From the NCBI RefSeq assembly GCF_011761565.1, contig NZ_JAASRM010000001.1, positions 2,790,139-2,854,138 of the forward strand: a stretch of 64,000 nucleotides of DNA, in the 5' to 3' direction. Below the pieces are notes generated by a model. That model made no database searches. It saw nothing but the letters and a program-made list of their open reading frames with translations, and had not been told where the DNA came from. This DNA comes from Rhizomicrobium palustre. GTDB taxonomy: Bacteria > Pseudomonadota > Alphaproteobacteria > Micropepsales > Micropepsaceae. Made by a program: the position numbers and the translations under genes. Shown here piece after piece: positions 1-64,000 of the stretch; within the stretch, counting starts at the first letter, position 1, and the number at the start of each line of letters is the position of its first letter.

Positions 1-192
1 AAGTTCGAGGCTGTGCGCGGTTCGAAGGTGGCGGCGAAGAAGCGAGAGCATCCGAACATCATCTTCCGTGAAGGGCTGGTGTCCTGGACTTCGTCTGAAT
101 TGAAGCCGCACTGGTCCAAGCTCGTGTGCACCGATGTCGACCCAAAGTGTATGCCCGTCAATGCACGCAGGTTCGGGTGTAATTCCACATGA
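1..192 (+). CDS. partial hypothetical protein, 3' end only
   Basis: Frame 1 is open from the left edge of the window to a TGA at 190-192, giving 63 codons of the C-terminus of something whose start lies outside. I recognise no motif; it has Lys/Arg-rich stretches and a few Trp and Cys residues. The same frame continues open after the TGA as the next ORF (205-414), so the two could be halves of one decayed gene. Function unknown, and it may not be coding at all. Confidence 0.25.
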   Translation, partial: KFEAVRGSKVAAKKREHPNIIFREGLVSWTSSELKPHWSKLVCTDVDPKCMPVNARRFGCNST

Positions 193-204
193 AGTGGTCG
201 AGCG

Positions 205-414
205 GTGTTGGCAATGTTCCGCGGGATTCGAAATTACCGTTACATTGTCTGCATTCAGAAGCTGCTTTACGGCAAGGAGCGCTTTGTTGGCGCTGGCGTC
301 ATTCAACTGCGCTTCATAGATGAGGGCGACCGCATTACTGAAGCTGATGAGCGGATCCCACCCGTCATTCTTGTACTCTTGAAAGACGGTCAGGTCGTTC
401 ATTCAGTCAAATGA
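205..414 (+). CDS. hypothetical small ORF, possibly a gene remnant
   Basis: A 69-codon ORF with a GTG start, in the same frame as the open frame that ends at 192. The encoded peptide is basic, with a hydrophobic tail segment (residues RIPPVILVLLKDGQ). No family is recognised, and there is no convincing ribosome binding site before the GTG. It may be the downstream part of a gene interrupted by the in-frame TGA at 190-192, or chance open frame. Low confidence. Confidence 0.2.
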   Translation: MLAMFRGIRNYRYIVCIQKLLYGKERFVGAGVIQLRFIDEGDRITEADERIPPVILVLLKDGQVVHSVK

Positions 415-669
415 TAGCAAGGGTTCGCGCACTCATCCTCTACATCTGAATAGGTCTAGGAGAAGTAGGTACTAGTACCTTCATCCACTTGGATGACCTG
501 GGACTGATTCGACTTAAGATGTTTTGAAATTCCCCATCGCATCTTTGCCTCAACAAACACCCTTCGATGTTGATCGAGCGGTGACGACGAAAACATTGAG
601 CAGCGCGCAACAGGGAACTTTTGGATCATTGGCTGATATGTCGAGCCATTCCCAAAACCGGAGCATCGA
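415..669. other. intergenic region upstream of the chemoreceptor
   Basis: No gene is supported here. The ORFs on the minus strand that cross it run antisense into the chemoreceptor gene and lack any recognisable protein. The region must hold the promoter for the MCP-cheR pair, but I could not identify a clear sigma-70, sigma-28 or sigma-54 element. Confidence 0.4.
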
Positions 670-2382
670 ATGAGATTGAACTTGAAAATGAAGCTGGGCG
701 CCGCATTTGCGATCGTCTTGGCGATGTCTGCGGCGGGAATGCTGGTAGGCCTGCAGAAGGCAAGCAATCTCAACGAAGCGTTCAACGACGCGGTGGACAA
801 CAATGTGGCGCGTATTGTTCTGTCTACGGATATTCGTAAGGATACGCTCCGCGTAGCCTCTGATATCCGCGAGATGATCATCCGCACCGATCAGGTAGGG
901 ATGCAGGAAACGGCGCGGACGATTGAAACCGAGGCAAATCACGCCCGGGCAACTGCGGCCCGCTTGCACGAGATCGCAAGTGCCGATGGCAAGCCGATGG
1001 TAGAAGCCTTTTTGGGAAGCTTCGATACCTACATGCGCTACATAAACCAGGTAAGTCAGCTCGCGCTCGCCAACCGGAACGAAGAAGCGCACAAGATACT
1101 CGTTGAGCAGGCACGCCCGGCAAGGCTAGCCGCAGACGCGGATCTGCAAAAGGTCATCGATCTCAATAACCGACAGCTCGCGCAAGCCAAGAGCGATACC
1201 GACACGATGTATGCGATGGCCCGCACGGTGCTTCTGTCGCTGCTGGTCTGCTCGACGCTTGTCGCCTTCGCGGCTGCAGGTTGGATCATCTTTACCATTA
1301 GCAAAGCGGTAAACTCGGCTCTCAGATTGGCTACCGCCGTTGCGTCTGGTGATTTGAATGCGACCGCGGCTTCGGCCTCTAATGACGAAATCACTGACCT
1401 CATCAACGCGCTAAACAAAATGGTGGCCAAGCTGAAAGACGTTATCGCCACCGTCACCTCGGCGGCGGGCAATGTCGCGTCCGGTAGCCAAGAGCTCTCG
1501 GCTGGCGCAGAGCAATTGTCGCAAGGCGCCACGGAGCAAGCCTCGTCAACGGAAGAAGCGTCTTCCTCGGTCGAGGAAATGGCTGCGAATATCAAACAGA
1601 ATGCCGACAATGCGAGCGAAACCGAAAAGATCGCCCGCCAATCTGCGGAAGATGCTCGCGCAAGCGGTGATGCGGTGAACAATGCTGTCAACGCCATGCA
1701 GACGATTGCCGAGAAAATTCTGGTCGTGCAGGAGATCGCGCGCCAGACCGATTTGCTCGCGCTCAACGCAGCTGTTGAGGCTGCCCGTGCTGGAGAGCAT
1801 GGCAAAGGCTTCGCCGTTGTGGCGGCCGAAGTGCGCAAGCTTGCGGAGCGAAGCCAGAGCGCGGCGACCGAGATTTCGTCTTTGTCGAGTGATACCGCAA
1901 AAGCCGCACAGGCAGCGGGGCAGATGCTCGCCAAGCTTGTTCCGGATATCCGGCGCACTGCCGAGCTCGTCTCAGAAATCTCTGCAGCAAGCCGCGAACA
2001 GAATGTCGGTGCGGATCAGATCAACATGGCCATCCAGCAGCTCGATAAAGTCACCCAGCAAAACGCCAGCGCCTCCGAGGAGATGTCTTCCACATCTGAG
2101 GAATTAGCTGAGCAGGCGGAGCATCTTCAAGCCGCGATTGCCTATTTCCGCGTGGATGACTTTAAGGATTCCCGCGCTCCTGTACGGAGCTCGAGACATA
2201 CAAAGAATGCCGGCCGGTTGGCGGAGCGCACGAAGAGCAAGAAATCGCCAGATGGTCTTCGTGAAGTAGTGCTTGCATCAGCGCCGCATATGTCACGCAA
2301 CCTCCAAGGCGGTGGCTTTACGCTTGATCTTTCGGATGGACATGACGGCCTCGACGGCGAATTCAAACGCCAGACGGGCTGA
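670..2382 (+). CDS. methyl-accepting chemotaxis protein
   Basis: Inner-membrane chemoreceptor of 570 residues that senses a periplasmic ligand and controls CheA through CheW. Residues 11-31 form a first membrane segment. A four-helix-bundle-type periplasmic domain of about 150 residues follows, then a second membrane segment at about 186-209 and a HAMP linker to about 260. A long Ala/Ser/Glu-rich coiled coil carries the conserved hairpin tip from about residue 355 ([20 protein letters not shown]). The C-terminus has a roughly 70-residue basic tail without an NWETF-like CheR-docking pentapeptide. It lies 2 bases before cheR. Ligand unknown. No CheA, CheW, CheB or CheY is in the window, so it feeds a pathway encoded elsewhere. 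Confidence 0.95.
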
Positions 2383-2384
2383 TT

Positions 2385-3272
2385 ATGGCGACGGCACCAG
2401 AGCCTACCAATCCGCGCGCGCCCCGTAGAGCTTCGTTTCAAGCAGAGCGCCCTTATGGGAATAGTGATGCTTTGTCGGGGCGCGCCTTCGAAAAACTCGC
2501 CCGGCTGGTGACGGAGCATACCGGTATCCGTCTGCCTGCCTCCAAAAAGCAGATGGTGGAAGGTCGGCTTCGGAAGCGTGCGCATGCGCTAGGACTGGAC
2601 GTCTCGGGGTATTGTGACAGCATTTTTGAAAGTGAGACCCCATCGGCCGAGTTTCAGCACGTCGTTGATGCCATCACGACCAACAAGACGGATTTCTGCC
2701 GCGAGCCGGATCATTTCGCCTATCTCACTGGCCATGCCATTCCATCGCTGGTGAGCGGCAGACAACGGCTTGTGAAAATATGGAGCGCGGCCTGCTCAAC
2801 CGGCGCCGAAGCCTACACCATTGCTATGGCGCTGGCTGATTTGTCGGGTAGTTACGATTTTCGCTTTGCCATTCTGGGTACGGACATATGCACGGAGGTT
2901 TTGGCGATCGCCGCGCGGGCGATATATAGCCAAGAGATTATCAAGCCGGTTGGCGCCGATTGGCAGCGACGATATCTGATGAAGGGGCGTAAGCTGCCCG
3001 AGTTAAGGATCGTCCCCGAATTGCGACAGCGCGTGCACTTCGCTCAGTTGAATCTCATGAGCGCGCAGTATCCCGTCGATCACGATGTAGATATCATTTT
3101 TCTGCGTAATGTCCTCATCTACTTCGATAAGGAAACGCAGAGGGCGGTGTTGGGCAAACTCTTACAGCACCTGCGTCCCGAAGGATTTTTATTTCTTGGC
3201 CATTCCGAGTCGATGGTCGGCACGGAACTGGGACTTCGCGAAGTGGGCCCCGCCATTTTTCAGCGCAAATAG
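2385..3272 (+). CDS. cheR: chemotaxis protein methyltransferase CheR
   Basis: SAM-dependent methyltransferase of 295 residues that methylates glutamates of chemoreceptors, allowing adaptation. An N-terminal helical CheR domain with KKQMVEGRLRKR is followed by the Rossmann SAM domain. The SAM loop reads IWSAACSTGAEAYTIAMAL, where most family members have GEEPYS; the second Glu is kept. The C-terminal NVLIYFDKETQ and LGHSESM blocks are typical. It starts 2 bases after the chemoreceptor stop, so the two are translated from one message and this CheR probably serves that receptor. It has about 40 extra N-terminal residues before the domain. The family assignment is firm; its role as a dedicated partner is inference. 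Confidence 0.93.
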   Translation: MATAPEPTNPRAPRRASFQAERPYGNSDALSGRAFEKLARLVTEHTGIRLPASKKQMVEGRLRKRAHALGLDVSGYCDSIFESETPSAEFQHVVDAITTNKTDFCREPDHFAYLTGHAIPSLVSGRQRLVKIWSAACSTGAEAYTIAMALADLSGSYDFRFAILGTDICTEVLAIAARAIYSQEIIKPVGADWQRRYLMKGRKLPELRIVPELRQRVHFAQLNLMSAQYPVDHDVDIIFLRNVLIYFDKETQRAVLGKLLQHLRPEGFLFLGHSESMVGTELGLREVGPAIFQRK

Positions 3273-3371
3273 GATCGCGGCCTCTGCAAAGGTACGACCG
3301 CATCACGGTCGATCGGCGGATCGTTCCCGGCGGGGGCGGGGCAGCTAAGTTTTTGATTTCATGGAATGAAC

Positions 3372-3446
3372 TGGTGCCGGAGGAGAGAATCGAACTCTCG
3401 ACCTACCCCTTACCAAGGGGTTGCGCTACCACTACGCTACTCCGGC
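3372..3446 (-). tRNA. tRNA-Thr (anticodon GGT)
   Basis: The minus strand folds into a full cloverleaf. The acceptor GCCGGAG (3440-3446) pairs with CTCCGGC (3376-3382), the anticodon stem is ACCCC/GGGGT with loop TTGGTAA, and the T arm is GAGAG-TTCGATT-CTCTC. The discriminator is A and the 3' CCA is encoded (3372-3374). The anticodon GGT reads ACC and ACU threonine codons. Confidence 0.97.
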
Positions 3447-3897
3447 ACTCGCGGGGCTTTGGGGCCCGGCCTTTCGGGCTTTCAGCCCGGAAGAGGCGCG
3501 TCTATATCCCATTGCGTGGCTTAAAGGAAAGGGTTCGTTTGTGCCTTCTTCATCGAAATCCCCAGAGAAACGCGAACGACTTGCCGCAGCCCTCAGGGAA
3601 AACCTGAAAAAGCGCAAAATCCAGGCCCGGGGCAGGGGCGAAAATTCTCCTTCGGGGGCGGATTCGGGGGCCCCCCAAGCCTCTGAAGGGGCAGCTGATT
3701 CGCCCGAATCGAAGGTGAGCTAGGGCGAGGGGCGGGGTTTCTCCCGTCTGGGTGGGGCGCAGGGGCTCTAACCTGCGAATCTCACCCCGATGCGCGATGC
3801 TTTGCCGGGGGGCCAAGATTGCGGCTGTTGGAAAAGCCGCCGCCGCGCTAAAAACGCCGCTTCGTTTCATTTTCAGTTCCGCGTTTGCCGAGGGGCT
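3447..3897. other. 451-bp intergenic region between tRNA-Thr and murA
   Basis: Holds the divergent promoters of tRNA-Thr and murA. The region is GC-rich, with G-runs and small hairpins such as CGGGCT-ttc-AGCCCG near 3472-3487. The overlapping open frames on both strands resemble no protein and are likely chance. An upstream in-frame ATG for murA at 3790 would add 36 low-complexity basic residues and is not favoured. Confidence 0.4.
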
Positions 3898-5178
3898 ATG
3901 GACAAGATTGTAATTCAGGGCGGGGCCCGTCTTCACGGCGCCATTCCGATTAGCGGTGCCAAAAATGCCGCGCTTCCCCTCATGGTGGCGTGCCTGCTCA
4001 CCGACGAGACGCTGGTCTTAAAGAATGTGCCCAATCTCGCCGATGTCCGCTTCATGGGCGAGCTTTTGAAGAGCTTCGGCGTGGATGTGGAATGGACCCC
4101 GGCCCGCAGTCTGGCGGAGGGCGGCACCTATCGCCTTCAGGCCCGCCATGTCCGCGGCTCAACCGCCGAATACGATATCGTGCGCAAGATGCGGGCGAGC
4201 TTCTTTGTCCTCGGCGCGCTGGTGGCCCGCGTGGGCCTTGCAAAGGTCTCTCTGCCTGGAGGCTGCGCCATTGGCGCCCGCCCGGTGGATCTGCATCTGA
4301 AGGGGCTGCAGGCCCTTGGCGCCAGCATCGACATCGCCCAGGGCTATGTCTTTGCCGATGCGCCTGCGGGCTTTGTGGGCGGCGAGGTCGTGTTTCCCAT
4401 CGTTTCGGTCGGCGCCACGGAAAACGTCCTGATGGCGGCAACCCTCGCCAAGGGCACTACCGTCCTGGTCAATGCGGCGCGCGAGCCGGAAATCGTCGAT
4501 CTCGGCAATTGCCTGATCGCCATGGGCGCGAAGATCACGGGCCTGGGCACCTCCCGCATCACGGTGGAGGGTGTCGAGCGCCTGCATGGCGCCACCCATT
4601 CGGTGCTGCCGGATCGTATCGAGACCGGCACCTATGCCATGGCGGTCGCCATTGCGGGCGGTGAGGTCGAGCTGACCAATACCTCGCCGGACCTGATTTC
4701 GAGCCTTTTGGACCTTTTACCCCTGGTCGGGGCGGAAGTTTCGTCCACGGGCAGCGGGATCAAGGTTGTAAGAAACGGATCGCGCCCTAAATCGGTATCG
4801 GTGGACACCGCGCCGTTCCCCGGCTTCCCGACCGACCTTCAGGCCCAGTTCATGGCTCTGATGGCGACCGCCGAGGGCACGTCGCGCATCCGCGAGACGA
4901 TTTTCGAGAACCGTTTCATGCATGTGCCGGAACTGGTGCGTTTGGGCGCCGACATCAAGGTGGAAGGCGATACCGCCATTGTCACCGGGGTGGCGAGCCT
5001 GACCGGGGCACCTGTGATGGCGACAGATTTGCGTGCTTCCTCTAGTCTGGTACTTGCCGGGCTGGCGGCGAAGGGAACGACGATCGTCAATCGTGTCTAT
5101 CATTTGGATCGCGGTTTCGAACGGCTGGAAGAAAAGCTCAGCGCGGTCGGGGCCCATATCGAACGGCAGAAAGAATGA
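3898..5178 (+). CDS. murA: UDP-N-acetylglucosamine 1-carboxyvinyltransferase MurA
   Basis: Cytoplasmic enzyme that transfers enolpyruvate from PEP to UDP-GlcNAc, the first committed step of peptidoglycan synthesis. It has 426 residues from the ATG at 3898, close to the family's 420 or so. The N-terminus MDKIVIQGG and [10 protein letters not shown] are typical. The fosfomycin-reactive cysteine is Cys123 in [15 protein letters not shown]. The start at 3898 is preferred because it has GAGGGG just upstream and the conserved N-terminus begins there. The stop overlaps the DUF2948 gene by 4 bases, starting the alphaproteobacterial murA-DUF2948-hisD-UPF0262 run. Confidence 0.97.
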
Positions 5179-5621
5179 CGAACACGCTTCTCACCCTGGC
5201 CGCGGAAGATGCCGAGGATCTCGAAATCCTCTCTGCAAGGCTGCAGGATGCCGTCGGCAAGGTCGGCGACTTCAAATTCCTGCCCAAAGCGCGCCGCTTT
5301 GTGGCGGTGCTCAACCGTTTCCAGTGGGAGAACGGCAAGAAAGGCGATCAGCGCGTCCGCGCGGGTCTGCATTTTGACAATGTGCTGAACGTCCGCTCCA
5401 AGAACATCAAGATGGGCGCGCCGGGTGCGATCCTGTCTTTGCTCGCGATCCGCTTTACCCCCGGTGGGGCGGCCGATAGCGAAAATCCGGCGGGGCTCGT
5501 TGAGCTTGTCTTTTCCGGCGGCGGCGTAATCGCATTGGATGTGGAGTGCATTTCGGCGGGGCTCGCCGATGTCTCCGGTCCTTGGGCGGCGCGCGGGCGT
5601 CCCTCCCACGAAGAGGGGTGA
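5175..5621 (+). CDS. DUF2948 family protein
   Basis: A 148-residue cytoplasmic protein of the DUF2948 family, recognised from its N-terminus ([20 protein letters not shown]) and its invariant position between murA and hisD in Alphaproteobacteria. It overlaps murA by 4 bases and ends 2 bases before hisD, so it is translationally coupled to both. No catalytic motif is visible and no function is established for the family. Conserved linkage suggests a housekeeping role, but that is inference. Confidence 0.88.
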
Positions 5622-5623
5622 TC

Positions 5624-6919
5624 ATGCGGCGCTGGCTGGACGCAACATCAGACGGGTTTGAAGCGGCTTTCACGGAGCTGCTGGGGATGAAGCGCGAGAC
5701 CGATGAAGATGTCTCCGCCGCTGTGCGGGGCATCATCAAGGATGTCCGCAGCCGCGGCGATGCCGCTCTGGTGGAGCTTTCCAACAAGTTCGACCGCGCC
5801 GATGTCACGCTTGAAACGCTCCGCCTGACAGAAGGCGAGATCGCGGCGGCGCGGGAAGATTGCGCCCCCAAAACCTTGGTGGCCCTTGAAACTGCGGCGC
5901 GCCGGATCGAGGATTATCACCGCCGCCAATTGCCGCCGGACGCCTCTTACACGGACGAGACGGGTGCCAAACTCGGCTGGCGGTTTACCCCGCTGGATAG
6001 TGTCGGGCTTTATGTTCCGGGCGGCACTGCGAGCTATCCGTCCTCGGTGCTGATGAACGCGATCCCGGCCGTGGTGGCAGGCGTCAAACGCCTTGTCATG
6101 GTCACCCCGGCCAGCGGCGGGCGGATCAATCCTCTCTCCATCGAGGCGGCGCGCCTTGCAGGGGTGACGGAAATCTATCGCATTGGCGGGGCACAGGCTG
6201 TGGCCGCGCTCGCCTATGGCACCAAGACCATCCAAGCCGTCGATAAGATCGTCGGGCCTGGCAATGCCTATGTGGCGGCTGCCAAGCGCGAAGTCTTCGG
6301 CACGGTCGGCATCGATTCCGTGGCGGGGCCTTCGGAGATTCTCATCATCGCCGATGCCGCCAATAATCCCGATTGGATTGCTGCCGATCTGCTCTCCCAG
6401 GCCGAGCACGACATGTCGGCCCAGTCGATCCTCATCACCGACGATGCCGATTTCGCCCATGCGGTGGATGCGGCGGTAGAAAAGGCGCTGGCGGTTCTGC
6501 CGCGCAAGTCCATCGCGGAAGCCTCCTGGCGCGATTACGGCGCGATCATTGTGGTCGAGAGTCTCGCCGCCGCAGCGCCGCTCGCCAACCGCATTGCGGC
6601 CGAGCATTTGGAACTCGCCATCGCCGATCCTGAAGGCTATTTGCCCTTGATCCGCCATGCCGGCGCGATCTTCCTGGGGCGCCATACGCCGGAAGCCATG
6701 GGTGATTATATTGCCGGGCCGAACCATGTGCTGCCCACCGCGCGCACGGCACGGTTCTCTTCCGGGCTTTCCGTTCTGGATTTTGTGAAGCGCACGACGC
6801 TGCTTTCCTTGACGCCGGGCGCTATCGCCACGCTGGGGCCACAGGCGATCGCCCTGGCGGAAGCCGAAGGGCTTTCGGCGCATGCAAGATCGGTCGCAAA
6901 ACGGCTAGGCGATGACTGA
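5624..6919 (+). CDS. hisD: histidinol dehydrogenase
   Basis: Zinc- and NAD-dependent enzyme that oxidises L-histidinol to histidine in the last two steps of histidine synthesis. It has 431 residues from the ATG at 5624. Recognisable blocks are YVPGGTASYPSSVLMNAIPA, GGAQAVAALAYGT, VGPGNAYVAAAKREVFG, GPSEILIIAD and the C-terminal GPNHVLPTARTARFSSGLSV. A longer frame reaching back to 5546 overlaps DUF2948 and is not needed. It follows DUF2948 by 2 bases and overlaps the UPF0262 gene by 8 bases. No other his genes are nearby. Confidence 0.97.
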   Translation: MRRWLDATSDGFEAAFTELLGMKRETDEDVSAAVRGIIKDVRSRGDAALVELSNKFDRADVTLETLRLTEGEIAAAREDCAPKTLVALETAARRIEDYHRRQLPPDASYTDETGAKLGWRFTPLDSVGLYVPGGTASYPSSVLMNAIPAVVAGVKRLVMVTPASGGRINPLSIEAARLAGVTEIYRIGGAQAVAALAYGTKTIQAVDKIVGPGNAYVAAAKREVFGTVGIDSVAGPSEILIIADAANNPDWIAADLLSQAEHDMSAQSILITDDADFAHAVDAAVEKALAVLPRKSIAEASWRDYGAIIVVESLAAAAPLANRIAAEHLELAIADPEGYLPLIRHAGAIFLGRHTPEAMGDYIAGPNHVLPTARTARFSSGLSVLDFVKRTTLLSLTPGAIATLGPQAIALAEAEGLSAHARSVAKRLGDD

Positions 6920-7391
6920 AAACGGCAATTTCCACCTTGTCGGTATCCGCCTCCATCAAAAGGATGGGGATGCCTACAGTGCGGAAATTGCTCGGGAGCG
7001 CGAAATAGCCCTTTGCGATCTCGTGGAATGCAACAGCTTCAAGCCGCTTCTGTCGCCCGGTGGGCCTTACGAGCTTGATCTCGGCATTGAGGAAAACCGG
7101 CTGATCTTCAATCTGAAGCTGGCCGGCGGCGAGCATCACGGCACCTTCATCATGTCGTTGACCCCGCTTCGGCGGGTGATCAAGGACTACTTCGCTATCT
7201 GCGACAGCTACGACAACGCCATTGCCAAGTTGCCGCCGGACAAGCTGGAAGCCATCGATATGGCGCGGCGGGGCATCCACGACGAGGGTGCCTTCATCCT
7301 CCAGGAGCGGCTCTCGAGCAAAATCTGCGTCGATGGCGATACGGCGAGGCGCCTTTTCACCCTCATTTGTGTGCTGCATTTGAAGGGCTAG
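6912..7391 (+). CDS. UPF0262 family protein
   Basis: A 159-residue soluble protein matching the UPF0262 family, which sits directly after hisD in many Alphaproteobacteria. The N-terminal half (FHLVGIRLHQKDGDAY) and central PYELDLGIEENRLIFNLKL block are characteristic. It overlaps hisD by 8 bases, so it is translationally coupled. No catalytic residues or membrane segments are evident and the function is unknown. Confidence 0.87.
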   Translation: MTENGNFHLVGIRLHQKDGDAYSAEIAREREIALCDLVECNSFKPLLSPGGPYELDLGIEENRLIFNLKLAGGEHHGTFIMSLTPLRRVIKDYFAICDSYDNAIAKLPPDKLEAIDMARRGIHDEGAFILQERLSSKICVDGDTARRLFTLICVLHLKG

Positions 7392-7542
7392 GGCCCCGAA
7401 AACCGCTCAAGCTAGGCAAAATTGCGGCCAATGGCGGTTGTAAGCCGCTTTGCCGGTGGATGGGACCCTGCAAACCCTTGCTTTTGGCCGGTTTCGGTGC
7501 ATTCTCCCGCCCGATTTTCCCCTTAAAAGCCCAAGAGGCCTG

Positions 7543-7761
7543 ATGCCCAAAGAAGAATTGCTCGAATTTGAAGGCGTAGTCAGTGAACTTCTGCCCAACG
7601 CGACCTTTCGCGTGACGCTGCAGAACGGACACGAGATTATCGCTCATACCGCTGGCAAGATGCGCAAGAACCGCATTCGCGTGCTGACGGGCGATAAGGT
7701 CATGGTGGAAATGACACCTTATGATCTCACCAAAGGGCGTATCACCTATCGCTTCAAATAA
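7543..7761 (+). CDS. infA: translation initiation factor IF-1
   Basis: A 72-residue single OB-fold protein that binds the ribosomal A site during initiation. The sequence is a near-textbook IF-1: [55 protein letters not shown]. The ATG at 7543 gives exactly the family length. The 151-base gap before it must carry its promoter. Its 3' end overlaps the maf-like gene by 41 bases. Confidence 0.97.
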
Positions 7762-8362
7762 CCAAAGCGGGCGCCTCGGCCTCGTTTTGGCAAGCGAGAG
7801 CCCGCGCCGGAAGGCCTTGTTGGGCCAGGCCGGCATCGTCCCCGACCTCATTCGCGCCGCCAATCTTGATGAGACACCCCTAAAGGGTGAGCTGCCGCGC
7901 AGCTATGCCTTAAGGCTTGCCACCGAGAAGGCGGCTAGTGTCGCCGCCAAGCAGCGCGAGCTTTATCCCGCAGGTCCCGCTCTTGTTCTCGGTGCCGATA
8001 CGGTTGTGGCAGCGGGACGGCGAATCCTTCCCAAACCCGATGACGCAGAGGGGGTACGCGCCTGCCTGTCACTTTTGTCGGGCCGGCAGCATCAGGTGAT
8101 GACCGCGGTGGCGGTGGTTCTGCCCGATGGCGTGGTCCGTACCCGCGTGGCGGTGACACGAGTTGCGTTCAAAAGATTATTGCCCGCCGAAATCCAGGCC
8201 TATGTCGATTGTCGCGAAGGCCAGGGCAAGGCTGGCGGCTATGCCATCCAGGGGCGGGCTGAGGTATTCGTGCGCCAGATCAACGGTTCCTATTCCAATG
8301 TGGTAGGACTGCCGCTTTATGAAACCGTGCAGATGCTGCGCGGTGCTGGCTACGGAGGCTGA
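7721..8362 (+). CDS. maf: Maf-family nucleotide pyrophosphatase
   Basis: Hydrolyses non-canonical or methylated nucleoside triphosphates to monophosphates (house-cleaning) and can affect septum formation. It has 213 residues. The Maf signature [11 protein letters not shown] begins at about residue 24 and LGADTVV carries the catalytic aspartate. The only plausible upstream start in this frame is the ATG at 7721, which lies inside infA; the next start-like codon (TTG at 7787) would cut into the signature. The long overlap with infA implies coupled translation. Which of the Maf/YceF substrate classes it belongs to cannot be told by eye. Confidence 0.9.
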
Positions 8363-8363
8363 G

Positions 8364-9032
8364 ATGGAGCTTTTTCGCGAAAGCCCCTTCCTCAACACAT
8401 TCTTGCTTGTTTACGCGGCGTTGTTCCCGATCATCAATCCGGTCGGCAACGCACCTTTGCTGCTTGGGCTGACGCGTGGCATCAGCGAAGCAGAGCGGCG
8501 TATTGTGGTCCGCCGTATCTCCATCAATAGCTTCTTCCTGCTGTTGGGATCGATGGTGATCGGCTCGCATATTCTCGAATTTTTTGGGCTCAGCCTTTCC
8601 ATTGTGCGTGTCGGTGGCGGCATCGTGGTCGCCGCTTTCGGCTGGGAACTTCTGAATTCCGGCAGTTCCGCCGATGACCGCGCCGCGGCCCATAGCCCCA
8701 AGCCGCGCGCGGCTCTCGATGCATTCTACCCTCTTACCATGCCGATGACCGTGGGGCCGGGCGCCATGTCCGTCGCTATCGCGCTGGGCTCGCAGCGCCC
8801 CGCCATTCTGGATGCAGCCCATCTCATCGCCCTCGCCACGGCCGCCTTCACCGGCATCCTCGCGGTCTCGTTGACGATTTATCTTTGCTATCGCTATGGC
8901 GAGAAGATCGTGGCTTCGCTGGGTTCGAACGGCGTCGCCGTGCTGACCCGGCTCTCGGCCTTCATCCTCTTCTGCATCGGCTTGCAGATCATCTGGATGG
9001 GCTGGCACGGGCTGATTGGGCATACGCCCTAG
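8364..9032 (+). CDS. MarC family (UPF0056) integral membrane protein
   Basis: Inner-membrane protein of 222 residues with about six hydrophobic segments. It begins LFRESPFLNTFLLVYAALF and has the family's conserved FPIINPVGNAPLLL block and a second half beginning PLTMPMTVGPGAMSVAIAL. The start at 8364 follows the maf stop (8360-8362) by one base. MarC was named for multiple antibiotic resistance, but that role was later disproved and the substrate is unknown. Confidence 0.88.
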   Translation: MELFRESPFLNTFLLVYAALFPIINPVGNAPLLLGLTRGISEAERRIVVRRISINSFFLLLGSMVIGSHILEFFGLSLSIVRVGGGIVVAAFGWELLNSGSSADDRAAAHSPKPRAALDAFYPLTMPMTVGPGAMSVAIALGSQRPAILDAAHLIALATAAFTGILAVSLTIYLCYRYGEKIVASLGSNGVAVLTRLSAFILFCIGLQIIWMGWHGLIGHTP

Positions 9033-9210
9033 TAATCCCGCGCACCCCGCGTCTATTTGCGCAAATTGCCAGACTGCCCAGAAAATCTCGCGATGGTAGA
9101 GCCTTGGGGGAGCCTGCTCGACGCACCATGCGAGCGCCGCGACCGTAAGGAGACATCGCTGTGCCCCCCAACCCCTTGCGCTGATCGCCGAAGGCTCCTA
9201 ACCACAATTC

Positions 9211-10671
9211 ATGGCCCAAGAAATCCGCATCAATGTGAGCGCGGGCGAGGTCCGGGTGGCTGTTGTCGAAGACGGCCGGCTGGAAGCGCTTAGCTGTACC
9301 AGGCTCCTTGGCACGGAAGAGAGCGCCGGTCATGTCGGCGACATCGTGCTTGGCCGCGTCGTGCGGGTGGTTCCTGCGGTGCAGGCCGCCTTTGTCGAGA
9401 TCGGGCGGGACCGCGCCGGTTTCCTGGGGGCGCGTGAAGCTCGTTGCCTAGCTCCGGCGGAGGGGGAGGTTGAGCTTTCCATCAGCCAGATCCTGCGCGA
9501 GGGCGACAAGGTTCTGGTACAGATTGTCAAAGACCCGATTGGTGATAAAGGCGCACGGCTTACGGCGAATGTCACTATTCCGGGGCGGCTTTGCGTTTTC
9601 ACGCCCTTGCAGCCCGGCGTTGGGATTTCGCGCAGGATCGAGGATGAGGCCGAACGCCTTCGGCTTGCCGAGATTGGCGAGGCGCTCTTTGCCAGCGAGT
9701 TCAAAGGCGGCTGTATCCTGCGCACAGCCGCCGTAGGCGCCAGCGAAGAAGATTTGCGTGAAGACCTTTTGCGGCTGGAAGAAGAGTGGGGCGAGATTTC
9801 TGCAGCGCGCAAAAGCGCCGGCGTGCCCTCCACCTTGCGCCGCGATTTAGGCCCCATCGAGCGGGCGCTGCGCGACATCGTGCATGACACGACCTCATCG
9901 ATCCTGATCGACAACGCGGTGGCGGCGGAAAAAGCACGCGCCTATTGCCGCGAGGCGATGCCGGGGGTGGAAGGCCGCATTGCTGTTTATAACGACAGCC
10001 TGCCGCTTTTTGCCGATCTCGAAAGCGACATCGATGGCTTGATCCTGCCGCGCGTGCCGCTCAAATGCGGCGGCTGGCTGACGGTGGAAGGGACCGAGGC
10101 GCTGACGGCGATCGACGTGAATTCCGGAAGCTTCACTCATTCTTCCGCCGTGGAAGACACAGGTCTCGCCGTCAATCTGGAAGCCGCGGCAGAGATTGGC
10201 CGCCAGCTTCGCTTGCGCGGGGTGGGCGGGTTGATCGTGATCGACTTCATCCATATGCGCGAGCCCTCGCATTATGAGCGCGTTCTGGCGGCGCTGGGCC
10301 AAAGCCTCGCTCGTGATGGCGTGCCAGTGAATATCGGCAAGGTGACCGATTTCGGCCTTGTGGAAGTGACCCGCAAGCGGGTGCGCGAATCCCTGGTCCA
10401 GCTTTGGAGTGAGGATTGTGGCACTTGCCATGGGCTTGGCATTACGCGCCGTCCCGAAGCAGTGGCGATGGATCTTATCCGCCGGGTAGAGGAAACCGCA
10501 CGCGTTGCGCCGGGCAAACCCATCCTCGTAACCGCGGCACCCTCTGTGATTGCGTGGCTTCTGGTCCATGAAGCTATGGATGCGCTTTCGCGTGCAGGAA
10601 TTGGTCGAATCAGTTTGGAGGAAGATGCCCGCTACCCGCGGGAAAGATTCGAGGTCGGAACCCGTGGCTGA
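9211..10671 (+). CDS. rng: ribonuclease G/E family endoribonuclease
   Basis: Mg-dependent endoribonuclease that cleaves single-stranded AU-rich RNA and matures rRNA ends. At 486 residues it is RNase G-sized and lacks the long RNase E scaffold. An S1-like RNA-binding region lies near residues 35-120 ([16 protein letters not shown]). The DNase I-like catalytic core is [13 protein letters not shown] plus [10 protein letters not shown]. The zinc-link motif is CGTCHG. It begins after a 178-base gap in which I see no gene and ends overlapping yacG by 8 bases, a common alphaproteobacterial pairing. Confidence 0.94.
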
Positions 10672-10873
10672 TTACAAACCGGCGACAAATAAATGTCCGA
10701 TTTGCAAAAAGGACACAGAAGAGGCTTTTCGTCCTTTCTGTTCCAAACGCTGCGCGAATGCAGATTTATTGAAGTGGATCAAAGGCGAATACGCCATCCC
10801 CTCCGACGAGCCTCCGTCCGAAGAGGATTTTGATCCTTTTGTCGGTACGTTGCAGTCAGGCAAAGCCCACTAG
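10664..10873 (+). CDS. yacG: DNA gyrase inhibitor YacG
   Basis: A 69-residue zinc-finger protein. YacG in E. coli binds GyrB and inhibits DNA binding by gyrase. The zinc ligands Cys11, Cys14, Cys26 and Cys30 lie in CPICKKD and FCSKRC, followed by the typical [12 protein letters not shown] block and an acidic tail. The GTG at 10664 is chosen because it starts just before the conserved core and overlaps the RNase G stop by 8 bases; an in-frame ATG at 10625 would add 13 residues. Confidence 0.92.
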
Positions 10874-10919
10874 GGTAAATCTGGGCAACTCGCCTATAAT
10901 TTGGGCGGGGAAACGTACC

Positions 10920-12260
10920 ATGAGGAATGCTATGCGCCGCACGGCCGCATTGTGCTTTTTTGCATCCATTTTGCTTTCGGGTTCCGCTTTGGCCAGCGGC
11001 TACGGGTTGCGCGATGTCAGCGCAGCCACGCTGGGGCTGTCCTATGCGGGCGACGCGGCCAACGGTTCGCGCGCTTCGACCTTGGCCTTCAATCCGGCGC
11101 TTGCCGCCGATGTGGGCGAGTTCGATGTCGCGATCAGCAATGTCGGGCTTCTGCCGAAGACCGACGGGACCTTCACGGCCACCACGGCGGCCGGAACGCC
11201 GGTCGCCGGCATCACCAATCCGAAGGATATCGTCAATACGGCGCTGATCCCGGCGATGGCGCTGCGCTATCGCCTCACGCCGACCATCGCCGTTGGTTTC
11301 ACCGCCACCGCGCCTTGGGGCATGATCACCGATTACGGTAATACCGGCGTGACGCGCTATTACGCGACCATGAGCGACGTGAAGAGCGCGAACTTCTCAC
11401 CCGTCGTCTCCTGGCAGGTTCTGCCGGAGCTTTCCATCGGCGGCGGCTTGCAGGTCCAGTACATCAAGGGCCGTCTCGCCAAGGCGATCGACTTCGGCAC
11501 GCTCGGTTATGTCAACAAGATCCCGGGCTCTGTTCCGGGCGCTCGCGATGGCTTTGTCGAGCTGCGCGCCCAGGATTGGGCGACCGGCTGGACGATTGGC
11601 GCGGAATGGAAGCCGACGCCGAATTTCTCGGTCGGTGTTTCCTATAAATCAAAGATCGAGAACACGCTGAACGGCAATGAATGGTTCACGCTGGATTCTA
11701 CCGGCATCGGCGCCACGCTGAAGGCCGTGACGGGGGCTTTTGTAAATGGCCCGGCGAGCGCGCCGTTCTCCAATCCCGATCTCGTCACTTTCGGCGCGCG
11801 CTGGAAGCTCGATCCGCAATGGACGATCTCGGTGGGCGGCGATTGGACCGGCTGGAGCGCCTTCAACACGCTGACCGCCCATTCCCACAATCCCAAGCAG
11901 CCCGACGATGTGACGGTGATGAACTGGCAGGATAGCTGGTTCGGCTCCGTCGGCGTCGAATATAAGCCCAGCCAGCTTTGGACGCTGCGTCTCGGCACCG
12001 CCTATGACCAGACCCCGACGACCTCGGGCTATCGCACACCGGGCATTCCCGATGGCGGGCGCTATTGGATCAGCGGCGGCATCGGCTACCAGCTCACCCA
12101 ACATATCGACCTCGACCTCTCGGTCGCCCATCTCATCGCCGAGAAGGGCAATATCGCCCTTAAGGCCTCCGATCCCGGCAACGCCGCGCGCGGCAGCCTG
12201 ACGGGCTCGGTGAACATGGAAGTCACCCTTATCGGCGCCGAATTCTCCTATCATCTGTAA
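10920..12260 (+). CDS. OmpP1/FadL/TodX family outer-membrane transporter
   Basis: Outer-membrane beta-barrel of 446 residues of the FadL family, which moves long-chain fatty acids or other hydrophobic compounds across the outer membrane. Residues 1-24 are a signal peptide ending SGSALA. The mature N-terminus SGYGLRDVSAATLGLSYAGDA is the family hallmark, with the plug NPA motif (STLAFNPALA). Alternating beta-strands follow to the C-terminus GAEFSYHL. A second ATG at 10932 is an alternative start. It is followed by a clear terminator and appears monocistronic. The substrate is not deducible. Confidence 0.9.
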   Translation: MRNAMRRTAALCFFASILLSGSALASGYGLRDVSAATLGLSYAGDAANGSRASTLAFNPALAADVGEFDVAISNVGLLPKTDGTFTATTAAGTPVAGITNPKDIVNTALIPAMALRYRLTPTIAVGFTATAPWGMITDYGNTGVTRYYATMSDVKSANFSPVVSWQVLPELSIGGGLQVQYIKGRLAKAIDFGTLGYVNKIPGSVPGARDGFVELRAQDWATGWTIGAEWKPTPNFSVGVSYKSKIENTLNGNEWFTLDSTGIGATLKAVTGAFVNGPASAPFSNPDLVTFGARWKLDPQWTISVGGDWTGWSAFNTLTAHSHNPKQPDDVTVMNWQDSWFGSVGVEYKPSQLWTLRLGTAYDQTPTTSGYRTPGIPDGGRYWISGGIGYQLTQHIDLDLSVAHLIAEKGNIALKASDPGNAARGSLTGSVNMEVTLIGAEFSYHL

Positions 12261-12303
12261 AGGCGGCATCTGCTCGGAAGAGCAATTACCCGCGTGAAAA
12301 TCC

Positions 12304-12336
12304 AAAGGCGGCTCCGACTGGGGCCGCCTTTTTGTT
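12304..12336 (+). terminator. rho-independent terminator after the FadL-type gene
   Basis: AAGGCGGC (12305-12312) pairs with GCCGCCTT (12323-12330) around a 10-base loop and runs into TTTTTGTTT. It closes the fadL-like transcript. Confidence 0.9.
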
Positions 12337-12347
12337 TGGCGTCATCA

Positions 12348-12929
12348 TTATCGGTCGATCGGTGCTATTCCGTGTTCTGAAAGCCAGCGTTCAAGCACCA
12401 CCGGGTCATACTGTTGCTGGATCCAGCTCACGAGGCTGGTGCCATTTGCCGCTTCCCGCGCGAATACCGGAAACGCCCGCAGCCACATCTGGTTTTGTCG
12501 CGGCATGTGCAAATAGGGAAAGCGGTCGAACTGTTTTGTGGCTTCTTCTTCCGCCATCCAGCCATACCGATGCAGTAGAAACAATGCCGACGCCAAACTC
12601 GTCCGATCCTGCCCGCCAGAGCATTTGATCAAAAAGGGCCGCGGTGCGGCATCAAATGTCTCCAATAAGCCCAGCAAGAGAACTCTGGTAGGCAGCCGTC
12701 GTGAGTTCATACTCAAATTGAAATGCTTGATTCTCAAGCGCCGGCAGCACCAGGCTTCCTTCTGCCACCAGCCCCATTCGGGATGCGCGCCACGCAGGTT
12801 AATGATGCTGCGGATGCCGTTCGATCGAAGATGGTGCTCCCAAAAGCCCATATATGGCTGTGCGGATCGCGCGGCTTCCCCGGGCACGATCCAATGGCAA
12901 TTATAAAGAATATTCAGGACCGATCGCAT
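12348..12929 (-). CDS. tyrosine/dual-specificity phosphatase-like protein
   Basis: A 193-residue protein from the ATG at 12929; the frame extends to 13019, but the extra 30 residues look like leader noise. The active-site CX5R loop is KCSGGQDRTS, with the nucleophilic Cys and Arg in place and Asp-Arg-Thr as in bacterial tyrosine phosphatases of the cyclin-phosphatase fold. The usual His before the Cys is Lys here. An N-terminal SAQPY...GIRSIINLRG block matches this family. It is transcribed away from the PIG-L/GT25/MacAB operon across a 392-bp gap. The substrate could be a protein, lipid or sugar phosphate. Confidence 0.75.
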   Translation of the reverse strand: MRSVLNILYNCHWIVPGEAARSAQPYMGFWEHHLRSNGIRSIINLRGAHPEWGWWQKEAWCCRRLRIKHFNLSMNSRRLPTRVLLLGLLETFDAAPRPFLIKCSGGQDRTSLASALFLLHRYGWMAEEEATKQFDRFPYLHMPRQNQMWLRAFPVFAREAANGTSLVSWIQQQYDPVVLERWLSEHGIAPIDR

Positions 12930-13321
12930 TCTCGACCCATGGAGACTGTTGGCACTTGGTCTTAACGCGGGTGGCCCTTGTCTAAAAACGGCTATCGTGC
13001 ACCCCAACCAAATCTCCACATAACGTCAGCCAAAGCACGGCAGAAAGGCACCGCATGGGAAAAATAGCGGGCTCCGGCGCGTCGTCCCACGGTAGGTGTT
13101 TGGCTTTGATCGACGGCCAGAGTTGTAAATTCGGCGCTGCCAGTAGCCGTCATCGCACGCGCCGGGATCGATATGGCGCCCCCACGCGGATGAAGCCTCA
13201 ACTTCACCTCCACATTTCGCCAACGCAGGCATGAGACCTAATCGGACGTCGATGGCGGCTTAGCCATTCCATGTGCCGTTTGGCTACCGGCCTGGCTGTC
13301 AGGTCAAAAAAGGTGGTGGAG
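12930..13321. other. 392-bp divergent intergenic region
   Basis: Lies between the phosphatase (minus) and the PIG-L operon (plus) and must contain both promoters. The short open frames here do not resemble proteins. I could not assign a specific operator. Confidence 0.4.
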
Positions 13322-14203
13322 ATGTCCGAATTATCTCGGTCGGGAGGTGGTTTGCCCGGTGTTGGGTTGGTTCGGAATCGCGCGCGCACCAAAGCCAATA
13401 TTAAAGAACTTCTCTTTCCCACTACCCTCGACTTGGCGCATGGGCCGCTGTTGTCGCGATTTCTCAAGACCCCGGTCGTGGTGTTGTCGGCGCATTTCGA
13501 CGACGCCTGCTTTTCGTTGGGTGGTCTACTTGAAACCATCCACCAGGGCACGTTGATCAACGTCTTCACCGCCGGTCGCTATTTGGCCAAACCACGAAAA
13601 GAATCGCCTCAAGAGGCCGATGTCTTCATCATACGGGATGCTGAAGATGAGCAATTTGCTCACGCCTGCGGTCTTTGCCGCATCGATCTGAAATGCAAAG
13701 AGCCCGCCTTGTACGGCCGTCATGTGGGCGATCTTAGCGGCGTTGCTGCAGACCTTGAGCAAATTATGGAGCCGGTGCTGCAAGCGATCGCAAAAATCGC
13801 GGCAGGGTTTCGCGAATGGGAAAAGGGGTACTTGTTTGTCCCCTTGGGGATTGGGCATCATTGTAATCATCGAGCTCTCAACGAGCTGATCCTCCAGAAC
13901 CTCGACGCCATCTCGCAAAACTACGAGGTCTTGTTTTACGAGGATCAACCTTATGCGGCTTCTCCGTTCAACCGTCTCACGGCGCTGCTGCGGGTAGCAC
14001 GCCGGCTCGATACGTCCATCACCGCCCGTTATGTGCTGCGGAACGACTGGGCGCAGAAAAAATCCCTCATCGAATTCTATCCTACGCAGCTTCGGACGCC
14101 GCCGCGGCGGTGGCGTTTCCGTCCGGCCGCTTTGTCTCCGCTTTCTCCGCATGAAGCCTTTTGGACATTTCCGCTGAACGGTGCACCGCATGTTGCCGAG
14201 TAA
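13322..14203 (+). CDS. PIG-L/LmbE family N-acetyl-sugar deacetylase
   Basis: Zn-dependent deacetylase family acting on N-acetylglucosamine-type sugars or small glycoconjugates. It has 293 residues from the ATG at 13322. The N-terminal motif is VVVLSAHFDDACFSLGG, an HxDD variant in which the usual Pro and Glu of HPDDE are replaced by Phe and Ala; the metal-binding His and the two Asp remain. The third metal ligand region is PLGIGHHCNHRALNEL, matching the family's H-x-x-H-R block with Cys-Asn where Asp is usual. No signal peptide is seen. It is the first gene of a tight operon with GT25, macA and macB, and overlaps the GT25 gene. The substrate is unknown. Confidence 0.8.
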   Translation: MSELSRSGGGLPGVGLVRNRARTKANIKELLFPTTLDLAHGPLLSRFLKTPVVVLSAHFDDACFSLGGLLETIHQGTLINVFTAGRYLAKPRKESPQEADVFIIRDAEDEQFAHACGLCRIDLKCKEPALYGRHVGDLSGVAADLEQIMEPVLQAIAKIAAGFREWEKGYLFVPLGIGHHCNHRALNELILQNLDAISQNYEVLFYEDQPYAASPFNRLTALLRVARRLDTSITARYVLRNDWAQKKSLIEFYPTQLRTPPRRWRFRPAALSPLSPHEAFWTFPLNGAPHVAE

Positions 14204-15050
14204 CTGGACCTGTTTTGTTATTAATCTCGACCGCAGCACCTATCGCCTGCGGAGCATTTCGCGACAGCTTGCGAAATCCGGGATTGCGTTCCAGCGCTTC
14301 GAAGCTGTGGATGGCTCCGTTCTCGATCCCGACTGCCACCCGGCCTTCAACCGGCAGCGATACGAGCAGCGGCACGGAAAGGAACCTGTTGCCAACGAAA
14401 TTGGCTGCTTCATGAGCCATATCGGTGTGATGGAAGCGTTCTTGAGAAGCGGCGCGGAACGCAGCCTGGTTCTCGAAGACGATGCTCTCATCGATGCGTC
14501 GCTCGCAGGTGTTCTTCACGAACTCGAAGACGCGGCGGATGCGTGGGATATGACTCTGCTCTATGGTAACCATTTTGGCGCGCCCCTTCGCCAGCGGCCA
14601 TTGGGGATGAACCATCATCTCGTCGGCTTCTTCTTTCGTCAGACTGGCGCTGTTGCCTACGCGATAAATCGCAAGGCGGCGGAGGCATATCTTGCGCATC
14701 TGTTGCCCATGACGTTGCCCATAGATGTGGATTACGACCGTGCCTGGGACTTCTCCATCCGCTTTCGCGGTGTTCTTCCTTTTCCTGTTAGAACCGGAAA
14801 GCATGCATCCGAGATCGGAAAAACAGGCCGTAAATTTGTCTGGTATCGCCGGTTCGCCACCTATCTTAATCGCATGAACCATGGAGCGCGAAGGCTCCTG
14901 CATTATGCGTTCACCGATCCGATATGGCTGACAGCACTCAAGCGGCGTCTGGCGCCACCCACCCACCGCGCAGAGGGTAATGGATCGCCCCTGCAATCCG
15001 TAACCAGCCTTTCGCCGGTATTGTCACAACTGAAAAAGGCGCGGTCATAG
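14190..15050 (+). CDS. glycosyltransferase family 25 protein
   Basis: A 286-residue GT25-type (LPS biosynthesis) sugar transferase. The family pattern is clear: CFVINLDRSTYRLRSI at the start, RFEAVDG, then GCFMSHIGVMEAFL and the metal/nucleotide-binding SLVLEDDALI. GT25 enzymes usually add galactose or glucose to LPS core or glycoproteins. The GTG at 14181 is an alternative start 9 bases upstream. It overlaps the PIG-L stop by 14 bases and is followed 31 bases later by macA. A Lys/Arg-rich C-terminus (LTALKRRLAPP) may associate with membrane. It probably glycosylates the compound modified by the neighbouring deacetylase, which is inference. Confidence 0.85.
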   Translation: MLPSNWTCFVINLDRSTYRLRSISRQLAKSGIAFQRFEAVDGSVLDPDCHPAFNRQRYEQRHGKEPVANEIGCFMSHIGVMEAFLRSGAERSLVLEDDALIDASLAGVLHELEDAADAWDMTLLYGNHFGAPLRQRPLGMNHHLVGFFFRQTGAVAYAINRKAAEAYLAHLLPMTLPIDVDYDRAWDFSIRFRGVLPFPVRTGKHASEIGKTGRKFVWYRRFATYLNRMNHGARRLLHYAFTDPIWLTALKRRLAPPTHRAEGNGSPLQSVTSLSPVLSQLKKARS

Positions 15051-15081
15051 ACTGGCAATGCATAATTTTCTTAAGGGGTAT

Positions 15082-16269
15082 ATGATGTTTGAGCGGCTGA
15101 GAGCCTTCGTTTCGGAAAAGCCCGTTCGGGCGGCCACGATAGCGATCATCGCATCATGCTTGGCGTTCGCTGTTTTTGCGCGGCCGTCAAAAAAATCTCA
15201 GGATGCAGAACTTCTGACATCATCCGTTTTCCGCGGAACCATAGAAGAGACGGTGCTCGCCAACGCTGTTCTTGAACCTGTGCGGATGGTCAATGTCGGT
15301 GCGCAGGTTACCGGTCAGATCCGTGCCTTGCACGTCGGTCTTAATCAGCGTGTCAAGGCGGGTGATCTGATCGCCGAGATTGACTCTTTGCCACAACGCA
15401 ACGCGCTGAGGATAGCCGAAGCGTCGCTCGCGAATATATCTGCTCAACAAAAGGCTCGGACCATCCAGTACGCTCAGGCGGAGAACGAGTTCCGGCGGCA
15501 GAAAAATCTACTTTCGGAGCAGGCTACATCCAGGTCTGCTTTCGATGCGGCCAAGGCATCCTACATGGCGCTGGAAGCAGAAGTGAAAGCTTTGACCGCG
15601 CAGATGACGCAGGCCAGAGTCGAAGTTGAAAATGCGCAAGTCAATCTCGGATATACAAGAATTGTCGCCCCCATTGATGGGGTCGTTATCGCTGTGGTCA
15701 CCAAGCAGGGGCAGACCCTGAATTCGACCCAATCTGTTCCGACGATTGTTGTTCTGGCGCAGCTCGACGTCATGCGCTTGAAGATTCAAATCTCAGAGGC
15801 CGATGTCACGCGCGTACAGCCGGGCCAAAAGGTCTGGTTCAATGTCATTGGCGATCAGAATACAAAGCGTATGACGACTTTGCGGCTGATCGAAACGGCC
15901 CCCACGACGATGGCGTCGGACGGAGGTGCACAAACGACCGCTCAGAGTACGGCCGCAATTTATTATAATGGCCTTGGCGAGATTCCAAATCCCGATGGCA
16001 AGCTGCGCCCTCAGATGACCGCGCAAGCGAATATTGTGCTGAGGACGGCGACGAACGTTCTCATGGTACCGTGGCCGGCTCTGAAGGAGCGCGGGGCCGA
16101 TGGGCGCTACCGCGTCGGGGCCGAAACTGCGGGTGGTAAAGTGCAAACGCGGTTCGTGCGGATTGGCGCCTCGGACAAAGTGAATGTGCAGATTCGCGAT
16201 GGCCTGTCGCTTGGCGAGAAGGTGGTGATCGGCACAGCCGCTCCCGCTCCGATGGATAGCCCGCTATGA
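15082..16269 (+). CDS. macA: MacA-like periplasmic adaptor (membrane fusion protein)
   Basis: Adaptor linking an inner-membrane ABC exporter to an outer-membrane TolC-type channel. It has 395 residues from 15082. One N-terminal membrane anchor lies at about residues 16-36. A lipoyl half-domain (VNVGAQVTGQIRALHVGLNQ), a coiled-coil hairpin at about 100-190 (Gln/Ala/Glu-rich), the second lipoyl half (LGYTRIVAPIDGVV) and a beta-barrel domain follow. AAGGGG at 15073-15078 fits starts at 15082 or 15085 better than the in-frame ATG at 15058. The last codons overlap macB by 4 bases. Confidence 0.9.
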   Translation: MMFERLRAFVSEKPVRAATIAIIASCLAFAVFARPSKKSQDAELLTSSVFRGTIEETVLANAVLEPVRMVNVGAQVTGQIRALHVGLNQRVKAGDLIAEIDSLPQRNALRIAEASLANISAQQKARTIQYAQAENEFRRQKNLLSEQATSRSAFDAAKASYMALEAEVKALTAQMTQARVEVENAQVNLGYTRIVAPIDGVVIAVVTKQGQTLNSTQSVPTIVVLAQLDVMRLKIQISEADVTRVQPGQKVWFNVIGDQNTKRMTTLRLIETAPTTMASDGGAQTTAQSTAAIYYNGLGEIPNPDGKLRPQMTAQANIVLRTATNVLMVPWPALKERGADGRYRVGAETAGGKVQTRFVRIGASDKVNVQIRDGLSLGEKVVIGTAAPAPMDSPL

Positions 16270-18209
16270 GTGCTTTGATTGAACTTTCGAATATTTCGCG
16301 CGTCTACTATACCGGAGACGAAGCCGTTGTCGCGCTCGATAGCGTGTCGCTGTCGATTAATGCTGGAGAACTGATTGCGATTGTAGGCGCCAGCGGTTCG
16401 GGAAAGTCGACCCTGATGAATATCCTGGGCTGTCTCGATCAGCCCAGCTCGGGCAGTTATCGCATCGATGGACAGGAAACCGCCGCGCTCCAGCCGGATG
16501 AATTGGCGCGCCTGCGTTGCCAGCATTTTGGTTTCATTTTTCAGCGTTATCATTTGATGGGAGACCTTTCAGCGGCAGCCAATGTCGAGATTCCCGCAAT
16601 CTATGACGGGGCCGAACCGGCAAGCCGCAGTGAAAGGGCCAAGACGCTGCTTTCTAGGCTGGGTCTGGGTGATCGCCTGCGCCATTACCCCAGCCAGCTT
16701 TCGGGAGGCCAGCAGCAGCGGGTTTCCATCGCCAGGGCACTCATGAACGGTGGCGAAATCATCCTCGCCGACGAACCGACTGGCGCATTGGATAGCAAGA
16801 GCGGCGAAATGGTGATGGGAGTTCTTAAGGAACTTCATCGCGAGGGCCATACAATCATTCTGGTCACGCACGATATTCACGTTGCCGAGCATGCCGATCG
16901 CATCATCGAAATTCGGGACGGTAAAATCATCGCGGATCGGCGGACCAGAGAAAACCCAGAGCAGCCCCCCACCCATTCACGTCGTAGCCAAGGCGCTGCG
17001 TCCTCGCCGCGCGGGCGAAGGTTCCTTGATGCGATGAAAATGGCTTTTCACGCCATGGCGGGTCATCGCATGCGAACCTTTCTGACCATGCTGGGAATTA
17101 TCATTGGCGTGGCCGCTGTCGTTCTCGTCACGGCGCTGGGCACTGGCACACAAAGAAAGGTGCTATCTCAACTCACGGAGCTGGGGGTCAGCACTATTGA
17201 GGTCTACCCCGGCAAGGATTGGGGCGATGAGCGCGCCAGTTCCATCCGCACGCTCATTCCAGAAGATGCGGATGCCCTCAAAGCTCAGCCTTACATCGAC
17301 AGCGTCTCGCCGATCCTTTCGGCCTCAGGAAACGTCCAATATGCGAACATCTCGGTTTCCGCGGAGATACTCGGTGTCGGCGAAAGCTATTTCAAGACGG
17401 GCAATCTCAAGCTCAAGGCCGGGCGCCTGTTTGACCAGGGCGATATCCAGGCAAAGGCGCAGCTTGCGGTGATCGACGACAATACAAGAAAGCGGCTGTT
17501 TCCGCATGAGCTGTCGCCTGTTGGCAAGATCATCATGTTCAAGCAGATGCCTGTGGTGATCTGCGGGGTTTTGGCACCGCGCACGACAAGTTTCGGCGGC
17601 CGCAATCTTCAGATATTTGTTCCCTTCACAACCGTTCGCAGCCGCATCACCGGCCAGGAGACAAGCCTCTATGGGCTGACCATCCGGGTTGTCCGGCAGA
17701 TTGACACCCGCTTGGCTGAAGGTGCTGTAAGCGAACTGCTGACACAGCGCCACGGCCGCAAGGATTTCTTCGTTTTCAACAGCGACCAATACCGCAAAAC
17801 CTATGAGAAGACGGCACAAACGATGTCTCTGCTGATCTCTTCGGTTGCGGCTATCGCGTTGATCATCGGCGGTATTGGCGTGATGAATATTATGCTGGTG
17901 TCAGTGACGGAGCGTACCAAGGAGATCGGATTGCGTATGGCCGTGGGGGCCCGCAGGCGGGATATCATGCTGCAATTTCAAATCGAAGCTATCACCATCT
18001 GCCTGACCGGCGCCGTTCTCGGTATCGCGCTGGCGCTGGTGGTTTGCGCGCTTCCCGGTGAAGATAGCAGCGATTTTCCGATGGTGCTCACAGGAGGGGC
18101 GATCGGCATCGCCAGTGCGTCCGCGATCACAGTGGGGCTGCTTTTCGGGTATCTGCCAGCGCGTAACGCGGCCCGGCTCGATCCAGTTGTGGCGCTGTCA
18201 CGAGAATAG
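16266..18209 (+). CDS. macB: MacB-like ABC exporter, ATPase fused to permease
   Basis: A 647-residue MacB-type ABC protein. The ATPase domain spans residues 1-225, with Walker A GASGSGKS from about residue 41, signature LSGGQQQR from about 145 and Walker B ILADEPTGALD. A linker leads to a first membrane helix at about 270-295 (HRMRTFLTMLGIIIGVAAVV). A large periplasmic domain and three C-terminal helices follow, with the family motif IGGIGVMNIMLVSVTERTKEIGLRMA. MacAB-TolC complexes export macrolides, peptides, enterotoxins or glycolipid-like compounds by mechanotransmission. Operon context with a deacetylase and glycosyltransferase suggests the cargo is a modified glycan, lipid or peptide. 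No TolC gene is in the window. Confidence 0.93.
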   Translation: MSALIELSNISRVYYTGDEAVVALDSVSLSINAGELIAIVGASGSGKSTLMNILGCLDQPSSGSYRIDGQETAALQPDELARLRCQHFGFIFQRYHLMGDLSAAANVEIPAIYDGAEPASRSERAKTLLSRLGLGDRLRHYPSQLSGGQQQRVSIARALMNGGEIILADEPTGALDSKSGEMVMGVLKELHREGHTIILVTHDIHVAEHADRIIEIRDGKIIADRRTRENPEQPPTHSRRSQGAASSPRGRRFLDAMKMAFHAMAGHRMRTFLTMLGIIIGVAAVVLVTALGTGTQRKVLSQLTELGVSTIEVYPGKDWGDERASSIRTLIPEDADALKAQPYIDSVSPILSASGNVQYANISVSAEILGVGESYFKTGNLKLKAGRLFDQGDIQAKAQLAVIDDNTRKRLFPHELSPVGKIIMFKQMPVVICGVLAPRTTSFGGRNLQIFVPFTTVRSRITGQETSLYGLTIRVVRQIDTRLAEGAVSELLTQRHGRKDFFVFNSDQYRKTYEKTAQTMSLLISSVAAIALIIGGIGVMNIMLVSVTERTKEIGLRMAVGARRRDIMLQFQIEAITICLTGAVLGIALALVVCALPGEDSSDFPMVLTGGAIGIASASAITVGLLFGYLPARNAARLDPVVALSRE

Positions 18210-18226
18210 ATTTTCAGCGGCTTGGC

Positions 18227-18748
18227 TTACATGAGCTTTTCGAACCGGAATGCTTCGTCCACGCCGGGAAAATCATCCGAGCTTGGTCCATGCGGATCAG
18301 GGCGGCGGGCGTTGAAAAATTCGACGATCTTGAAGCCGCATTTGTTGACGTAGAAATGGATGTTCCGCTTCTCGAAACAGGGCGTGTGTGTTTCCCAGAT
18401 GGCGGTCTTGGGAAACATCTGCTCGATGGCCAGCCATGCCTTATATCCAAGGCCGCCGCCATGTTCATTGACGGATATGAAGAAAAAATCGAGTGAATTG
18501 CGGTTGGTGGCGTCGTTGATCGAAACCACAGCGCCACCGACCTTTCGGCCGTCGCAAAGAATGCGCAGCACCACGGCACCGGCTGCGGTCATTGATTGAT
18601 CGAGATCTTGGTCGGATGGGATTGGGCCCGCAGGCAGCGGCCCAAACTCCTCGATGACAGCCGCCGCAAATGCGTCCTGTAGTTCTCGTTTGAACGCCGG
18701 CAAATCTTCCGGTTCGGCTATCGCAAGGGTGACCAGTTTGTCTGTCAT
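18227..18748 (-). CDS. GNAT family N-acetyltransferase
   Basis: A 173-residue acetyl-CoA-dependent acetyltransferase of the GNAT fold. The core strand and pyrophosphate-binding region are degenerate but visible (GGAVVSINDATNRNSLDFFFIS, then HGGGLGYKAWLAIEQ), followed by CFEKRNIHFYVNKCGFKIVEFF, the typical C-terminal motif B. It converges on macB with a 17-base gap, so it is not part of that operon. The substrate is unknown. Confidence 0.78.
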   Translation of the reverse strand: MTDKLVTLAIAEPEDLPAFKRELQDAFAAAVIEEFGPLPAGPIPSDQDLDQSMTAAGAVVLRILCDGRKVGGAVVSINDATNRNSLDFFFISVNEHGGGLGYKAWLAIEQMFPKTAIWETHTPCFEKRNIHFYVNKCGFKIVEFFNARRPDPHGPSSDDFPGVDEAFRFEKLM

Positions 18749-18888
18749 TCTGCGCTTCTAGCCCGTGGCCGTATCGGAAAACAGGGCGTTCCCGCCGCCA
18801 TCGGGAGAATATGCGCAGACCCTTCAGCAAACCTCCACACATGGCAAAGGACAGGTGCGGCGCGAAGTCCATCGGATTGGGTAGAGGG

Positions 18889-18912
18889 AGAATGGTGCCC
18901 AGGGGCGAAATC
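18889..18912. repeat. att-like direct repeat, distal copy of the tRNA-Phe 3' end
   Basis: The 19 bases AGAATGGTGCCCAGGGGCG (18889-18907) are identical to 20034-20052, where they form the CCA and 3' acceptor end of tRNA-Phe. One mismatch and then AATC extend the match to 24 bases. This is the arrangement left by integrase-mediated insertion at the 3' end of a tRNA gene. Confidence 0.75.
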
Positions 18913-19000
18913 CGTCTGGGGCACGCCCATGCGGAGAGCTACACTCCCGCTTCTAGGTAGAGTCGCATAGCGGCGAGTTTTGAGCTGTTTTACCGAACAA

Positions 19001-19585
19001 CTAATTCGCTCTCACCCCTTCGCTCCAATGGGGGTTACTAGGGTCTGTTGGCCAATAGACTGGCAGGGATTCAACGGTTTGCTCCGGCCCCAAAAGCCCA
19101 AAGAATTTGAGCCGATAGTTTACTCTTCCGACCATTGCCAGTTGATTAAGCGGGATGCCCAGCTCGACACGGCAATCGTAAAAAGCCTTTGTCTTTTCCG
19201 ATCCGATAGTCGTGTTGAGCGGATTACCTATCACCATCGTATCAATAGTATTGGCGAGGACATCACGATAAGCTGAGCCGACGCAATCAAAATGCGTAAG
19301 GACGGCAGAAACTAGTGGGCTCTTTTCCTCAATATAAAATGCGATATGCGTGGTTGCACTTACTTGACCAGGATCAAGATGGACCTCTGGTATTGCCTGT
19401 TGCCAGCTAAAATATAATGTCCATAGGAGCGCCACCGCGCCAGCCACAATCTTCCATAGCTTTCCTATAGGGGCTAGAAATTTAATTAGAATGGACGCTG
19501 TCGTTTCATTGCTTTGCTGAGCACTAGATTTATTCGTTCGCTGGGCGGACGATTTCTTTTTTTTGCGATTTCGCGATTTCGGCAT
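19001..19585 (-). CDS. hypothetical small membrane-anchored protein
   Basis: A 194-residue protein from the ATG at 19585; the frame extends to 19660, but the conserved-looking start is MPKSRNRKKKK. The first 27 residues are very basic and Ser/Gln-rich. A single hydrophobic helix spans about residues 43-61 (KLWKIVAGAVALLWTLYFSW), followed by a roughly 130-residue domain with few charges and two Cys. The topology would leave the basic tail in the cytoplasm and the domain outside. I recognise no family. It is the main cargo of the tRNA-Phe insert and its base composition is more AT-rich than neighbouring genes. Confidence 0.6.
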   Translation of the reverse strand: MPKSRNRKKKKSSAQRTNKSSAQQSNETTASILIKFLAPIGKLWKIVAGAVALLWTLYFSWQQAIPEVHLDPGQVSATTHIAFYIEEKSPLVSAVLTHFDCVGSAYRDVLANTIDTMVIGNPLNTTIGSEKTKAFYDCRVELGIPLNQLAMVGRVNYRLKFFGLLGPEQTVESLPVYWPTDPSNPHWSEGVRAN

Positions 19586-19728
19586 GTCATGCCCCTTCAA
19601 CGAATATGGGGTGGCCAAGCCGTGACACGGCCATAGACCAAAGACGCGGACGGCCAACAAGCAATCGGTCCACGATTAGAAATAAGGCTCTCACCAGGCC
19701 CGCAATTGAACTAATCGATCTCCAGTCT

Positions 19729-19923
19729 TCAAAGGTCATGCGCTTCGTCTCTCGACAGGCCTGTGCACTGCTTGGAATTCCTCATGCGACGACTGCGGGC
19801 GCCTCGTATGACTGACTGCACCAACTCAAAATCATCCCGCGCGAGATGTCGCATTGCCGTGCGAGCCAATTCGAAAATCTCAGAAGCTGGTTCCAGGTGC
19901 CCGTCCAACATCATCGGGATCAT
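19729..19923 (-). CDS. possible small hypothetical protein in the tRNA-Phe insert
   Basis: A 64-codon ORF with an ATG start upstream of the membrane-protein gene on the same strand. The peptide is amphipathic, with a helical-looking LARTAMRHLARDDFELVQ stretch and a basic RGARSRRMR segment. It has no recognised family and no strong ribosome binding site, and could be a remnant of a larger gene such as the lost recombination module. Treat as tentative. Confidence 0.2.
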   Translation of the reverse strand: MIPMMLDGHLEPASEIFELARTAMRHLARDDFELVQSVIRGARSRRMRNSKQCTGLSRDEAHDL

Positions 19924-20037
19924 TGCTGGTTGCTAGATCCAGGATAAATGGATTCGATGAGGCTGGTGGTGTCACGTGTGGCGAAGTGGCTACTTTGGCC
20001 ACAAAATTCAAAAAATATCGGGGTATTATGAAAAGAA

Positions 20038-20468
<431 letters not shown>

Positions 20469-22187
20469 ATGCGATTTACGCGCTGCCTGCTGGCTGCGGG
20501 CCCGGCCTTCATTGCTTGTGCTGTTTCATCAATTGCCGCCGAGGTGCCCTCTCAGGTTGCACCTGGTGCTGTCGAGCGGACGCTGCAGCAAAAGCTCCCA
20601 ACCGCCCATGAAGACCGTATCCAGATCCCCGCGCCGTCCGGTTTTGATACGCCGCAAGGCGCGGAGAAGGTGCATTTCACCCTTAGCCGAATCGATCTCA
20701 GCGGGAATACGGCGGTGCCAAGCAGCCGCTTGGCTTCCGCCTATGCCGGGTTGATCGGCAAGGATGTCTCGCTGGCCGACGTCTTCGCCGTGGCGCGCAA
20801 GATCACCGACCAGTACCGCGAGGCGGGGTATGCGCTGAGTTTCGCCCTGGTCCCCGCGCAAGAGCTCGATCCGGCGACCGGCGCGGTCCGGATCGATGTG
20901 GTGGAAGGCTATATCGCCGAGATCCGCTTCGAAGGCGCACACAATAAGCTGCCCTCGGTCGTTACCGCCATGGGAGAGCGCATCAAGCAGTCCCATCCGT
21001 TGAAGACGGCGGATTTGGAAAAATACCTCCTGCTGATGAATGACGTGCCCGGCTTTGCGGTTTCTGGTGTGTTTGATCGCATCCCCGACGCGCCCAAGGG
21101 CGCCACGCGGCTGGTGGTGAAGACGAGCCAGCAGAGCTGGACGGCGAGCGCGTCGATCGACAATCGCGGCTCGAGTGCTTTCGGTCCCTGGCAGAGTTCG
21201 ATCACCGCGGCCGCTTATGATCTGATCGGGCAGGGTGAAGACGTTTCGCTGCACGGCATTCGCGCCCTGAACGGCAAGCAGCTTTCGGCCGTGGTTGGTC
21301 AGATGTCCTTTCCGATCAGCGACAATGGCACGCGCCTGTCCTTCAACGGCATCTGGTCTGATGCTCATCCCGGTTCGCCGACGCTGTCGGCGATCAACTT
21401 CGGGTCGAGCGGTTGGACCTATGGTGCAAGCCTGAATTACCCGCTGCTGCGTTCGCGCCTTGAAAGCCTGTGGCTGCGCACCGGCGTTACGGGCAAGCTT
21501 CTGAAATCACAGTTTCTCGCCACGCCGCATTCGCGTGACCGCATTTATGAATGGAATTTGGGCGCCACCTGGAACAAGCGTGACGAAACCGGCGTGACGA
21601 CGGGAGATATCACCTTCACCCAAGGATTGCCTTTGGGTGATGTCTCCGATGTGACCGACGCTCTGCGCAGCCGCAGCACTGGCAGCGCGATCTTTTCCTC
21701 AGTGGAAGCAACTATCACCCGCCTGCAATCCGTGCTCGACACCAAATACGGCGCCCTCGATCTTTATGGCGCGGCGCAAGGCCAAGTGGCCTCGCGTGGT
21801 CTGCTGTCGTCCGAGCAATGCGGCTATGGCGGCGCAGTGTTCGGCAAAGCCTATGACTCCAACGAAATGGTCGGCGATTTTTGCGCGCTGGGCGCTTTGG
21901 AAGCCCGCGTCACTCCGGCAAGCGTATTTTTGCCCTTCCCGAAAGTCCTCACCGGCGCGCAATTCTTCGCCTCTGTGGATTTCGGCTATACGTCGAACAC
22001 CGGAAAGCTCGGCTTCGGCGATAAGACGAAAGACACCGCTTCGTCGGTTGGCGCGGGCCTGCGCTTCAGCCTGTTCCAGCGTGTGAACGGTAGCGTGGAA
22101 TACGACCTGCCGATCAGCCGCAAGGTGGCCTTGGAAGGCAACAGCGACGGGCGCGTGTTCTTCCAGCTCTCCATTTCCGCAAATTGA
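20469..22187 (+). CDS. two-partner secretion outer-membrane transporter (TpsB, ShlB/FhaC/HecB family)
   Basis: Omp85-superfamily barrel that exports the adjacent TpsA protein across the outer membrane. It has 572 residues from the ATG at 20469. The signal peptide (about 1-24) ends SSIAAEV. A POTRA-2-type domain at about 65-140 contains VHFTLSRIDLSGNTAV and ITDQYREAGYALSFALVPAQ. A second POTRA region (VVEGYIAEIRFEGA) and the barrel follow, including the family's ASIDNRGSSAFG strand. An ATG at 20436 is an alternative but would spoil the signal peptide. It is 61 bases upstream of tpsA, with a 16-bp palindrome between. Confidence 0.93.
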   Translation: MRFTRCLLAAGPAFIACAVSSIAAEVPSQVAPGAVERTLQQKLPTAHEDRIQIPAPSGFDTPQGAEKVHFTLSRIDLSGNTAVPSSRLASAYAGLIGKDVSLADVFAVARKITDQYREAGYALSFALVPAQELDPATGAVRIDVVEGYIAEIRFEGAHNKLPSVVTAMGERIKQSHPLKTADLEKYLLLMNDVPGFAVSGVFDRIPDAPKGATRLVVKTSQQSWTASASIDNRGSSAFGPWQSSITAAAYDLIGQGEDVSLHGIRALNGKQLSAVVGQMSFPISDNGTRLSFNGIWSDAHPGSPTLSAINFGSSGWTYGASLNYPLLRSRLESLWLRTGVTGKLLKSQFLATPHSRDRIYEWNLGATWNKRDETGVTTGDITFTQGLPLGDVSDVTDALRSRSTGSAIFSSVEATITRLQSVLDTKYGALDLYGAAQGQVASRGLLSSEQCGYGGAVFGKAYDSNEMVGDFCALGALEARVTPASVFLPFPKVLTGAQFFASVDFGYTSNTGKLGFGDKTKDTASSVGAGLRFSLFQRVNGSVEYDLPISRKVALEGNSDGRVFFQLSISAN

Positions 22188-22204
22188 TCCGGCACGCGCC
22201 CCTT

Positions 22205-22220
22205 GTGTGGCGCGCCACAC
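22205..22220. repeat. 16-bp perfect palindrome between tpsB and tpsA
   Basis: GTGTGGCGCGCCACAC is self-complementary over all 16 bases and lies in the 61-base gap between the transporter and its substrate gene, 28 bases before the tpsA start. It could form a hairpin in RNA that tunes the TpsA:TpsB ratio, or bind a dimeric protein. No T-run follows, so it is not a classical terminator. Confidence 0.55.
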
Positions 22221-22248
22221 TGAATCTCACCGCAAGAGGGTAAAGCCC

Positions 22249-25200
22249 ATGCAGCGCAGTTTTTTCACCAATAAGTTAAAGGTCACTGTCGCGCTTTCGG
22301 CATTGTTTGTCGGCTATCCCGCATGGGCCAACCCCACCGGGGGAACGGTCGTAGGCGGCCAGGCCGTTATCTCCACACCAAGCTCCAACCAGTTAAATGT
22401 CAATCAGTCGACCAAGGTCGTGATCATCGACTGGAAGAAGTTCGACATCGCCAAGGGCGAAACCACGACCTTCATTCAGCCCGATGCCTCTGCGCTTGCC
22501 GTCAACCGCATCGGTGGGGCCGATCCGGCCAAGATCCTTGGCAACCTCATGGCCAACGGCAAGGTTATCCTGATTGACGGCAACGGCTTCATGTTCGGGC
22601 CCAATGCCAAGGTCAATGTCGGTGCGCTTGTCGCCACCACCTCGGATGCTTCCAATGCCGACATCATGTCGGGCAAGGCCAAATTCGATAAGCCGGGCAG
22701 CGCCAACGGTCAGATCATCAACTACGGCCAGATCACCGCGAATAGCGGCATGGTCGGGCTGGTGGCACCTTCGGTCACCAATAACGGCGTGATCCGCGCC
22801 AAGCTGGGGCAGGTGGCGCTCGGCGCGTCCAATGTCTTCACATTGGACTTCACCGGCGATGGCCTGATCTCCTTCCCGGTCGATCCCAATGTGATTGCTG
22901 CCGCGATTGATGCGAACGGCCAGCCGGTGAAGGCGCTTGTGGCCAATAACGGCCACATCGAGGCCTCCAGCGTGGTGCTTTCGGCGCGGGCTGCTGCGGC
23001 GCTCGTCACCAATGTGATTTCGGTGAAGGGTGAGATCGTTGCCCAGACCATTTCGCATAAGGGCGGCAAGATCATCCTGGATTCGGGTGTCGGCGCCGTC
23101 GCGCTGGAAGGTGCCAAGCTTGATGCCTCGGGCGCGAATGGCGGCGGCAGCATCTCGGTCGCGAGCGTCAACGCATCGCGGGTCACTGCAGACGCGGCCA
23201 CGGTTTTGGATGCCTCCGCGACCAGCCAAGGCGACGGCGGCAGCATTGTGCTGAATTCGCTGAACACCAAATTCTACGGCACCGCCAGCGCAAAGGGCGG
23301 CAGCATCTCGGGTAATGGCGGCAAGATCGATACCTCGGGCCATGTCCTCGATGTGGCTGGGGCGAAAATCTCCACCGTCGCGCCGCATGGCAAGACCGGC
23401 GAATGGCTGATCGATCCGTACAACATCATCATTTCGAACGATGCCAGCACCGGTTCGGGCTATACCGCCACTGCTAACGATACGGTCATCAACGCCGACC
23501 AGATTTTGGACGCGCTGAAGAACAACAGCGTCTCTATCACCACGGGGGCGTCGAATGCCCCAGGTTCGCAAGCGGGCGATATCACGATTTCGACGGGGCT
23601 GAGCTGGAATAGCAGCAACACGCTGACCCTCGCGGCTGCCAACAGCATCAATGTCAACGCGCCGATCAGCTTGGCCAGCGGCGGCCTCAGCCTGACGGGC
23701 AAACATCTGAACTTTGCCGATAATGTAACCGTCTCGGGCGCGGGCTCCGTCGTCCTAACGGGGAGTGACTACACTTTTCTGGGAGGGCATTCGCTTAGCT
23801 TCACGGGTGGCAAGAACTCGGGAGCAACGCTGGCCATCAACGGTACGTCTTTCACGCTGCTTTATGGCTTCGACGACATTCAGGCGATAAGCTCCCCTGG
23901 CAAGTTGAGCGGTGCATACGCTCTCGCCAATTCGCTGGACGCGTCTTCCCTCACCACTTGGACGTCGATTGGTGACAGCTATAACGATTTGCCATTCGCC
24001 GGCATTTTCGAGGGCTTGGGACACACCGTCTCCAACCTTAGCTATACAGCAACGAAAAACACGACCGGCTTCTTTGGCTACACCTCGGGTGCGACCATTC
24101 GGGATTTCGGCCTGATTGATGGTGCCATTACCAGCGGGAACATCAACGCGGTGGGGCCGCTCGTGGGCACCGCCGAAAGCAGCCAGTTGCAGAACGTTTT
24201 TGCGAGCACCAGTGTCACCGGGACCGGCCAGTATGTCGGTGGTCTCGTCGGCAGCATCAGCGGTGATTCCAACATCATCAACGCGGCCGCATTCGGCGAT
24301 ATCACCGGTGGGCAAGATGTTGGTGGGTTGGTTGGGACGATATATGGGGGCCAGATTCTGAATGCCTATGCCACGGGCAGCGTCAAAGGCGGGCAGAATG
24401 CTGGCGGGCTTATTGGACACGCGGTTTCCAACAGCAACGCCACTTATATCGAAAATACCTATGCAAGCGGTGCCGTCTCCGGTGACGGGGTGTCTGGCGG
24501 CCTCATCGGGCGCGTAGACAATTTCTGTTCCACCTGCATCGATCAGACGACAATTTCCAATTCATATTGGAATACGGATACAGCCAACGTGACCGAGAGC
24601 ATCGGCTCCGGAACCTATACAGGTAATGTATTTGGTGTTCCCACGAGCGTTCTGCAATCCGGCCCTGCCGGTCTCAATGCTTTGCCGTGGAACATCAAAT
24701 CCGGGGCCAATCCCTATCTCAGCTTCCTGGTGTTACCGCAGACCACCATCTCCGGCACGGTCTATTCCGACCACGGTAAGACCACTCTTTCTGGCGTGAA
24801 GGTCTATGAGGTCCTGCTGGGCGGTTCCACCATCGTGGCGAATGCCACCAGCGGCAATGATGGCGCCTATTCAGTTGCGGCGCCGCAATCGAACGGCACT
24901 GCATTGTTGTTCCTGGATGGCGGCAGCGTCTTCGCCAATACGGTGGCGGAATACACGGGTTCCAGCCTTTCCGGCGTGAACCTCTATGGCGGCTATCTCA
25001 CCTTCTTCAATACTTCCTCTGTAACGGTCACCTCTGCCCTTGACTCGCTGAAGAGCTTCATGAAGCCGGATGGCTTCTCCACCGGCGACTTCCTGTTTTC
25101 GCCATGGGGCGATGTTATCGTACCGACGGCTGGCCTTGATATCACCGCGAGTAGAAATCTTTCCGCCGATAGGGCGTTCAGCTTCGTCGGCACGAATGGA

Positions 25201-28200
25201 CTTTACCTCACCGCAGGCGACGCGCTGTCGATTGACGCGCCGCTGACGGTTGAGAATGGCGCGCTCAATTTAACCGCCTATACGATGTCGTCGATGGCGA
25301 ACCTCACGGCGTCAGGTGCCGCGGCTGTTTCACTTAATGTGGCCGTTCCCGCGAGCACGGTGTTTGGCGGTGGAACATCGCTCAGCTTCACCGGCGGCAA
25401 GAGCTCCGGTGCAACGCTGACCATTAACAATTCGCGCTACACGCTGCTCTATGACTTCGACGACATTCAGGCGATAAACTCCCCCAGTAAGTTGGACGGC
25501 GCGTACGCCCTCGCCAACTCGCTGGATGCATCCTCACTCACAAGCTGGAAGCCCATCGGCAACGCCGCGAATTCCTTCAGTGGCGTTTTCGAGGGCTTGG
25601 GTCATACCGTTTCCAACCTCAGCTATACGGTTGCGGGCTCGATGTCCGGCTTCTTCGGGACCGTAAGAAACGGCATCATTCGTGATTTCGGTTTGGTCGG
25701 CGGAACGATTACGGTTGCGAATGGCAACTCCGATATCGGCCCGTTGGCAGGCGAAGTCGCAAATTCTTTGATATTGAATGTCTACTCCTCCACGGACGTC
25801 AAAGGAAACGGCTGGTATGTGGGGGGGCTGATCGGCTTCCTCGACGCGGGTTCACGTCTTTACGGCGGCGCTGCGCATGGCAATGTCACCGGCGAGCAAA
25901 ACGTCGGCGGTTTTGCCGGCGGGATTTACGAGGCTGCGGTAGGCAATGCCTATGCCACTGGCGATGTCTCTGCCTCGTATAGGGCAGGCGGTTTTGCCGG
26001 CGAGGTGAGTAGATATCAAGGCAGCGTCGCCGTCTCTAACGTTTATGCGAGCGGTGCTGTCTCCGCGACAGACTATAAAGGCGGACTGTTCGCAAATGTC
26101 GCCGAAATGTGCGCGCCTGCCTGTACAAATGTCGGGATCTATTTCTCGAACGCCTATTGGACCACGGATACCACGGGCGTCACCAATGGCATGACAGGAA
26201 AAGGCACGTATAGCGGCACGCTAACCGGCGTCACCACGGCACAATTGCGGGCCGCCGGTCTCGACGGTATGCAACCACCCGGCTGGGTTTATAAGGACGG
26301 GTTTAATCCTTATCTGCGTTTTGAGACTGCGCCCGCCAAGACCATCTCCGGCACGGTCTATTCCGACCACGGTAAGACCACACTCGCAAACGCGAATGTT
26401 TACGAACTGACGCTGGGGGATTCCTCGGTGGTGGCCAACGCCACCAGCGGCACCAATGGTACGTATTCGCTGGTCGCGCCAGATTCAAACGGCTCGGTGC
26501 TGCTGTTCTTGGATGGTGGAAGCGTTTTTGCCAACACCGTGGCGGAATACAAGGGCGCCAGCCTGTCTGGCGTGAACCTCTATGGCGGCTATCTCACCTT
26601 CTACAATACCTCTTCGGTCACGGTGGCCGCCGCGCTCAACACGCTGGCCGGTGCCGTGACGCCGAATGGCGTATCCGCACGTGATTTCCTCTTCAGTTCT
26701 TCCGGAAATAACGTGGCGCCCATGGCGGGACTCGACATCACCGCCACTGGCGACTTTTCGCTGGACGCCACGCTGAACTTCGCAGGTAGCAATGGCCTTT
26801 ACTTGAATGTGGCCGGGAATTTCTCCAGCCAAGAGTTGAGCGCCCTGAGTATCGTCGATGGCGCACTGAACATTTCCGCCAAAAATATCGCTATTGGTTC
26901 CAATGTGACGGTGACCGGCGGCGGTATGGTCCAACTCAACACGGCACAGTCGGGGGATTATCAATTCCTCAATGGGCATTCGTTGCAGTTTACCGGCGGC
27001 AAGGATGCAGGGGCGTCGCTTTCGATCAATGGTACTGCGTACACGCTTCTATATTCCTTCGACGATCTCCAGGCGATCAATGCCACCTCGAATTCGCGTG
27101 GTGGAACTTACGCTTTGGCGAAGTCCCTTGATGGGCATTCCTTCAACGGCTGGACCCCAATCGGCGGGAGTAATGGCGGATTCAACGGAGTCTTCACTGG
27201 CCTGGGCAATACGGTTTCTAACCTTAGCTATGGCGTGACGTCAGTAAATGCGGGCTTCTTCGGCTATGTCGGCAATGGCGTGATCCGCGATTTCGGTGTT
27301 CTAGGTGGAACGATTTCTGGCTCGGCAGATTTTGTTGGCGGTGTGGTCGGCTACGCATGGAAGGCGACGCTTAAGAACGTCTACTCCACAGCCTCAATAA
27401 CAGCAGATGGATCGTATCATGGCGGGCTGATCGGCTTTGCCGACACCTCCACCATAACCAACGCTTCCGCACGTGGTTCAGTCTCTGGGGCATACGTAAT
27501 CGGTGGCCTTATTGGCACCCTTAATGAATCCACACTCATCAATGCCTATGCAACCGGGCCTGTCACAGCAAGCAAGGACACTATCGGTGGATTGATTGGC
27601 AATGTTGGGGCGTATTTCGGTTCAACCACGATCTCGAACGTTTATGCCTCTGGCCCCGTTACCGCCCCTTCATCGGCGCAGAATGTCGGGGGACTTCTCG
27701 GGATTGGCTATGGCTTCGGGACAAAGATCCTGACCAATGCCTATTGGAATAGCGAAACGTCCGGCACGCAGTTGGGGCTCGGCTCAACCGCCTCGGTCTA
27801 CACTGGCGCCGCAGCAGGCCTGACGACGGCTCAATTGCGCCAAGGTCCCCAGGGCTTTGATCCAAGCGTTTGGGTCTTTAGCAACACCGCCAATCCGCGC
27901 TTGATCATTGAAAACCCGATACCGACGATTTCCGGCACGGTTTATACCTCGCGTGGTGGCAACGCGCTCTCCGGCGCCGATGTTTACGAAATTCTGATTG
28001 GCAACTCGTCGGTCGCCGGGACGGCCAAGAGCGGCACGGATGGCTCCTATTCGCTTTTTGCGCCTTCGTCCAATGGAGCGGTCCTGCTGTTCCTTGACGG
28101 GGGCAATGTTTTTGCGAATGCGGTGGTGGACTATAAGGGCCAAAGCTTATCGGCCATTGATCTCTTCGGTGGGTATCTGAGTTTCTACAATACCTCGGCG

Positions 28201-31200
28201 GTCACGGTTTCGGCCGCGCTCAACACGCTGTCGAGCTTTGTGCGGCCAGACAACTTTGCCGCTGGCGATTTCCTTTTCAATATTTCCGGGTCCAGCGTAA
28301 TGCCCACGGCGTCGCTGGATATCACCGCGGCGGGGCCGCTGACCATCGATCAAGCGCTGACCTTCACCGGCACAAATGCGGGGTATTTCACTGCCGGTAA
28401 TGGCGACATCACCGTCGCCAACGCCATCAATCTCGATAGCGGTCGCCTTATCCTGAACGCGACCGGTGCAATCGCGGTTAACGCCAAGGTCTCGGCCTCC
28501 GGTGCAGCGACAGTTTCGATGGTTGCCGGCACAAAGGCCGGAACTCTGCCGTGGCAAACGCTTACAGAGATCAGCTATGGGGTCGGCGGCGGCCTTGATT
28601 TTGGCAATACGGACAACGGGGCCAAGCTGTTCGTCAATCGGCAGGCCTACAAGCTCGTCTACTCGTTGGATCAACTGCAAGCGATCAACAGTGATCTTTC
28701 GGGCAGCTATGCCTTGGCGACGTCGCTGGACGGTTCCGCGCGTAAGAGCTGGACGCCGATCGGCAATGCCGCGAATAATTTTGCGGGCATCTTCGATGGC
28801 CTCGGCAATACTCTTTCTAATCTCAATTGGGATATGACGGGGGCTGATGAAGCTGGCCTGTTTGGTGTTGCTTCTGGCGTGTTGCGGAATATCGGGCTTG
28901 TCGGCGGCACGATGACCGGCAAGGGCGTGAACAATTTTGGTCCTCTCGCCGGACATTTGTCGGGCGTCGCCTATAACAGCTATTCGACTGTCAATGTTGT
29001 CGGTGATGGCTGTGATCTTTGCGGCGGTCTGATTGGTTATGTCGAATTGGGCAGCTTGGCTCAGAACGTCTTCGCCACGGGCAATGTCATCCTTAAGAAC
29101 GGCAGTGAGTCTTCGGCTGCGGGTGGCCTGGCCGGCTCGGTCGAAGGTGGGATCAGCAACGGCGAAGCTTTCGGCGCCGTTATTGGCGGCAGTCATGCTG
29201 GCAGCATTGCGGGCTATCTGCCTACCTCCGGCGTTCTCAACAATGTCGTTGGTCTTGGCTATGTGAAGGCGGATGGCGTTTCCGGCGGGCTGGCGGGCTC
29301 GGCCTACGGAACGATCACCAACGGCTATTTCGATAGCGACACAACGGGCATTTCCTACAATCGCGGGGTCGGCGAGGGGCAGACCACGACGGGCTTCATT
29401 GGCCTCGGCACATCATACCTGCAATCGAATATGCCCGACGGGCTCACTTCCCCTGATTGGGGCTTCAATCTGGGCGCGGCTTATCCCTATCTCGCCAGTT
29501 TCTTCCCGAACGGGGTACAGACGGTTAGCGGCAAGGTCTACGCCAATTCGGATCAAGACGCGGCGCCGGGCCTGCGGGTGGGCGCTCTCGCCAATGGCAA
29601 TAAGCTGGGCGAATCCGGCACGGGCTCAAATGGCTATTACTATATCTTCATGCCTGCCGGAACGCTCCAGAACGACAGCAACGTTCTTGCCTACCTCACG
29701 GGTGGGACGGTGCAAGCGAACACCTACCTCGTGAAAGGCGACGGCGCTTTGACGGACGCCAATCTCTATGTGGGTGATCTGCGCCTGATCTCGGGTGCGG
29801 CCAATCTTTCCACGATGTTTGATGGCTTGGCGTCGGCGCTGGGGAATATGAGCGGAGCCGATTACCTGTTCGCGGTGTCGAACGGAAAGGTGGCTCTTGG
29901 GTCTTCGACCAATCTCAATGTCTTGGAAACCGGCTTCAGCCTGAACATCGATCAGGCCATCACCACCACGGGCAATGTCGTTCTGAGCGCGGACGACGCA
30001 AGCGTGACGCAAAGTGAGGCGATCAAGGCAAATGCCTTGGTGCTGCGTGGGGTTAATACCAGCTTCACCTTGACCAACAGCGCCAATAACGTTTCCATTT
30101 TGGCGGATCGGCCCGTTTATGGTTCGTTGAGCTTCGTCAATAGCGGTGATCTGACCATCGGCACGGTGGCTGATGATAGCGGCCTGAGCGGGTTCCGCCT
30201 GATTTCGGTGAAGGCGGGCGGAAACCTCACGGTGGATGCGTCGGTGCAGGCCGCAGATGTGGTGTCGCTGCTCTCGGGCGGTGATCTCACAATCACTGAG
30301 AGTGGCTCTGTGTACAGCCGGAACAGCATCGTGTTATCGGCCGGCAAGGCTTTTGTGAATAACGGCGGCGCGACTGCGGTGACGTCGGAAGATGGCCGCT
30401 GGCTGATTTATTCGGCCGATCCCTCCAAAAACAGCTTTGGCGGTCTCGATAGCGGTAATACCGCGATTTGGAATGCCACTTACGATACCATGGCACCGGA
30501 AGGCATCGAGGCGAGCGGCAACCGTTATCTCTTCGTCAAGCAGCCGACGCTGACCATCACCACAACCGACCTTTCCAAGACCTATGGATCTAGTATCGGT
30601 TCGGCCTTGAGCGATGCCTATAAGATCGCAGGTTATGATGGGGGCCTTACGGGTGTGTATCTCGCCGATACGGCAGCCTCGGTGTTCAGCGGCACCCCCA
30701 TCATCAGCTCGTTGGGTGCGGGTGCTGGCGCGAAGGCTGGCAGCTACACTGTCAATGCCGCGCAAGGCAGCATCGTTCTTCTCAATGGCTATGCGCTGTC
30801 GGCGCAAAACAATGGCGTGCTAACCGTTGATCCCAAGGTGCTGACGGCCGCCTTGACCGGCGTGGTGACCAAAATCTACGACGGCACTACCGCAGCCTCG
30901 CTGATGAATGGCAATTACGTGCTTTCCGGCATCGTCGGCAGGGACGCGGTTTCGGTGGCCAACACGTCGGGCAGCTTTGCAGACAAGAATGCGGGCAGCG
31001 GCAAGACCATCACGGTTTCCGGGCTGACGCTTTCGGGCGCCGATGCGGGGAATTATGTGTTGAGCGTCACCTCCGTCAGCGGCGATATCGGTGCTATCAC
31101 GCCAGCAACGCTCAACGCCGCGCTCACGGGATCGGTGACGAAAGTCTACGATGCCACCACGCTGGCCGCGCTGGCCAATGGCAATTACGTCCTCACCGGC

Positions 31201-32232
31201 GTAATCGGCAAAGACATTGTGGTTCTCAACAATCCGGCCTCGGGAAGCTTCGACAGCAAGAATGTGGGGCAGGGTAAGACCATCACGGTTAATGGTCTGG
31301 CGCTTTCTGGGGAAGATGCCGGTAATTATGTTCTCGGAGCGACCACGATCTCCGGGGCCATTGGCGGCATCACGCCCGCAACCCTCAACGCGGTGCTTAC
31401 TGGCTCTGTCACCAAGGTATATGACGGCACCACGCTGGCGACCCTCGGCAAAGGCAATTACGTGTTGAGTGGTGTGATTGGCAGCGACGGTGTCGTGCTT
31501 AACGGCCCGGCGACCGGCAGCTTCGATACCAAGAACGTCGCGAACGGGAAGACCATCACGGTTACGGGCGTCTCAATCGCGGGTGTGGATGCCGCCAATT
31601 ACGTCCTGGCTGCCACCACGCTTTCGGGGGCATTGGGGGCGATCACGCCCGCCTCGCTGGTTCTGATCGCTAATGATGCGACCCGCCAGCAGGGCACGCC
31701 CAATCCGGGCTTTAGCTACTCTGTTTCGGGTTTGATGAGCGGCGATAATGCCTCTGTGGTCGGTGGCGTAACGGCGTCGACCTCAGCCGTTCAGGGCTCG
31801 CCCATGGGCAATTACGCGATCACCCTCTCGGGCGGCGAGGCCTCGAATTATGTGATTGTATCGCGCAAGGATGGGACGCTGGTGATCACTGCGCCTCCGG
31901 CCAATGGTGATGTTCCGGGCTACTACAATTCTGTGCCGGCGACGAACACCAATGCGAATGGCAGCGGTACAAGCAGCACCAGCGGCACAGCTCCTGGCCC
32001 TGTCGGCGCCAGCCCCTCGAGCGCGCCGCAGCAAGTTGTTCCGGGGCAAACCGGTGCTGGCGGATCGATCTTCTGTTCGGTCTCCAACGGCAGTTCTACG
32101 ACTGAAACCTGCAGCACGAATTCGGCGCGTAACGATGTGCGCGGGAAAACGAAGTATGCCGCAGAGATGAAACTGCAGCGCCGGACCGAAGCCGAAAAGC
32201 CCGTTTCCAAGAAGAACAATCGCAAGGCCTGA
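22249..32232 (+). CDS. giant two-partner secretion exoprotein (TpsA), filamentous-haemagglutinin-like, with GLUG and YDG repeats
   Basis: Secreted surface protein of 3327 residues, probably an adhesin or biofilm protein exported by the upstream TpsB. The signal peptide (about 1-25) ends GYPAWA. The TPS secretion domain (about 26-300) includes VVIIDWKKFDIAKGE, ALAVNRIGG and FMFGPNAKVNVGALVATTSD. GEWLIDPYNIIISND then leads into four modules of about 530 residues, each with SFTGGK, GLUG-type repeats (VGGLVG, NAYATGSV) and an ISGTVYSDHG-type segment ending in GGYLTFYNTSSVTV. Residues about 2760-3215 are MBG/YDG-type domains. Near the C-terminus Cys3276 and Cys3288 form a C-X11-C pair. The start at 22249 has AGAGGG upstream; the GTG at 22207 is inside the palindrome. 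The ligand is unknown. Confidence 0.92.
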   Translation: MQRSFFTNKLKVTVALSALFVGYPAWANPTGGTVVGGQAVISTPSSNQLNVNQSTKVVIIDWKKFDIAKGETTTFIQPDASALAVNRIGGADPAKILGNLMANGKVILIDGNGFMFGPNAKVNVGALVATTSDASNADIMSGKAKFDKPGSANGQIINYGQITANSGMVGLVAPSVTNNGVIRAKLGQVALGASNVFTLDFTGDGLISFPVDPNVIAAAIDANGQPVKALVANNGHIEASSVVLSARAAAALVTNVISVKGEIVAQTISHKGGKIILDSGVGAVALEGAKLDASGANGGGSISVASVNASRVTADAATVLDASATSQGDGGSIVLNSLNTKFYGTASAKGGSISGNGGKIDTSGHVLDVAGAKISTVAPHGKTGEWLIDPYNIIISNDASTGSGYTATANDTVINADQILDALKNNSVSITTGASNAPGSQAGDITISTGLSWNSSNTLTLAAANSINVNAPISLASGGLSLTGKHLNFADNVTVSGAGSVVLTGSDYTFLGGHSLSFTGGKNSGATLAINGTSFTLLYGFDDIQAISSPGKLSGAYALANSLDASSLTTWTSIGDSYNDLPFAGIFEGLGHTVSNLSYTATKNTTGFFGYTSGATIRDFGLIDGAITSGNINAVGPLVGTAESSQLQNVFASTSVTGTGQYVGGLVGSISGDSNIINAAAFGDITGGQDVGGLVGTIYGGQILNAYATGSVKGGQNAGGLIGHAVSNSNATYIENTYASGAVSGDGVSGGLIGRVDNFCSTCIDQTTISNSYWNTDTANVTESIGSGTYTGNVFGVPTSVLQSGPAGLNALPWNIKSGANPYLSFLVLPQTTISGTVYSDHGKTTLSGVKVYEVLLGGSTIVANATSGNDGAYSVAAPQSNGTALLFLDGGSVFANTVAEYTGSSLSGVNLYGGYLTFFNTSSVTVTSALDSLKSFMKPDGFSTGDFLFSPWGDVIVPTAGLDITASRNLSADRAFSFVGTNGLYLTAGDALSIDAPLTVENGALNLTAYTMSSMANLTASGAAAVSLNVAVPASTVFGGGTSLSFTGGKSSGATLTINNSRYTLLYDFDDIQAINSPSKLDGAYALANSLDASSLTSWKPIGNAANSFSGVFEGLGHTVSNLSYTVAGSMSGFFGTVRNGIIRDFGLVGGTITVANGNSDIGPLAGEVANSLILNVYSSTDVKGNGWYVGGLIGFLDAGSRLYGGAAHGNVTGEQNVGGFAGGIYEAAVGNAYATGDVSASYRAGGFAGEVSRYQGSVAVSNVYASGAVSATDYKGGLFANVAEMCAPACTNVGIYFSNAYWTTDTTGVTNGMTGKGTYSGTLTGVTTAQLRAAGLDGMQPPGWVYKDGFNPYLRFETAPAKTISGTVYSDHGKTTLANANVYELTLGDSSVVANATSGTNGTYSLVAPDSNGSVLLFLDGGSVFANTVAEYKGASLSGVNLYGGYLTFYNTSSVTVAAALNTLAGAVTPNGVSARDFLFSSSGNNVAPMAGLDITATGDFSLDATLNFAGSNGLYLNVAGNFSSQELSALSIVDGALNISAKNIAIGSNVTVTGGGMVQLNTAQSGDYQFLNGHSLQFTGGKDAGASLSINGTAYTLLYSFDDLQAINATSNSRGGTYALAKSLDGHSFNGWTPIGGSNGGFNGVFTGLGNTVSNLSYGVTSVNAGFFGYVGNGVIRDFGVLGGTISGSADFVGGVVGYAWKATLKNVYSTASITADGSYHGGLIGFADTSTITNASARGSVSGAYVIGGLIGTLNESTLINAYATGPVTASKDTIGGLIGNVGAYFGSTTISNVYASGPVTAPSSAQNVGGLLGIGYGFGTKILTNAYWNSETSGTQLGLGSTASVYTGAAAGLTTAQLRQGPQGFDPSVWVFSNTANPRLIIENPIPTISGTVYTSRGGNALSGADVYEILIGNSSVAGTAKSGTDGSYSLFAPSSNGAVLLFLDGGNVFANAVVDYKGQSLSAIDLFGGYLSFYNTSAVTVSAALNTLSSFVRPDNFAAGDFLFNISGSSVMPTASLDITAAGPLTIDQALTFTGTNAGYFTAGNGDITVANAINLDSGRLILNATGAIAVNAKVSASGAATVSMVAGTKAGTLPWQTLTEISYGVGGGLDFGNTDNGAKLFVNRQAYKLVYSLDQLQAINSDLSGSYALATSLDGSARKSWTPIGNAANNFAGIFDGLGNTLSNLNWDMTGADEAGLFGVASGVLRNIGLVGGTMTGKGVNNFGPLAGHLSGVAYNSYSTVNVVGDGCDLCGGLIGYVELGSLAQNVFATGNVILKNGSESSAAGGLAGSVEGGISNGEAFGAVIGGSHAGSIAGYLPTSGVLNNVVGLGYVKADGVSGGLAGSAYGTITNGYFDSDTTGISYNRGVGEGQTTTGFIGLGTSYLQSNMPDGLTSPDWGFNLGAAYPYLASFFPNGVQTVSGKVYANSDQDAAPGLRVGALANGNKLGESGTGSNGYYYIFMPAGTLQNDSNVLAYLTGGTVQANTYLVKGDGALTDANLYVGDLRLISGAANLSTMFDGLASALGNMSGADYLFAVSNGKVALGSSTNLNVLETGFSLNIDQAITTTGNVVLSADDASVTQSEAIKANALVLRGVNTSFTLTNSANNVSILADRPVYGSLSFVNSGDLTIGTVADDSGLSGFRLISVKAGGNLTVDASVQAADVVSLLSGGDLTITESGSVYSRNSIVLSAGKAFVNNGGATAVTSEDGRWLIYSADPSKNSFGGLDSGNTAIWNATYDTMAPEGIEASGNRYLFVKQPTLTITTTDLSKTYGSSIGSALSDAYKIAGYDGGLTGVYLADTAASVFSGTPIISSLGAGAGAKAGSYTVNAAQGSIVLLNGYALSAQNNGVLTVDPKVLTAALTGVVTKIYDGTTAASLMNGNYVLSGIVGRDAVSVANTSGSFADKNAGSGKTITVSGLTLSGADAGNYVLSVTSVSGDIGAITPATLNAALTGSVTKVYDATTLAALANGNYVLTGVIGKDIVVLNNPASGSFDSKNVGQGKTITVNGLALSGEDAGNYVLGATTISGAIGGITPATLNAVLTGSVTKVYDGTTLATLGKGNYVLSGVIGSDGVVLNGPATGSFDTKNVANGKTITVTGVSIAGVDAANYVLAATTLSGALGAITPASLVLIANDATRQQGTPNPGFSYSVSGLMSGDNASVVGGVTASTSAVQGSPMGNYAITLSGGEASNYVIVSRKDGTLVITAPPANGDVPGYYNSVPATNTNANGSGTSSTSGTAPGPVGASPSSAPQQVVPGQTGAGGSIFCSVSNGSSTTETCSTNSARNDVRGKTKYAAEMKLQRRTEAEKPVSKKNNRKA
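23796..29580 (+). repeat. four tandem ~1.6-kb modules within tpsA
   Basis: The segment encoding SFTGGK...LLY...FDDIQAI recurs at about 23796, 25381, 26983 and 28591, a period of 1585-1608 bases. The segment encoding ISGTVYSDHG or relatives recurs at about 24750, 26346, 27929 and 29523. The first three copies are closest and the fourth has diverged most. Copies 1 and 2 share 41 identical bases (24745-24785 and 26341-26381). Confidence 0.85.
30838..31650 (+). repeat. three tandem 270-bp YDG-domain repeats in tpsA
   Basis: Each 90-residue unit reads LTGSVTKVYDGTT, then GNYVLSGVIG, GSFDTKNVANGKTITV and ANYVLAATT. Units begin near 30838, 31108 and 31378, and MBG-like domains lie on either side. 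YDG repeats are known from large secreted haemagglutinin-like proteins and probably form beta-rich stalk segments. Confidence 0.85.
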
Positions 32233-32254
32233 AACGGCTGGCACTCATAAAGCC

Positions 32255-32287
32255 GCGCCATCCCTCACAGGATGGCGCATTTTTTTA
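32255..32287 (+). terminator. rho-independent terminator after tpsA
   Basis: GCGCCATCC (32255-32263) pairs with GGATGGCGC (32270-32278) across a 6-base loop and is followed by ATTTTTTTA. It ends the tpsBA transcript and also lies beyond the end of mop, which converges on it. Confidence 0.92.
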
Positions 32288-32319
32288 TTGAAACCAGTGT
32301 ATCTCTTTTCGATGTGGCG

Positions 32320-32526
32320 CTATTTGGCGACCAGCACGTCGGAGGCTTTGATAATGGCAACAGCGTCATCGCCCGCCGCGAGGCCAAGATCGTCCACGGC
32401 TTCATTGGTAACGGAAGCGGTAACAACCACGCCGCCGCCGATATCGATACGGACATGGGCTGTAGTCTGCCCCTTGGTCACATCGATCACCTTGCCTTTG
32501 AATTGATTTCTTGCACTGAGCTTCAT
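32320..32526 (-). CDS. mop: Mop-type molybdenum-pterin/molybdate-binding protein (molbindin)
   Basis: A 68-residue single Mop (TOBE-type) domain: MKLSARNQFKGKV at the start, then VTKGQTTAHVRID, GGGVVVTASVTNEAVDDLGL and AVAIIKASDVLVA. Such proteins assemble into hexamers that bind molybdate in the cytoplasm and buffer Mo supply. The ATG at 32526 is preferred over 32535 because GGAAGGG then sits at usable spacing. It lies just outside nifA at the edge of the nitrogenase island, so a role in Mo supply for FeMo-co is likely by context. Confidence 0.9.
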   Translation of the reverse strand: MKLSARNQFKGKVIDVTKGQTTAHVRIDIGGGVVVTASVTNEAVDDLGLAAGDDAVAIIKASDVLVAK

Positions 32527-32825
32527 GCTACGCATCCCTTCCAGAGCCTTCTTGCGGAGGATGCCTCAGCGTTGCGAGAACGCCAAGGCTCAAGACGTTG
32601 ATGGGCCGACCGCCCTGCAAAGAGGCGGCATTACGCCTAACGCCTAAGCAATTTGCGAAAGCCTAGCCATTTCCGCGGCAATAATACCATGCCGGAACGA
32701 GGATTCGCCGTTGAAGCTGCAAATGAACCACTAGGATCAGGTGGACTTCATCATGCATTATAACGCGCCAGGAAGGGTTGGACACAAAAGCAGGGAGGAC
32801 CGCGAAGATCGGCACAGGAGCGGTC
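32527..32825. other. mop-nifA divergent intergenic region
   Basis: About 299 bases carrying the promoters of mop (minus) and nifA (plus). It has a direct repeat CGCCTAACGCCTAA near 32635, but I find no TGGCAC-N5-TTGC element and no TGT-N10-ACA here. nifA itself is therefore apparently not sigma-54/NifA-controlled from this gap. Confidence 0.4.
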
Positions 32826-34469
32826 ATGAAGGCGGTCGTAACGGATCGAAGCCAGTTGGAATTGCTGGCCTCGCGCAACCGGGCGGAAATGGCGCTCGGC
32901 GGCATCTATGAGATTTCGAAGCTGCTGGCATCTCCGAACCGGCTGGAGCCGACGCTTTCGGGCGTCTTGGCATTGCTCGCGAGCTTCTTGGATTTGCGGC
33001 GCGGTCTCATCGCCTTGCTCACCCCGGAAGGCCAGCCGGAATTGGTCGTCGGCTCGGGGTGGAGTGCCGCCAATGCCCGCCAATATTTTGAACGTCTTCC
33101 GGAGCGCGCCATTGGGCAGATCGTGGTCACCAAAATGCCTATGGTCGTGCCGGACATTTCGCGCGACCCGTTGTTCTCCGCTTACGATACCGGGGGCGAC
33201 AGCGAGGGGGCGGCGGTCTCTTTCATGGGCGTTCCGATCAAACAGGGCGACACGGTTATCGGCACGCTGACCATAGATCGGGTGCAGCACAGGGATCGTC
33301 CGGTCCCGTTCGACAGCGATGTGCGATTCCTCACCATGGTAGCCAATCTTCTCGGCCAGGCGCTGCGCTTGCATAAGATCGTGGCGCAGGATCGTGAACG
33401 CTTGCTCTCCGAACAGGCGCGACTTGCCAAAGTCCAAGAAGAGGTCAAGGGCGGGCATGTTCCTCCGGGCGCCAAGGGGATCATCGGCAATAGCACGGCG
33501 TTGCGCGGCGTGATGGATAAGGTCAAGCGCGTCGCGAAATCCAATTCGACCATCATGCTGCGCGGCGAAACCGGCACGGGCAAAGAGATGTTTGCCAACG
33601 CCATTCATGCGCTTTCACAGCGCAAATCTGGACCCTTTATCAAATTGAATTGTGCTGCATTGCCGGAAAGCGTGCTTGAATCTGAACTCTTCGGGCATGA
33701 GAAGGGCGCTTTCACCGGCGCTCTGGCATTGCGAAAGGGCCGGTTTGAGCTGGCTCATGGCGGCACGCTGTTTCTGGACGAGATCGGCGAAATTTCCGGT
33801 GCCTTCCAGGCGAAGCTCCTGCGTGTTTTGCAGGAAGGCGAGTTCGAGCGCGTTGGCGGCTCGCGGACGATTAAAGTGGATGTGCGGCTCGTCTGCGCCA
33901 CCAATCGCGATCTTGAAGCAGAGGTCGCCAAAGGTGCGTTCCGCGCGGATCTCTATTTCCGCCTTGCGGTGGTGCCGATTTTCCTGCCGCCACTGCGCGA
34001 GCGGCGTGAGGATATTGCGCCTCTCGCCAAGGAATTTCTGACTCGCTTCAATCAGGAGCACGACACCCAGCTCGCGCTGAACCCCGCAGCGATCGCGATG
34101 CTGGAATCCTGTTATTTCCCTGGCAATGTGCGCGAACTTGAGAATTGCATCCGTCACACCGCGACGCTCGCACGCGAGAAGAATTTGGCCGATGGCGACT
34201 TTCCTTGCCAGAACGACGGCTGCCTCTCGGCCATGCTATGGAAGGGCGCGCGTGCCGATCAGCCCCGGCCGCCTTCTCCCGTCCAATCACATCCCGCGGC
34301 GTCCGTTGAGCCGGAAAAGCCTGAGCCAGAGCTGGACCGGGCGACCTTGATGGAGGCGATGGAAAAATCCGGCTGGGTGCAGGCGAAAGCCGCACGCATC
34401 CTCGGCGTTACCCCGCGGCAAATCGGCTATGCCCTGAAGAAACAGGGCATCCCTCTGAAGAAGTTCTGA
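32826..34469 (+). CDS. nifA: nif-specific sigma-54 activator NifA
   Basis: Enhancer-binding ATPase that activates RNA polymerase-sigma-54 at nif promoters. It has 547 residues from the ATG at 32826. A GAF domain spans about 20-180. The AAA+ domain has Walker A GETGTGKE from about 247, the sigma-54 contact loop GAFTGA at 294-299, and FLDEIGEIS. Four cysteines at 429, 441, 461 and 466 give exactly C-X11-C-X19-C-X4-C, the motif that makes alphaproteobacterial NifA oxygen- and iron-sensitive without NifL. A Fis-type helix-turn-helix is at about 505-547 (QAKAARILGVTPRQIGYAL). nifQ follows after 2 bases. Starting at 32778 instead would add 16 unconserved residues. Confidence 0.97.
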   Translation: MKAVVTDRSQLELLASRNRAEMALGGIYEISKLLASPNRLEPTLSGVLALLASFLDLRRGLIALLTPEGQPELVVGSGWSAANARQYFERLPERAIGQIVVTKMPMVVPDISRDPLFSAYDTGGDSEGAAVSFMGVPIKQGDTVIGTLTIDRVQHRDRPVPFDSDVRFLTMVANLLGQALRLHKIVAQDRERLLSEQARLAKVQEEVKGGHVPPGAKGIIGNSTALRGVMDKVKRVAKSNSTIMLRGETGTGKEMFANAIHALSQRKSGPFIKLNCAALPESVLESELFGHEKGAFTGALALRKGRFELAHGGTLFLDEIGEISGAFQAKLLRVLQEGEFERVGGSRTIKVDVRLVCATNRDLEAEVAKGAFRADLYFRLAVVPIFLPPLRERREDIAPLAKEFLTRFNQEHDTQLALNPAAIAMLESCYFPGNVRELENCIRHTATLAREKNLADGDFPCQNDGCLSAMLWKGARADQPRPPSPVQSHPAASVEPEKPEPELDRATLMEAMEKSGWVQAKAARILGVTPRQIGYALKKQGIPLKKF

Positions 34470-34471
34470 CC

Positions 34472-35077
34472 ATGACCCCGGATGAAGCGTATCACTGGCT
34501 GATTGGTGAGGGCGATGCGTCCTTCGAGAAACATGTTCTGGCCTCCATACTCGCGCTCTCGCTCGCGGAGGGCTATGAGCTTGGACGTCCCTTGAACGAA
34601 ATGGCGGGCTATGATGGCCTTCCGGAACTGCTGGCGGCGATGTTTCCGCATGCGGTATCCGCGCTGGCGGGCATGAGCGCTTTGCAACGTGAAACCGACG
34701 AAACCTGTCTGTTCGATCTTCTGCTGTCGGGAACGAGTGACGGCTCTGCGCTGCAAAAGCTCTTGGCCAGCCTTATCGCGCGGCGGGCGCAGCGTCCCAA
34801 TCATCTCTGGCAGGATTTAGGGCTTCGCAGCCGCGCCGAGCTTTCCGAATTGATGGCCACCCATTTCGCCCCGCTGGCGCGCCGTAACCGCAGTGACATG
34901 AAGTGGAAGAAGTTCTTTTTCCGCACCCTGTGCTCGGACGAGGAATATGTGCTCTGCATGGCGCCAAGCTGCGGTGAATGCACCGATTTCGATAATTGTT
35001 TCGGGGAGGAAAACGGTGAGTCTTTCCTCGCCCAGCTTCGGCGCGATGGCGAACGCGCCCTCGAGGCACCGCGCTAA
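34472..35077 (+). CDS. nifQ: nitrogen fixation protein NifQ
   Basis: Molybdenum-donating Fe-S protein for FeMo-cofactor synthesis, delivering Mo to NifEN/NifH. It has 201 residues. The C-terminal cluster-binding motif C-X4-C-X2-C-X5-C is intact at Cys162, 167, 170 and 176 (CMAPSCGECTDFDNC). It follows nifA by 2 bases, so it shares the nifA transcript. It is followed by the NifA site and sigma-54 promoter of nifS. Confidence 0.93.
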   Translation: MTPDEAYHWLIGEGDASFEKHVLASILALSLAEGYELGRPLNEMAGYDGLPELLAAMFPHAVSALAGMSALQRETDETCLFDLLLSGTSDGSALQKLLASLIARRAQRPNHLWQDLGLRSRAELSELMATHFAPLARRNRSDMKWKKFFFRTLCSDEEYVLCMAPSCGECTDFDNCFGEENGESFLAQLRRDGERALEAPR

Positions 35078-35092
35078 CATTTTGTCGGCCAT

Positions 35093-35108
35093 TGTCGGAT
35101 TCACGACA
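35093..35108. promoter_or_regulatory. NifA upstream activator site (TGT-N10-ACA) before nifS
   Basis: TGT at 35093-35095 and ACA at 35106-35108 are separated by exactly 10 bases, matching the NifA consensus. It is about 34 bases from the sigma-54 promoter, closer than the usual 80-150, which may reduce looping efficiency. Confidence 0.65.
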
Positions 35109-35139
35109 AGGGTAATCCCAGGGATTCCGGCCTTATTTG

Positions 35140-35156
35140 CTGGCACTAACCTTGCT
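35140..35156 (+). promoter_or_regulatory. sigma-54 promoter of nifS-draT-draG
   Basis: CTGGCACTAACCTTGCT matches the YTGGCACGRNNNTTGCW consensus at all but one constrained position. The -24 GG (35142-35143) and -12 GC (35154-35155) are 10 bases apart. Predicted transcript start is near 35167, leaving about a 24-base leader with GGAG before the nifS ATG. Confidence 0.9.
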
Positions 35157-35190
35157 GGAGTGGTCTTGACGGTTTTCGCCGGAGACTGCC

Positions 35191-36351
35191 ATGCGCTGGG
35201 CCTATTTCGATAACAATGCCACCACCCGGACCGCCCCTGAGGTGGTTGAGGCCATGCTGCCCTTCTTCACAGGGAGTTTCGGCAATCCGTCCTCAAGCCA
35301 TGATTTCGGCAAAGCTGCCGCGGTGGCGATGTCGGGCGCGCGCCGCCAGGTGCAAACGCTCATTGGCGCCGAACACGAGCAGGAAATCGTCTTCACCTCA
35401 GGCGCGACCGAGGCCAACAATGCCGCCCTCTTGCAGGCGCTCCGGCGTGAGGATCGCAATGAGGTGATTGTCTCAACTGTGGAGCATCCCGCCATTCTCG
35501 GCGTGGTGGCCGATCAGGAAAAGCATCACGGCGTGATCGTGCACCGCATCGGGGTGGATGGGCGCGGGCGGCTCGATATGGTGGCTTTAACCCGGGTGCT
35601 CAGCCGAAGGACCGCACTGGTCTCCGTGATGTGGGCCAATAACGAAACCGGCACCATCTTCCCTGTGGCCGAGATTGCGGCCTTGGCGCATGAGGCGGGG
35701 GCCTTGATGCATTGTGATGCGGTGCAGGCGGTGGGAAAATTGCCGATCGACGTGAAGTCCACCAAGATCGATATGCTTTCGCTCTCTGCCCATAAATTTC
35801 ACGGGCCGAAGGGTATAGGTGCGCTGTACTTGCGCAAATCGACCAAGTTCCGCGCCTTTCTACGGGGCGGGCGGCAGGAGCGGGCGCGTCGCGCGGGCAC
35901 CGAAAATGTTCCCGCCATCGTCGGCCTCGGTAAAGCGGCGGAGCTGGCAGTTCAGCGCTTGCCCGAGGATGGGCTTCGCATTGCAGCGTTGCGCGACAGG
36001 CTAGAACACGCCGTGCTCATCTGCATAGAGGGCTCAGCCGTGCTGGGAGACCGGGAGCATCGTGTGCCCGGTACATCCGCAATCGCCTTTGCAGGTGCGG
36101 ATTCCGAAGAAGTTCTTTTCCGCTTGAATAAAGCCGGTATCGCCGCCTCTTCGGGCTCGGCCTGCACCTCTGGCAATATTGAGCCGAGCCACGTTTTGAA
36201 GGCCATGCGCGTGCCCTATGCGAGCGCCATGGGCGCGGTGCGGTTCTCTCTATCTCGGGCAAATACCGCGGAGGATATCGAGCATCTGATGCAGGTGCTG
36301 CCCGGTATTGTTGCGGGTTCCCGCTCGCCCTCGGCTGCGTTGGCGAGCTGA
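35191..36351 (+). CDS. nifS: cysteine desulfurase NifS
   Basis: PLP enzyme that takes sulfur from cysteine for nitrogenase Fe-S cluster assembly. It has 386 residues. The N-terminus YFDNNATTRTAPEV, TSGATEANNAA, the PLP lysine in SLSAHKFHGPKGIGAL, and the persulfide-loop cysteine in SSGSACTSGNIEPSHVL are all present. The start is fixed by GGAG and the sigma-54 leader. Unusually no full-length nifU is next to it; a stand-alone Nfu and an IscA are encoded downstream. draT begins 1 base after its stop. Confidence 0.95.
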   Translation: MRWAYFDNNATTRTAPEVVEAMLPFFTGSFGNPSSSHDFGKAAAVAMSGARRQVQTLIGAEHEQEIVFTSGATEANNAALLQALRREDRNEVIVSTVEHPAILGVVADQEKHHGVIVHRIGVDGRGRLDMVALTRVLSRRTALVSVMWANNETGTIFPVAEIAALAHEAGALMHCDAVQAVGKLPIDVKSTKIDMLSLSAHKFHGPKGIGALYLRKSTKFRAFLRGGRQERARRAGTENVPAIVGLGKAAELAVQRLPEDGLRIAALRDRLEHAVLICIEGSAVLGDREHRVPGTSAIAFAGADSEEVLFRLNKAGIAASSGSACTSGNIEPSHVLKAMRVPYASAMGAVRFSLSRANTAEDIEHLMQVLPGIVAGSRSPSAALAS

Positions 36352-36352
36352 G

Positions 36353-37153
36353 ATGCAAGCGGATCGCGGCCATTCGACCAATCTCGTCGGGGTCCCCACG
36401 GGGCTGATCGCCTCCACCGCCTTTAATGCCAATCCGGTATCACTGCACATCGCCAGTGTCTGCGATTCCAATCGCTCGCTGTTCAGGATGCTGGCCGAAG
36501 CGGACACCCCGGCCATCGCCGCGGGGATGTTCGAATCCTATATGGCCACCATGTTCGATCTCGATGACCAAGACCGAGATGGACGTGGTCCGGCACGTTT
36601 CAAGGCCTCAAGCTATCTGCGTTTGTTGCGCGGCTGGGGTTATGAGGCCAACTCGCCGGAAGGGGCGGTGCTGAAAGGCTGGGTGGAAAGCCGCTTCGGT
36701 CTGTTTCCGACCTTCCATAAGGCGCCGATCCAGAAATTCTGGGACAAGACATGGATCACCTATGTCGAAGAAAAAATGTCGAGCCGCTTTCACTCCAATG
36801 CGATCCAAAGCCAGCTCGATCTGCTCTTCGAATTCTCCCAATGGGCGCTGGCGCGCTTTCATGCGCCGGGTAAGACGCATATCCGGCTCTATCGCGGCAC
36901 GAACAATTTCGAGGAGCAGCAACTTCTCGCCCGCCCCGATAAGCGGCATGTGATCGTGCGGCTGAACAGCCTCTTATCCTTCACCAGCGACCGCGACACC
37001 GCTTCCAGCTTCGGCGACACGATTCTGGAAGTGGAGGTGCCGGTGGTGAAAATCCTCTTCTTCAACGAGCTCTTGCCCAAACATGCGCTGAAGGGCGAGG
37101 GCGAATATGTGGTGATCGGCGGCGATTACGAGGCTAAAGCCCTCTATTACTGA
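36353..37153 (+). CDS. draT: NAD(+)-dinitrogen-reductase ADP-ribosyltransferase DraT
   Basis: Transfers ADP-ribose from NAD to the conserved arginine of NifH (Arg102 here), switching nitrogenase off when ammonium or darkness/energy limitation is sensed. It has 266 residues. Family blocks are TGLIASTAFNANPVSLHI, RFKASSYLRLLRGWGYEAN, HIRLYRGTNNFEEQ and LSFTSDRDTASSFGDTILEV. The ATG at 36353 follows the nifS stop by 1 base, and the DraT stop overlaps the DraG start by 1 base (TGATG). Co-transcription with nifS implies it is made only under nif-inducing conditions. Confidence 0.95.
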   Translation: MQADRGHSTNLVGVPTGLIASTAFNANPVSLHIASVCDSNRSLFRMLAEADTPAIAAGMFESYMATMFDLDDQDRDGRGPARFKASSYLRLLRGWGYEANSPEGAVLKGWVESRFGLFPTFHKAPIQKFWDKTWITYVEEKMSSRFHSNAIQSQLDLLFEFSQWALARFHAPGKTHIRLYRGTNNFEEQQLLARPDKRHVIVRLNSLLSFTSDRDTASSFGDTILEVEVPVVKILFFNELLPKHALKGEGEYVVIGGDYEAKALYY

Positions 37154-38043
37154 TGCTGGACGATAAAACGCTGATGGATCGCGCACTGGGGGCCTATCTC
37201 GGCCTCGCGGTGGGCGACGCCTTGGGCGCGACGGTCGAATTCATGACACATCGCGAGATCGCCCATAAATATGGCGAGCACAACAAGATCATCGGCGGCG
37301 GCTGGCTGAAGCTGAAACCTGGCGAGGTGACCGACGACACCGCGATGAGCCTTGCCCTGGGCCGCGCCCTGATCCGCATCAACGGTTTTGATGTGATGGC
37401 GGTGTGCGAAGAGTTCCTCGCCTGGTTCCGCACCAAGCCGGTCGATATCGGCAATACCTGCCGGCGGGGTATCTCGCGCTATCTGCACGAGGGCACCGTC
37501 ACCAAAGAATATGCCGATGGCGATGCCGGCAATGGCGCGGCGATGCGTATTCTGCCGGTAGCACTGGCAAGTCTGGGCTTGCCGGAAAAGCTCGCAGAAT
37601 GGACCATCGCGCAATGCCACATCACCCATAACCATCCCTTATCGGATGATGCCACGCTCGCCCTGGCGCGGATGGTGCAAGCTTTGCTTTCCGGTGGTGG
37701 GGTGAAGGCGGTGCGTGCGCTCGCCAATGGCTTGATCGAGGCGCACCGCAATTTCCGCTTCACGCCGTTTCATTCCACCTCATCGCCTTATATCGTCGAC
37801 ACCATGCAGACCGTGCTGCATTTCTATTTTCGCAGCGATAATTTCAGATCGTATTTGATCGATGTCGTGAACCAGGGGGGGGACGCCGATACTACCGGGG
37901 CCATTGCAGGCATGCTCGCGGGCGCGACCTATGGTGTGTCGGGCATCCCGCAAGATTGGCTGAAAAAGCTCGACCCCAAAACCGTCGCCGAAATCCGCGC
38001 CCAGGTGCCGAAGCTGTTGGCGATCGCAAAAAAGACGGCCTAG
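37153..38043 (+). CDS. draG: ADP-ribosyl-[dinitrogen reductase] glycohydrolase DraG
   Basis: Removes ADP-ribose from NifH and so reactivates nitrogenase. It has 296 residues and a binuclear metal site. The ligand-bearing motifs are EVTDDTAMSLALG and GGDADTTGAIAGMLAGA, and the N-terminus RALGAYLGLAVGDALGATVEF is characteristic. The start overlaps draT by one base, so translation is coupled. In other bacteria DraG is sequestered at the membrane by PII and AmtB; no amtB or glnB is in this window. Confidence 0.96.
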   Translation: MLDDKTLMDRALGAYLGLAVGDALGATVEFMTHREIAHKYGEHNKIIGGGWLKLKPGEVTDDTAMSLALGRALIRINGFDVMAVCEEFLAWFRTKPVDIGNTCRRGISRYLHEGTVTKEYADGDAGNGAAMRILPVALASLGLPEKLAEWTIAQCHITHNHPLSDDATLALARMVQALLSGGGVKAVRALANGLIEAHRNFRFTPFHSTSSPYIVDTMQTVLHFYFRSDNFRSYLIDVVNQGGDADTTGAIAGMLAGATYGVSGIPQDWLKKLDPKTVAEIRAQVPKLLAIAKKTA

Positions 38044-38065
38044 CTTCGAAAGAGTTCTATTCTTC

Positions 38066-38144
38066 CGTCATGGCCGGCCTCCGTGCCGGCCATCCAGAAT
38101 CCCGCTTGATGCGCTGGATGGCCGGGTCAAGCCCGGTCATGACG
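38066..38144. repeat. palindromic intergenic repeat element
   Basis: An imperfect long inverted repeat: CGTCATGGCCGGC at the left, ATGGCCGGGTCAAGCCCGGTCATGACG at the right in mirror arrangement, with inner GCCGGCCATCC/GGATGGCCGG arms. It resembles the short GGCCGGGC-type palindromic units scattered between genes in many Alphaproteobacteria. It sits between the convergent draG and pgm genes and may also terminate both. Confidence 0.75.
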
Positions 38145-38155
38145 ACGAAACAAAA

Positions 38156-39805
38156 TCAACCCTTCTCAAATACCTTGGTCAGCGCGGCTTTGGCGTCGTT
38201 TTGAATCTGCTTCAGGTGATCCTGGCTGATGAAGCTTTCGGCATAGATCTTATAGACCTCTTCGGTGCCCGAGGGCCGCGCCGCGAACCAGCCGTTTTGC
38301 GTTACCACCTTCAACCCGCCAATCGGCTGATTGTTGCCCGGCGCGCGGGTCAGCTTGGCGTCGATTTTCTCTCCCGCCAGTTCCGTCGCCTCGAACTGTT
38401 CCGGGCTCATGCTGGAGAGCTTTTTCTTCTGCTCGCCCGTCGCGGGCGCATCGATGCGCTGGTAATGCGAATGGCCGAGCCCGTCGGTGACCTCGTCATA
38501 AAGCTTCTGTGGGTCCTTACCGGCCTTGGCGGTGATTTCCGCGGCGAGCAGCCCCAGGATCAGCCCGTCCTTATCGGTGGTCCAGACGCCGCCATCCTTG
38601 CGCAGGAAGGAGGCGCCCGCGCTTTCTTCGCCGCCGAAGCCCAGCGAGCCGTCACTCAATCCCGGCACGAAGAATTTGAAGCCCACCGGCACTTCCACCA
38701 GCTTGCGGCCAAGCTTCTTCGCGACGCGATCGATCATGCTGGAGGAGACTGCCGTCTTGCCGATGCCGCAATCGGCGCCCCAATGCGGCCGGTTGGCGAA
38801 AAGATAGGCCACAGCGGCGGCGAGATAGGTGTTGGGGTTCATCAGCCCGGAGGGGCAGACGATACCGTGGCGGTCTGTGTCTGTGTCATTGGCAAAGGCG
38901 ATATCGAATTTATCGCGCAGCGCGATCAGGCTCGCCATGGCGAAAGGCGAGGAGCAATCCATGCGGATCTTGCCGTCCCAATCCGCCGTCATGAAGCGGA
39001 AGGTGGGGTCCACCGCCTCGTTCACAATGGTCGCGTTCAGCTTGTAGCGCTCGATCACCGGCTGCCAGTAATGCACCGCCGCGCCGCCCAAGGGATCGAT
39101 GCCAAGCTTCACGCCCGAGGCGCGGATCGCCTCCATATCGACGACATTTGTCAGATCGGCGACATAGGGTGTCGTATAGTCAAAGAGGTGGATGCAAGCC
39201 GCCTTCTTGGCCAGGGTATAGGAGATGCGCTTCACACCCTCCAGTTTCGCAGCCAGGAATTCATTGGCCTTGTCCTGAATCCACTTGGTCGCGTCGGTAT
39301 CGGCGGGGCCGCCATGGGGCGGGTTGTATTTGAAGCCGCCCTCGTCAGGCGGGTTGTGCGAGGGGGAGACGACAATGCCGTCCGCCAAGCCGCTCGTCCG
39401 TCCGCGGTTGTAGCTCAGGATGGCATGGCTCACCACCGGCGTCGGCGTATAGCCATGCTTGTCATCGATCATGGTCTCCACGCCATTGGCCGCCAGAACT
39501 TCCACCGCGCTGATAAAGGCGGGTTCCGACAGAGCATGGGTGTCGATGCCGAGGAACAAGGGGCCGTCCACGCCCGCCTGTTTGCGGTAGAGGCACACCG
39601 CCTGGGTGATGGCGAGGATATGGGCCTCATTGAAGGCGGTGTTGAAGGACGAGCCGCGATGGCCGGAGGTGCCGAAGGCGACCTTTTGCGTGGCGACCGC
39701 GGGATCAGGCGTCTGGGTGTAATAGGCACTGATGAGGCGGGGGATATTGGTCAGCAAGGAGGGGGGAACCGGCTTGCCAGCCAGGGGATTCGTCGTATCA
39801 GCCAT
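38156..39805 (-). CDS. pgm: phosphoglucomutase (alpha-D-glucose phosphate specific)
   Basis: Interconverts glucose-1-phosphate and glucose-6-phosphate for glycogen and cell-surface sugar synthesis. It has 549 residues from the ATG at 39805; an upstream frame to 39880 adds 25 unlikely residues. The active-site phosphoserine loop is GIVVSPSHNPPDEGG, metal loop DTDTDRHG, sugar loop GGEESAG, and N-terminal FGTSGHRGSS. It lies between nif operons but has no nitrogenase-specific role. It is downstream of nifT on the same strand with a 110-base gap, so read-through from the nifB operon is possible. Confidence 0.95.
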   Translation of the reverse strand: MADTTNPLAGKPVPPSLLTNIPRLISAYYTQTPDPAVATQKVAFGTSGHRGSSFNTAFNEAHILAITQAVCLYRKQAGVDGPLFLGIDTHALSEPAFISAVEVLAANGVETMIDDKHGYTPTPVVSHAILSYNRGRTSGLADGIVVSPSHNPPDEGGFKYNPPHGGPADTDATKWIQDKANEFLAAKLEGVKRISYTLAKKAACIHLFDYTTPYVADLTNVVDMEAIRASGVKLGIDPLGGAAVHYWQPVIERYKLNATIVNEAVDPTFRFMTADWDGKIRMDCSSPFAMASLIALRDKFDIAFANDTDTDRHGIVCPSGLMNPNTYLAAAVAYLFANRPHWGADCGIGKTAVSSSMIDRVAKKLGRKLVEVPVGFKFFVPGLSDGSLGFGGEESAGASFLRKDGGVWTTDKDGLILGLLAAEITAKAGKDPQKLYDEVTDGLGHSHYQRIDAPATGEQKKKLSSMSPEQFEATELAGEKIDAKLTRAPGNNQPIGGLKVVTQNGWFAARPSGTEEVYKIYAESFISQDHLKQIQNDAKAALTKVFEKG

Positions 39806-39915
39806 GTCGTATCTCGTCTCTAGGTGCCGTAACGAAGGCGCCGTCCGGCGCGCTTTCGCCGGACTATAACGGCACTTCATGGGGCAGGCGAGACGGAGCT
39901 TTGACGTTCAGGCGA

Positions 39916-40122
39916 TCAACTCTCCAGCCGCCGCGCCTCCACGCTGATCGGCAGGCGGGTGTCCGCCGCCATCTCGGGCAGCTGGAACACCCAGCCATTG
40001 GCAAGCTTGACCTTGCCGCCCCACATCCCGGGCGTTTCCAATTCCACGACCTTCTCTTCGAGGTCTTTCTTGGCGATATAGACCGAAAGGTCCTCGCCAA
40101 CTTTGCGCAACATGATTTTCAC
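39916..40122 (-). CDS. nifT: NifT/FixU protein
   Basis: A 68-residue protein of the NifT/FixU family, found only in nif clusters, with no established biochemical role. The sequence MKIMLRKVGEDLSVYIAKKD, then EETPGMWGG-like (ELETPGMWGG) and LANGWVFQLPEM, is typical. It is the last nif gene of the nifB-fdxN-nifZ-nifT operon, 9 bases after nifZ. Confidence 0.93.
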   Translation of the reverse strand: MKIMLRKVGEDLSVYIAKKDLEEKVVELETPGMWGGKVKLANGWVFQLPEMAADTRLPISVEARRLES

Positions 40123-40131
40123 GGCGGGGCG

Positions 40132-40401
40132 TTATCCTTCAAAAGCCTCAACCAGTTCGAGTTCCTTGGCGCGCATGCCGACCACGACACAGCGTTCCAG
40201 AAAATCGATCTCATAGATGAAATAGCGCTGCAGGAAGGTTCCCACCCCGCGCACATAGCCGATCTCGCCTTTCTCGATCAAAAGATCTCCGATGCGCTTG
40301 CCCAGGAAGGAGCCATCATTCCTGACAAGCGCCTTGGCGCGCACCTTGTCGCCCAACGCAAACTCCGGCGGAAAGGCGAGTTCGACGATATCGTCCGCCA
40401 T
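40132..40401 (-). CDS. nifZ: NifZ-domain protein
   Basis: An 89-residue NifZ-domain protein; NifZ helps maturation of the second P-cluster of the MoFe protein. FALGDKVRAKALVRNDGSFLG, IEKGEIGYVRGVGTFLQRYFIYEIDFLE is the domain core (given in two parts). The start is taken at 40401 (MADDIVELAFPPEF), 2 bases after fdxN ends, giving the usual short alphaproteobacterial form. A longer frame to 40488 runs into fdxN and is not credible. Confidence 0.9.
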   Translation of the reverse strand: MADDIVELAFPPEFALGDKVRAKALVRNDGSFLGKRIGDLLIEKGEIGYVRGVGTFLQRYFIYEIDFLERCVVVGMRAKELELVEAFEG

Positions 40402-40403
40402 GC

Positions 40404-40601
40404 CTAGAATGCCTGTACGCAGGTCTTGGGCACGGGGCAGGCGGCGGCGCATTGCGGGGTATCGAAGAAGCCCGCGCATTCGGTACATTTGGTCTCATCG
40501 ATGATGAACACGGCACCGCTCTCCTTGATCGCCTTGTTGGGGCATTCGAATTCGCAGGCGCCGCAACCGGTGCATTTCTTTGCGATGATTTTATAGGCCA
40601 T
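40404..40601 (-). CDS. fdxN: 2[4Fe-4S] ferredoxin, nif-associated (FdxN type)
   Basis: A 65-residue ferredoxin with [11 protein letters not shown] (C-X2-C-X2-C-X3-C) and [17 protein letters not shown] (C-X2-C-X8-C-X3-C), the asymmetrical second motif typical of nifB-linked ferredoxins. FdxN delivers electrons to NifB for NifB-co synthesis or to nitrogenase reductase. It lies 11 bases after nifB in the same operon. Confidence 0.93.
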
Positions 40602-40612
40602 GATGTTCGTCC

Positions 40613-42103
40613 TTATGCTGAAGCGCTGGCGGCAGCGGCGCCTTTATGGCCCGCGTACCAGGTGATGGCGGAAGCCTCGATGTAGTCGAAGGCGTAGTCG
40701 TCGCTGGCGATGATGCCGGCCTCAGCGAGGCGCTGTTTGGGCTTGTCGCCGATCTTGGCGCAAAGCACCGCGGCGACGCCTTCCAGTGCGGCAAGGGTGG
40801 TGGTCATGGCATCGCCGTCATCCGTGCCGCCGACGCAATATTTGTCGGTGCGGCGATGGCTGATGAATTTCGCACCCGCCGAGGTGACTTCGAAAATCTG
40901 GAACTCGGTGGCATGGCCGAAATGCTGGTTGATGCGGCCGCCACCCTTGGTCGCGATGGCGACCAGCAGGGGTGTTTCGGCGATCTTTTCCGGGGCGCTT
41001 GCCATCTCTTTTGCCTTTTGCCGGTCGGCCCGCTCGCGTTCGACCACCGAAAGATACATTTCGCGTTTCTTGGGGTCGTAGGGCTTGGCCTCGGTGAGCT
41101 TTTCCAAGGTGAATTCGGCGCCACGATCCTCGCCCAGCATGCCGACGGCATCGGCACGGCATTGGCGGCAATGGCGCATCAGCTTGGCGTCCCCGCCTAA
41201 ACTGTCTTGCACTTTGCGAAGCTCCGCCGGCGTTGGCCCGCGCTGCCCGGTAAGGCCGAAATGCGTCCCAAAGGCCGGATCGGAAATCAGGGGCATGACA
41301 TTGTGCAGGAAGGCGCCGCGGGCGCGCACCGCCTTGTTCACCTCAATCAGATGTTCGTCATTGATACCGGGGATCAGCACCGAATTGACCTTGACCAGAA
41401 TGCCTTTGGCGGTCAGCGCTTCGAGGCCTTCCATCTGGCGTTCATGCAGAATCCGCGCGGCGTCCAAGCCTTCCCAGCGCTTATGGCGGAAGAAAATCCA
41501 GGGATAGATCTCAGCGCCAATTTCCGGGTCCACCATATTGATAGTGATGGTGACGTGATCGATGCCCATGGCCGCAATGGTTTCGACATGATCGGGCAGG
41601 GCCAGACCATTGGTGGACAGGCAGAGCTTGATATGCGGCAGGGCCTCATGGATCAGCTCGAAGGTGCGGAAGGTTTTGGGAGCATTGGCGAGGGCATCGC
41701 CAGGTCCCGCCACGCCCACTACGGAAAGCTGCGGCACTTCGGCGGCCACCGCCATGACCTTACGCGCGGCTTCTTCCGCCGAAAGTTTCTCGCTCACCAC
41801 ACCGGGGCGGCTTTCGTTGGAGCAGTCATATTTGCGGTTACAGTAATGGCACTGGATGTTGCAGGCAGGCGCTACCGCCACATGCATACGCGCAAAATAA
41901 TGATGCGCGTCTTCGCTATAACAGGGATGGTCTTGAACCTTGGCCCAAATCTCTTCGGGTAAATCCTCCGGCCCCGCCGAACTGCCGCAAGAGGTCGCCT
42001 TGCCATTACTCTTCGCCGAGCAGCCACTCACCCGCGGCTTTGACACATCAAAGCGGGTGATGCTGGACAGGGGTACGATATTGGTCGGGAGATGTTCAGA
42101 CAT
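40613..42103 (-). CDS. nifB: nitrogenase cofactor biosynthesis protein NifB with fused NifX-like domain
   Basis: Radical-SAM enzyme that inserts carbide and fuses two [4Fe-4S] units into NifB-co, the FeMo-co core. It has 496 residues from the ATG at 42103. An N-terminal region with [20 protein letters not shown] precedes the SAM motif CNIQCHYC at about 81-88. [18 protein letters not shown] and [15 protein letters not shown] carry further cluster ligands. A C-terminal NifX/NafY-like domain (about 365-480, [19 protein letters not shown]) binds NifB-co. A GTG at 42124 is excluded because the sigma-54 promoter places the transcript start near 42126. fdxN, nifZ and nifT follow. Confidence 0.96.
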
Positions 42104-42135
42104 GTCCGCCAAGCTGAGAACCACGCGCGACTATC

Positions 42136-42152
42136 TGCATTCACCGTGCCAG
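42136..42152 (-). promoter_or_regulatory. sigma-54 promoter of nifB operon
   Basis: Read on the minus strand, CTGGCACGGTGAATGCA matches YTGGCACGRNNNTTGCW with one mismatch (ATGC for TTGC). GG and GC are 10 bases apart. The expected transcript start is near 42126, about 23 bases before the ATG at 42103. Confidence 0.85.
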
Positions 42153-42214
42153 AACGCTAAACACGCAGAATTCCGGGCAATTCGCAAAACGCGCGGCGTA
42201 TGCATTGGCTGACG

Positions 42215-42230
42215 TCAGACAATTGTCTGA
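42215..42230. promoter_or_regulatory. 16-bp perfect palindrome in the nifB-nifH gap
   Basis: TCAGACAATTGTCTGA is self-complementary. It overlaps another palindrome, TGACGTCA (42210-42217). It does not fit the NifA spacing (TGT-N10-ACA) or an FNR box. It could be an operator for a further dimeric regulator of the divergent nif promoters. Confidence 0.4.
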
Positions 42231-42273
42231 TGCGTGTCGTGTTCCAGCCGACAAACGGAGTGTCGGATGGCTT

Positions 42274-42289
42274 TGTCGGATTGTCGACA
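42274..42289. promoter_or_regulatory. NifA upstream activator site shared by nifB and nifH
   Basis: TGT (42274-42276), ten bases, ACA (42287-42289) is an exact NifA site. It is about 90 bases upstream of the nifH sigma-54 promoter and about 122 bases upstream of the nifB promoter, both in the working range, so a single site may serve both directions. Confidence 0.8.
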
Positions 42290-42299
42290 TGCGGGTTGA

Positions 42300-43310
<1,011 letters not shown>

Positions 43311-43337
43311 ATCTTAGCGCCCTGCAGGAGAAGTGGT

Positions 43338-44795
43338 ATGGACGCAGAAACAAAAGCCGCGCGCAAGCAGCTGGTAGAAGAGGTCTTGGCGGAATATCCC
43401 GCCAAGACCGCCAAGAAGCGCGCCAAGCATATCAATGTCTATGAATCGCCCAATCCCGATTGCGGGGTGAAGTCGAACATCAAATCCATCCCGGGTGTGA
43501 TGACCGTGCGCGGCTGTGCTTATGCCGGCGCCAAGGGCGTGGTCTGGGGCCCGATCAAGGACATGGTGCATATCAGCCATGGTCCGGTCGGCTGTGGCCA
43601 ATACTCCTGGGCGCAGCGCCGCAACTACGTTTCCGGCGGCGTGATGGGCGTGAATTCCTGGGTGACGATGCAGATCACCTCCGATTTCCAGGAAAAAGAC
43701 ATCGTGTTCGGCGGCGACAAGAAGCTGGACAAGATGGTCGACGAAATCGAACAGATGTTCCCGCTTAATAAGGGCATCTCGGTGATGAGCGAATGCCCGG
43801 TGGGCCTCATCGGCGACGACATCGAAGCGGTTTCCAAGCGCAAGTCCAAGGAGATCAACAAGGTCATCGCGCCGGTGCGGTGCGAAGGCTTCCGCGGCGT
43901 GTCGCAGTCCTTAGGCCATCACATCGCCAATGACGTGATGCGCGATTACATCGTCGATAAGGCGGTGGCCAAGAATGCCGACCAGCACTTTGAATCGACG
44001 CCGTATGACGTGCTCATCGTCGGCGATTACAATATCGGTGGCGACGCCTGGGCGAGCCGTATCCTTCTGGAAGAAATGGGCCTGCGTGTCATCGGCCAAT
44101 GGTCGGGTGACGGATCGGTGGCGGAAGTCGAGAATGGCCCGCGCGCCAAGCTCAATCTCATCCACTGCTACCGTTCGATGAACTACATCTGCCGGCACAT
44201 GGAAGAGAAATACGGTATTCCATGGATCGAATATAACTTCTTCGGCCCCAGTCAGATCGCCAAATCCCTGCGCGCCATCGCGACGCTGTTTGACGAGAAG
44301 ATCCAGGAAGGCGCCGAGCGCGTCATCGCCAAGTATCAGCCGATGGTCGATGCCATTCTGGCCAAATACAAGCCCCGGCTCGATGGCAAGAAGATCATGA
44401 TCTATGTCGGCGGGCTTCGTCCGCGCCACGTTTCCGATGCCTATTCGGACCTTGGCATTGAAGTGACGGCGACGGGCTACGAATTCGCCCATAACGACGA
44501 TTACCAGCGCACCACGCATTACATCAAAGACGGTACGCTGGTTTACGACGATGCGTCGGAATTCGAACTTGAACGCTTTGTGCAGGCCTTGCGTCCCGAT
44601 CTCGTCGGGTCTGGCATCAAGGAGAAATACGGCACCCAGAAAATGGGTGTGCCGTTCCGCCAGCTCCATTCCTGGGACTATTCCGGTCCCTATCACGGCT
44701 ATGACGGCTTTGCGATTTTCGCGCGCGATATGGACCTCGCGGTGAACAATCCCGTCTGGAAAATGCACAAGGCTCCGTGGAAGAAGGGCGCATAA
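43338..44795 (+). CDS. nifD: nitrogenase molybdenum-iron protein alpha chain NifD
   Basis: Alpha subunit of MoFe protein, holding FeMo-co and half of each P-cluster. It has 485 residues. P-cluster cysteines are in [22 protein letters not shown] and [11 protein letters not shown]. The FeMo-co ligands are Cys in [11 protein letters not shown] and His in [13 protein letters not shown]. It contains no VnfD/AnfD features, so this is the Mo enzyme. GCAGGAGAAG precedes the ATG. It is 27 bases after nifH. Confidence 0.99.
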
Positions 44796-44796
44796 C

Positions 44797-46326
44797 ATGC
44801 CGCAAGTCGCAGACAAGATCAAAGATCACGCCAGGCTGTTCAACGAGCCCGAATACCAGGAGCTCTTCGAACGCAAGAAGGCCTTCGAGTGCGGTGCTTC
44901 CGATGAAGTCGTCGCCAAACAGTCCGATTACATCAATTCCTGGGAATATCGCGAAAAAAACCTCGCGCGCCAGGCATTGACGGTCAATCCGGCCAAGGCC
45001 TGCCAGCCTTTGGGGGCGATGTTCGCTTCGGTCGGCTTCGAGAAGACGCTCGCCTTCAACCATGGCAGCCAGGGCTGCACGGCCTATTTCCGCTCGCATC
45101 TGGCGCGCCATTTCAAGGAGCCTTGCGCAGCGGTTTCCACCTCGATGACCGAAGATGCCGCGGTGTTCGGCGGCCTCAACAACCTCATCGATGGGCTGCA
45201 GAACGCCTACACCGTCTATAAGCCCAAGGTGATCGCGGTTTCGACCACCTGTATCGCCGAAGTCATCGGCGACGACCTGACGGCCTTCATCCAGAACGCG
45301 CGGACCAAAGAAGCCATTCCGCAGGATTTCCCCGTCGTTAAAGCCAATACGCCGTCCTTCGTGGGCAGCCATATCAATGGCTATGATGCGCTGATCAAGG
45401 GTGTCTTCACCTGCTTCTGGGAAGGCAAGGAACGTGGCGAGGTTACGCCGCGGGTCAACATCATCCCCGGCTTTGATGGCTATGCGGTGGGCAATAATCG
45501 CGAGCTGAAGCGCATCTTCGCCGAGTTTGGCATCGATGCGGCGATCATCTCCGACGTCTCCGATCAGTTCGATACGCCGACGGATGGCAAATATCGCATG
45601 TTCGATGGCGGCACCACCTACCAACAGGTAGAGGAGGCGATCAATGCCAGCGCCACTATCTCGATGCAGAAATACTGCACCGAAAAGACGCTGGATTTCG
45701 TTAAAGAGAAGGGCCAGCCGGTCCACGCCTTCCATTATCCCATCGGCATCAAAGGCACTGACGATCTTCTGATGACTCTGTCGGAGATCACCGGCAAGCC
45801 GATCCCGGAAAGCCTGGAAATGGAACGCGGCCGTCTGGTCGATGCCATGGCCGACAGCTCCAACTGGCTGCACGGCAAGACCTATTCGATCTTCGGCGAT
45901 CCCGATTTCGTCTATGGCATGGCGCAGTTCATCATGGAGCTGGGCGGTGAACCCGTGCACCTTCTCGCCACCAATGGTGGCAAGGAATGGGAAGCCGAGA
46001 TGAAGGCGCTGCTGGCCACCTCGCCTTATGGTGCCAAGGGGCAGGTCTGGCCGGGCAAGGATTTGTGGGCCATGCGCTCGCTTCTTGCCACCGAACCTTG
46101 CGATTTCCTCATCGGTTCATCTTACGGCAAATATCTGGAAAAAGACCTCGGCATTCCGCTGATCCGTCTCACCTTCCCGATCTTTGACCGGCATCATCAT
46201 CATCGTTTCCCAACCTGGGGCTATCAGGGCGGGCTGCGCGTGCTGGTGACCATCCTCGATAAGATCCTGGATGAGCTGGATCGCGAAACCATGAAGACAG
46301 GCATTTCCTTCGACCTCGTGCGGTAA
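44797..46326 (+). CDS. nifK: nitrogenase molybdenum-iron protein beta chain NifK
   Basis: Beta subunit, 509 residues, completing the P-cluster with cysteines in NPAKACQPLGAMFASVGFEK, HGSQGCTAYFRSHLARHF and STTCIAEVIGDD. The N-terminal extension that wraps the alpha subunit is the short-to-medium alphaproteobacterial form. It starts 1 base after the nifD stop. Confidence 0.99.
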   Translation: MPQVADKIKDHARLFNEPEYQELFERKKAFECGASDEVVAKQSDYINSWEYREKNLARQALTVNPAKACQPLGAMFASVGFEKTLAFNHGSQGCTAYFRSHLARHFKEPCAAVSTSMTEDAAVFGGLNNLIDGLQNAYTVYKPKVIAVSTTCIAEVIGDDLTAFIQNARTKEAIPQDFPVVKANTPSFVGSHINGYDALIKGVFTCFWEGKERGEVTPRVNIIPGFDGYAVGNNRELKRIFAEFGIDAAIISDVSDQFDTPTDGKYRMFDGGTTYQQVEEAINASATISMQKYCTEKTLDFVKEKGQPVHAFHYPIGIKGTDDLLMTLSEITGKPIPESLEMERGRLVDAMADSSNWLHGKTYSIFGDPDFVYGMAQFIMELGGEPVHLLATNGGKEWEAEMKALLATSPYGAKGQVWPGKDLWAMRSLLATEPCDFLIGSSYGKYLEKDLGIPLIRLTFPIFDRHHHHRFPTWGYQGGLRVLVTILDKILDELDRETMKTGISFDLVR

Positions 46327-46328
46327 CA

Positions 46329-47708
46329 ATGCTGCAGCACAAGCACCAGGATCTGTTCAACGAACCGGCTTGTGCCAAGAACCAGGCCAAGGACGAGAAG
46401 ACACGCAAGAAGGGCTGCGGGGGTAAGCCGCTCACGCCGGGTAACGCGGCGGGCGGCTGTGCCTTTGATGGCGCCAAGATCGTGCTTCAACCTATTACCG
46501 ATGCGGCCCATCTCGTCCATGGGCCCATCGCTTGTGAGGGCAATAGCTGGGACAGCCGCCACGCGCTGTCCTCCGGCCCCATGCTCTATCGCACCGGGTT
46601 CACTACCGATGTCGGTGAGATGGATGTCATTTACGGCGGCGAGAAGCGGCTTTTCAAAGCCATCAAGGAAATCATCGCCCGCTACGATCCGCCGGCGGTG
46701 TTCGTTTATCAGACCTGCGTCACCGCCATGATCGGCGATGACATCGAGACGGTCTGCAAGGTTGCCGCGGAGCGTTTCGGCAAGCCGGTGATCCCGGTGA
46801 ATGCGCCGGGCTTTGTCGGCAAGAAGAATTTCGGCACCAAGCTGGCGGGTGAGGCGCTGCTCAACCACGTCATCGGCACCGAGGAGCCGGAGATCACCAC
46901 GCCCGCCGATATCAACCTCATCGGCGAATACAACGTCTCCGGAGATTTGTGGATGGTGACGCCGCTGCTCAAAAAGCTCGGCATCCGCCTTCTCACCTCC
47001 ATTACCGGTGATGCGCGCTATCACGATGTCACTAAGGCCCATCGCGCGCGCGTCAATATGATGGTGTGCAGCCAGGCGCTGATCAATGTCGCCCGCAAGA
47101 TGGAAGAGCGGTGGGGCATTCCCTATTTCGAGGGCTCTTTTTATGGCGTGAAGGATACCAGCCTCTCCTTGCGCACCATCGCAAAAATGCTGGTGGAGCG
47201 CGGTGCCGAGCCGGATCTAATCGCCCGCACTGAAGCTCTCATCGCTGAAGAAGAAGCCCGCGTCGCGCGCGAACTCGCCCCCATCCTGCCTGAGCTGAAA
47301 GGCAAGCGTGTGCTGCTCTACACCGGCGGGGTGAAATCCTGGTCGATGATTTCCGCGCTGCATTATGCCGGCATGGTGGTGATCGGCTCCTCCACCCGCA
47401 AAGCCACCAAGGAAGACAAGGCCCGCGCGGCGGAACTCATGGGCGAGGAGGGCGAAACCATGGATAATCTGCCCCAGCGCGACATGTACCGCATGTTGAA
47501 GAACCGCGAGGCCGACATCATGCTCTCGGGCGGGCGCACCCAATTCGTGGCGCTGAAAGCCAAGACGCCCTGGCTAGATTCCAACCAGGAACGCCACAAC
47601 GCCTATTGCGGCTATGACGGCACCATCTCGCTGCTGAAGGAAATCCATAAGGAACTGACCAATCCGGTTTTCGATCTGGTGCGCACACCCGCGCCTTGGG
47701 AGGTTTGA
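46329..47708 (+). CDS. nifE: FeMo-cofactor scaffold protein NifE
   Basis: Alpha-like subunit of the NifEN scaffold on which NifB-co becomes FeMo-co. It has 459 residues. Cluster-ligand motifs are GGCAFDGAKIVLQPI, HGPIACEGNSWDSR and YQTCVTAMIGDDI. The N-terminus has a C-G-G-K run preceded by a Lys-rich segment. It follows nifK by 2 bases, in one operon with nifHDK. Confidence 0.97.
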   Translation: MLQHKHQDLFNEPACAKNQAKDEKTRKKGCGGKPLTPGNAAGGCAFDGAKIVLQPITDAAHLVHGPIACEGNSWDSRHALSSGPMLYRTGFTTDVGEMDVIYGGEKRLFKAIKEIIARYDPPAVFVYQTCVTAMIGDDIETVCKVAAERFGKPVIPVNAPGFVGKKNFGTKLAGEALLNHVIGTEEPEITTPADINLIGEYNVSGDLWMVTPLLKKLGIRLLTSITGDARYHDVTKAHRARVNMMVCSQALINVARKMEERWGIPYFEGSFYGVKDTSLSLRTIAKMLVERGAEPDLIARTEALIAEEEARVARELAPILPELKGKRVLLYTGGVKSWSMISALHYAGMVVIGSSTRKATKEDKARAAELMGEEGETMDNLPQRDMYRMLKNREADIMLSGGRTQFVALKAKTPWLDSNQERHNAYCGYDGTISLLKEIHKELTNPVFDLVRTPAPWEV

Positions 47709-49067
47709 ATGGCAAATGTGCTTTCCACCGCCAAGCCACTCACCGTCAATCCCTTAAAGCTCAGCCAGCCCTTGGGTGGTGCTTCGGCTTTCATGGGGCT
47801 CGCAGGGTCTTTGCCCATGCTCCATGCCGCGCAAGGCTGCACCGCTTTCGCATTGGTGCTGCTGGTGCGCCATTATCGCGAAGCCATTCCCTTTCAGACC
47901 ACCGCCATGAACGAGGTCACCACCATTCTCGGCGGCAAGGATAATCTGGAAGAGGCGATTATTAACATCGTCAACCGCGCCCATCCCAAGGTGATCGGCA
48001 TTTGCTCTAACGGGCTCATCGAGGCGAGGGGCGAGGATATTCGTGGCGATCTGAAACTCATCCGCCAGCGCCATCCCGAGCTTGCAGACACTGCGCTCGT
48101 TTATGCCTCCACGCCGGATTACAAAGGCGGATTCCAAGAGGGCTGGGCTTCCGCCGTCACCGCGATGGTGGATCAGCTCGTCGAGCCGGAGATTGCGCGC
48201 AATCCGCGTCAGATCAATATTCTCGCGGGCTGTCACCTCACGCCCGCCGATCTTGAGGAAATCCGCGACACCGTAGAGGCGTTCGGCCTTCATCCCATTA
48301 TTCTTCCCGATATCGCGGGATCACTGGATGGTCATATCGCAGATGAATGGGTGCTTACGACATTGGGCGGCACCTCGGTGGAAGATATCCGCCATATGGG
48401 CCGCTCGATCGCAACTTTGGCACTTGGCCTGCAATTGGAACCTGCCGCTCGGCTGATCGAGGCGCGTTGCGGGGTGCCCGCGGAAGTTTACCCCCATCTC
48501 ACGGGCCTTTTGGCATGGGACAATTTCATCGCCGCCCTCGCCAGATTGTCCGGCAAGCCTGTGCCTCAATCCATCCGGCGCCGAAGAAGCCAACTCCTCG
48601 ACGCGATGCTGGATGGCCATTTTTATTTCGGAAAAAAGAAGATCGCGATCGCGGCCGAACCGGATTTGATGCTGGGCCTGACGCAATTCTTCGCCGATAT
48701 GGGGGCGGAGATCGAGACCGCCGTTACCACCTCGGATGGCGCGGCGCTCGCCCTTGTTCCGGCCAAAGAGGTTCGCATCGGTGATCTTGATGATCTCGAA
48801 CAGGCGGCGGGGCATTGCGATCTTCTTATCGCGCATAGCCATGGTGCGCGCGTGGCGGAACGGCTGGGTGTGCCGTTCTTCCGCGCAGGCTTCCCGCTCT
48901 TTGATCGCTTAGGCGCGGCACACAAGCTCTCTGTCGGCTATCGCGGCACGCGCGATCTCATTTTCGAGATCGGAAATCTCTTTATCGAGCATCAGCACCA
49001 TAACCACCAGCCCCATAACCACCAGACAAGGGAGCACGGCACAGATGCGGCGGTTGCATCTCATTGA
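47709..49067 (+). CDS. nifN: FeMo-cofactor scaffold protein NifN with His-rich tail
   Basis: Beta-like subunit of the NifEN scaffold, 452 residues. PLKLSQPLGGASAFMGLAG lacks the first P-cluster cysteine (Ser instead), as expected for NifN, whereas AAQGCTAFALVLL keeps the next. The conserved fold ends near GTRDLIFEIGNLFIE. A roughly 29-residue extension then holds at least eight His, including EHQHHNHQPHNHQ, encoded by a duplicated CCATAACCACCAG. The start follows the nifE stop directly, and the end overlaps nifX by 23 bases. Confidence 0.96.
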   Translation: MANVLSTAKPLTVNPLKLSQPLGGASAFMGLAGSLPMLHAAQGCTAFALVLLVRHYREAIPFQTTAMNEVTTILGGKDNLEEAIINIVNRAHPKVIGICSNGLIEARGEDIRGDLKLIRQRHPELADTALVYASTPDYKGGFQEGWASAVTAMVDQLVEPEIARNPRQINILAGCHLTPADLEEIRDTVEAFGLHPIILPDIAGSLDGHIADEWVLTTLGGTSVEDIRHMGRSIATLALGLQLEPAARLIEARCGVPAEVYPHLTGLLAWDNFIAALARLSGKPVPQSIRRRRSQLLDAMLDGHFYFGKKKIAIAAEPDLMLGLTQFFADMGAEIETAVTTSDGAALALVPAKEVRIGDLDDLEQAAGHCDLLIAHSHGARVAERLGVPFFRAGFPLFDRLGAAHKLSVGYRGTRDLIFEIGNLFIEHQHHNHQPHNHQTREHGTDAAVASH

Positions 49068-49509
49068 AAAAGAAGAATGCGAAGCCCCGTTGAACGGTGC
49101 GCTTCGTATTGCCTTTTGCACGCAGGATTTGCGGCGGGTTGACAGCCATTTCGGCAGCGCGCCCTCCATTGTGATCTACGATGTTACGCCCGACGAGTTC
49201 CGCTTTCTCGAAGCGGTGCAATTCGACGAGGTCAGTGCGCAAGACGGCGTGCATGTCGAAGACGCCCTTGATCGTATCGGGGCCAAGATCGATGCGTTGG
49301 AAGGCTGCGCCATGCTGTTTTCGCTCGCCATCGGCGGGGTTGCGGCAGCGCGCGTGGTCAATGCCAAGGTCTATCCCTTGAAGCTGCCTGCGCCCGAAGC
49401 GATTTCGGATGTGATTGGCCGGGTGCAAGCCATGATGAAAGGCACGCCGCCGCCTTGGATGCGCAAGCTTCTTACCAAAGATCAATCGCTGGCCTTTGCT
49501 GAGGATTAA
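49045..49509 (+). CDS. nifX: NifX, cofactor precursor carrier
   Basis: A 154-residue NifX/NafY-fold protein that binds NifB-co and the VK-cluster during transfer to NifEN. The core is GALRIAFCTQDLRRVDSHFG, YDVTPDEFRFLEAVQFDE and ALEGCAMLFSLAIGGVAAARV. C-terminal PPPWMRKLLTKDQSLAF is typical. It starts within the end of nifN (23-base overlap). Confidence 0.94.
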   Translation: MRRLHLIEKEECEAPLNGALRIAFCTQDLRRVDSHFGSAPSIVIYDVTPDEFRFLEAVQFDEVSAQDGVHVEDALDRIGAKIDALEGCAMLFSLAIGGVAAARVVNAKVYPLKLPAPEAISDVIGRVQAMMKGTPPPWMRKLLTKDQSLAFAED

Positions 49510-49512
49510 CAA

Positions 49513-49962
49513 GTGAGCGACGCAGCAACCGAACTGACGCCGTTTTTGAAGGAACTGGTGCGCCAGGTGCGCGCGCAAGACACCTATGACTTCTTTCAGG
49601 GGCGGCCCGAGACAGACCTCTTGGCCCCCTTCATTCTGGATAAAGCCAAGGCCAAGGAAATTCCCATCATCGGCGATCCAGACCCGCGCGTGCTGGCGCG
49701 GCTGAACCAGTTCTACGCCGCCGTCTCGCTCACTATCGAGCAGAAATGCGGGATCATGGCCTCGCCGGTATTGCAGCTTTCGCATGAAGGCTTCGGGCGC
49801 ATCGTCCTCATCTGCGGCCGTCTGGTGGTCGTTTCCAAGACACTGCGGGATGTGCACCGTTTCGGTTTTCCAAGCCTCGAGAAGCTCAATGCCGAGGGCG
49901 AGCGGCTGGTGGCGGAAGCCTTGGGCCTGATCGAAATATTCAAACCAGCCGCGGAACTCTGA
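49513..49962 (+). CDS. NifX-associated nitrogen fixation protein (DUF269)
   Basis: A 149-residue protein of the family always found after nifX, sometimes called NafX. The start is GTG at 49513, 3 bases after the nifX stop. Recognisable parts are [56 protein letters not shown]. Its function is not established beyond association with cofactor assembly. The small DUF683 gene that usually follows is absent. Confidence 0.9.
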
Positions 49963-49993
49963 GAAGTTCGCGGCACATCTGGAGGGATTTGAC

Positions 49994-50287
49994 ATGAGTG
50001 AGCATCGTACCCGTTCTGGCGAGCCCTGGAAGCCGGTCTATCTTTTGTCGATCAATGGCGAGGATTGTCTCGGTTGCGGAAGATGCTTCAAGGTCTGTGG
50101 CCGCAATGTGCTCGCGTTGGTGCCGCTGGATGAAGACGGCAATGTCACCGAAGAGGAAGAAGATATCGAACGCCACGTCATGACGGTGTCCAATGCTGGC
50201 GACTGCATCGGCTGTGGCGCCTGCGCGCGCGTTTGCGCCAAGAATTGTCAGAACCACGGCAACGAGCCGCTCGCGGAAGCGGCATAA
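49994..50287 (+). CDS. fdxB: nif-specific ferredoxin III (FdxB)
   Basis: A 97-residue 2[4Fe-4S] ferredoxin with [13 protein letters not shown] and [15 protein letters not shown] separated by about 35 residues, including an acidic insert, as in the nif-specific ferredoxin III family. The N-terminus [16 protein letters not shown] is typical. It is presumed to be an electron donor in cofactor assembly or to NifH. It ends the nifH operon; a terminator follows. Confidence 0.93.
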
Positions 50288-50309
50288 TTTCCTTTCCATT
50301 CTGCGCGCG

Positions 50310-50338
50310 ATGGCCGGGGCTTCCCGGCCATTTTCTTT
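50310..50338 (+). terminator. rho-independent terminator after fdxB
   Basis: ATGGCCGG (50310-50317) pairs with CCGGCCAT (50324-50331) over a 6-base loop and runs into TTTCTTTT. It separates the nifH operon from the iscA-nifJ operon. Confidence 0.88.
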
Positions 50339-50419
50339 TGCGGCGTCGCAATTCCGACAATGCCAGCCGTTTTGTCGTGTTGTGTAGTGCCAGAAAACCC
50401 CGTTTTCCGCCCCCGCGAC

Positions 50420-50436
50420 TTGGCACGAGCCCTGCT
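50420..50436 (+). promoter_or_regulatory. sigma-54 promoter of iscA-nfu-nifV-nifW-nifJ
   Basis: TTGGCACGAGCCCTGCT fits YTGGCACGRNNNTTGCW with one mismatch (CTGC for TTGC), and GG and GC are 10 bases apart. The transcript should start near 50447. A degenerate NifA site, CGT-N10-ACA, lies at 50344-50359. Confidence 0.85.
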
Positions 50437-50449
50437 AGGCATGTCCTGT

Positions 50450-50794
50450 GTGATTGCGGCGGAGGCGGCCATTCTGGAACTGACGCAAAATGCGGTAACC
50501 GCGCTGAAGCGGGTGATTGCCGAGGCGGATAGCGAAATTTGCGGCATCCGCATCGCGGCCCTGGGCGGGGGATGCGCCGGCTATCAATACGAGATGGGGC
50601 TGGAAGCGACCGCCCGCGAAGGCGACGCGGTGATCCATTTCGGCGATGTCATGGTTTTCGTCGACGAAGAGTCCAAATCAGCGCTCAGCGGGGTTGAAGT
50701 CGATTTCTGCGAAACCCCCGCCGCGCAAGGTTTCGTCTTCCACCAGCCCAATGCTTGCGGTTCATGCGGCAAGCGCCAGAATTGCGGGAGCTGA
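50450..50794 (+). CDS. HesB/IscA-type iron-sulfur carrier, nif-associated
   Basis: A-type Fe-S carrier, about 107-114 residues, that passes clusters to nif apoproteins. The core is ILELTQNAVTALKRVI, GIRIAALGGGCAGYQYEMGL and MVFVDEESKSALSGVEVDF. The C-terminus NACGSCGKRQNCGS replaces the usual C-G-C pair with C-X2-C plus another Cys. The start is uncertain. The ATG at 50441 lies before the predicted transcript start, the GTG at 50450 has almost no leader, and GGAGG at 50461-50465 points to ATT (50471) or CTG (50474), which would begin the protein at the family's usual position. nfu follows after 2 bases. Confidence 0.85.
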   Translation: MIAAEAAILELTQNAVTALKRVIAEADSEICGIRIAALGGGCAGYQYEMGLEATAREGDAVIHFGDVMVFVDEESKSALSGVEVDFCETPAAQGFVFHQPNACGSCGKRQNCGS

Positions 50795-50796
50795 AC

Positions 50797-51099
50797 ATGC
50801 TGGATATGGAAACCGTCGCCCCTGAAGCCCCCATGCCAGGCGCCCGCGAAAATACTCTCACCGCGGCAGTTGAAGCGGCGATTGCCGCGCTTCGGCCCAC
50901 GCTGCAACGCGATGGCGGCGATATCGAACTCATCACCATCGATGGCGATATGGTGGTGGTGGATATGAAAGGCTCCTGTGTCGGCTGCGTGCTGGCCTCC
51001 GTCACGCTCGCCGGGGTGCGCAAAGCCATCATCGATGCGGTGGGCCGTCCGGTGCGCGTCATTCCGCTTTCCGCCACCACCATAAGGCGGCCGTCATGA
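50797..51099 (+). CDS. NifU C-terminal-domain (Nfu) protein
   Basis: A 100-residue stand-alone Nfu domain with the cluster-binding CX2C ([16 protein letters not shown]). The upstream part [20 protein letters not shown] is the family signature. Full NifU also has an IscU-like N-domain and a [2Fe-2S] middle domain, both missing here. It probably delivers [4Fe-4S] clusters in place of NifU together with IscA. It overlaps nifV by 4 bases (ATGA). Confidence 0.92.
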
Positions 51100-52232
51100 T
51101 CGTGATCAACGACACCACATTGCGTGATGGCGAACAGGCCGCTGGTGTCGCATTTCGGCGTGACGAAAAGCTGAAAATCGCGCGGGCGCTGGATGCGGCC
51201 GGTGTCCCTGAAATGGAGATCGGCATTCCCGCCATGGGCGAGGAGGAGCAGGATGATATCCGCGCCGTCGCCGAACTCGGCCTCAAGACCAAGCTGATCA
51301 CCTGGTGTCGAATGCGTGCGGAAGATCTAGCTGCGGCACAGGCTTGTGGCGTGCAAGCGATCAACATGTCTCTGCCGGTGTCCGATCAGCAGCTCGCGCG
51401 CAAGCTTGGCCGCGACCGCAAATGGGCGCTTCAAGAAATTTCCCAGATGGTCGCCCGCGCCAAGGATATGGGCTTCGAGGTCAGCCTGGGCGGCGAGGAT
51501 TCCTCGCGCGCCGATCTTGATTTCGTTATCGAAGCTGCCGGTACTGCGATGGCGGCAGGCGCGCGGCGGTTTCGTTTTGCCGATACGCTCGGCATTCTTG
51601 ATCCTTTTTCGACCTTCGCCATTTTCCAAAAGCTCCGCGCTGCGCTCTCCCTCGAGCTTGAAATCCATGCCCATGATGATCTGGGGCTTGCGACTGCGAA
51701 TTCGCTGGCGGCGGTGAAGGGCGGGGCAAGCCATGTCAACACCACCGTCAATGGCCTCGGCGAACGCGCCGGTAATGCGCCGCTGGAAGAGGTGGTGATG
51801 GCGCTGTCGCATCTCTATCACCACGACACGGGCATCTGCCCGCGGCTCTTACCGGAGATTTCCCATCTCGTCGCCAATGTCTCGGGCCGTCCAGTGCCCG
51901 CGGGAAAATCCATCGTAGGCGAGGGCGTCTTCACCCATGAATCCGGCATTCATGTGCATGGGCTTCTGCGCGACCGGGCGAATTATCAAAGCCTCGATCC
52001 ATCCGAACTTGGCCGCGAGCACCGCTTGGTGCTGGGCAAGCATTCCGGGCTGGCAGGCGTGTTTCACGCCTATGAGCAGCTCGGCCTTCCCATCGATCGC
52101 GAGGAAGCTCGCCAGATCCTTCGTCAGGTCCGCGCTTTTGCCAATGAGGCCAAGCAGCCGCCAGCCGAGGAGGATCTGAAGCGCTTTTACCGCGAAACCC
52201 AGCGTGCAAGATGCGGGACCATGCTGCCATGA
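51096..52232 (+). CDS. nifV: homocitrate synthase NifV
   Basis: Condenses acetyl-CoA with 2-oxoglutarate to R-homocitrate, the organic ligand of FeMo-co. It has 378 residues of the HMGL/IPMS fold: [55 protein letters not shown] with the metal His residues, and [14 protein letters not shown]. The C-terminus lacks the LeuA regulatory domain, as expected of NifV. The start overlaps nfu, and the end overlaps nifW by 4 bases. Confidence 0.96.
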
Positions 52233-52567
52233 CGAAAATAAGCAATTTTGATGCTGATTTACAGAATCTCTCCAGTGCGGAGGATTTTTTCGCCTATTTC
52301 GGCCTCGATTTCGACAAACAGGTTATGGCGGCGAGTCGCCTGCACATCCTGAAGCGCTTTCACGACCATTTATCGCAAGTTGAAGGCCTTCAAACGCTGC
52401 CTGAAGCGGAAAAGCGTGACGCTTATCGCCAGCAACTTGAGCGCGCTTATGCCAGCTTTCTCACCGGAAATGCCCTCACGGAACGGGTATTTCCCCGCCT
52501 CGCCGCGGCAAAAGGCGCTTTTGTCGCTTTGTCCTCGCTTCGCGCGCCGAATAAAGCAGTCCCCTAA
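52229..52567 (+). CDS. nifW: nitrogenase-stabilizing/protective protein NifW
   Basis: A 112-residue NifW that associates with the MoFe protein and is thought to help P-cluster maturation or protect against oxygen. [20 protein letters not shown] and [11 protein letters not shown] are the family core. It overlaps nifV by 4 bases; nifJ starts 20 bases later. Confidence 0.92.
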
Positions 52568-52587
52568 CAATTGGCCGGGAGAGCACC

Positions 52588-56121
<3,534 letters not shown>

Positions 56122-56128
56122 GCGGGCC

Positions 56129-57166
56129 TCAGGCTTTGCGGGATTTGCGCGGGCGCCTTGGCGGGGCGCTCGCGGAATCGCGCAGCACAATTTCGCATCC
56201 CAGCTTTTCAATCCGGCGCTGGCGCGGTGCCTCAATCTCTCCGATGAGAATTTCGGTCGCGACCCGGCCGAGATCGCTCACGGGCTGGCGCATGGTCGTC
56301 AGCTTCGGCCAGAAGGACGATGCGATGGGGCTGTCATCAATACCCACAATGGAAACATCGCCAGGAATGCTGAGCCCTTTGCGATAGGCGGCAGCCATCA
56401 CGCCCACAGCCGTCTCATCATTCGTGCCCAGCACCGCGGTTGGCCGCGTGCGGCGGGCGAACAGCGCTTCTCCGGCCGCCATTCCTGACTGCACATCAAA
56501 CTCGCCCTTGCATTCCCATTCCTTACGAATATCGAGGCCGTGACGCTGCATGGCCTTGCGGAATCCTTCGAGGCGCTTTGCGGCCGAAAGGTGCAAGGCC
56601 GGTCCGTTGACGATCGCGATGTCGCGATGGCCGAGCTCGATGAGATATTCGGTCATGTCATAGGCGATCTGGTAATCATCGACATAGACATAGGAACCGG
56701 TCTCCAGAAGCTTTGACGGCGAAATCCGCACGAAGGGCAGCTTGGCGGCGATAAGGGCCTTCACCAGCGCCTGATTGTCGGAGAGCGGAGGCATCAGCAC
56801 TGCACCATCCAGATGCACCTTTGCGATCATCGTCTTGAGCATGGAACCCATGCCGCGATCGGAGTTTCGCGCCACCTCGGACATCAGGTGATATCCCTTC
56901 GCCCGGCAGGCCTCCGTAGCCGCAAGCTGAATGCGGTTGCTATAGGCAATGGTTGGATTGTCTGTAAATAATGCCAACAAATGTGAACGCGAGCTGCGCA
57001 ACGAGCGTGCCCAGAGATTTGGCTGATAATCCAGCTTAGCTACTACAGAGGAAACTTTGTCGCGAATATCCTTGGCGACAGTCGGGTGTTTGTTGATCAC
57101 CCGTGAAACTGTTTTGATCGAATATCCCGAGACGCGGGCGACATCTTTGATGGTTACTTCAGACAT
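56129..57166 (-). CDS. LacI family transcriptional regulator
   Basis: A 345-residue sugar-responsive repressor. The helix-turn-helix TIKDVARVSGYSIKTVSRVI starts at about residue 5 and is followed by a hinge helix (WARSLRSSRSHLLALF). A periplasmic-binding-protein-like effector domain follows with GHRDIAIVNGP and TAVLGTNDETAVGVMAAAY. The ATG at 57166 is chosen because it gives the standard N-terminus; the frame is open to 57286. It converges on nifJ with a 7-base gap. The target is unknown; the nearby KdgK gene is one candidate. Confidence 0.93.
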   Translation of the reverse strand: MSEVTIKDVARVSGYSIKTVSRVINKHPTVAKDIRDKVSSVVAKLDYQPNLWARSLRSSRSHLLALFTDNPTIAYSNRIQLAATEACRAKGYHLMSEVARNSDRGMGSMLKTMIAKVHLDGAVLMPPLSDNQALVKALIAAKLPFVRISPSKLLETGSYVYVDDYQIAYDMTEYLIELGHRDIAIVNGPALHLSAAKRLEGFRKAMQRHGLDIRKEWECKGEFDVQSGMAAGEALFARRTRPTAVLGTNDETAVGVMAAAYRKGLSIPGDVSIVGIDDSPIASSFWPKLTTMRQPVSDLGRVATEILIGEIEAPRQRRIEKLGCEIVLRDSASAPPRRPRKSRKA

Positions 57167-57611
57167 TGAATTGGAGCGTCCAACATGGCCTCGTTTGACT
57201 GCAGGCAGGATGCGTGTGTGCAAACATGAATTGAGTCCCGTCCAGTATAGGCTGGCAAAAGATTTTTCAACGCGGGATGAGGCCACACAAGGAGGTGGCC
57301 TAAGTCGACGGTATACTATTTTAGAAATGCGATGTTGAACTGACGAATCCCTAACAGGTCATATTAATCAGGCCTATATTGCTTGACGTCGCGGGAATAA
57401 TTCGTGAAATCCGGGCTTCAGAAAGCCATGCATATCTCATATACGTTTGGAAATCGTATACACTCGCAACTGCAATCGTATGTCTTTGAAAAGCTCTACT
57501 TTGAAAAATGTATTTTCGTGAAATTTTCGTCCTTCCCAGCGTGAAGTTGAGGGTTTGCGGTGGTTTCTACCCTTCATAGCGCGTCTTGCTGTTCAACCCT
57601 CCGGGCCATTT
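57167..57611. other. 445-bp intergenic region upstream of the LacI-type gene
   Basis: No gene is supported. It is AT-rich between about 57340 and 57540. It contains an inverted repeat at 57440-57460, a near-direct repeat AATCGTATAC / AATCGTATGT (about 57452 and 57474), and a 7-bp hairpin AGGCCAC/GTGGCCT at 57281-57302. These may be autoregulatory operators. Confidence 0.4.
57440..57460. promoter_or_regulatory. candidate operator upstream of the LacI-type gene
   Basis: TATACG (57440-57445) and CGTATA (57455-57460) are inverted around nine bases; a third CGTAT lies 22 bases further on. The spacing is compatible with binding by a dimeric repressor, but the sequence is not a classical LacI-family operator. 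Confidence 0.3.
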
Positions 57612-58601
57612 TTATTTGTTGTTTTCGACTTCGGGCGCCACTTGGCCGTAATTCAGCGCGGCCACCAGGGCAACACCGCCCACCACATTTCCAAAGAGGG
57701 TGGGAAGAAAAAAGCGCCAAGAGAAATCGGCAAAATCTGCGCCGCCGTTGAGCATCAGATAAGCGCAATCGACCGTACCCGCGATGATGTGGGAAAAGCC
57801 GCCAAGCGAAACAACGTAAGTGATTACGGCGATGATGGTGGGTCTTGCACCCTCGGCCGCGGGCAGAAGCCAAACCATTAGCGCGATCAGCCAGCCGGCG
57901 AAAACGGCGCGCGCGAAGGTCAAGCTGAAATCATCGCGGATGGTTCGTCCTGCAATATCGAGTAGCGCGGTATGGGTATCGGGCGTGAACAGTCCAACTT
58001 TCGCCAGAAGCGCGGCGATGGCCAGTGCGCCTGCTACATTGGCGGCGAGCACGATCGCCCAAAGCCTGAGCACCTTCGCAAGGGTTGCGCCATCACGGTT
58101 ATGTAGAAGCGGCAAGATGGGGGTCAGCGTGTTTTCGGTGAAAAGCTGCGGGCGTCCCAAGACCACAATCAAAAATCCCACCGTATAGCCGAGCGGCGAA
58201 AGCGCATCATGCAAGGGATGACCTTTGAGCGCCGCGCTAAGAAGCCCTTCGCTGAGGAAGGAAAAGCCGAGCGACATGCCAGCGGCAAAACCCGATAGCG
58301 CCAGGGCTGTCGCCGCGCGCTCCAATTCGCTCATGCCTTCGGCGCGAATGGTCTCGTGAATCAAAGCCGCGTTTGGCCGGGTCTGGAATTCAACCTGCCG
58401 CCGTTGCTTGGCGGAAAGATTGTCCAGCTTATCGGCGCCGCCAAAGGCGTTATTGTCGTGATCCTGGGGCAAGGTGAGATCCTTATGAGCCGTTCTGCCG
58501 AACGCGCCGAAGGGATCTTTGTTCAATCGCTTGCCGTGGCGTGCACTACCAGCGTCCCGCCATGGGACTGAGTTCTTTGGCCAGGTAGTCGATGAAGGCA
58601 C
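57612..58601 (-). CDS. formate/nitrite transporter family channel (YfdC-like)
   Basis: A 329-residue inner-membrane protein of the FNT family, which are pentameric aquaporin-like channels for formate, nitrite or hydrosulfide. After a roughly 85-residue hydrophilic N-terminal region, six hydrophobic segments begin at ATALALSGFAAGMSLGFSFL. Conserved parts are VLGRPQLFTENTLTPILPLL and SLGGFSHIIAGTVDCAYLM. The long N-terminal extension resembles the YfdC branch. The annotated ATG overlaps the end of the LysR gene by 56 bases, so the true start may be an internal TTG near 58518. Substrate unknown. Confidence 0.87.
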   Translation of the reverse strand: MPSSTTWPKNSVPWRDAGSARHGKRLNKDPFGAFGRTAHKDLTLPQDHDNNAFGGADKLDNLSAKQRRQVEFQTRPNAALIHETIRAEGMSELERAATALALSGFAAGMSLGFSFLSEGLLSAALKGHPLHDALSPLGYTVGFLIVVLGRPQLFTENTLTPILPLLHNRDGATLAKVLRLWAIVLAANVAGALAIAALLAKVGLFTPDTHTALLDIAGRTIRDDFSLTFARAVFAGWLIALMVWLLPAAEGARPTIIAVITYVVSLGGFSHIIAGTVDCAYLMLNGGADFADFSWRFFLPTLFGNVVGGVALVAALNYGQVAPEVENNK

Positions 58602-59454
58602 GGGTTTTGGCGGCAGGCAGGCGCGCTGGATGGGTCACAGCGTGAATGGACCCGATATCGGGAAGAGGCAGCTCGAGCGTTATTTCGTGCAGGCTGCCGC
58701 GCGCCAAAGCTTCATCGGCCAGAAAGCGCGGGCCGAGCACCAGGCCCATTCCCGCTTTGGCCGCTTCGATCAGCGCAAGGCCGTTATTGGCGAGAAACGG
58801 TCCTTTCACCGGCACACGGATATCGGCGTTTTTTCCGAAGGCCCACGTTTCGGCGGCAACGCGCTGCGACAGCGTATAGCTGAGGCAGGCGTGGTCTTTG
58901 AGGTCGCCTGTGGTTTTGGGCGTGCCATGCAGCGCGAGGTAATGGGGCGCTGCGCAGATCACCAGGCTCACCGGCACCAGCTTTTTCGCAATCAGGCTGG
59001 AATCCTTCATATGGCCGATGCGGATGGCCATATCCCAGCGCTCTTGCAAGAGATCGACATAGCGATCATCGAGGCCAAGATCGATGTTGATGCGCGGATG
59101 GCGTTCGACAAATCCAGCGAAAAGCGGGGCCAGATGCGCAAGCCCGAACGCTGCCGGGGCGCTGACGCGCAAAACCCCTTCCGCCGTCACGCTGCGCGAT
59201 GAAGCCTCGGCCTCCGCTTCGGAGAGCTCTTCCAAAATCCGCTCCGCCTTGGCGAGGAAATTGGTTCCGGCTTCGGTGAGCGACAGCCGCCTGGTGGTGC
59301 GATGGAGCAGGGTTGCGCCCAATCGCTGCTCCAGCATGTCGAGATGGCGCGAGGCCATAGTTGGGGAAAGGCCCAGCTCGCGGGCCGCTGCCGAAAGCCC
59401 GCCCCGGCGCACCGCCAACACAAAAACCTCAATTCCCGTCAGCCGGTCGCTCAT
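58546..59454 (-). CDS. LysR family transcriptional regulator
   Basis: A 302-residue LysR-type regulator. The winged helix at residues 1-60 (VRRGGLSAAARELGLSPTMA, then HLDMLEQRLGATLLHRTTRR) is followed by the two-lobed effector domain (VLRVSAPAAFGLAHLAPLF). It is divergent from doxX with a 95-base gap, the usual layout when a LysR protein controls its neighbour, so doxX and the dioxygenase gene are its likely targets. The effector is unknown. Confidence 0.93.
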   Translation of the reverse strand: MSDRLTGIEVFVLAVRRGGLSAAARELGLSPTMASRHLDMLEQRLGATLLHRTTRRLSLTEAGTNFLAKAERILEELSEAEAEASSRSVTAEGVLRVSAPAAFGLAHLAPLFAGFVERHPRINIDLGLDDRYVDLLQERWDMAIRIGHMKDSSLIAKKLVPVSLVICAAPHYLALHGTPKTTGDLKDHACLSYTLSQRVAAETWAFGKNADIRVPVKGPFLANNGLALIEAAKAGMGLVLGPRFLADEALARGSLHEITLELPLPDIGSIHAVTHPARLPAAKTRAFIDYLAKELSPMAGRW

Positions 59455-59549
59455 GATTATCTACTATAAAGCAAAAGTGATGTTCAGGAATACGGGATTA
59501 TCGCAAAAGCGGAGGATGTCTATCTTTTCCAGCGAAAGGAGACTTACCC

Positions 59550-59948
59550 ATGTCCAACACTTCGACCTACGGCGCCACATTGCTGCGTGTCAGCCTCGGC
59601 GCCCTGTTCCTCGCCCATTTTTCTCTGAAAGCCTTCGTCTTCACCCCGGCTGGGACTGCGGCCTTTTTCGGCCATCTCGGTCTTCCTCCGGCGCTGGCCT
59701 ATCTCGTCATGGCTGGGGAATTCTTTGGCGGTTTGGCGCTGATTTTCGGGATCTATACCCGTTTCGCGGCGCTCGCGCTGATCCCGCTGCTGGTCGGCAC
59801 TATCGTCACCGTGCATGGCCATAACGGCTTTTTCTTCAACAACCCGCAGGGTGGTTGGGAATATCCGGCCTTCTGGTCTATCGCGTTGCTGGTGCAGGCC
59901 TTGATCGGCGATGGTGCCTTTGCCCTTCGCCCCTATCCCAATAAGTGA
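59550..59948 (+). CDS. DoxX family membrane protein
   Basis: A 132-residue inner-membrane protein with four hydrophobic helices: LLRVSLGALFLAHFSLKAFV, GLPPALAYLVMAGEFFGGLA, RFAALALIPLLVGTIV and FWSIALLVQALIGDGAF. GAAAGG-like ribosome binding bases (GAAAGGAG) precede the ATG. DoxX proteins are linked to quinone or thiol redox functions. It overlaps the next gene's GTG option and is 8 bases from its ATG. Confidence 0.88.
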   Translation: MSNTSTYGATLLRVSLGALFLAHFSLKAFVFTPAGTAAFFGHLGLPPALAYLVMAGEFFGGLALIFGIYTRFAALALIPLLVGTIVTVHGHNGFFFNNPQGGWEYPAFWSIALLVQALIGDGAFALRPYPNK

Positions 59949-59956
59949 GGTACGCC

Positions 59957-60742
59957 ATGCGTCAGCCCAGCTTCTTCATTCCCCATGGCGGCGGACCGTG
60001 CTTCTTCATGCCCGATCCGCAGGGCATCTGGACCGGCATGGGCCAGTTCCTGGCGCGTTTGCCAGAGCTCTTGCCGGAACAGCCAAAAGCACTGCTCGTC
60101 GTTTCAGGGCATTGGGAGGCGGATGGTTTTGCGCTCACCTCCGGCGCGGCACCGGAGCTGATCTACGACTATTACGGTTTCCCGCGTCACACCTACGAGC
60201 TTACCTTTCCTGCGCCGGGTACTCCGGATTTGGCAGCGCAAGCTTCGGGCCTTCTGAAGAGCGCCGGATTTAGCTCAAGCCTCGATCCGCGGCGCGGCTT
60301 CGATCACGGCGTTTTCGTGCCGCTGAAAGTGGCGTTTCCCAAAGCGGAGATTCCCATCGTGCAGATGTCGCTCGATGCCGGTCTCGATCCCGCATTGCAT
60401 ATCAAAGCGGGGGAGGCGCTGAAACCGCTCCGGGATGAGGGTGTGGTGATCATCGGCTCGGGTATGAGCTTTCACAACATGCGCGGCTACGGCAATCCTA
60501 ACTTCACCGCGCCGTCCAAGGCTTTCGATGAATGGCTGACCGCGGCTGTGACTTCGCCTGCAAAGGAGCGGGCCGCGGCTTTGACGGAATGGGCCAAAGC
60601 CCCCGCCGCGCGCGCCAGCCATCCGCGCGAGGAGCATCTTATCCCGCTGATGGTTGCAGCGGGCACCTCCGATGCGCCAGGCGAAAAGATCTACGGCGAG
60701 CTCGTCCTCGGCACGGCGATTTCGGCTTTCAAATTCGGCTAA
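59957..60742 (+). CDS. LigB/DODA-type extradiol dioxygenase (YgiD-like)
   Basis: A 261-residue metal-dependent dioxygenase family protein; E. coli YgiD converts DOPA by 4,5-extradiol cleavage. The metal-site histidines are visible in FIPHGGGPCFFM, VVSGHWEAD and GFDHGVFVPLKVAFP, with GSGMSFHNMRGYG. The ATG at 59957 is preferred over a GTG at 59945. It probably forms an operon with doxX. The physiological substrate in bacteria is uncertain. Confidence 0.88.
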   Translation: MRQPSFFIPHGGGPCFFMPDPQGIWTGMGQFLARLPELLPEQPKALLVVSGHWEADGFALTSGAAPELIYDYYGFPRHTYELTFPAPGTPDLAAQASGLLKSAGFSSSLDPRRGFDHGVFVPLKVAFPKAEIPIVQMSLDAGLDPALHIKAGEALKPLRDEGVVIIGSGMSFHNMRGYGNPNFTAPSKAFDEWLTAAVTSPAKERAAALTEWAKAPAARASHPREEHLIPLMVAAGTSDAPGEKIYGELVLGTAISAFKFG

Positions 60743-61677
60743 CCGAAGAAGAAGACCGGCATAACCTCTTTGGGAATAATCGCGCCCGGGTGCTGCACCA
60801 CAATCGAGGCGATCTTGTTACCGGATCGTACCGCGACTTCGGGGTTTTGTCCCTGCAGGCGGGCAGCAAGGTATCCGGCGGCGAAGGAATCGCCCGCGCC
60901 TGTGGTGTCTACTACCTTTGGTACGCGGAAGGTCGGCACTTCAATCGGGCTCTGGCCTTTGACCCGCACCAAAGAGGGATCGGCGCCGCGCTTGATCACC
61001 ACTTCTTCCGAGGAGAAGGCGAGGGCATGGTCCAGCGCCTCCTGCTCCGGCACGCGGTAGAGATTGACATTGTCGTCCAGCGTGATGAAGGCCATGTCGG
61101 CGTTGGCGCAAGCGCGTTCGAACCAATCCACCGTATGGGGTGAACCGCGCCATAAACGCGGGCGGTAGTTGTTATCGAAGCAGACCTTGCCGCCGCGCGC
61201 GCGCAGTTTTTCGACGAAATAGAGCAGGCGCTCACGGCCCGCCGCCGGCTGCACCGCAAGGCTGATGCCGCTGTAGTAAAAGACGTCGATCTCTTCCAGC
61301 CGGTCTTCCAAAAGGCTGGAGGGGCCGACGAAGAAATCCTTCGCCGCGCTCATATCGCGCCAATAATAGAAGGTGCGTTCGCCGTGCTCATCTACCTGGA
61401 TGGTGTAAAGCCCCGGCATCTTGCCTTCGTCGCGCTTCACCATGGTGGTGTCGATGCCTTCGCTCGCCCAGGCTTCCACCATGGCGTCGGAATAGGCGTC
61501 GGTCCCAAGCTGGGTTGCATAGGCGACATGGACCCCAGCTTCCGCAGTGAGGCGAGCAAGGTAGACGGCAGTATTCAGCGTATCGCCGCCAAAATTCTGC
61601 TGCATGGTGCCGAAGAGCTCGCCGCGGAGCTCAATCATACATTCGCCGAAGAGGGCGATGCGGGAGGTTTTATCCAT
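60739..61677 (-). CDS. kdgK: PfkB-family sugar kinase, probable 2-keto-3-deoxygluconate kinase
   Basis: A 312-residue ribokinase-fold kinase. The N-terminus RIALFGECMIELRGE and GGDTLNTAVYLARL match KdgK, which phosphorylates 2-keto-3-deoxygluconate before aldol cleavage in hexuronate or pectin breakdown. The C-terminal PfkB signature with catalytic Asp is VVDTTGAGDSFAAGYLAARL. Its 3' end overlaps the dioxygenase gene by 4 bases in convergent orientation. A candidate LacI-type operator lies 65 bases upstream. Other PfkB substrates cannot be excluded. Confidence 0.88.
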   Translation of the reverse strand: MDKTSRIALFGECMIELRGELFGTMQQNFGGDTLNTAVYLARLTAEAGVHVAYATQLGTDAYSDAMVEAWASEGIDTTMVKRDEGKMPGLYTIQVDEHGERTFYYWRDMSAAKDFFVGPSSLLEDRLEEIDVFYYSGISLAVQPAAGRERLLYFVEKLRARGGKVCFDNNYRPRLWRGSPHTVDWFERACANADMAFITLDDNVNLYRVPEQEALDHALAFSSEEVVIKRGADPSLVRVKGQSPIEVPTFRVPKVVDTTGAGDSFAAGYLAARLQGQNPEVAVRSGNKIASIVVQHPGAIIPKEVMPVFFFG

Positions 61678-62031
61678 GTATCCTGCGGGAATGCATTCTG
61701 CCCTTGTGGTACACCGCGAGCGGGAAACGATCTAGGGGTTTTGACACCGGTTACCATGGCTCTGTCGCCGCAGGCGCCGTAGATGCTTCGCAATGGCACA
61801 CAGTCAACCGCCCGCCAGGCATATAACCGGCTGATGAAACGGCTGTCAGAATGCCTGGTCCGGCTTGATAGAGGAGCCCAATCAGGTCACAACCTATCGC
61901 AGGGCTGGGAGAAAAGACTTTTGTTTACATCTCCCGCAAACACGAGAAATTTCAGGCACTAAGAATGCGCGCGTCGGGCGTGCCCGTAGCGACGACAAAA
62001 TATTAAACTCGGTTCAGCAGTGGAGGGCGCA
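61678..62031. other. 354-bp divergent region between kdgK and the autotransporter-type gene
   Basis: Contains the promoters of both genes. Near kdgK it has an LacI-type candidate operator (61742-61756). Near the plus-strand gene it has an AT-rich block (about 61910-62005) and then GGAGGG at 62022-62027. No further gene is seen. Confidence 0.4.
61742..61756. promoter_or_regulatory. candidate LacI-family operator upstream of kdgK
   Basis: TGACACCGGTTACCA has a central ACCGGT palindrome around CG, as is usual for LacI-family operators, with imperfect outer half-sites. It lies 65 bases before the kdgK start. The LacI-type gene at 56129-57166 is a possible cognate, but this is inference. Confidence 0.35.
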
Positions 62032-64000
62032 GTGCGTCTCGGCAGGTTTGCGTGTTCGAAAAATGATCGTCGTTCTTGGCAGCATGGTTTGCGGGGGTCC
62101 GTTTCGACGACCGCCATCCTGATTGGTGCGGCCTTGGCGGCGGGACCGGCGCTGGCCGATGTGGATGCGGGCAGCAGCGTGGCGATTTCGACTCTTACGG
62201 GCAGCAGCACCACATTGTCCGGCGGCACGCTCCAGATTGACGGCTCGAAATCCTATTCGCGGGATTTTACCTTCAAAGCCTCCACGTCCAGCACCATTGA
62301 TCTGTTAGCGTCGACCTCTACCTTCACGGGCAAGCTCACCGGCTCGGGCAACATAACCATTGGGGACAGCAAGGGCGGCGGCATCCTTAGCCTGAACAAT
62401 TCGAACAATGATTATACCGGCACGACCACGGTCAATTCCGGCTCGACCCTCGCCTTGGTCGCCACCGATCCCAGCTCGACGACCAACACGAATTCCGGCT
62501 CCATCGCACACTCCCAGAAGCTGACCAATAACGGCATCTTCGACATTTCAGGGACGGTCAGCGGCGCCACGGTCATCTCGCTGGAAGGCTCGGGCAATAT
62601 TGTGCTCGGCAGCAAGATTTTGACCCTCAACAATTTCGATTCCACCAACTCGATCACCTACACCACCAACACCACCTATTCCGGCGTGATGTCGGGTACG
62701 GGCAGCTTGGTTCTGAGCGGCGGTGAGATCACCCTGACCGGAGTCAATACGCTTTCTGGCACGGTTACGGTGTCGAGCGGCACCTTGCATCTTGGCAACA
62801 CGGGCTCGGTTTCGCAGGCCTCCTCGGTTTATGTCTACGGCACGTTGGATGTGGCAAATGCCAACAGCGCGGTGATCAAATCGCTTGCGGGCAGCGGCAC
62901 GGTAAGCCTTGGCGCCAATAATCTTGTGCTCACCGCAGCGGGCAACACCTTCTCGGGCGTGATCTCGGGGACAGGCGGCGTTGTGCTCAACAGCGGCACG
63001 GAGCTCTTCACTGGCGACAACACCTTCACCGGTGGTGTCAAGATCAATGGTGGCGAGCTCCAAGTCAGCTCGACGGCCATCAATTACAATGTCGCCAACT
63101 CCGGCGCTTTCTCTTTCGCTACGGCCAGCACCATGGCGCTGAATGGCGTGATCTCGGGAACGGGCGCGGTCAATTCTATCGGCCTTGGCGTAACCACGAT
63201 CACCTCGGCCCAGACCTATACTGGCGCCACCACGATCACGACGGGCACGGTCAAGCTCTCGGGCACCGGCAGCATCGCCAACTCCTCGGGCGTGGCAGTC
63301 AACGGCGCGTTCGATATCGCCGATACCACCAGCGGAGCGGCCATCCGTGGTCTTTCTGGGTCCGGCGCCGTGCGCCTCGGCACGCAGACCCTTACCATTA
63401 CCGGAGCGGGCGGTGATTTCTCGGGCGCGATCGCGGGCACGGGTAACGTCGTTCTCACGGGCAGCGCGCAAACCCTCTCGGGTGCGAACACCTATACCGG
63501 CACCACCACGATCTCAAACGGCACGCTGTTTCTCGCCTCCGGTGCGAGCTTGCGCTCGGCGGTGATCAACAACAGCGTGCTTGATGTTTCGACCGGCATT
63601 TCCAACATCGCCTCGGCCAGCATCACTTCGCTGAGCGGAAATGGTTCGGTCGTTCTGGGCACGAACTCGCTGATCCTGACCAATGCGGCCGACAGCTTCG
63701 CGGGCGTGATCTCGGGCAAGGGCGGGCTTTCGATCAGCTCGGGCACGCAGATCCTCACGGGTAAGAACACCTATACCGGCACCACCACGGTTTCCGGCGG
63801 CACGCTGGTTCTCAGCGCGAGCGGCAGCCTGGCATCGACCAGCTCCCTGGCGATTTCCGGTACCTTCGATGCCTCCGCCGCGACCACCAATCAGACCTAT
63901 GCATCCCTCTCTGGCACCGGCACGGTGGTGATGGGGGGTAATACCCTCACGCTGGCGAATGCGTCGGGCAGTTTCTCGGGCGCGATCACGGGGACGGGCG
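62032..64000 (+). CDS. autotransporter-associated beta-strand repeat protein, N-terminal part (runs off the window)
   Basis: Frame 1 stays open from the GTG at 62032 to the right edge (656 codons), with no stop in the window. GGAGGG lies 4 bases before the GTG. Residues 1-45 are an extended signal peptide: a basic start, then TTAILIGAALAAGPALA. The rest is a passenger of Ser/Thr/Gly-rich beta-strand repeats (NTYTGTTTISNGTL, GSGNIVLGS, ISGTGAV) that recur about every 60-100 residues, as in autotransporter-associated repeat (PATR-type) proteins. A C-terminal barrel would be expected beyond the edge. It is probably a cell-surface adhesin or biofilm factor. Confidence 0.85.
   Translation, partial: MRLGRFACSKNDRRSWQHGLRGSVSTTAILIGAALAAGPALADVDAGSSVAISTLTGSSTTLSGGTLQIDGSKSYSRDFTFKASTSSTIDLLASTSTFTGKLTGSGNITIGDSKGGGILSLNNSNNDYTGTTTVNSGSTLALVATDPSSTTNTNSGSIAHSQKLTNNGIFDISGTVSGATVISLEGSGNIVLGSKILTLNNFDSTNSITYTTNTTYSGVMSGTGSLVLSGGEITLTGVNTLSGTVTVSSGTLHLGNTGSVSQASSVYVYGTLDVANANSAVIKSLAGSGTVSLGANNLVLTAAGNTFSGVISGTGGVVLNSGTELFTGDNTFTGGVKINGGELQVSSTAINYNVANSGAFSFATASTMALNGVISGTGAVNSIGLGVTTITSAQTYTGATTITTGTVKLSGTGSIANSSGVAVNGAFDIADTTSGAAIRGLSGSGAVRLGTQTLTITGAGGDFSGAIAGTGNVVLTGSAQTLSGANTYTGTTTISNGTLFLASGASLRSAVINNSVLDVSTGISNIASASITSLSGNGSVVLGTNSLILTNAADSFAGVISGKGGLSISSGTQILTGKNTYTGTTTVSGGTLVLSASGSLASTSSLAISGTFDASAATTNQTYASLSGTGTVVMGGNTLTLANASGSFSGAITGTG

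Follow-up and report, generated by a model that had tools for sequence, protein, structure and literature searches.

Islands integrated into tRNA genes are catalogued in Islander, which rejects candidates that lack an integrase or fall below 2 kb (PMC4383910); islands of this type combine an intact tRNA gene with a displaced piece of its 3' end, which keeps the orientation of the gene and lies 3' of it, and foreign DNA separates the two. Partial tRNA copies left by integration are also known as a source of annotation errors (PMC9897764), in an account whose passages considered here hold no discussion of single-gene segments. Small islands without a recombinase of their own are represented by the microcin H47 island of E. 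coli, a 13-kb element between extensive imperfect flanking direct repeats for which excision and integration were demonstrated experimentally (PMC3191183, PMC5426353). Here we describe a segment beside tRNA-Phe of Rhizomicrobium palustre, in a stretch of 64,000 nucleotides (hereafter, the window). The locus has the layout of Islander-type islands, but with no integrase and a length of just 1.15 kb it falls outside that catalogue on both counts; like the microcin H47 island, it is small, bounded by direct repeats and devoid of its own recombinase, but it is far shorter than 13 kb and is known from sequence alone. Its partial tRNA copy resembles the integration scars discussed as annotation hazards (PMC9897764). 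In view of its missing integrase and a length below 2 kb, we call it a micro-island or remnant and not a member of the standard island class; the feature is of an ordinary kind and of unusually small size.

An initial sequence-only reading had reported a copy of the tRNA-Phe end 1145 bases away on the side where elements integrate, and this observation was reproduced. The sequence AGAATGGTGCCCAGGGGCG is an exact 19-nt match at both 18889 and 20034, extending to 24 nt with one mismatch at a spacing of 1145 bp (Table 1). The distal copy, made up of the last 20 nt of tRNA-Phe and 4 nt past the CCA, lies on the 3' side of the gene in the same orientation, which is where integrated elements put displaced tRNA ends; it overlaps no conserved protein domain, falling between a GNAT gene (18227-18748) and the next open reading frame (ORF). 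A chance match, to which the short repeat length alone might point, is scarcely credible. A search of the complete genome (4.26 Mb) that allowed up to three mismatches located the repeat core at these two sites only. In a comparison of 46 of its tRNA genes, with flanks of at most about 10 kb, the same-strand self-match near the gene reached 19 nt for tRNA-Phe versus 13 nt or less for the others, the sole longer match belonging to a genuine tandem tRNA-Ala pair; and none of 500 simulated Markov sequences of 10 kb contained a match to the 24-mer better than 19/24, versus 23/24 in the real sequence. A repeat of a length expected by chance, which the earlier reading had named as grounds for abandoning its proposal, is thus not what we found. 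The distal tRNA fragment also pairs with sequence just inside the segment in a strong hairpin at 18893-18925 (-19.7 kcal/mol for 18885-18935); considered as a terminator, this hairpin is not an obvious one, as a T-run is absent.

Table 1 Features of the tRNA-Phe locus, in window coordinates.
Feature	Position	Strand	Remarks
Distal copy of tRNA-Phe 3' end (probable displaced attachment site)	18889..18912	minus	24 nt, one mismatch
Micro-island body	18913..20033	no strand	GC 0.501
Orphan ORF, 194 aa	19001..19585	minus	N-terminus rich in lysine; single hydrophobic stretch, probably membrane; homologue searches negative
Stretch adjoining tRNA, integrase position in relatives	19586..20033	no strand	No recognisable gene or integrase remnant
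tRNA-proximal repeat copy	20034..20057	minus	20 nt of tRNA 3' end and 4 nt beyond CCA
tRNA-Phe(GAA), intact	20038-20113	minus	ARAGORN; sole tRNA-Phe among tRNA genes examined
tRNA-Phe leader, conserved	20114..20205	minus	Promoter-like elements by eye; marks ancestral tRNA unit orientation

The DNA between the repeats is foreign-looking by composition. It is AT-rich, with a GC content of 0.501, whereas a 695-kb sample of the genome has 0.596 and 0.5% of its equal-sized intervals were as low as the segment. No integrase lies between the repeats, as the sequence-only reading had stated: tblastn with tRNA-Phe-associated integrases gave no convincing match in the segment, a PF00589 search of the genome listed no match within it, and the approximately 450 bp between the single substantial ORF and tRNA-Phe contain no recognisable gene. 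A wider search for an integrase remnant, over 12260-20040, gave a top tblastn match (E 0.008) that was spurious, falling inside a PIG-L-family gene, and repeats of the arm type within the segment were limited to short matches compatible with chance.

The one substantial ORF (19585-19001) agrees with the unrecognised membrane-protein gene of the earlier description, and its features suggest that it is probably an intact accessory gene with a membrane-anchored product. It starts with ATG preceded by GAAGGGG, its length was reached in none of 2000 shuffles of the segment, and its own frame scores best for codon usage, yet poorly for this genome (GC3 of 0.46, versus 0.62-0.78 for neighbouring genes); a lysine-rich N-terminus and one hydrophobic segment can be read from the translation. 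Searches for homologues returned none that was convincing in the libraries or genome sets covered, namely Pfam, NCBIfam, PHROGs, PADLOC, PDB, phages, plasmids, viral contigs and genome_contigs, together with 69 genomes of the genus, 96 of the order and 385 of the class. Candidates that were set aside comprise a sub-threshold Pfam match to CrgA (E 0.0066), one sub-threshold PHROGs match and two short class-level matches (E near 0.008), the inspected one of which overlaps a guanylate-kinase-like gene and is not a homologue. The AlphaFold model of the protein (mean pLDDT 47.5) was too poor for a fold search.

Relatives place this locus at a site in repeated use. All 68 other genomes of the genus matched the region, nearly always through the tRNA sequence alone, and the segment and its cargo gene were absent from every one of them, so that in these genomes the segment is not the stable core DNA that would have counted against an island. 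Up to 20 kb around tRNA-Phe was extracted from most relatives, the 3' side being readable for at least 2 kb in 41 and for at least 14.5 kb in 30; the gene is followed by other DNA downstream, and none has the left flank of the window. In six relatives (G036, G005, G025, G026, G035 and G067), a P4-type tyrosine integrase directly adjoins tRNA-Phe (integrase domain checked in one of the six), and tRNA-Phe is thus an integration hotspot in the genus. One of these is a 14.2-kb integrase-bearing element in G036 (L035, G036:C45), which ends in a second tRNA-Phe fragment and also encodes proteins resembling AlpA, a MobA relaxase and a TIR-domain protein (assigned by eye on the translations). The window uses the same tRNA and the same side as these elements, but has neither their integrase beside the tRNA nor the relaxase-like gene of G036. 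Opposite-strand matches in the relatives reached 13 nt at most.

Where the fragments end is, to our mind, the strongest argument that the window holds an attachment-site pair. The displaced fragments span tRNA nt 1-21 in G036, nt 1-21 in G048 (described below) and nt 1-20 in the window, each ending in the T-arm, and such agreement within one nucleotide among unrelated segments is what a shared integrase crossover site would lead one to expect. Since the repeat is unique and not attributable to chance, tRNA-Phe is a hotspot in the genus and the G036 fragment end matches within one nucleotide, the repeat of the window very probably represents a genuine attachment-site pair.

The surrounding region has been rearranged. 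Most relatives have conserved genes (for Maf, RNase G or a FadL-type porin) 5' of tRNA-Phe, and of these RNase G and FadL are read in the direction of the tRNA. The Maf/RNase G/FadL block of the window is instead found on the 3' side, with 7.8 kb from tRNA-Phe to FadL, and the tRNA and its leader point the other way (inverted region, 12260-20205). tRNA-Phe is also flipped in two relatives, G021 (L065) and G065 (L086). The left-flank genes (GNAT, MacB/HlyD-type transporter, GT25, PIG-L and PTP) were seen at the same position in none of the relatives, and given the rearranged neighbourhood this flank is not clean ancestral sequence. On the other side of the tRNA, the window carries a two-partner secretion pair (20436-32232) of a ShlB/FhaC-type transporter and a 3341-aa exoprotein with a TPS domain, GLUG motifs and YDG/MBG domains.

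Such a setting invites the explanation that the tRNA end was copied without an integrase, by local duplication or by a rearrangement linked to the flip, and that the DNA between the copies is ordinary accessory sequence like the left flank. We consider this quite unlikely, because staggered-break inversions yield inverted and not direct duplications, and the fragment stops at the T-arm position also seen in the G036 element with its integrase, and has the orientation and side that integration predicts. No inverted tRNA fragment able to have driven the flip was found, and since inverting DNA would not account for a direct repeat, we treat the inversion as a separate event.

Our preferred reading, to which we assign a probability of about 0.6, is that the segment is a stranded micro-island, left where a mobile element integrated at tRNA-Phe and then lost its integrase and most of its length. 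A tyrosine integrase would have recombined the element site-specifically into the 3' end of the gene, crossing over in the T-arm/acceptor region; the attachment site of the element would have restored the tRNA, with the original 3' end displaced to 18889. Subsequent loss of the integrase and most of the element would have left a 1.15-kb micro-island with one cargo gene, the product of which is probably membrane-anchored. Past integration, loss by internal deletion, present immobility and any role of the cargo are what we infer from this arrangement, internal deletion being the simplest route by which the integrase may have gone. The deletion is not directly seen, because the segment holds no detectable integrase remnant, and other points also count against this reading: the cargo ORF gives the impression of an intact gene, not a decayed one, and the neighbourhood is rearranged, with the tRNA flipped.

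The missing integrase remnant and the intact cargo ORF speak for a non-autonomous mini-island, in which the tRNA-Phe integrases of other elements act in trans on a cargo gene flanked by two attachment sites and so move it, as has precedent in integrase-less islands that excise (PMC3191183, PMC5426353). Other repeat-bounded segments without an integrase at tRNA-Phe also favour it. In G048 (L048:15482-17357), a 39-nt repeat (90% identical) lies 1837 bp from tRNA-Phe, and an inner tRNA fragment splits the 1.84-kb stretch into two tandem small segments, one with a HigBA-like pair (PF05973 and PF13744) and the other with a small membrane protein without a Pfam match. In G015 (L044, G015:C14), an exact 18-nt copy of the tRNA end lies 3.08 kb from tRNA-Phe, and a gene resembling formate dehydrogenase by eye occupies the interval; this case is weaker, because the copy is shorter and sits at the end of an ORF.

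Several observations nevertheless make trans mobilisation unlikely. The genome encodes only four proteins with a Phage_integrase domain, of which two are Xer-like, one is a P4-type integrase beside tRNA-Ser(GCT) and one has no tRNA in the region read; none is beside tRNA-Phe. No cognate integrase is therefore present now, and mobilisation in trans lacks present support, but a visiting integrase could have acted on the segment in the past. Recognition of a mobile unit of this kind would look for several related copies, and of this segment no second copy or relative was found anywhere searched, so that nothing shows that the unit moves. The segments of the window, G048 and G015 have no sequence in common beyond the tRNA end, and short segments are over-represented among the detectable ones, as a reading length of only about 17 kb favours the detection of short elements. 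The island interpretation of the sequence-only reading thus stands for its integration-derived repeats, foreign composition, missing integrase and orphan cargo; its suggestion of a small satellite or an element mobilised in trans is not borne out, with neither a cognate integrase in the genome nor a relative of the segment or gene to support it. By extension, tRNA-Phe in this genus might collect one- or two-gene micro-cassettes without integrases, inserted and exchanged in trans by the integrases of passing islands and carrying, for example, an orphan membrane protein, a toxin-antitoxin pair or perhaps a formate dehydrogenase; such a cassette system would escape catalogues with thresholds like those of Islander, and we regard the scenario as distinctly improbable.

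If the stranded micro-island reading is correct, the locus is a scar of horizontal transfer that keeps a single intact cargo gene, and island finders with a required integrase and a 2-kb minimum miss such units. Were the recurrent integrase-less segments at tRNA-Phe mobilised in trans, the locus would carry more weight, since a tRNA site would then let single genes travel as minimal cassettes; failing that, the segment is an ordinary relic. A still shorter arrangement was seen in a contig of a metagenome-assembled genome (MAG) labelled Xanthomonadales (L091:1146-1308), where the 3' end of tRNA-Phe recurs as an exact 26-nt copy only 162 bp from the tRNA.

Follow-up and report, generated by a model that had tools for sequence, protein, structure and literature searches.

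A likely two-partner secretion operon for a giant, probably surface-retained modular TpsA protein in Rhizomicrobium palustre

Results

The tpsBA locus

The window, by which we mean the whole stretch of 64,000 nucleotides analysed here from the Rhizomicrobium palustre genome (one contig, 4.26 Mb), carries tpsA, a gene for an exoprotein of 3327 residues, and, ending 61 bp upstream of it, tpsB, a gene for a transporter of the ShlB/FhaC/HecB type (Table 1). The tpsA frame has no internal stop, is open already from GTG 22207 in the translated window, and has the GC pattern of a coding frame at codon positions 1-3 (0.536, 0.514 and 0.693). The true start of tpsB is likely ATG 20469, which stands behind AGGGGG. 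Because tpsB lies directly upstream and a terminator-like hairpin follows tpsA, the pair has the look of a two-gene operon, and the hairpin likely ends it; there are 20 terminator-like sites in the region as against 17 in shuffled sequence, and the one behind tpsA has the longest stem.

A tRNA-Phe gene (20038-20113) flanks the operon on the tpsB side. The other flank is occupied by a nitrogen-fixation cluster that includes a nifA-like regulator, nifQ, a class-V (NifS-type) aminotransferase, an ADP-ribosylglycohydrolase, nifH and two nitrogenase-component ORFs; the genes that come next after tpsA are the nifA-like gene and, encoded on the opposite strand, a TOBE gene. Control of tpsBA by NifA and sigma-54 was considered and rejected, as the window holds 10 candidate sites against 6.2 expected and none lies upstream of tpsB.

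Table 1. Features of the tpsBA locus, in window coordinates
Feature	Position	Strand	Basis or remark
tpsB, ShlB/FhaC/HecB-type outer membrane transporter with POTRA_2	20436..22187	+	POTRA_2 4.9e-19, ShlB 3.2e-14
TpsB L6-loop segment, first to second Cys (C-X20-C)	21819..21884	+	flanks the VRGY/F-equivalent tip, here GKAY
tpsA exoprotein, 3327 aa	22249..32232	+	ATG 22249 to stop; translation and Pfam
Conventional signal peptide, ...PAWA/NPTGG	22249..22329	+	by eye from the translation
TPS secretion domain, residues 28-279	22330..23085	+	PF05860, E 4e-26
Module 1, residues 507-1035 (predicted GLUG beta-helix, transthyretin-like domain, short beta-helix)	23767..25353	+	
CX2C pair 760/763, last GLUG turns of module 1	24526..24537	+	
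Transthyretin/CpD-like domain of module 1 (ISGTVYSD...), predicted	24745..25014	+	extent by analogy with module 2
Module 2, residues 1036-1568	25354..26952	+	used for structure prediction
CX3C pair 1288/1292, matching place in module 2	26110..26124	+	
Transthyretin/CpD-like domain of module 2, predicted	26341..26610	+	predicted model
Module 3, residues 1569-2105	26953..28563	+	self-comparison
Transthyretin/CpD-like domain of module 3, predicted	27925..28194	+	extent by analogy
Module 4, residues 2106-2605, most divergent	28564..30063	+	the one module of L170 aligns here (BLASTP)
CX2C pair 2255/2258, other GLUG turn of module 4	29011..29022	+	
Transthyretin/CpD-like domain of module 4, predicted	29521..29790	+	extent by analogy
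Three YDG domains, residues ~2862-3123	30832..31617	+	PF18657 5.3e-49, 3 stretches
MBG_2 domain, residues 3139-3211	31663..31881	+	PF18676 5.5e-16
C-terminal pair Cys3276-X11-Cys3288, proposed hook	32074..32112	+	
39-residue tail behind the C-terminal pair	32113..32229	+	residues 3290-3327 pI 10.7, strongly basic
Terminator-like hairpin, 9 pairs (7 G-C) and T run	32255..32278	+	consensus match

Domain layout of TpsA

The TPS domain of TpsA, which also matches the adhes_NPXG profile (2.4e-18), finds its nearest solved structures in EtpA (8cpk, 1.5e-44), HxuA (2.6e-27) and HMW1 (2odl, 2.9e-20), and chains of FHA or HpmA are absent from its seven PDB matches at E<=0.01. A motif search of TpsA found no NPNL, the mark of the FHA/HpmA type, and this motif is missing from HMW1, HxuA and EtpA as well (excerpts of PMC10284417). 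NPNG is likewise absent; its site reads DGNG (IDGNGFMFGPN) in TpsA and NGNG in the ortholog L170. Since the TPS profile still scores above its cut-off, this is a variant motif and no ground to doubt the family. Judged by these sequence comparisons, the domain is of the HMW/HxuA type and not of the FHA type.

The reading frame, Pfam and self-comparison agree on the architecture proposed in the first-pass annotation, namely a TpsA of 3327 residues with four modules of about 530 residues and three YDG domains (motif positions 2875, 2965 and 3056; best Pfam stretch 2862-2941). Pfam further reports GLUG in five stretches and CarbopepD_reg_2 under its cut-off. An MBG_2 domain, overlooked in that annotation, lies behind the YDG domains, and past it the C-terminus runs through a low-complexity linker into a basic tail, with no Pfam domain found at E 0.1 in this part. 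N-glycosylation sequons in TpsA are not enriched (48 as against 49.5 in shuffles). For the HMW1C glycosyltransferase, a genome search with PF18254 was empty, with controls equally silent, and none was found in the ten neighbouring ORFs scanned.

The ortholog L170, which lies in a congener (G034) and adjoins the nearest TpsB found, is 49% identical to TpsA over query residues 6-430 and then 33% identical from module 4 of the window protein onward. It has one ISG domain (the segment named after its ISGTVYSD-type motif), eleven MBG_2 domains and a weak match to M26_N (GLUG-type) below the cut-off; its GLUG part aligns in pairwise comparison, yet falls under the module-profile threshold. Both ends are kept between the two proteins, with module number and stalk type varying.

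Predicted folds of the modules

Self-comparison places anchor motifs of the four modules at residues 537, 1066, 1600 and 2136 and their ISG/VSG motifs at 834, 1366, 1894 and 2426, with a module spacing of 528-536 residues; modules 2, 3 and 4 are 53, 47 and 35% identical to module 1. Domain search and structure prediction of one module, the check proposed in the first-pass annotation, gave for module 2 a predicted GLUG beta-helix joined to a transthyretin-like sandwich (AlphaFold2, 18 module sequences; pLDDT 84, pTM 0.66). The first ~300 residues of this model resemble the GLUG beta-helix of M26/IgA1 proteases (3n6z, Z 31.7 over 286 residues at 3.2 A), and the first unrelated row of the comparison stands at Z 15.9. 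By sequence, a PDB profile search with the modules returned only IgA1 proteases (five sequences at E<=1), with 7jgj matching at E 6.3e-8.

The ISG segment had been likened to carboxypeptidase-regulatory-like folds, and as a predicted fold this is borne out. Modelled alone (AlphaFold2, 24 sequences; pLDDT 86, pTM 0.84), its first ~95 residues match 3e8v (Z 8.3 over 80 residues at 2.2 A) and many transthyretin, carboxypeptidase-regulatory and CNA-B-type chains at Z 6-8, values that are middling and among which rows within 1 Z count as ties. A Foldseek search with the same model gave no match reaching E 0.001, and the segment stays below the Pfam cut-off for CarboxypepD_reg (7.7e-4; 20.2 bits as against 32.3 needed). 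By prediction, then, each module would combine a GLUG beta-helix with a transthyretin/carboxypeptidase-regulatory-like sandwich.

Spread and descent of the module

Among 120 genomes of relatives, 19 match module 2, and among 385 taken from the class, 17 match a module profile (own genome included in both), many of these matches covering the GLUG part alone. The ISG domain occurs, in some cases as a weak match, in L035, L036, L038, L040, L041, L048 (with five copies), L049, L062, L065, L130, L137 and L170. Large GLUG-bearing ORFs with the combined GLUG and ISG module, sometimes in tandem, were found in about ten alphaproteobacterial genomes including that of the window, although only some of the ORFs showed a TPS domain and several are cut off at contig ends; to call the segment "unusual within TpsA", as had been done, was therefore too strong. 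The eleven matches in a named collection fall in Alphaproteobacteria, Hyphomicrobiales and Rhizobiaceae MAGs, Rhizobium and Thioclava, and a plasmid search with the module gave 35 records, each with less than 80% of the query covered.

A 19-module tree unites modules 1-3 of the window protein in one clade (100/100) with module 4 beside it (90/95); another group (100/100) is made up of the two L049 modules and four of the five from L048. This suggests that modules have multiplied within lineages and, because modules 1-3 are monophyletic, that these three were amplified inside the protein. The L170 module stands apart from module 4, among the other 14 rows and without a resolved position, a placement that speaks against a simple amplification story. 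A literature search found no paper with both two-partner secretion and GLUG.

Cysteines of TpsA

From its ATG on, TpsA has eight cysteines, all in close pairs (Table 1); when the cysteines of the mature protein were placed at random, a draw in which each of the eight had another no more than 12 residues away came up once in 2,000,000. Type 5 secreted proteins are described as generally having few cysteines that lie few residues apart, with loops that should not hinder translocation (excerpts of PMC8151025), and the module pairs of TpsA fit this description. Cys3276 and Cys3288 are present in the translation, as the first-pass annotation had it, and a linker with much Pro, Gly and Ser precedes them. 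That annotation was confined to tpsA and had none of the module pairs, the adjacent tpsB, the TpsB cysteines or the basic 39-residue tail.

Pairing near the C-terminus is far above chance in TpsA-type ORFs: at least two cysteines lie in the last 60 residues of 12 of 39 closed ORFs, as against 0.24% expected per ORF in a Poisson model that takes its cysteine rate from the sequence ahead of the tails. This set comprises ORFs with a closed 3' end, at least 900 residues and at least one module, ISG, TPS, YDG or MBG match, and leaves out ORFs that repeat the last 200 residues of another, ORFs with an open 3' end, L047 (757 aa), L059 (783 aa), L139 (565 aa) and loci L066-L129. A wider set, to which ORFs were added by a TPS-like pattern and from which repeats of the last 100 residues were dropped, has C-terminal pairs spaced X5 to X11 in 13 of 50 closed ORFs, rows that are not all independent (L037, L039 and L044 are Rhizobium, and L148 and L149 share one tail). 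The TPS domain is not visible in every ORF of either set, and in the wider one contig ends or masked bases interrupt some of the C-termini (L130, L131, L139 and L182). With L170 also paired, these counts uphold the HMW1-type C-terminal pair proposed earlier. Anchoring of this kind is not general among TpsA-type ORFs, since the pair is missing from 37 of the 50, a few of these with masked or frame-broken ends; six of the 50 end in WGNxxLW and one or two residues, none of the six having a pair.

L170 ends in CX8C with five residues behind the pair. Its tail and that of TpsA align only weakly, with 14 of 500 shuffled alignments doing as well, so that the case for homologous hooks comes from their position and context and not from their sequence. 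The genome encodes a second TPS-domain protein, which has no cysteines near its end. It also gives four matches to Thioredoxin_4, which we take to be a DsbA-like family.

TpsB and its L6 cysteines

Among PDB sequences, the POTRA part of TpsB finds TpsB4 and CdiB (CdiB 6wim over residues 68-274), and a plasmid search with TpsB gave 23 records, all below 60% identity. Two cysteines of TpsB flank a segment that alignment would place in L6 (SEQC GYGGAVF GKAY DSNEMVGDF C), 7 and 9 residues from the loop tip; at the tip, L053 has a literal VRGY and many other aligned TpsBs read GRGY or GRGF where the window protein has GKAY. A further motif, [FG]xDxG, is described as partnering L6 elsewhere among Omp85 proteins (excerpts of PMC5422565); of the four TpsBs with L6 cysteines, three have it ~25-35 residues past the second cysteine (FGDAG, FYDAG and FADMG), and the window protein reads SVDFG at this place.

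Both L6 columns are cysteine in 4 of 41 aligned TpsBs (the window, L170/G034, L171/G004 and L196/G043) and in none of the other 37. The three relatives, G004 and G043 being genomes of congeners like G034, are the nearest TpsBs found, at 39-42% identity to the window protein, and because all four form one clade (100/100), the pair counts, on this alignment and tree, as one apparent origin kept over considerable divergence. Both TpsAs of this clade whose C-terminus is visible, those of the window and of L170, carry a hook, a sample of two: the TpsA of L196 is cut by a contig end, and no TpsA was found beside L171. Hooks also occur beside TpsBs without L6 cysteines (L039, L134 and L135). The one closed long TpsA among the loci of the 41-TpsB comparison, which lie outside the 50-ORF set, is L217, and it has no C-terminal pair.

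Discussion

We propose that tpsBA is probably a two-partner secretion operon for a giant surface-retained adhesin of the HMW/HxuA/EtpA type, whose C-terminus would plug TpsB. In this scheme TpsA would be exported by Sec, after which its TPS domain would bind the POTRA domains of TpsB, and the chain would be threaded out to fold, as modelling predicts, into a rod in which GLUG beta-helices and transthyretin-like units alternate four times, on a YDG/MBG stalk. The small disulfide loops presumed within the modules (2-3 residues) could pass the pore, and the loop closed by Cys3276 and Cys3288 would form in the periplasm, be unable to pass the pore, and hold TpsA on TpsB. With its repeated modules the protein might reach far and bind at many points to surfaces, matrix or other cells nearby.

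That TpsA is retained by a loop in the periplasm or lodged in the pore is the best reading because an HMW-type TPS domain is joined here by the precedent of the C-terminal disulfides of HMW1 and HxuA. An anchoring C-terminal disulfide is described as the defining mark of the HMW subfamily (excerpts of PMC4873976, PMC5422565 and PMC3297439), and replacing both C855 and C861 of HxuA led to more efficient release (excerpts of PMC4873976). TpsA resembles these Haemophilus influenzae proteins in its HMW-type TPS domain, the absence of NPNL, its TpsB partner and the cysteine pair near its C-terminus. Unlike them, it has GLUG and transthyretin-like modules and a YDG/MBG stalk, and its partner TpsB has a cysteine pair in L6. 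HxuA, at 884 aa, also has little more than a quarter of its length (excerpts of PMC4873976), its cysteine spacing is X11 followed by a basic tail as against X5 in HxuA (855/861), and the linker before the pair, with its many Pro, Gly and Ser residues, stands where a helix was proposed for HxuA. Counting against the proposal as a whole, the pair of TpsA sits further from the end (39 residues) than that of L170 (5 residues), NPNG is absent, and the L6 tip of the window TpsB, GKAY, departs from VRGY/F, with SVDFG at the site of the partner motif.

Elsewhere the likenesses are partial. The GLUG part of the module has the predicted fold of the M26/IgA1 protease beta-helix (3n6z by fold; 7jgj and 6xja by sequence and fold); unlike in those proteases, no protease domain was found in TpsA, in which the GLUG part would serve as a scaffold. 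The ISG segment shares its predicted fold with 3e8v, CpD and SdrD B domains, and stays below the Pfam cut-offs of both CarboxypepD_reg and CarbopepD_reg_2.

Should TpsA instead be a released, soluble exoprotein of the FHA or EtpA kind, its C-terminal cysteines would have no anchoring role. The solved TPS domain closest to that of TpsA is that of EtpA of enterotoxigenic E. coli, which is described as a secreted adhesin and likewise has four long repeats, of 228 residues (excerpts of PMC10284417), and the words cysteine and disulfide are absent from the main text of the same paper (PMC10284417); the many TpsA-type ORFs that have no C-terminal pair point the same way. The repeats of TpsA, at ~530 residues, are however built of other domains than those of EtpA, and the Cys pair at the end of L170 as well as the recurrence of such pairs far above chance argue against release, so that we regard it as unlikely.

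A regulated version of retention is offered by CdrA/CdrB of Pseudomonas aeruginosa, a repetitive adhesin with a putative cysteine hook to its TpsB and with LapG cleavage united in the same protein (excerpts of PMC11898600): the hook would hold TpsA until a LapG-type periplasmic protease cut the protein and shed the adhesin at low c-di-GMP, as for CdrA or LapA. The repeats of CdrA are of 81 residues (excerpts of PMC11898600), and a C-terminal LapG-type site was not seen in TpsA. The genome does give two matches above cut-off to Peptidase_C93, presumably the LapG family, but both lie more than 100 kb from tpsBA, and a genome search for the LapD domain was empty, with controls equally silent. The LapG-type cleavage motif, [TAP]AAG, occurs in TpsA only at 1854 and 2026, both within modules, and not near the C-terminus. 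We therefore think this kind of regulation quite unlikely.

As for the L6 cysteines, an intraloop disulfide across the L6 hairpin is the simplest reading because the cysteines flank the loop tip at similar distances, and most likely they do form such a bond, which would hold the lid loop in shape. The natural TpsB disulfide that has been described joins the H1-POTRA1 linker to POTRA1 and is not in L6 (excerpts of PMC4490367 and PMC7644211), and we found no natural L6 cysteine pair described in the literature examined, including excerpts of PMC5422565, which is not to claim its absence from print. A mixed disulfide between the L6 pair and the TpsA hook is possible but unsupported, and its elaborate form, in which the oxidised pair is a redox-gated lid and the hook exchanges disulfides with L6 into a covalent, pore-plugged tether, strikes us as highly improbable. 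A toxin-delivering protein, CdiA-like or other, might be suggested by the size of TpsA and by the CdiB match of its TpsB, but with no Pfam toxin domain in the TpsA C-terminus, a terminator-like hairpin behind the stop and no evident immunity gene among the next genes (TOBE and nifA-like), we rejected this reading as next to inconceivable.

In our proposal of a surface-retained adhesin, an ordinary secretion principle, two-partner secretion with HMW-type anchoring, is found in an unusual build, which apparently consists of a giant, self-amplified rod of GLUG and transthyretin-like units and a transporter clade with lid-loop cysteines. Cell anchoring of the HMW/HxuA type, described for pathogens in the literature examined, would thereby be extended to an environmental nitrogen fixer, whose TpsA has seemingly grown through copying of a large module of two folds. 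L6 is the conserved lid loop of the Omp85 proteins, and its function in FhaC was called obscure in a 2017 review (excerpts of PMC5422565). A natural cysteine pair in this loop, if it is a true disulfide, would offer a direct test of whether L6 must move in secretion; pairing of L6 with TpsA, if true, would be a new way of holding a protein at the cell surface, although we make no claim that it is absent from print.

Genomic context of the tpsB-tpsA pair

Downstream of tpsA, a TOBE/molbindin-like gene on the opposite strand separates the exoprotein gene from the nifA-like gene of a nitrogen-fixation cluster, part of whose ORFs were scanned (Table). Among the ORFs scanned were, in addition to the nifA-like regulator, nifQ and a NifS-type aminotransferase, nifH, nitrogenase components, pyruvate:ferredoxin oxidoreductase, and an ADP-ribosylglycohydrolase that is perhaps DraG. 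Two exact sigma-54-like sites also fall within the cluster. Upstream of tpsB, the last 15 bases at the 3' end of a tRNA-Phe gene recur as an exact copy 1.1 kb away, a search of the window at up to one mismatch giving 2 matches against 0.04 expected. This repeat beside tpsB is perhaps the remnant of an integration site.

Coordinates of features at the tpsB-tpsA locus, in the same genome and in a congener
Feature	Location	Strand	Detail
tRNA-Phe gene	window 20038-20113	-	
15-base repeat, tRNA copy	window 20038-20052		
15-base repeat, second copy	window 18893-18907		
TpsB L6-loop segment	window 21819-21884		tip GKAY
TOBE/molbindin-like gene	window 32320-32526	-	68 aa; PF03459, 7.9e-18
Nitrogen-fixation cluster	window 32778-56118		
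Sigma-54-like sites	window 35141 and 42379		
L046, second TPS-domain protein of the genome	L046 3621-16511 (C1 about 2558620-2571510)		
Peptidase_C93 match 1	own genome C1 109898-110365		
Peptidase_C93 match 2	own genome C1 2970280-2970744		
L170 tpsA frame (congener)	G034:C281, 2571-10034	-	

Transporter and related TPS proteins

At the tip of the L6 lid loop, the window TpsB departs from the conserved VRGY/F by Arg to Lys and Gly to Ala replacements; GR[GA]F is kept in all three clade mates. The TpsA ortholog of the congener has an N-terminal beta-helix followed by a long GGTTGGTTGG-type linker and a single module. Elsewhere in the genome, an open frame of 4297 residues encodes a second TPS-domain protein, which gave no match to the module profile and has no cysteines close to its C-terminal end. 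The genome also holds two matches to Peptidase_C93, the LapG family.

A possible second class of TpsA C-termini

Six of the 50 TpsA-type ORFs compared (L142, L175, L178, L179, L187, and L189) end in WGNxxLW followed by Q, QW, or RW, in five of them as SSWGNEALW, and none of these six carries a C-terminal Cys pair. The TpsA of L217, from outside this set, has the same type of end, and a similar FGNxxLWQ closes L041, L188, and L213. In L187, the TpsA is adjoined by a TPR-CHAT protein (PF12770, 1e-57), and L179 and L189 have ORFs with ends that, by eye, are similar in sequence. These TpsAs would represent a second C-terminal class, perhaps linked to CHAT proteases.
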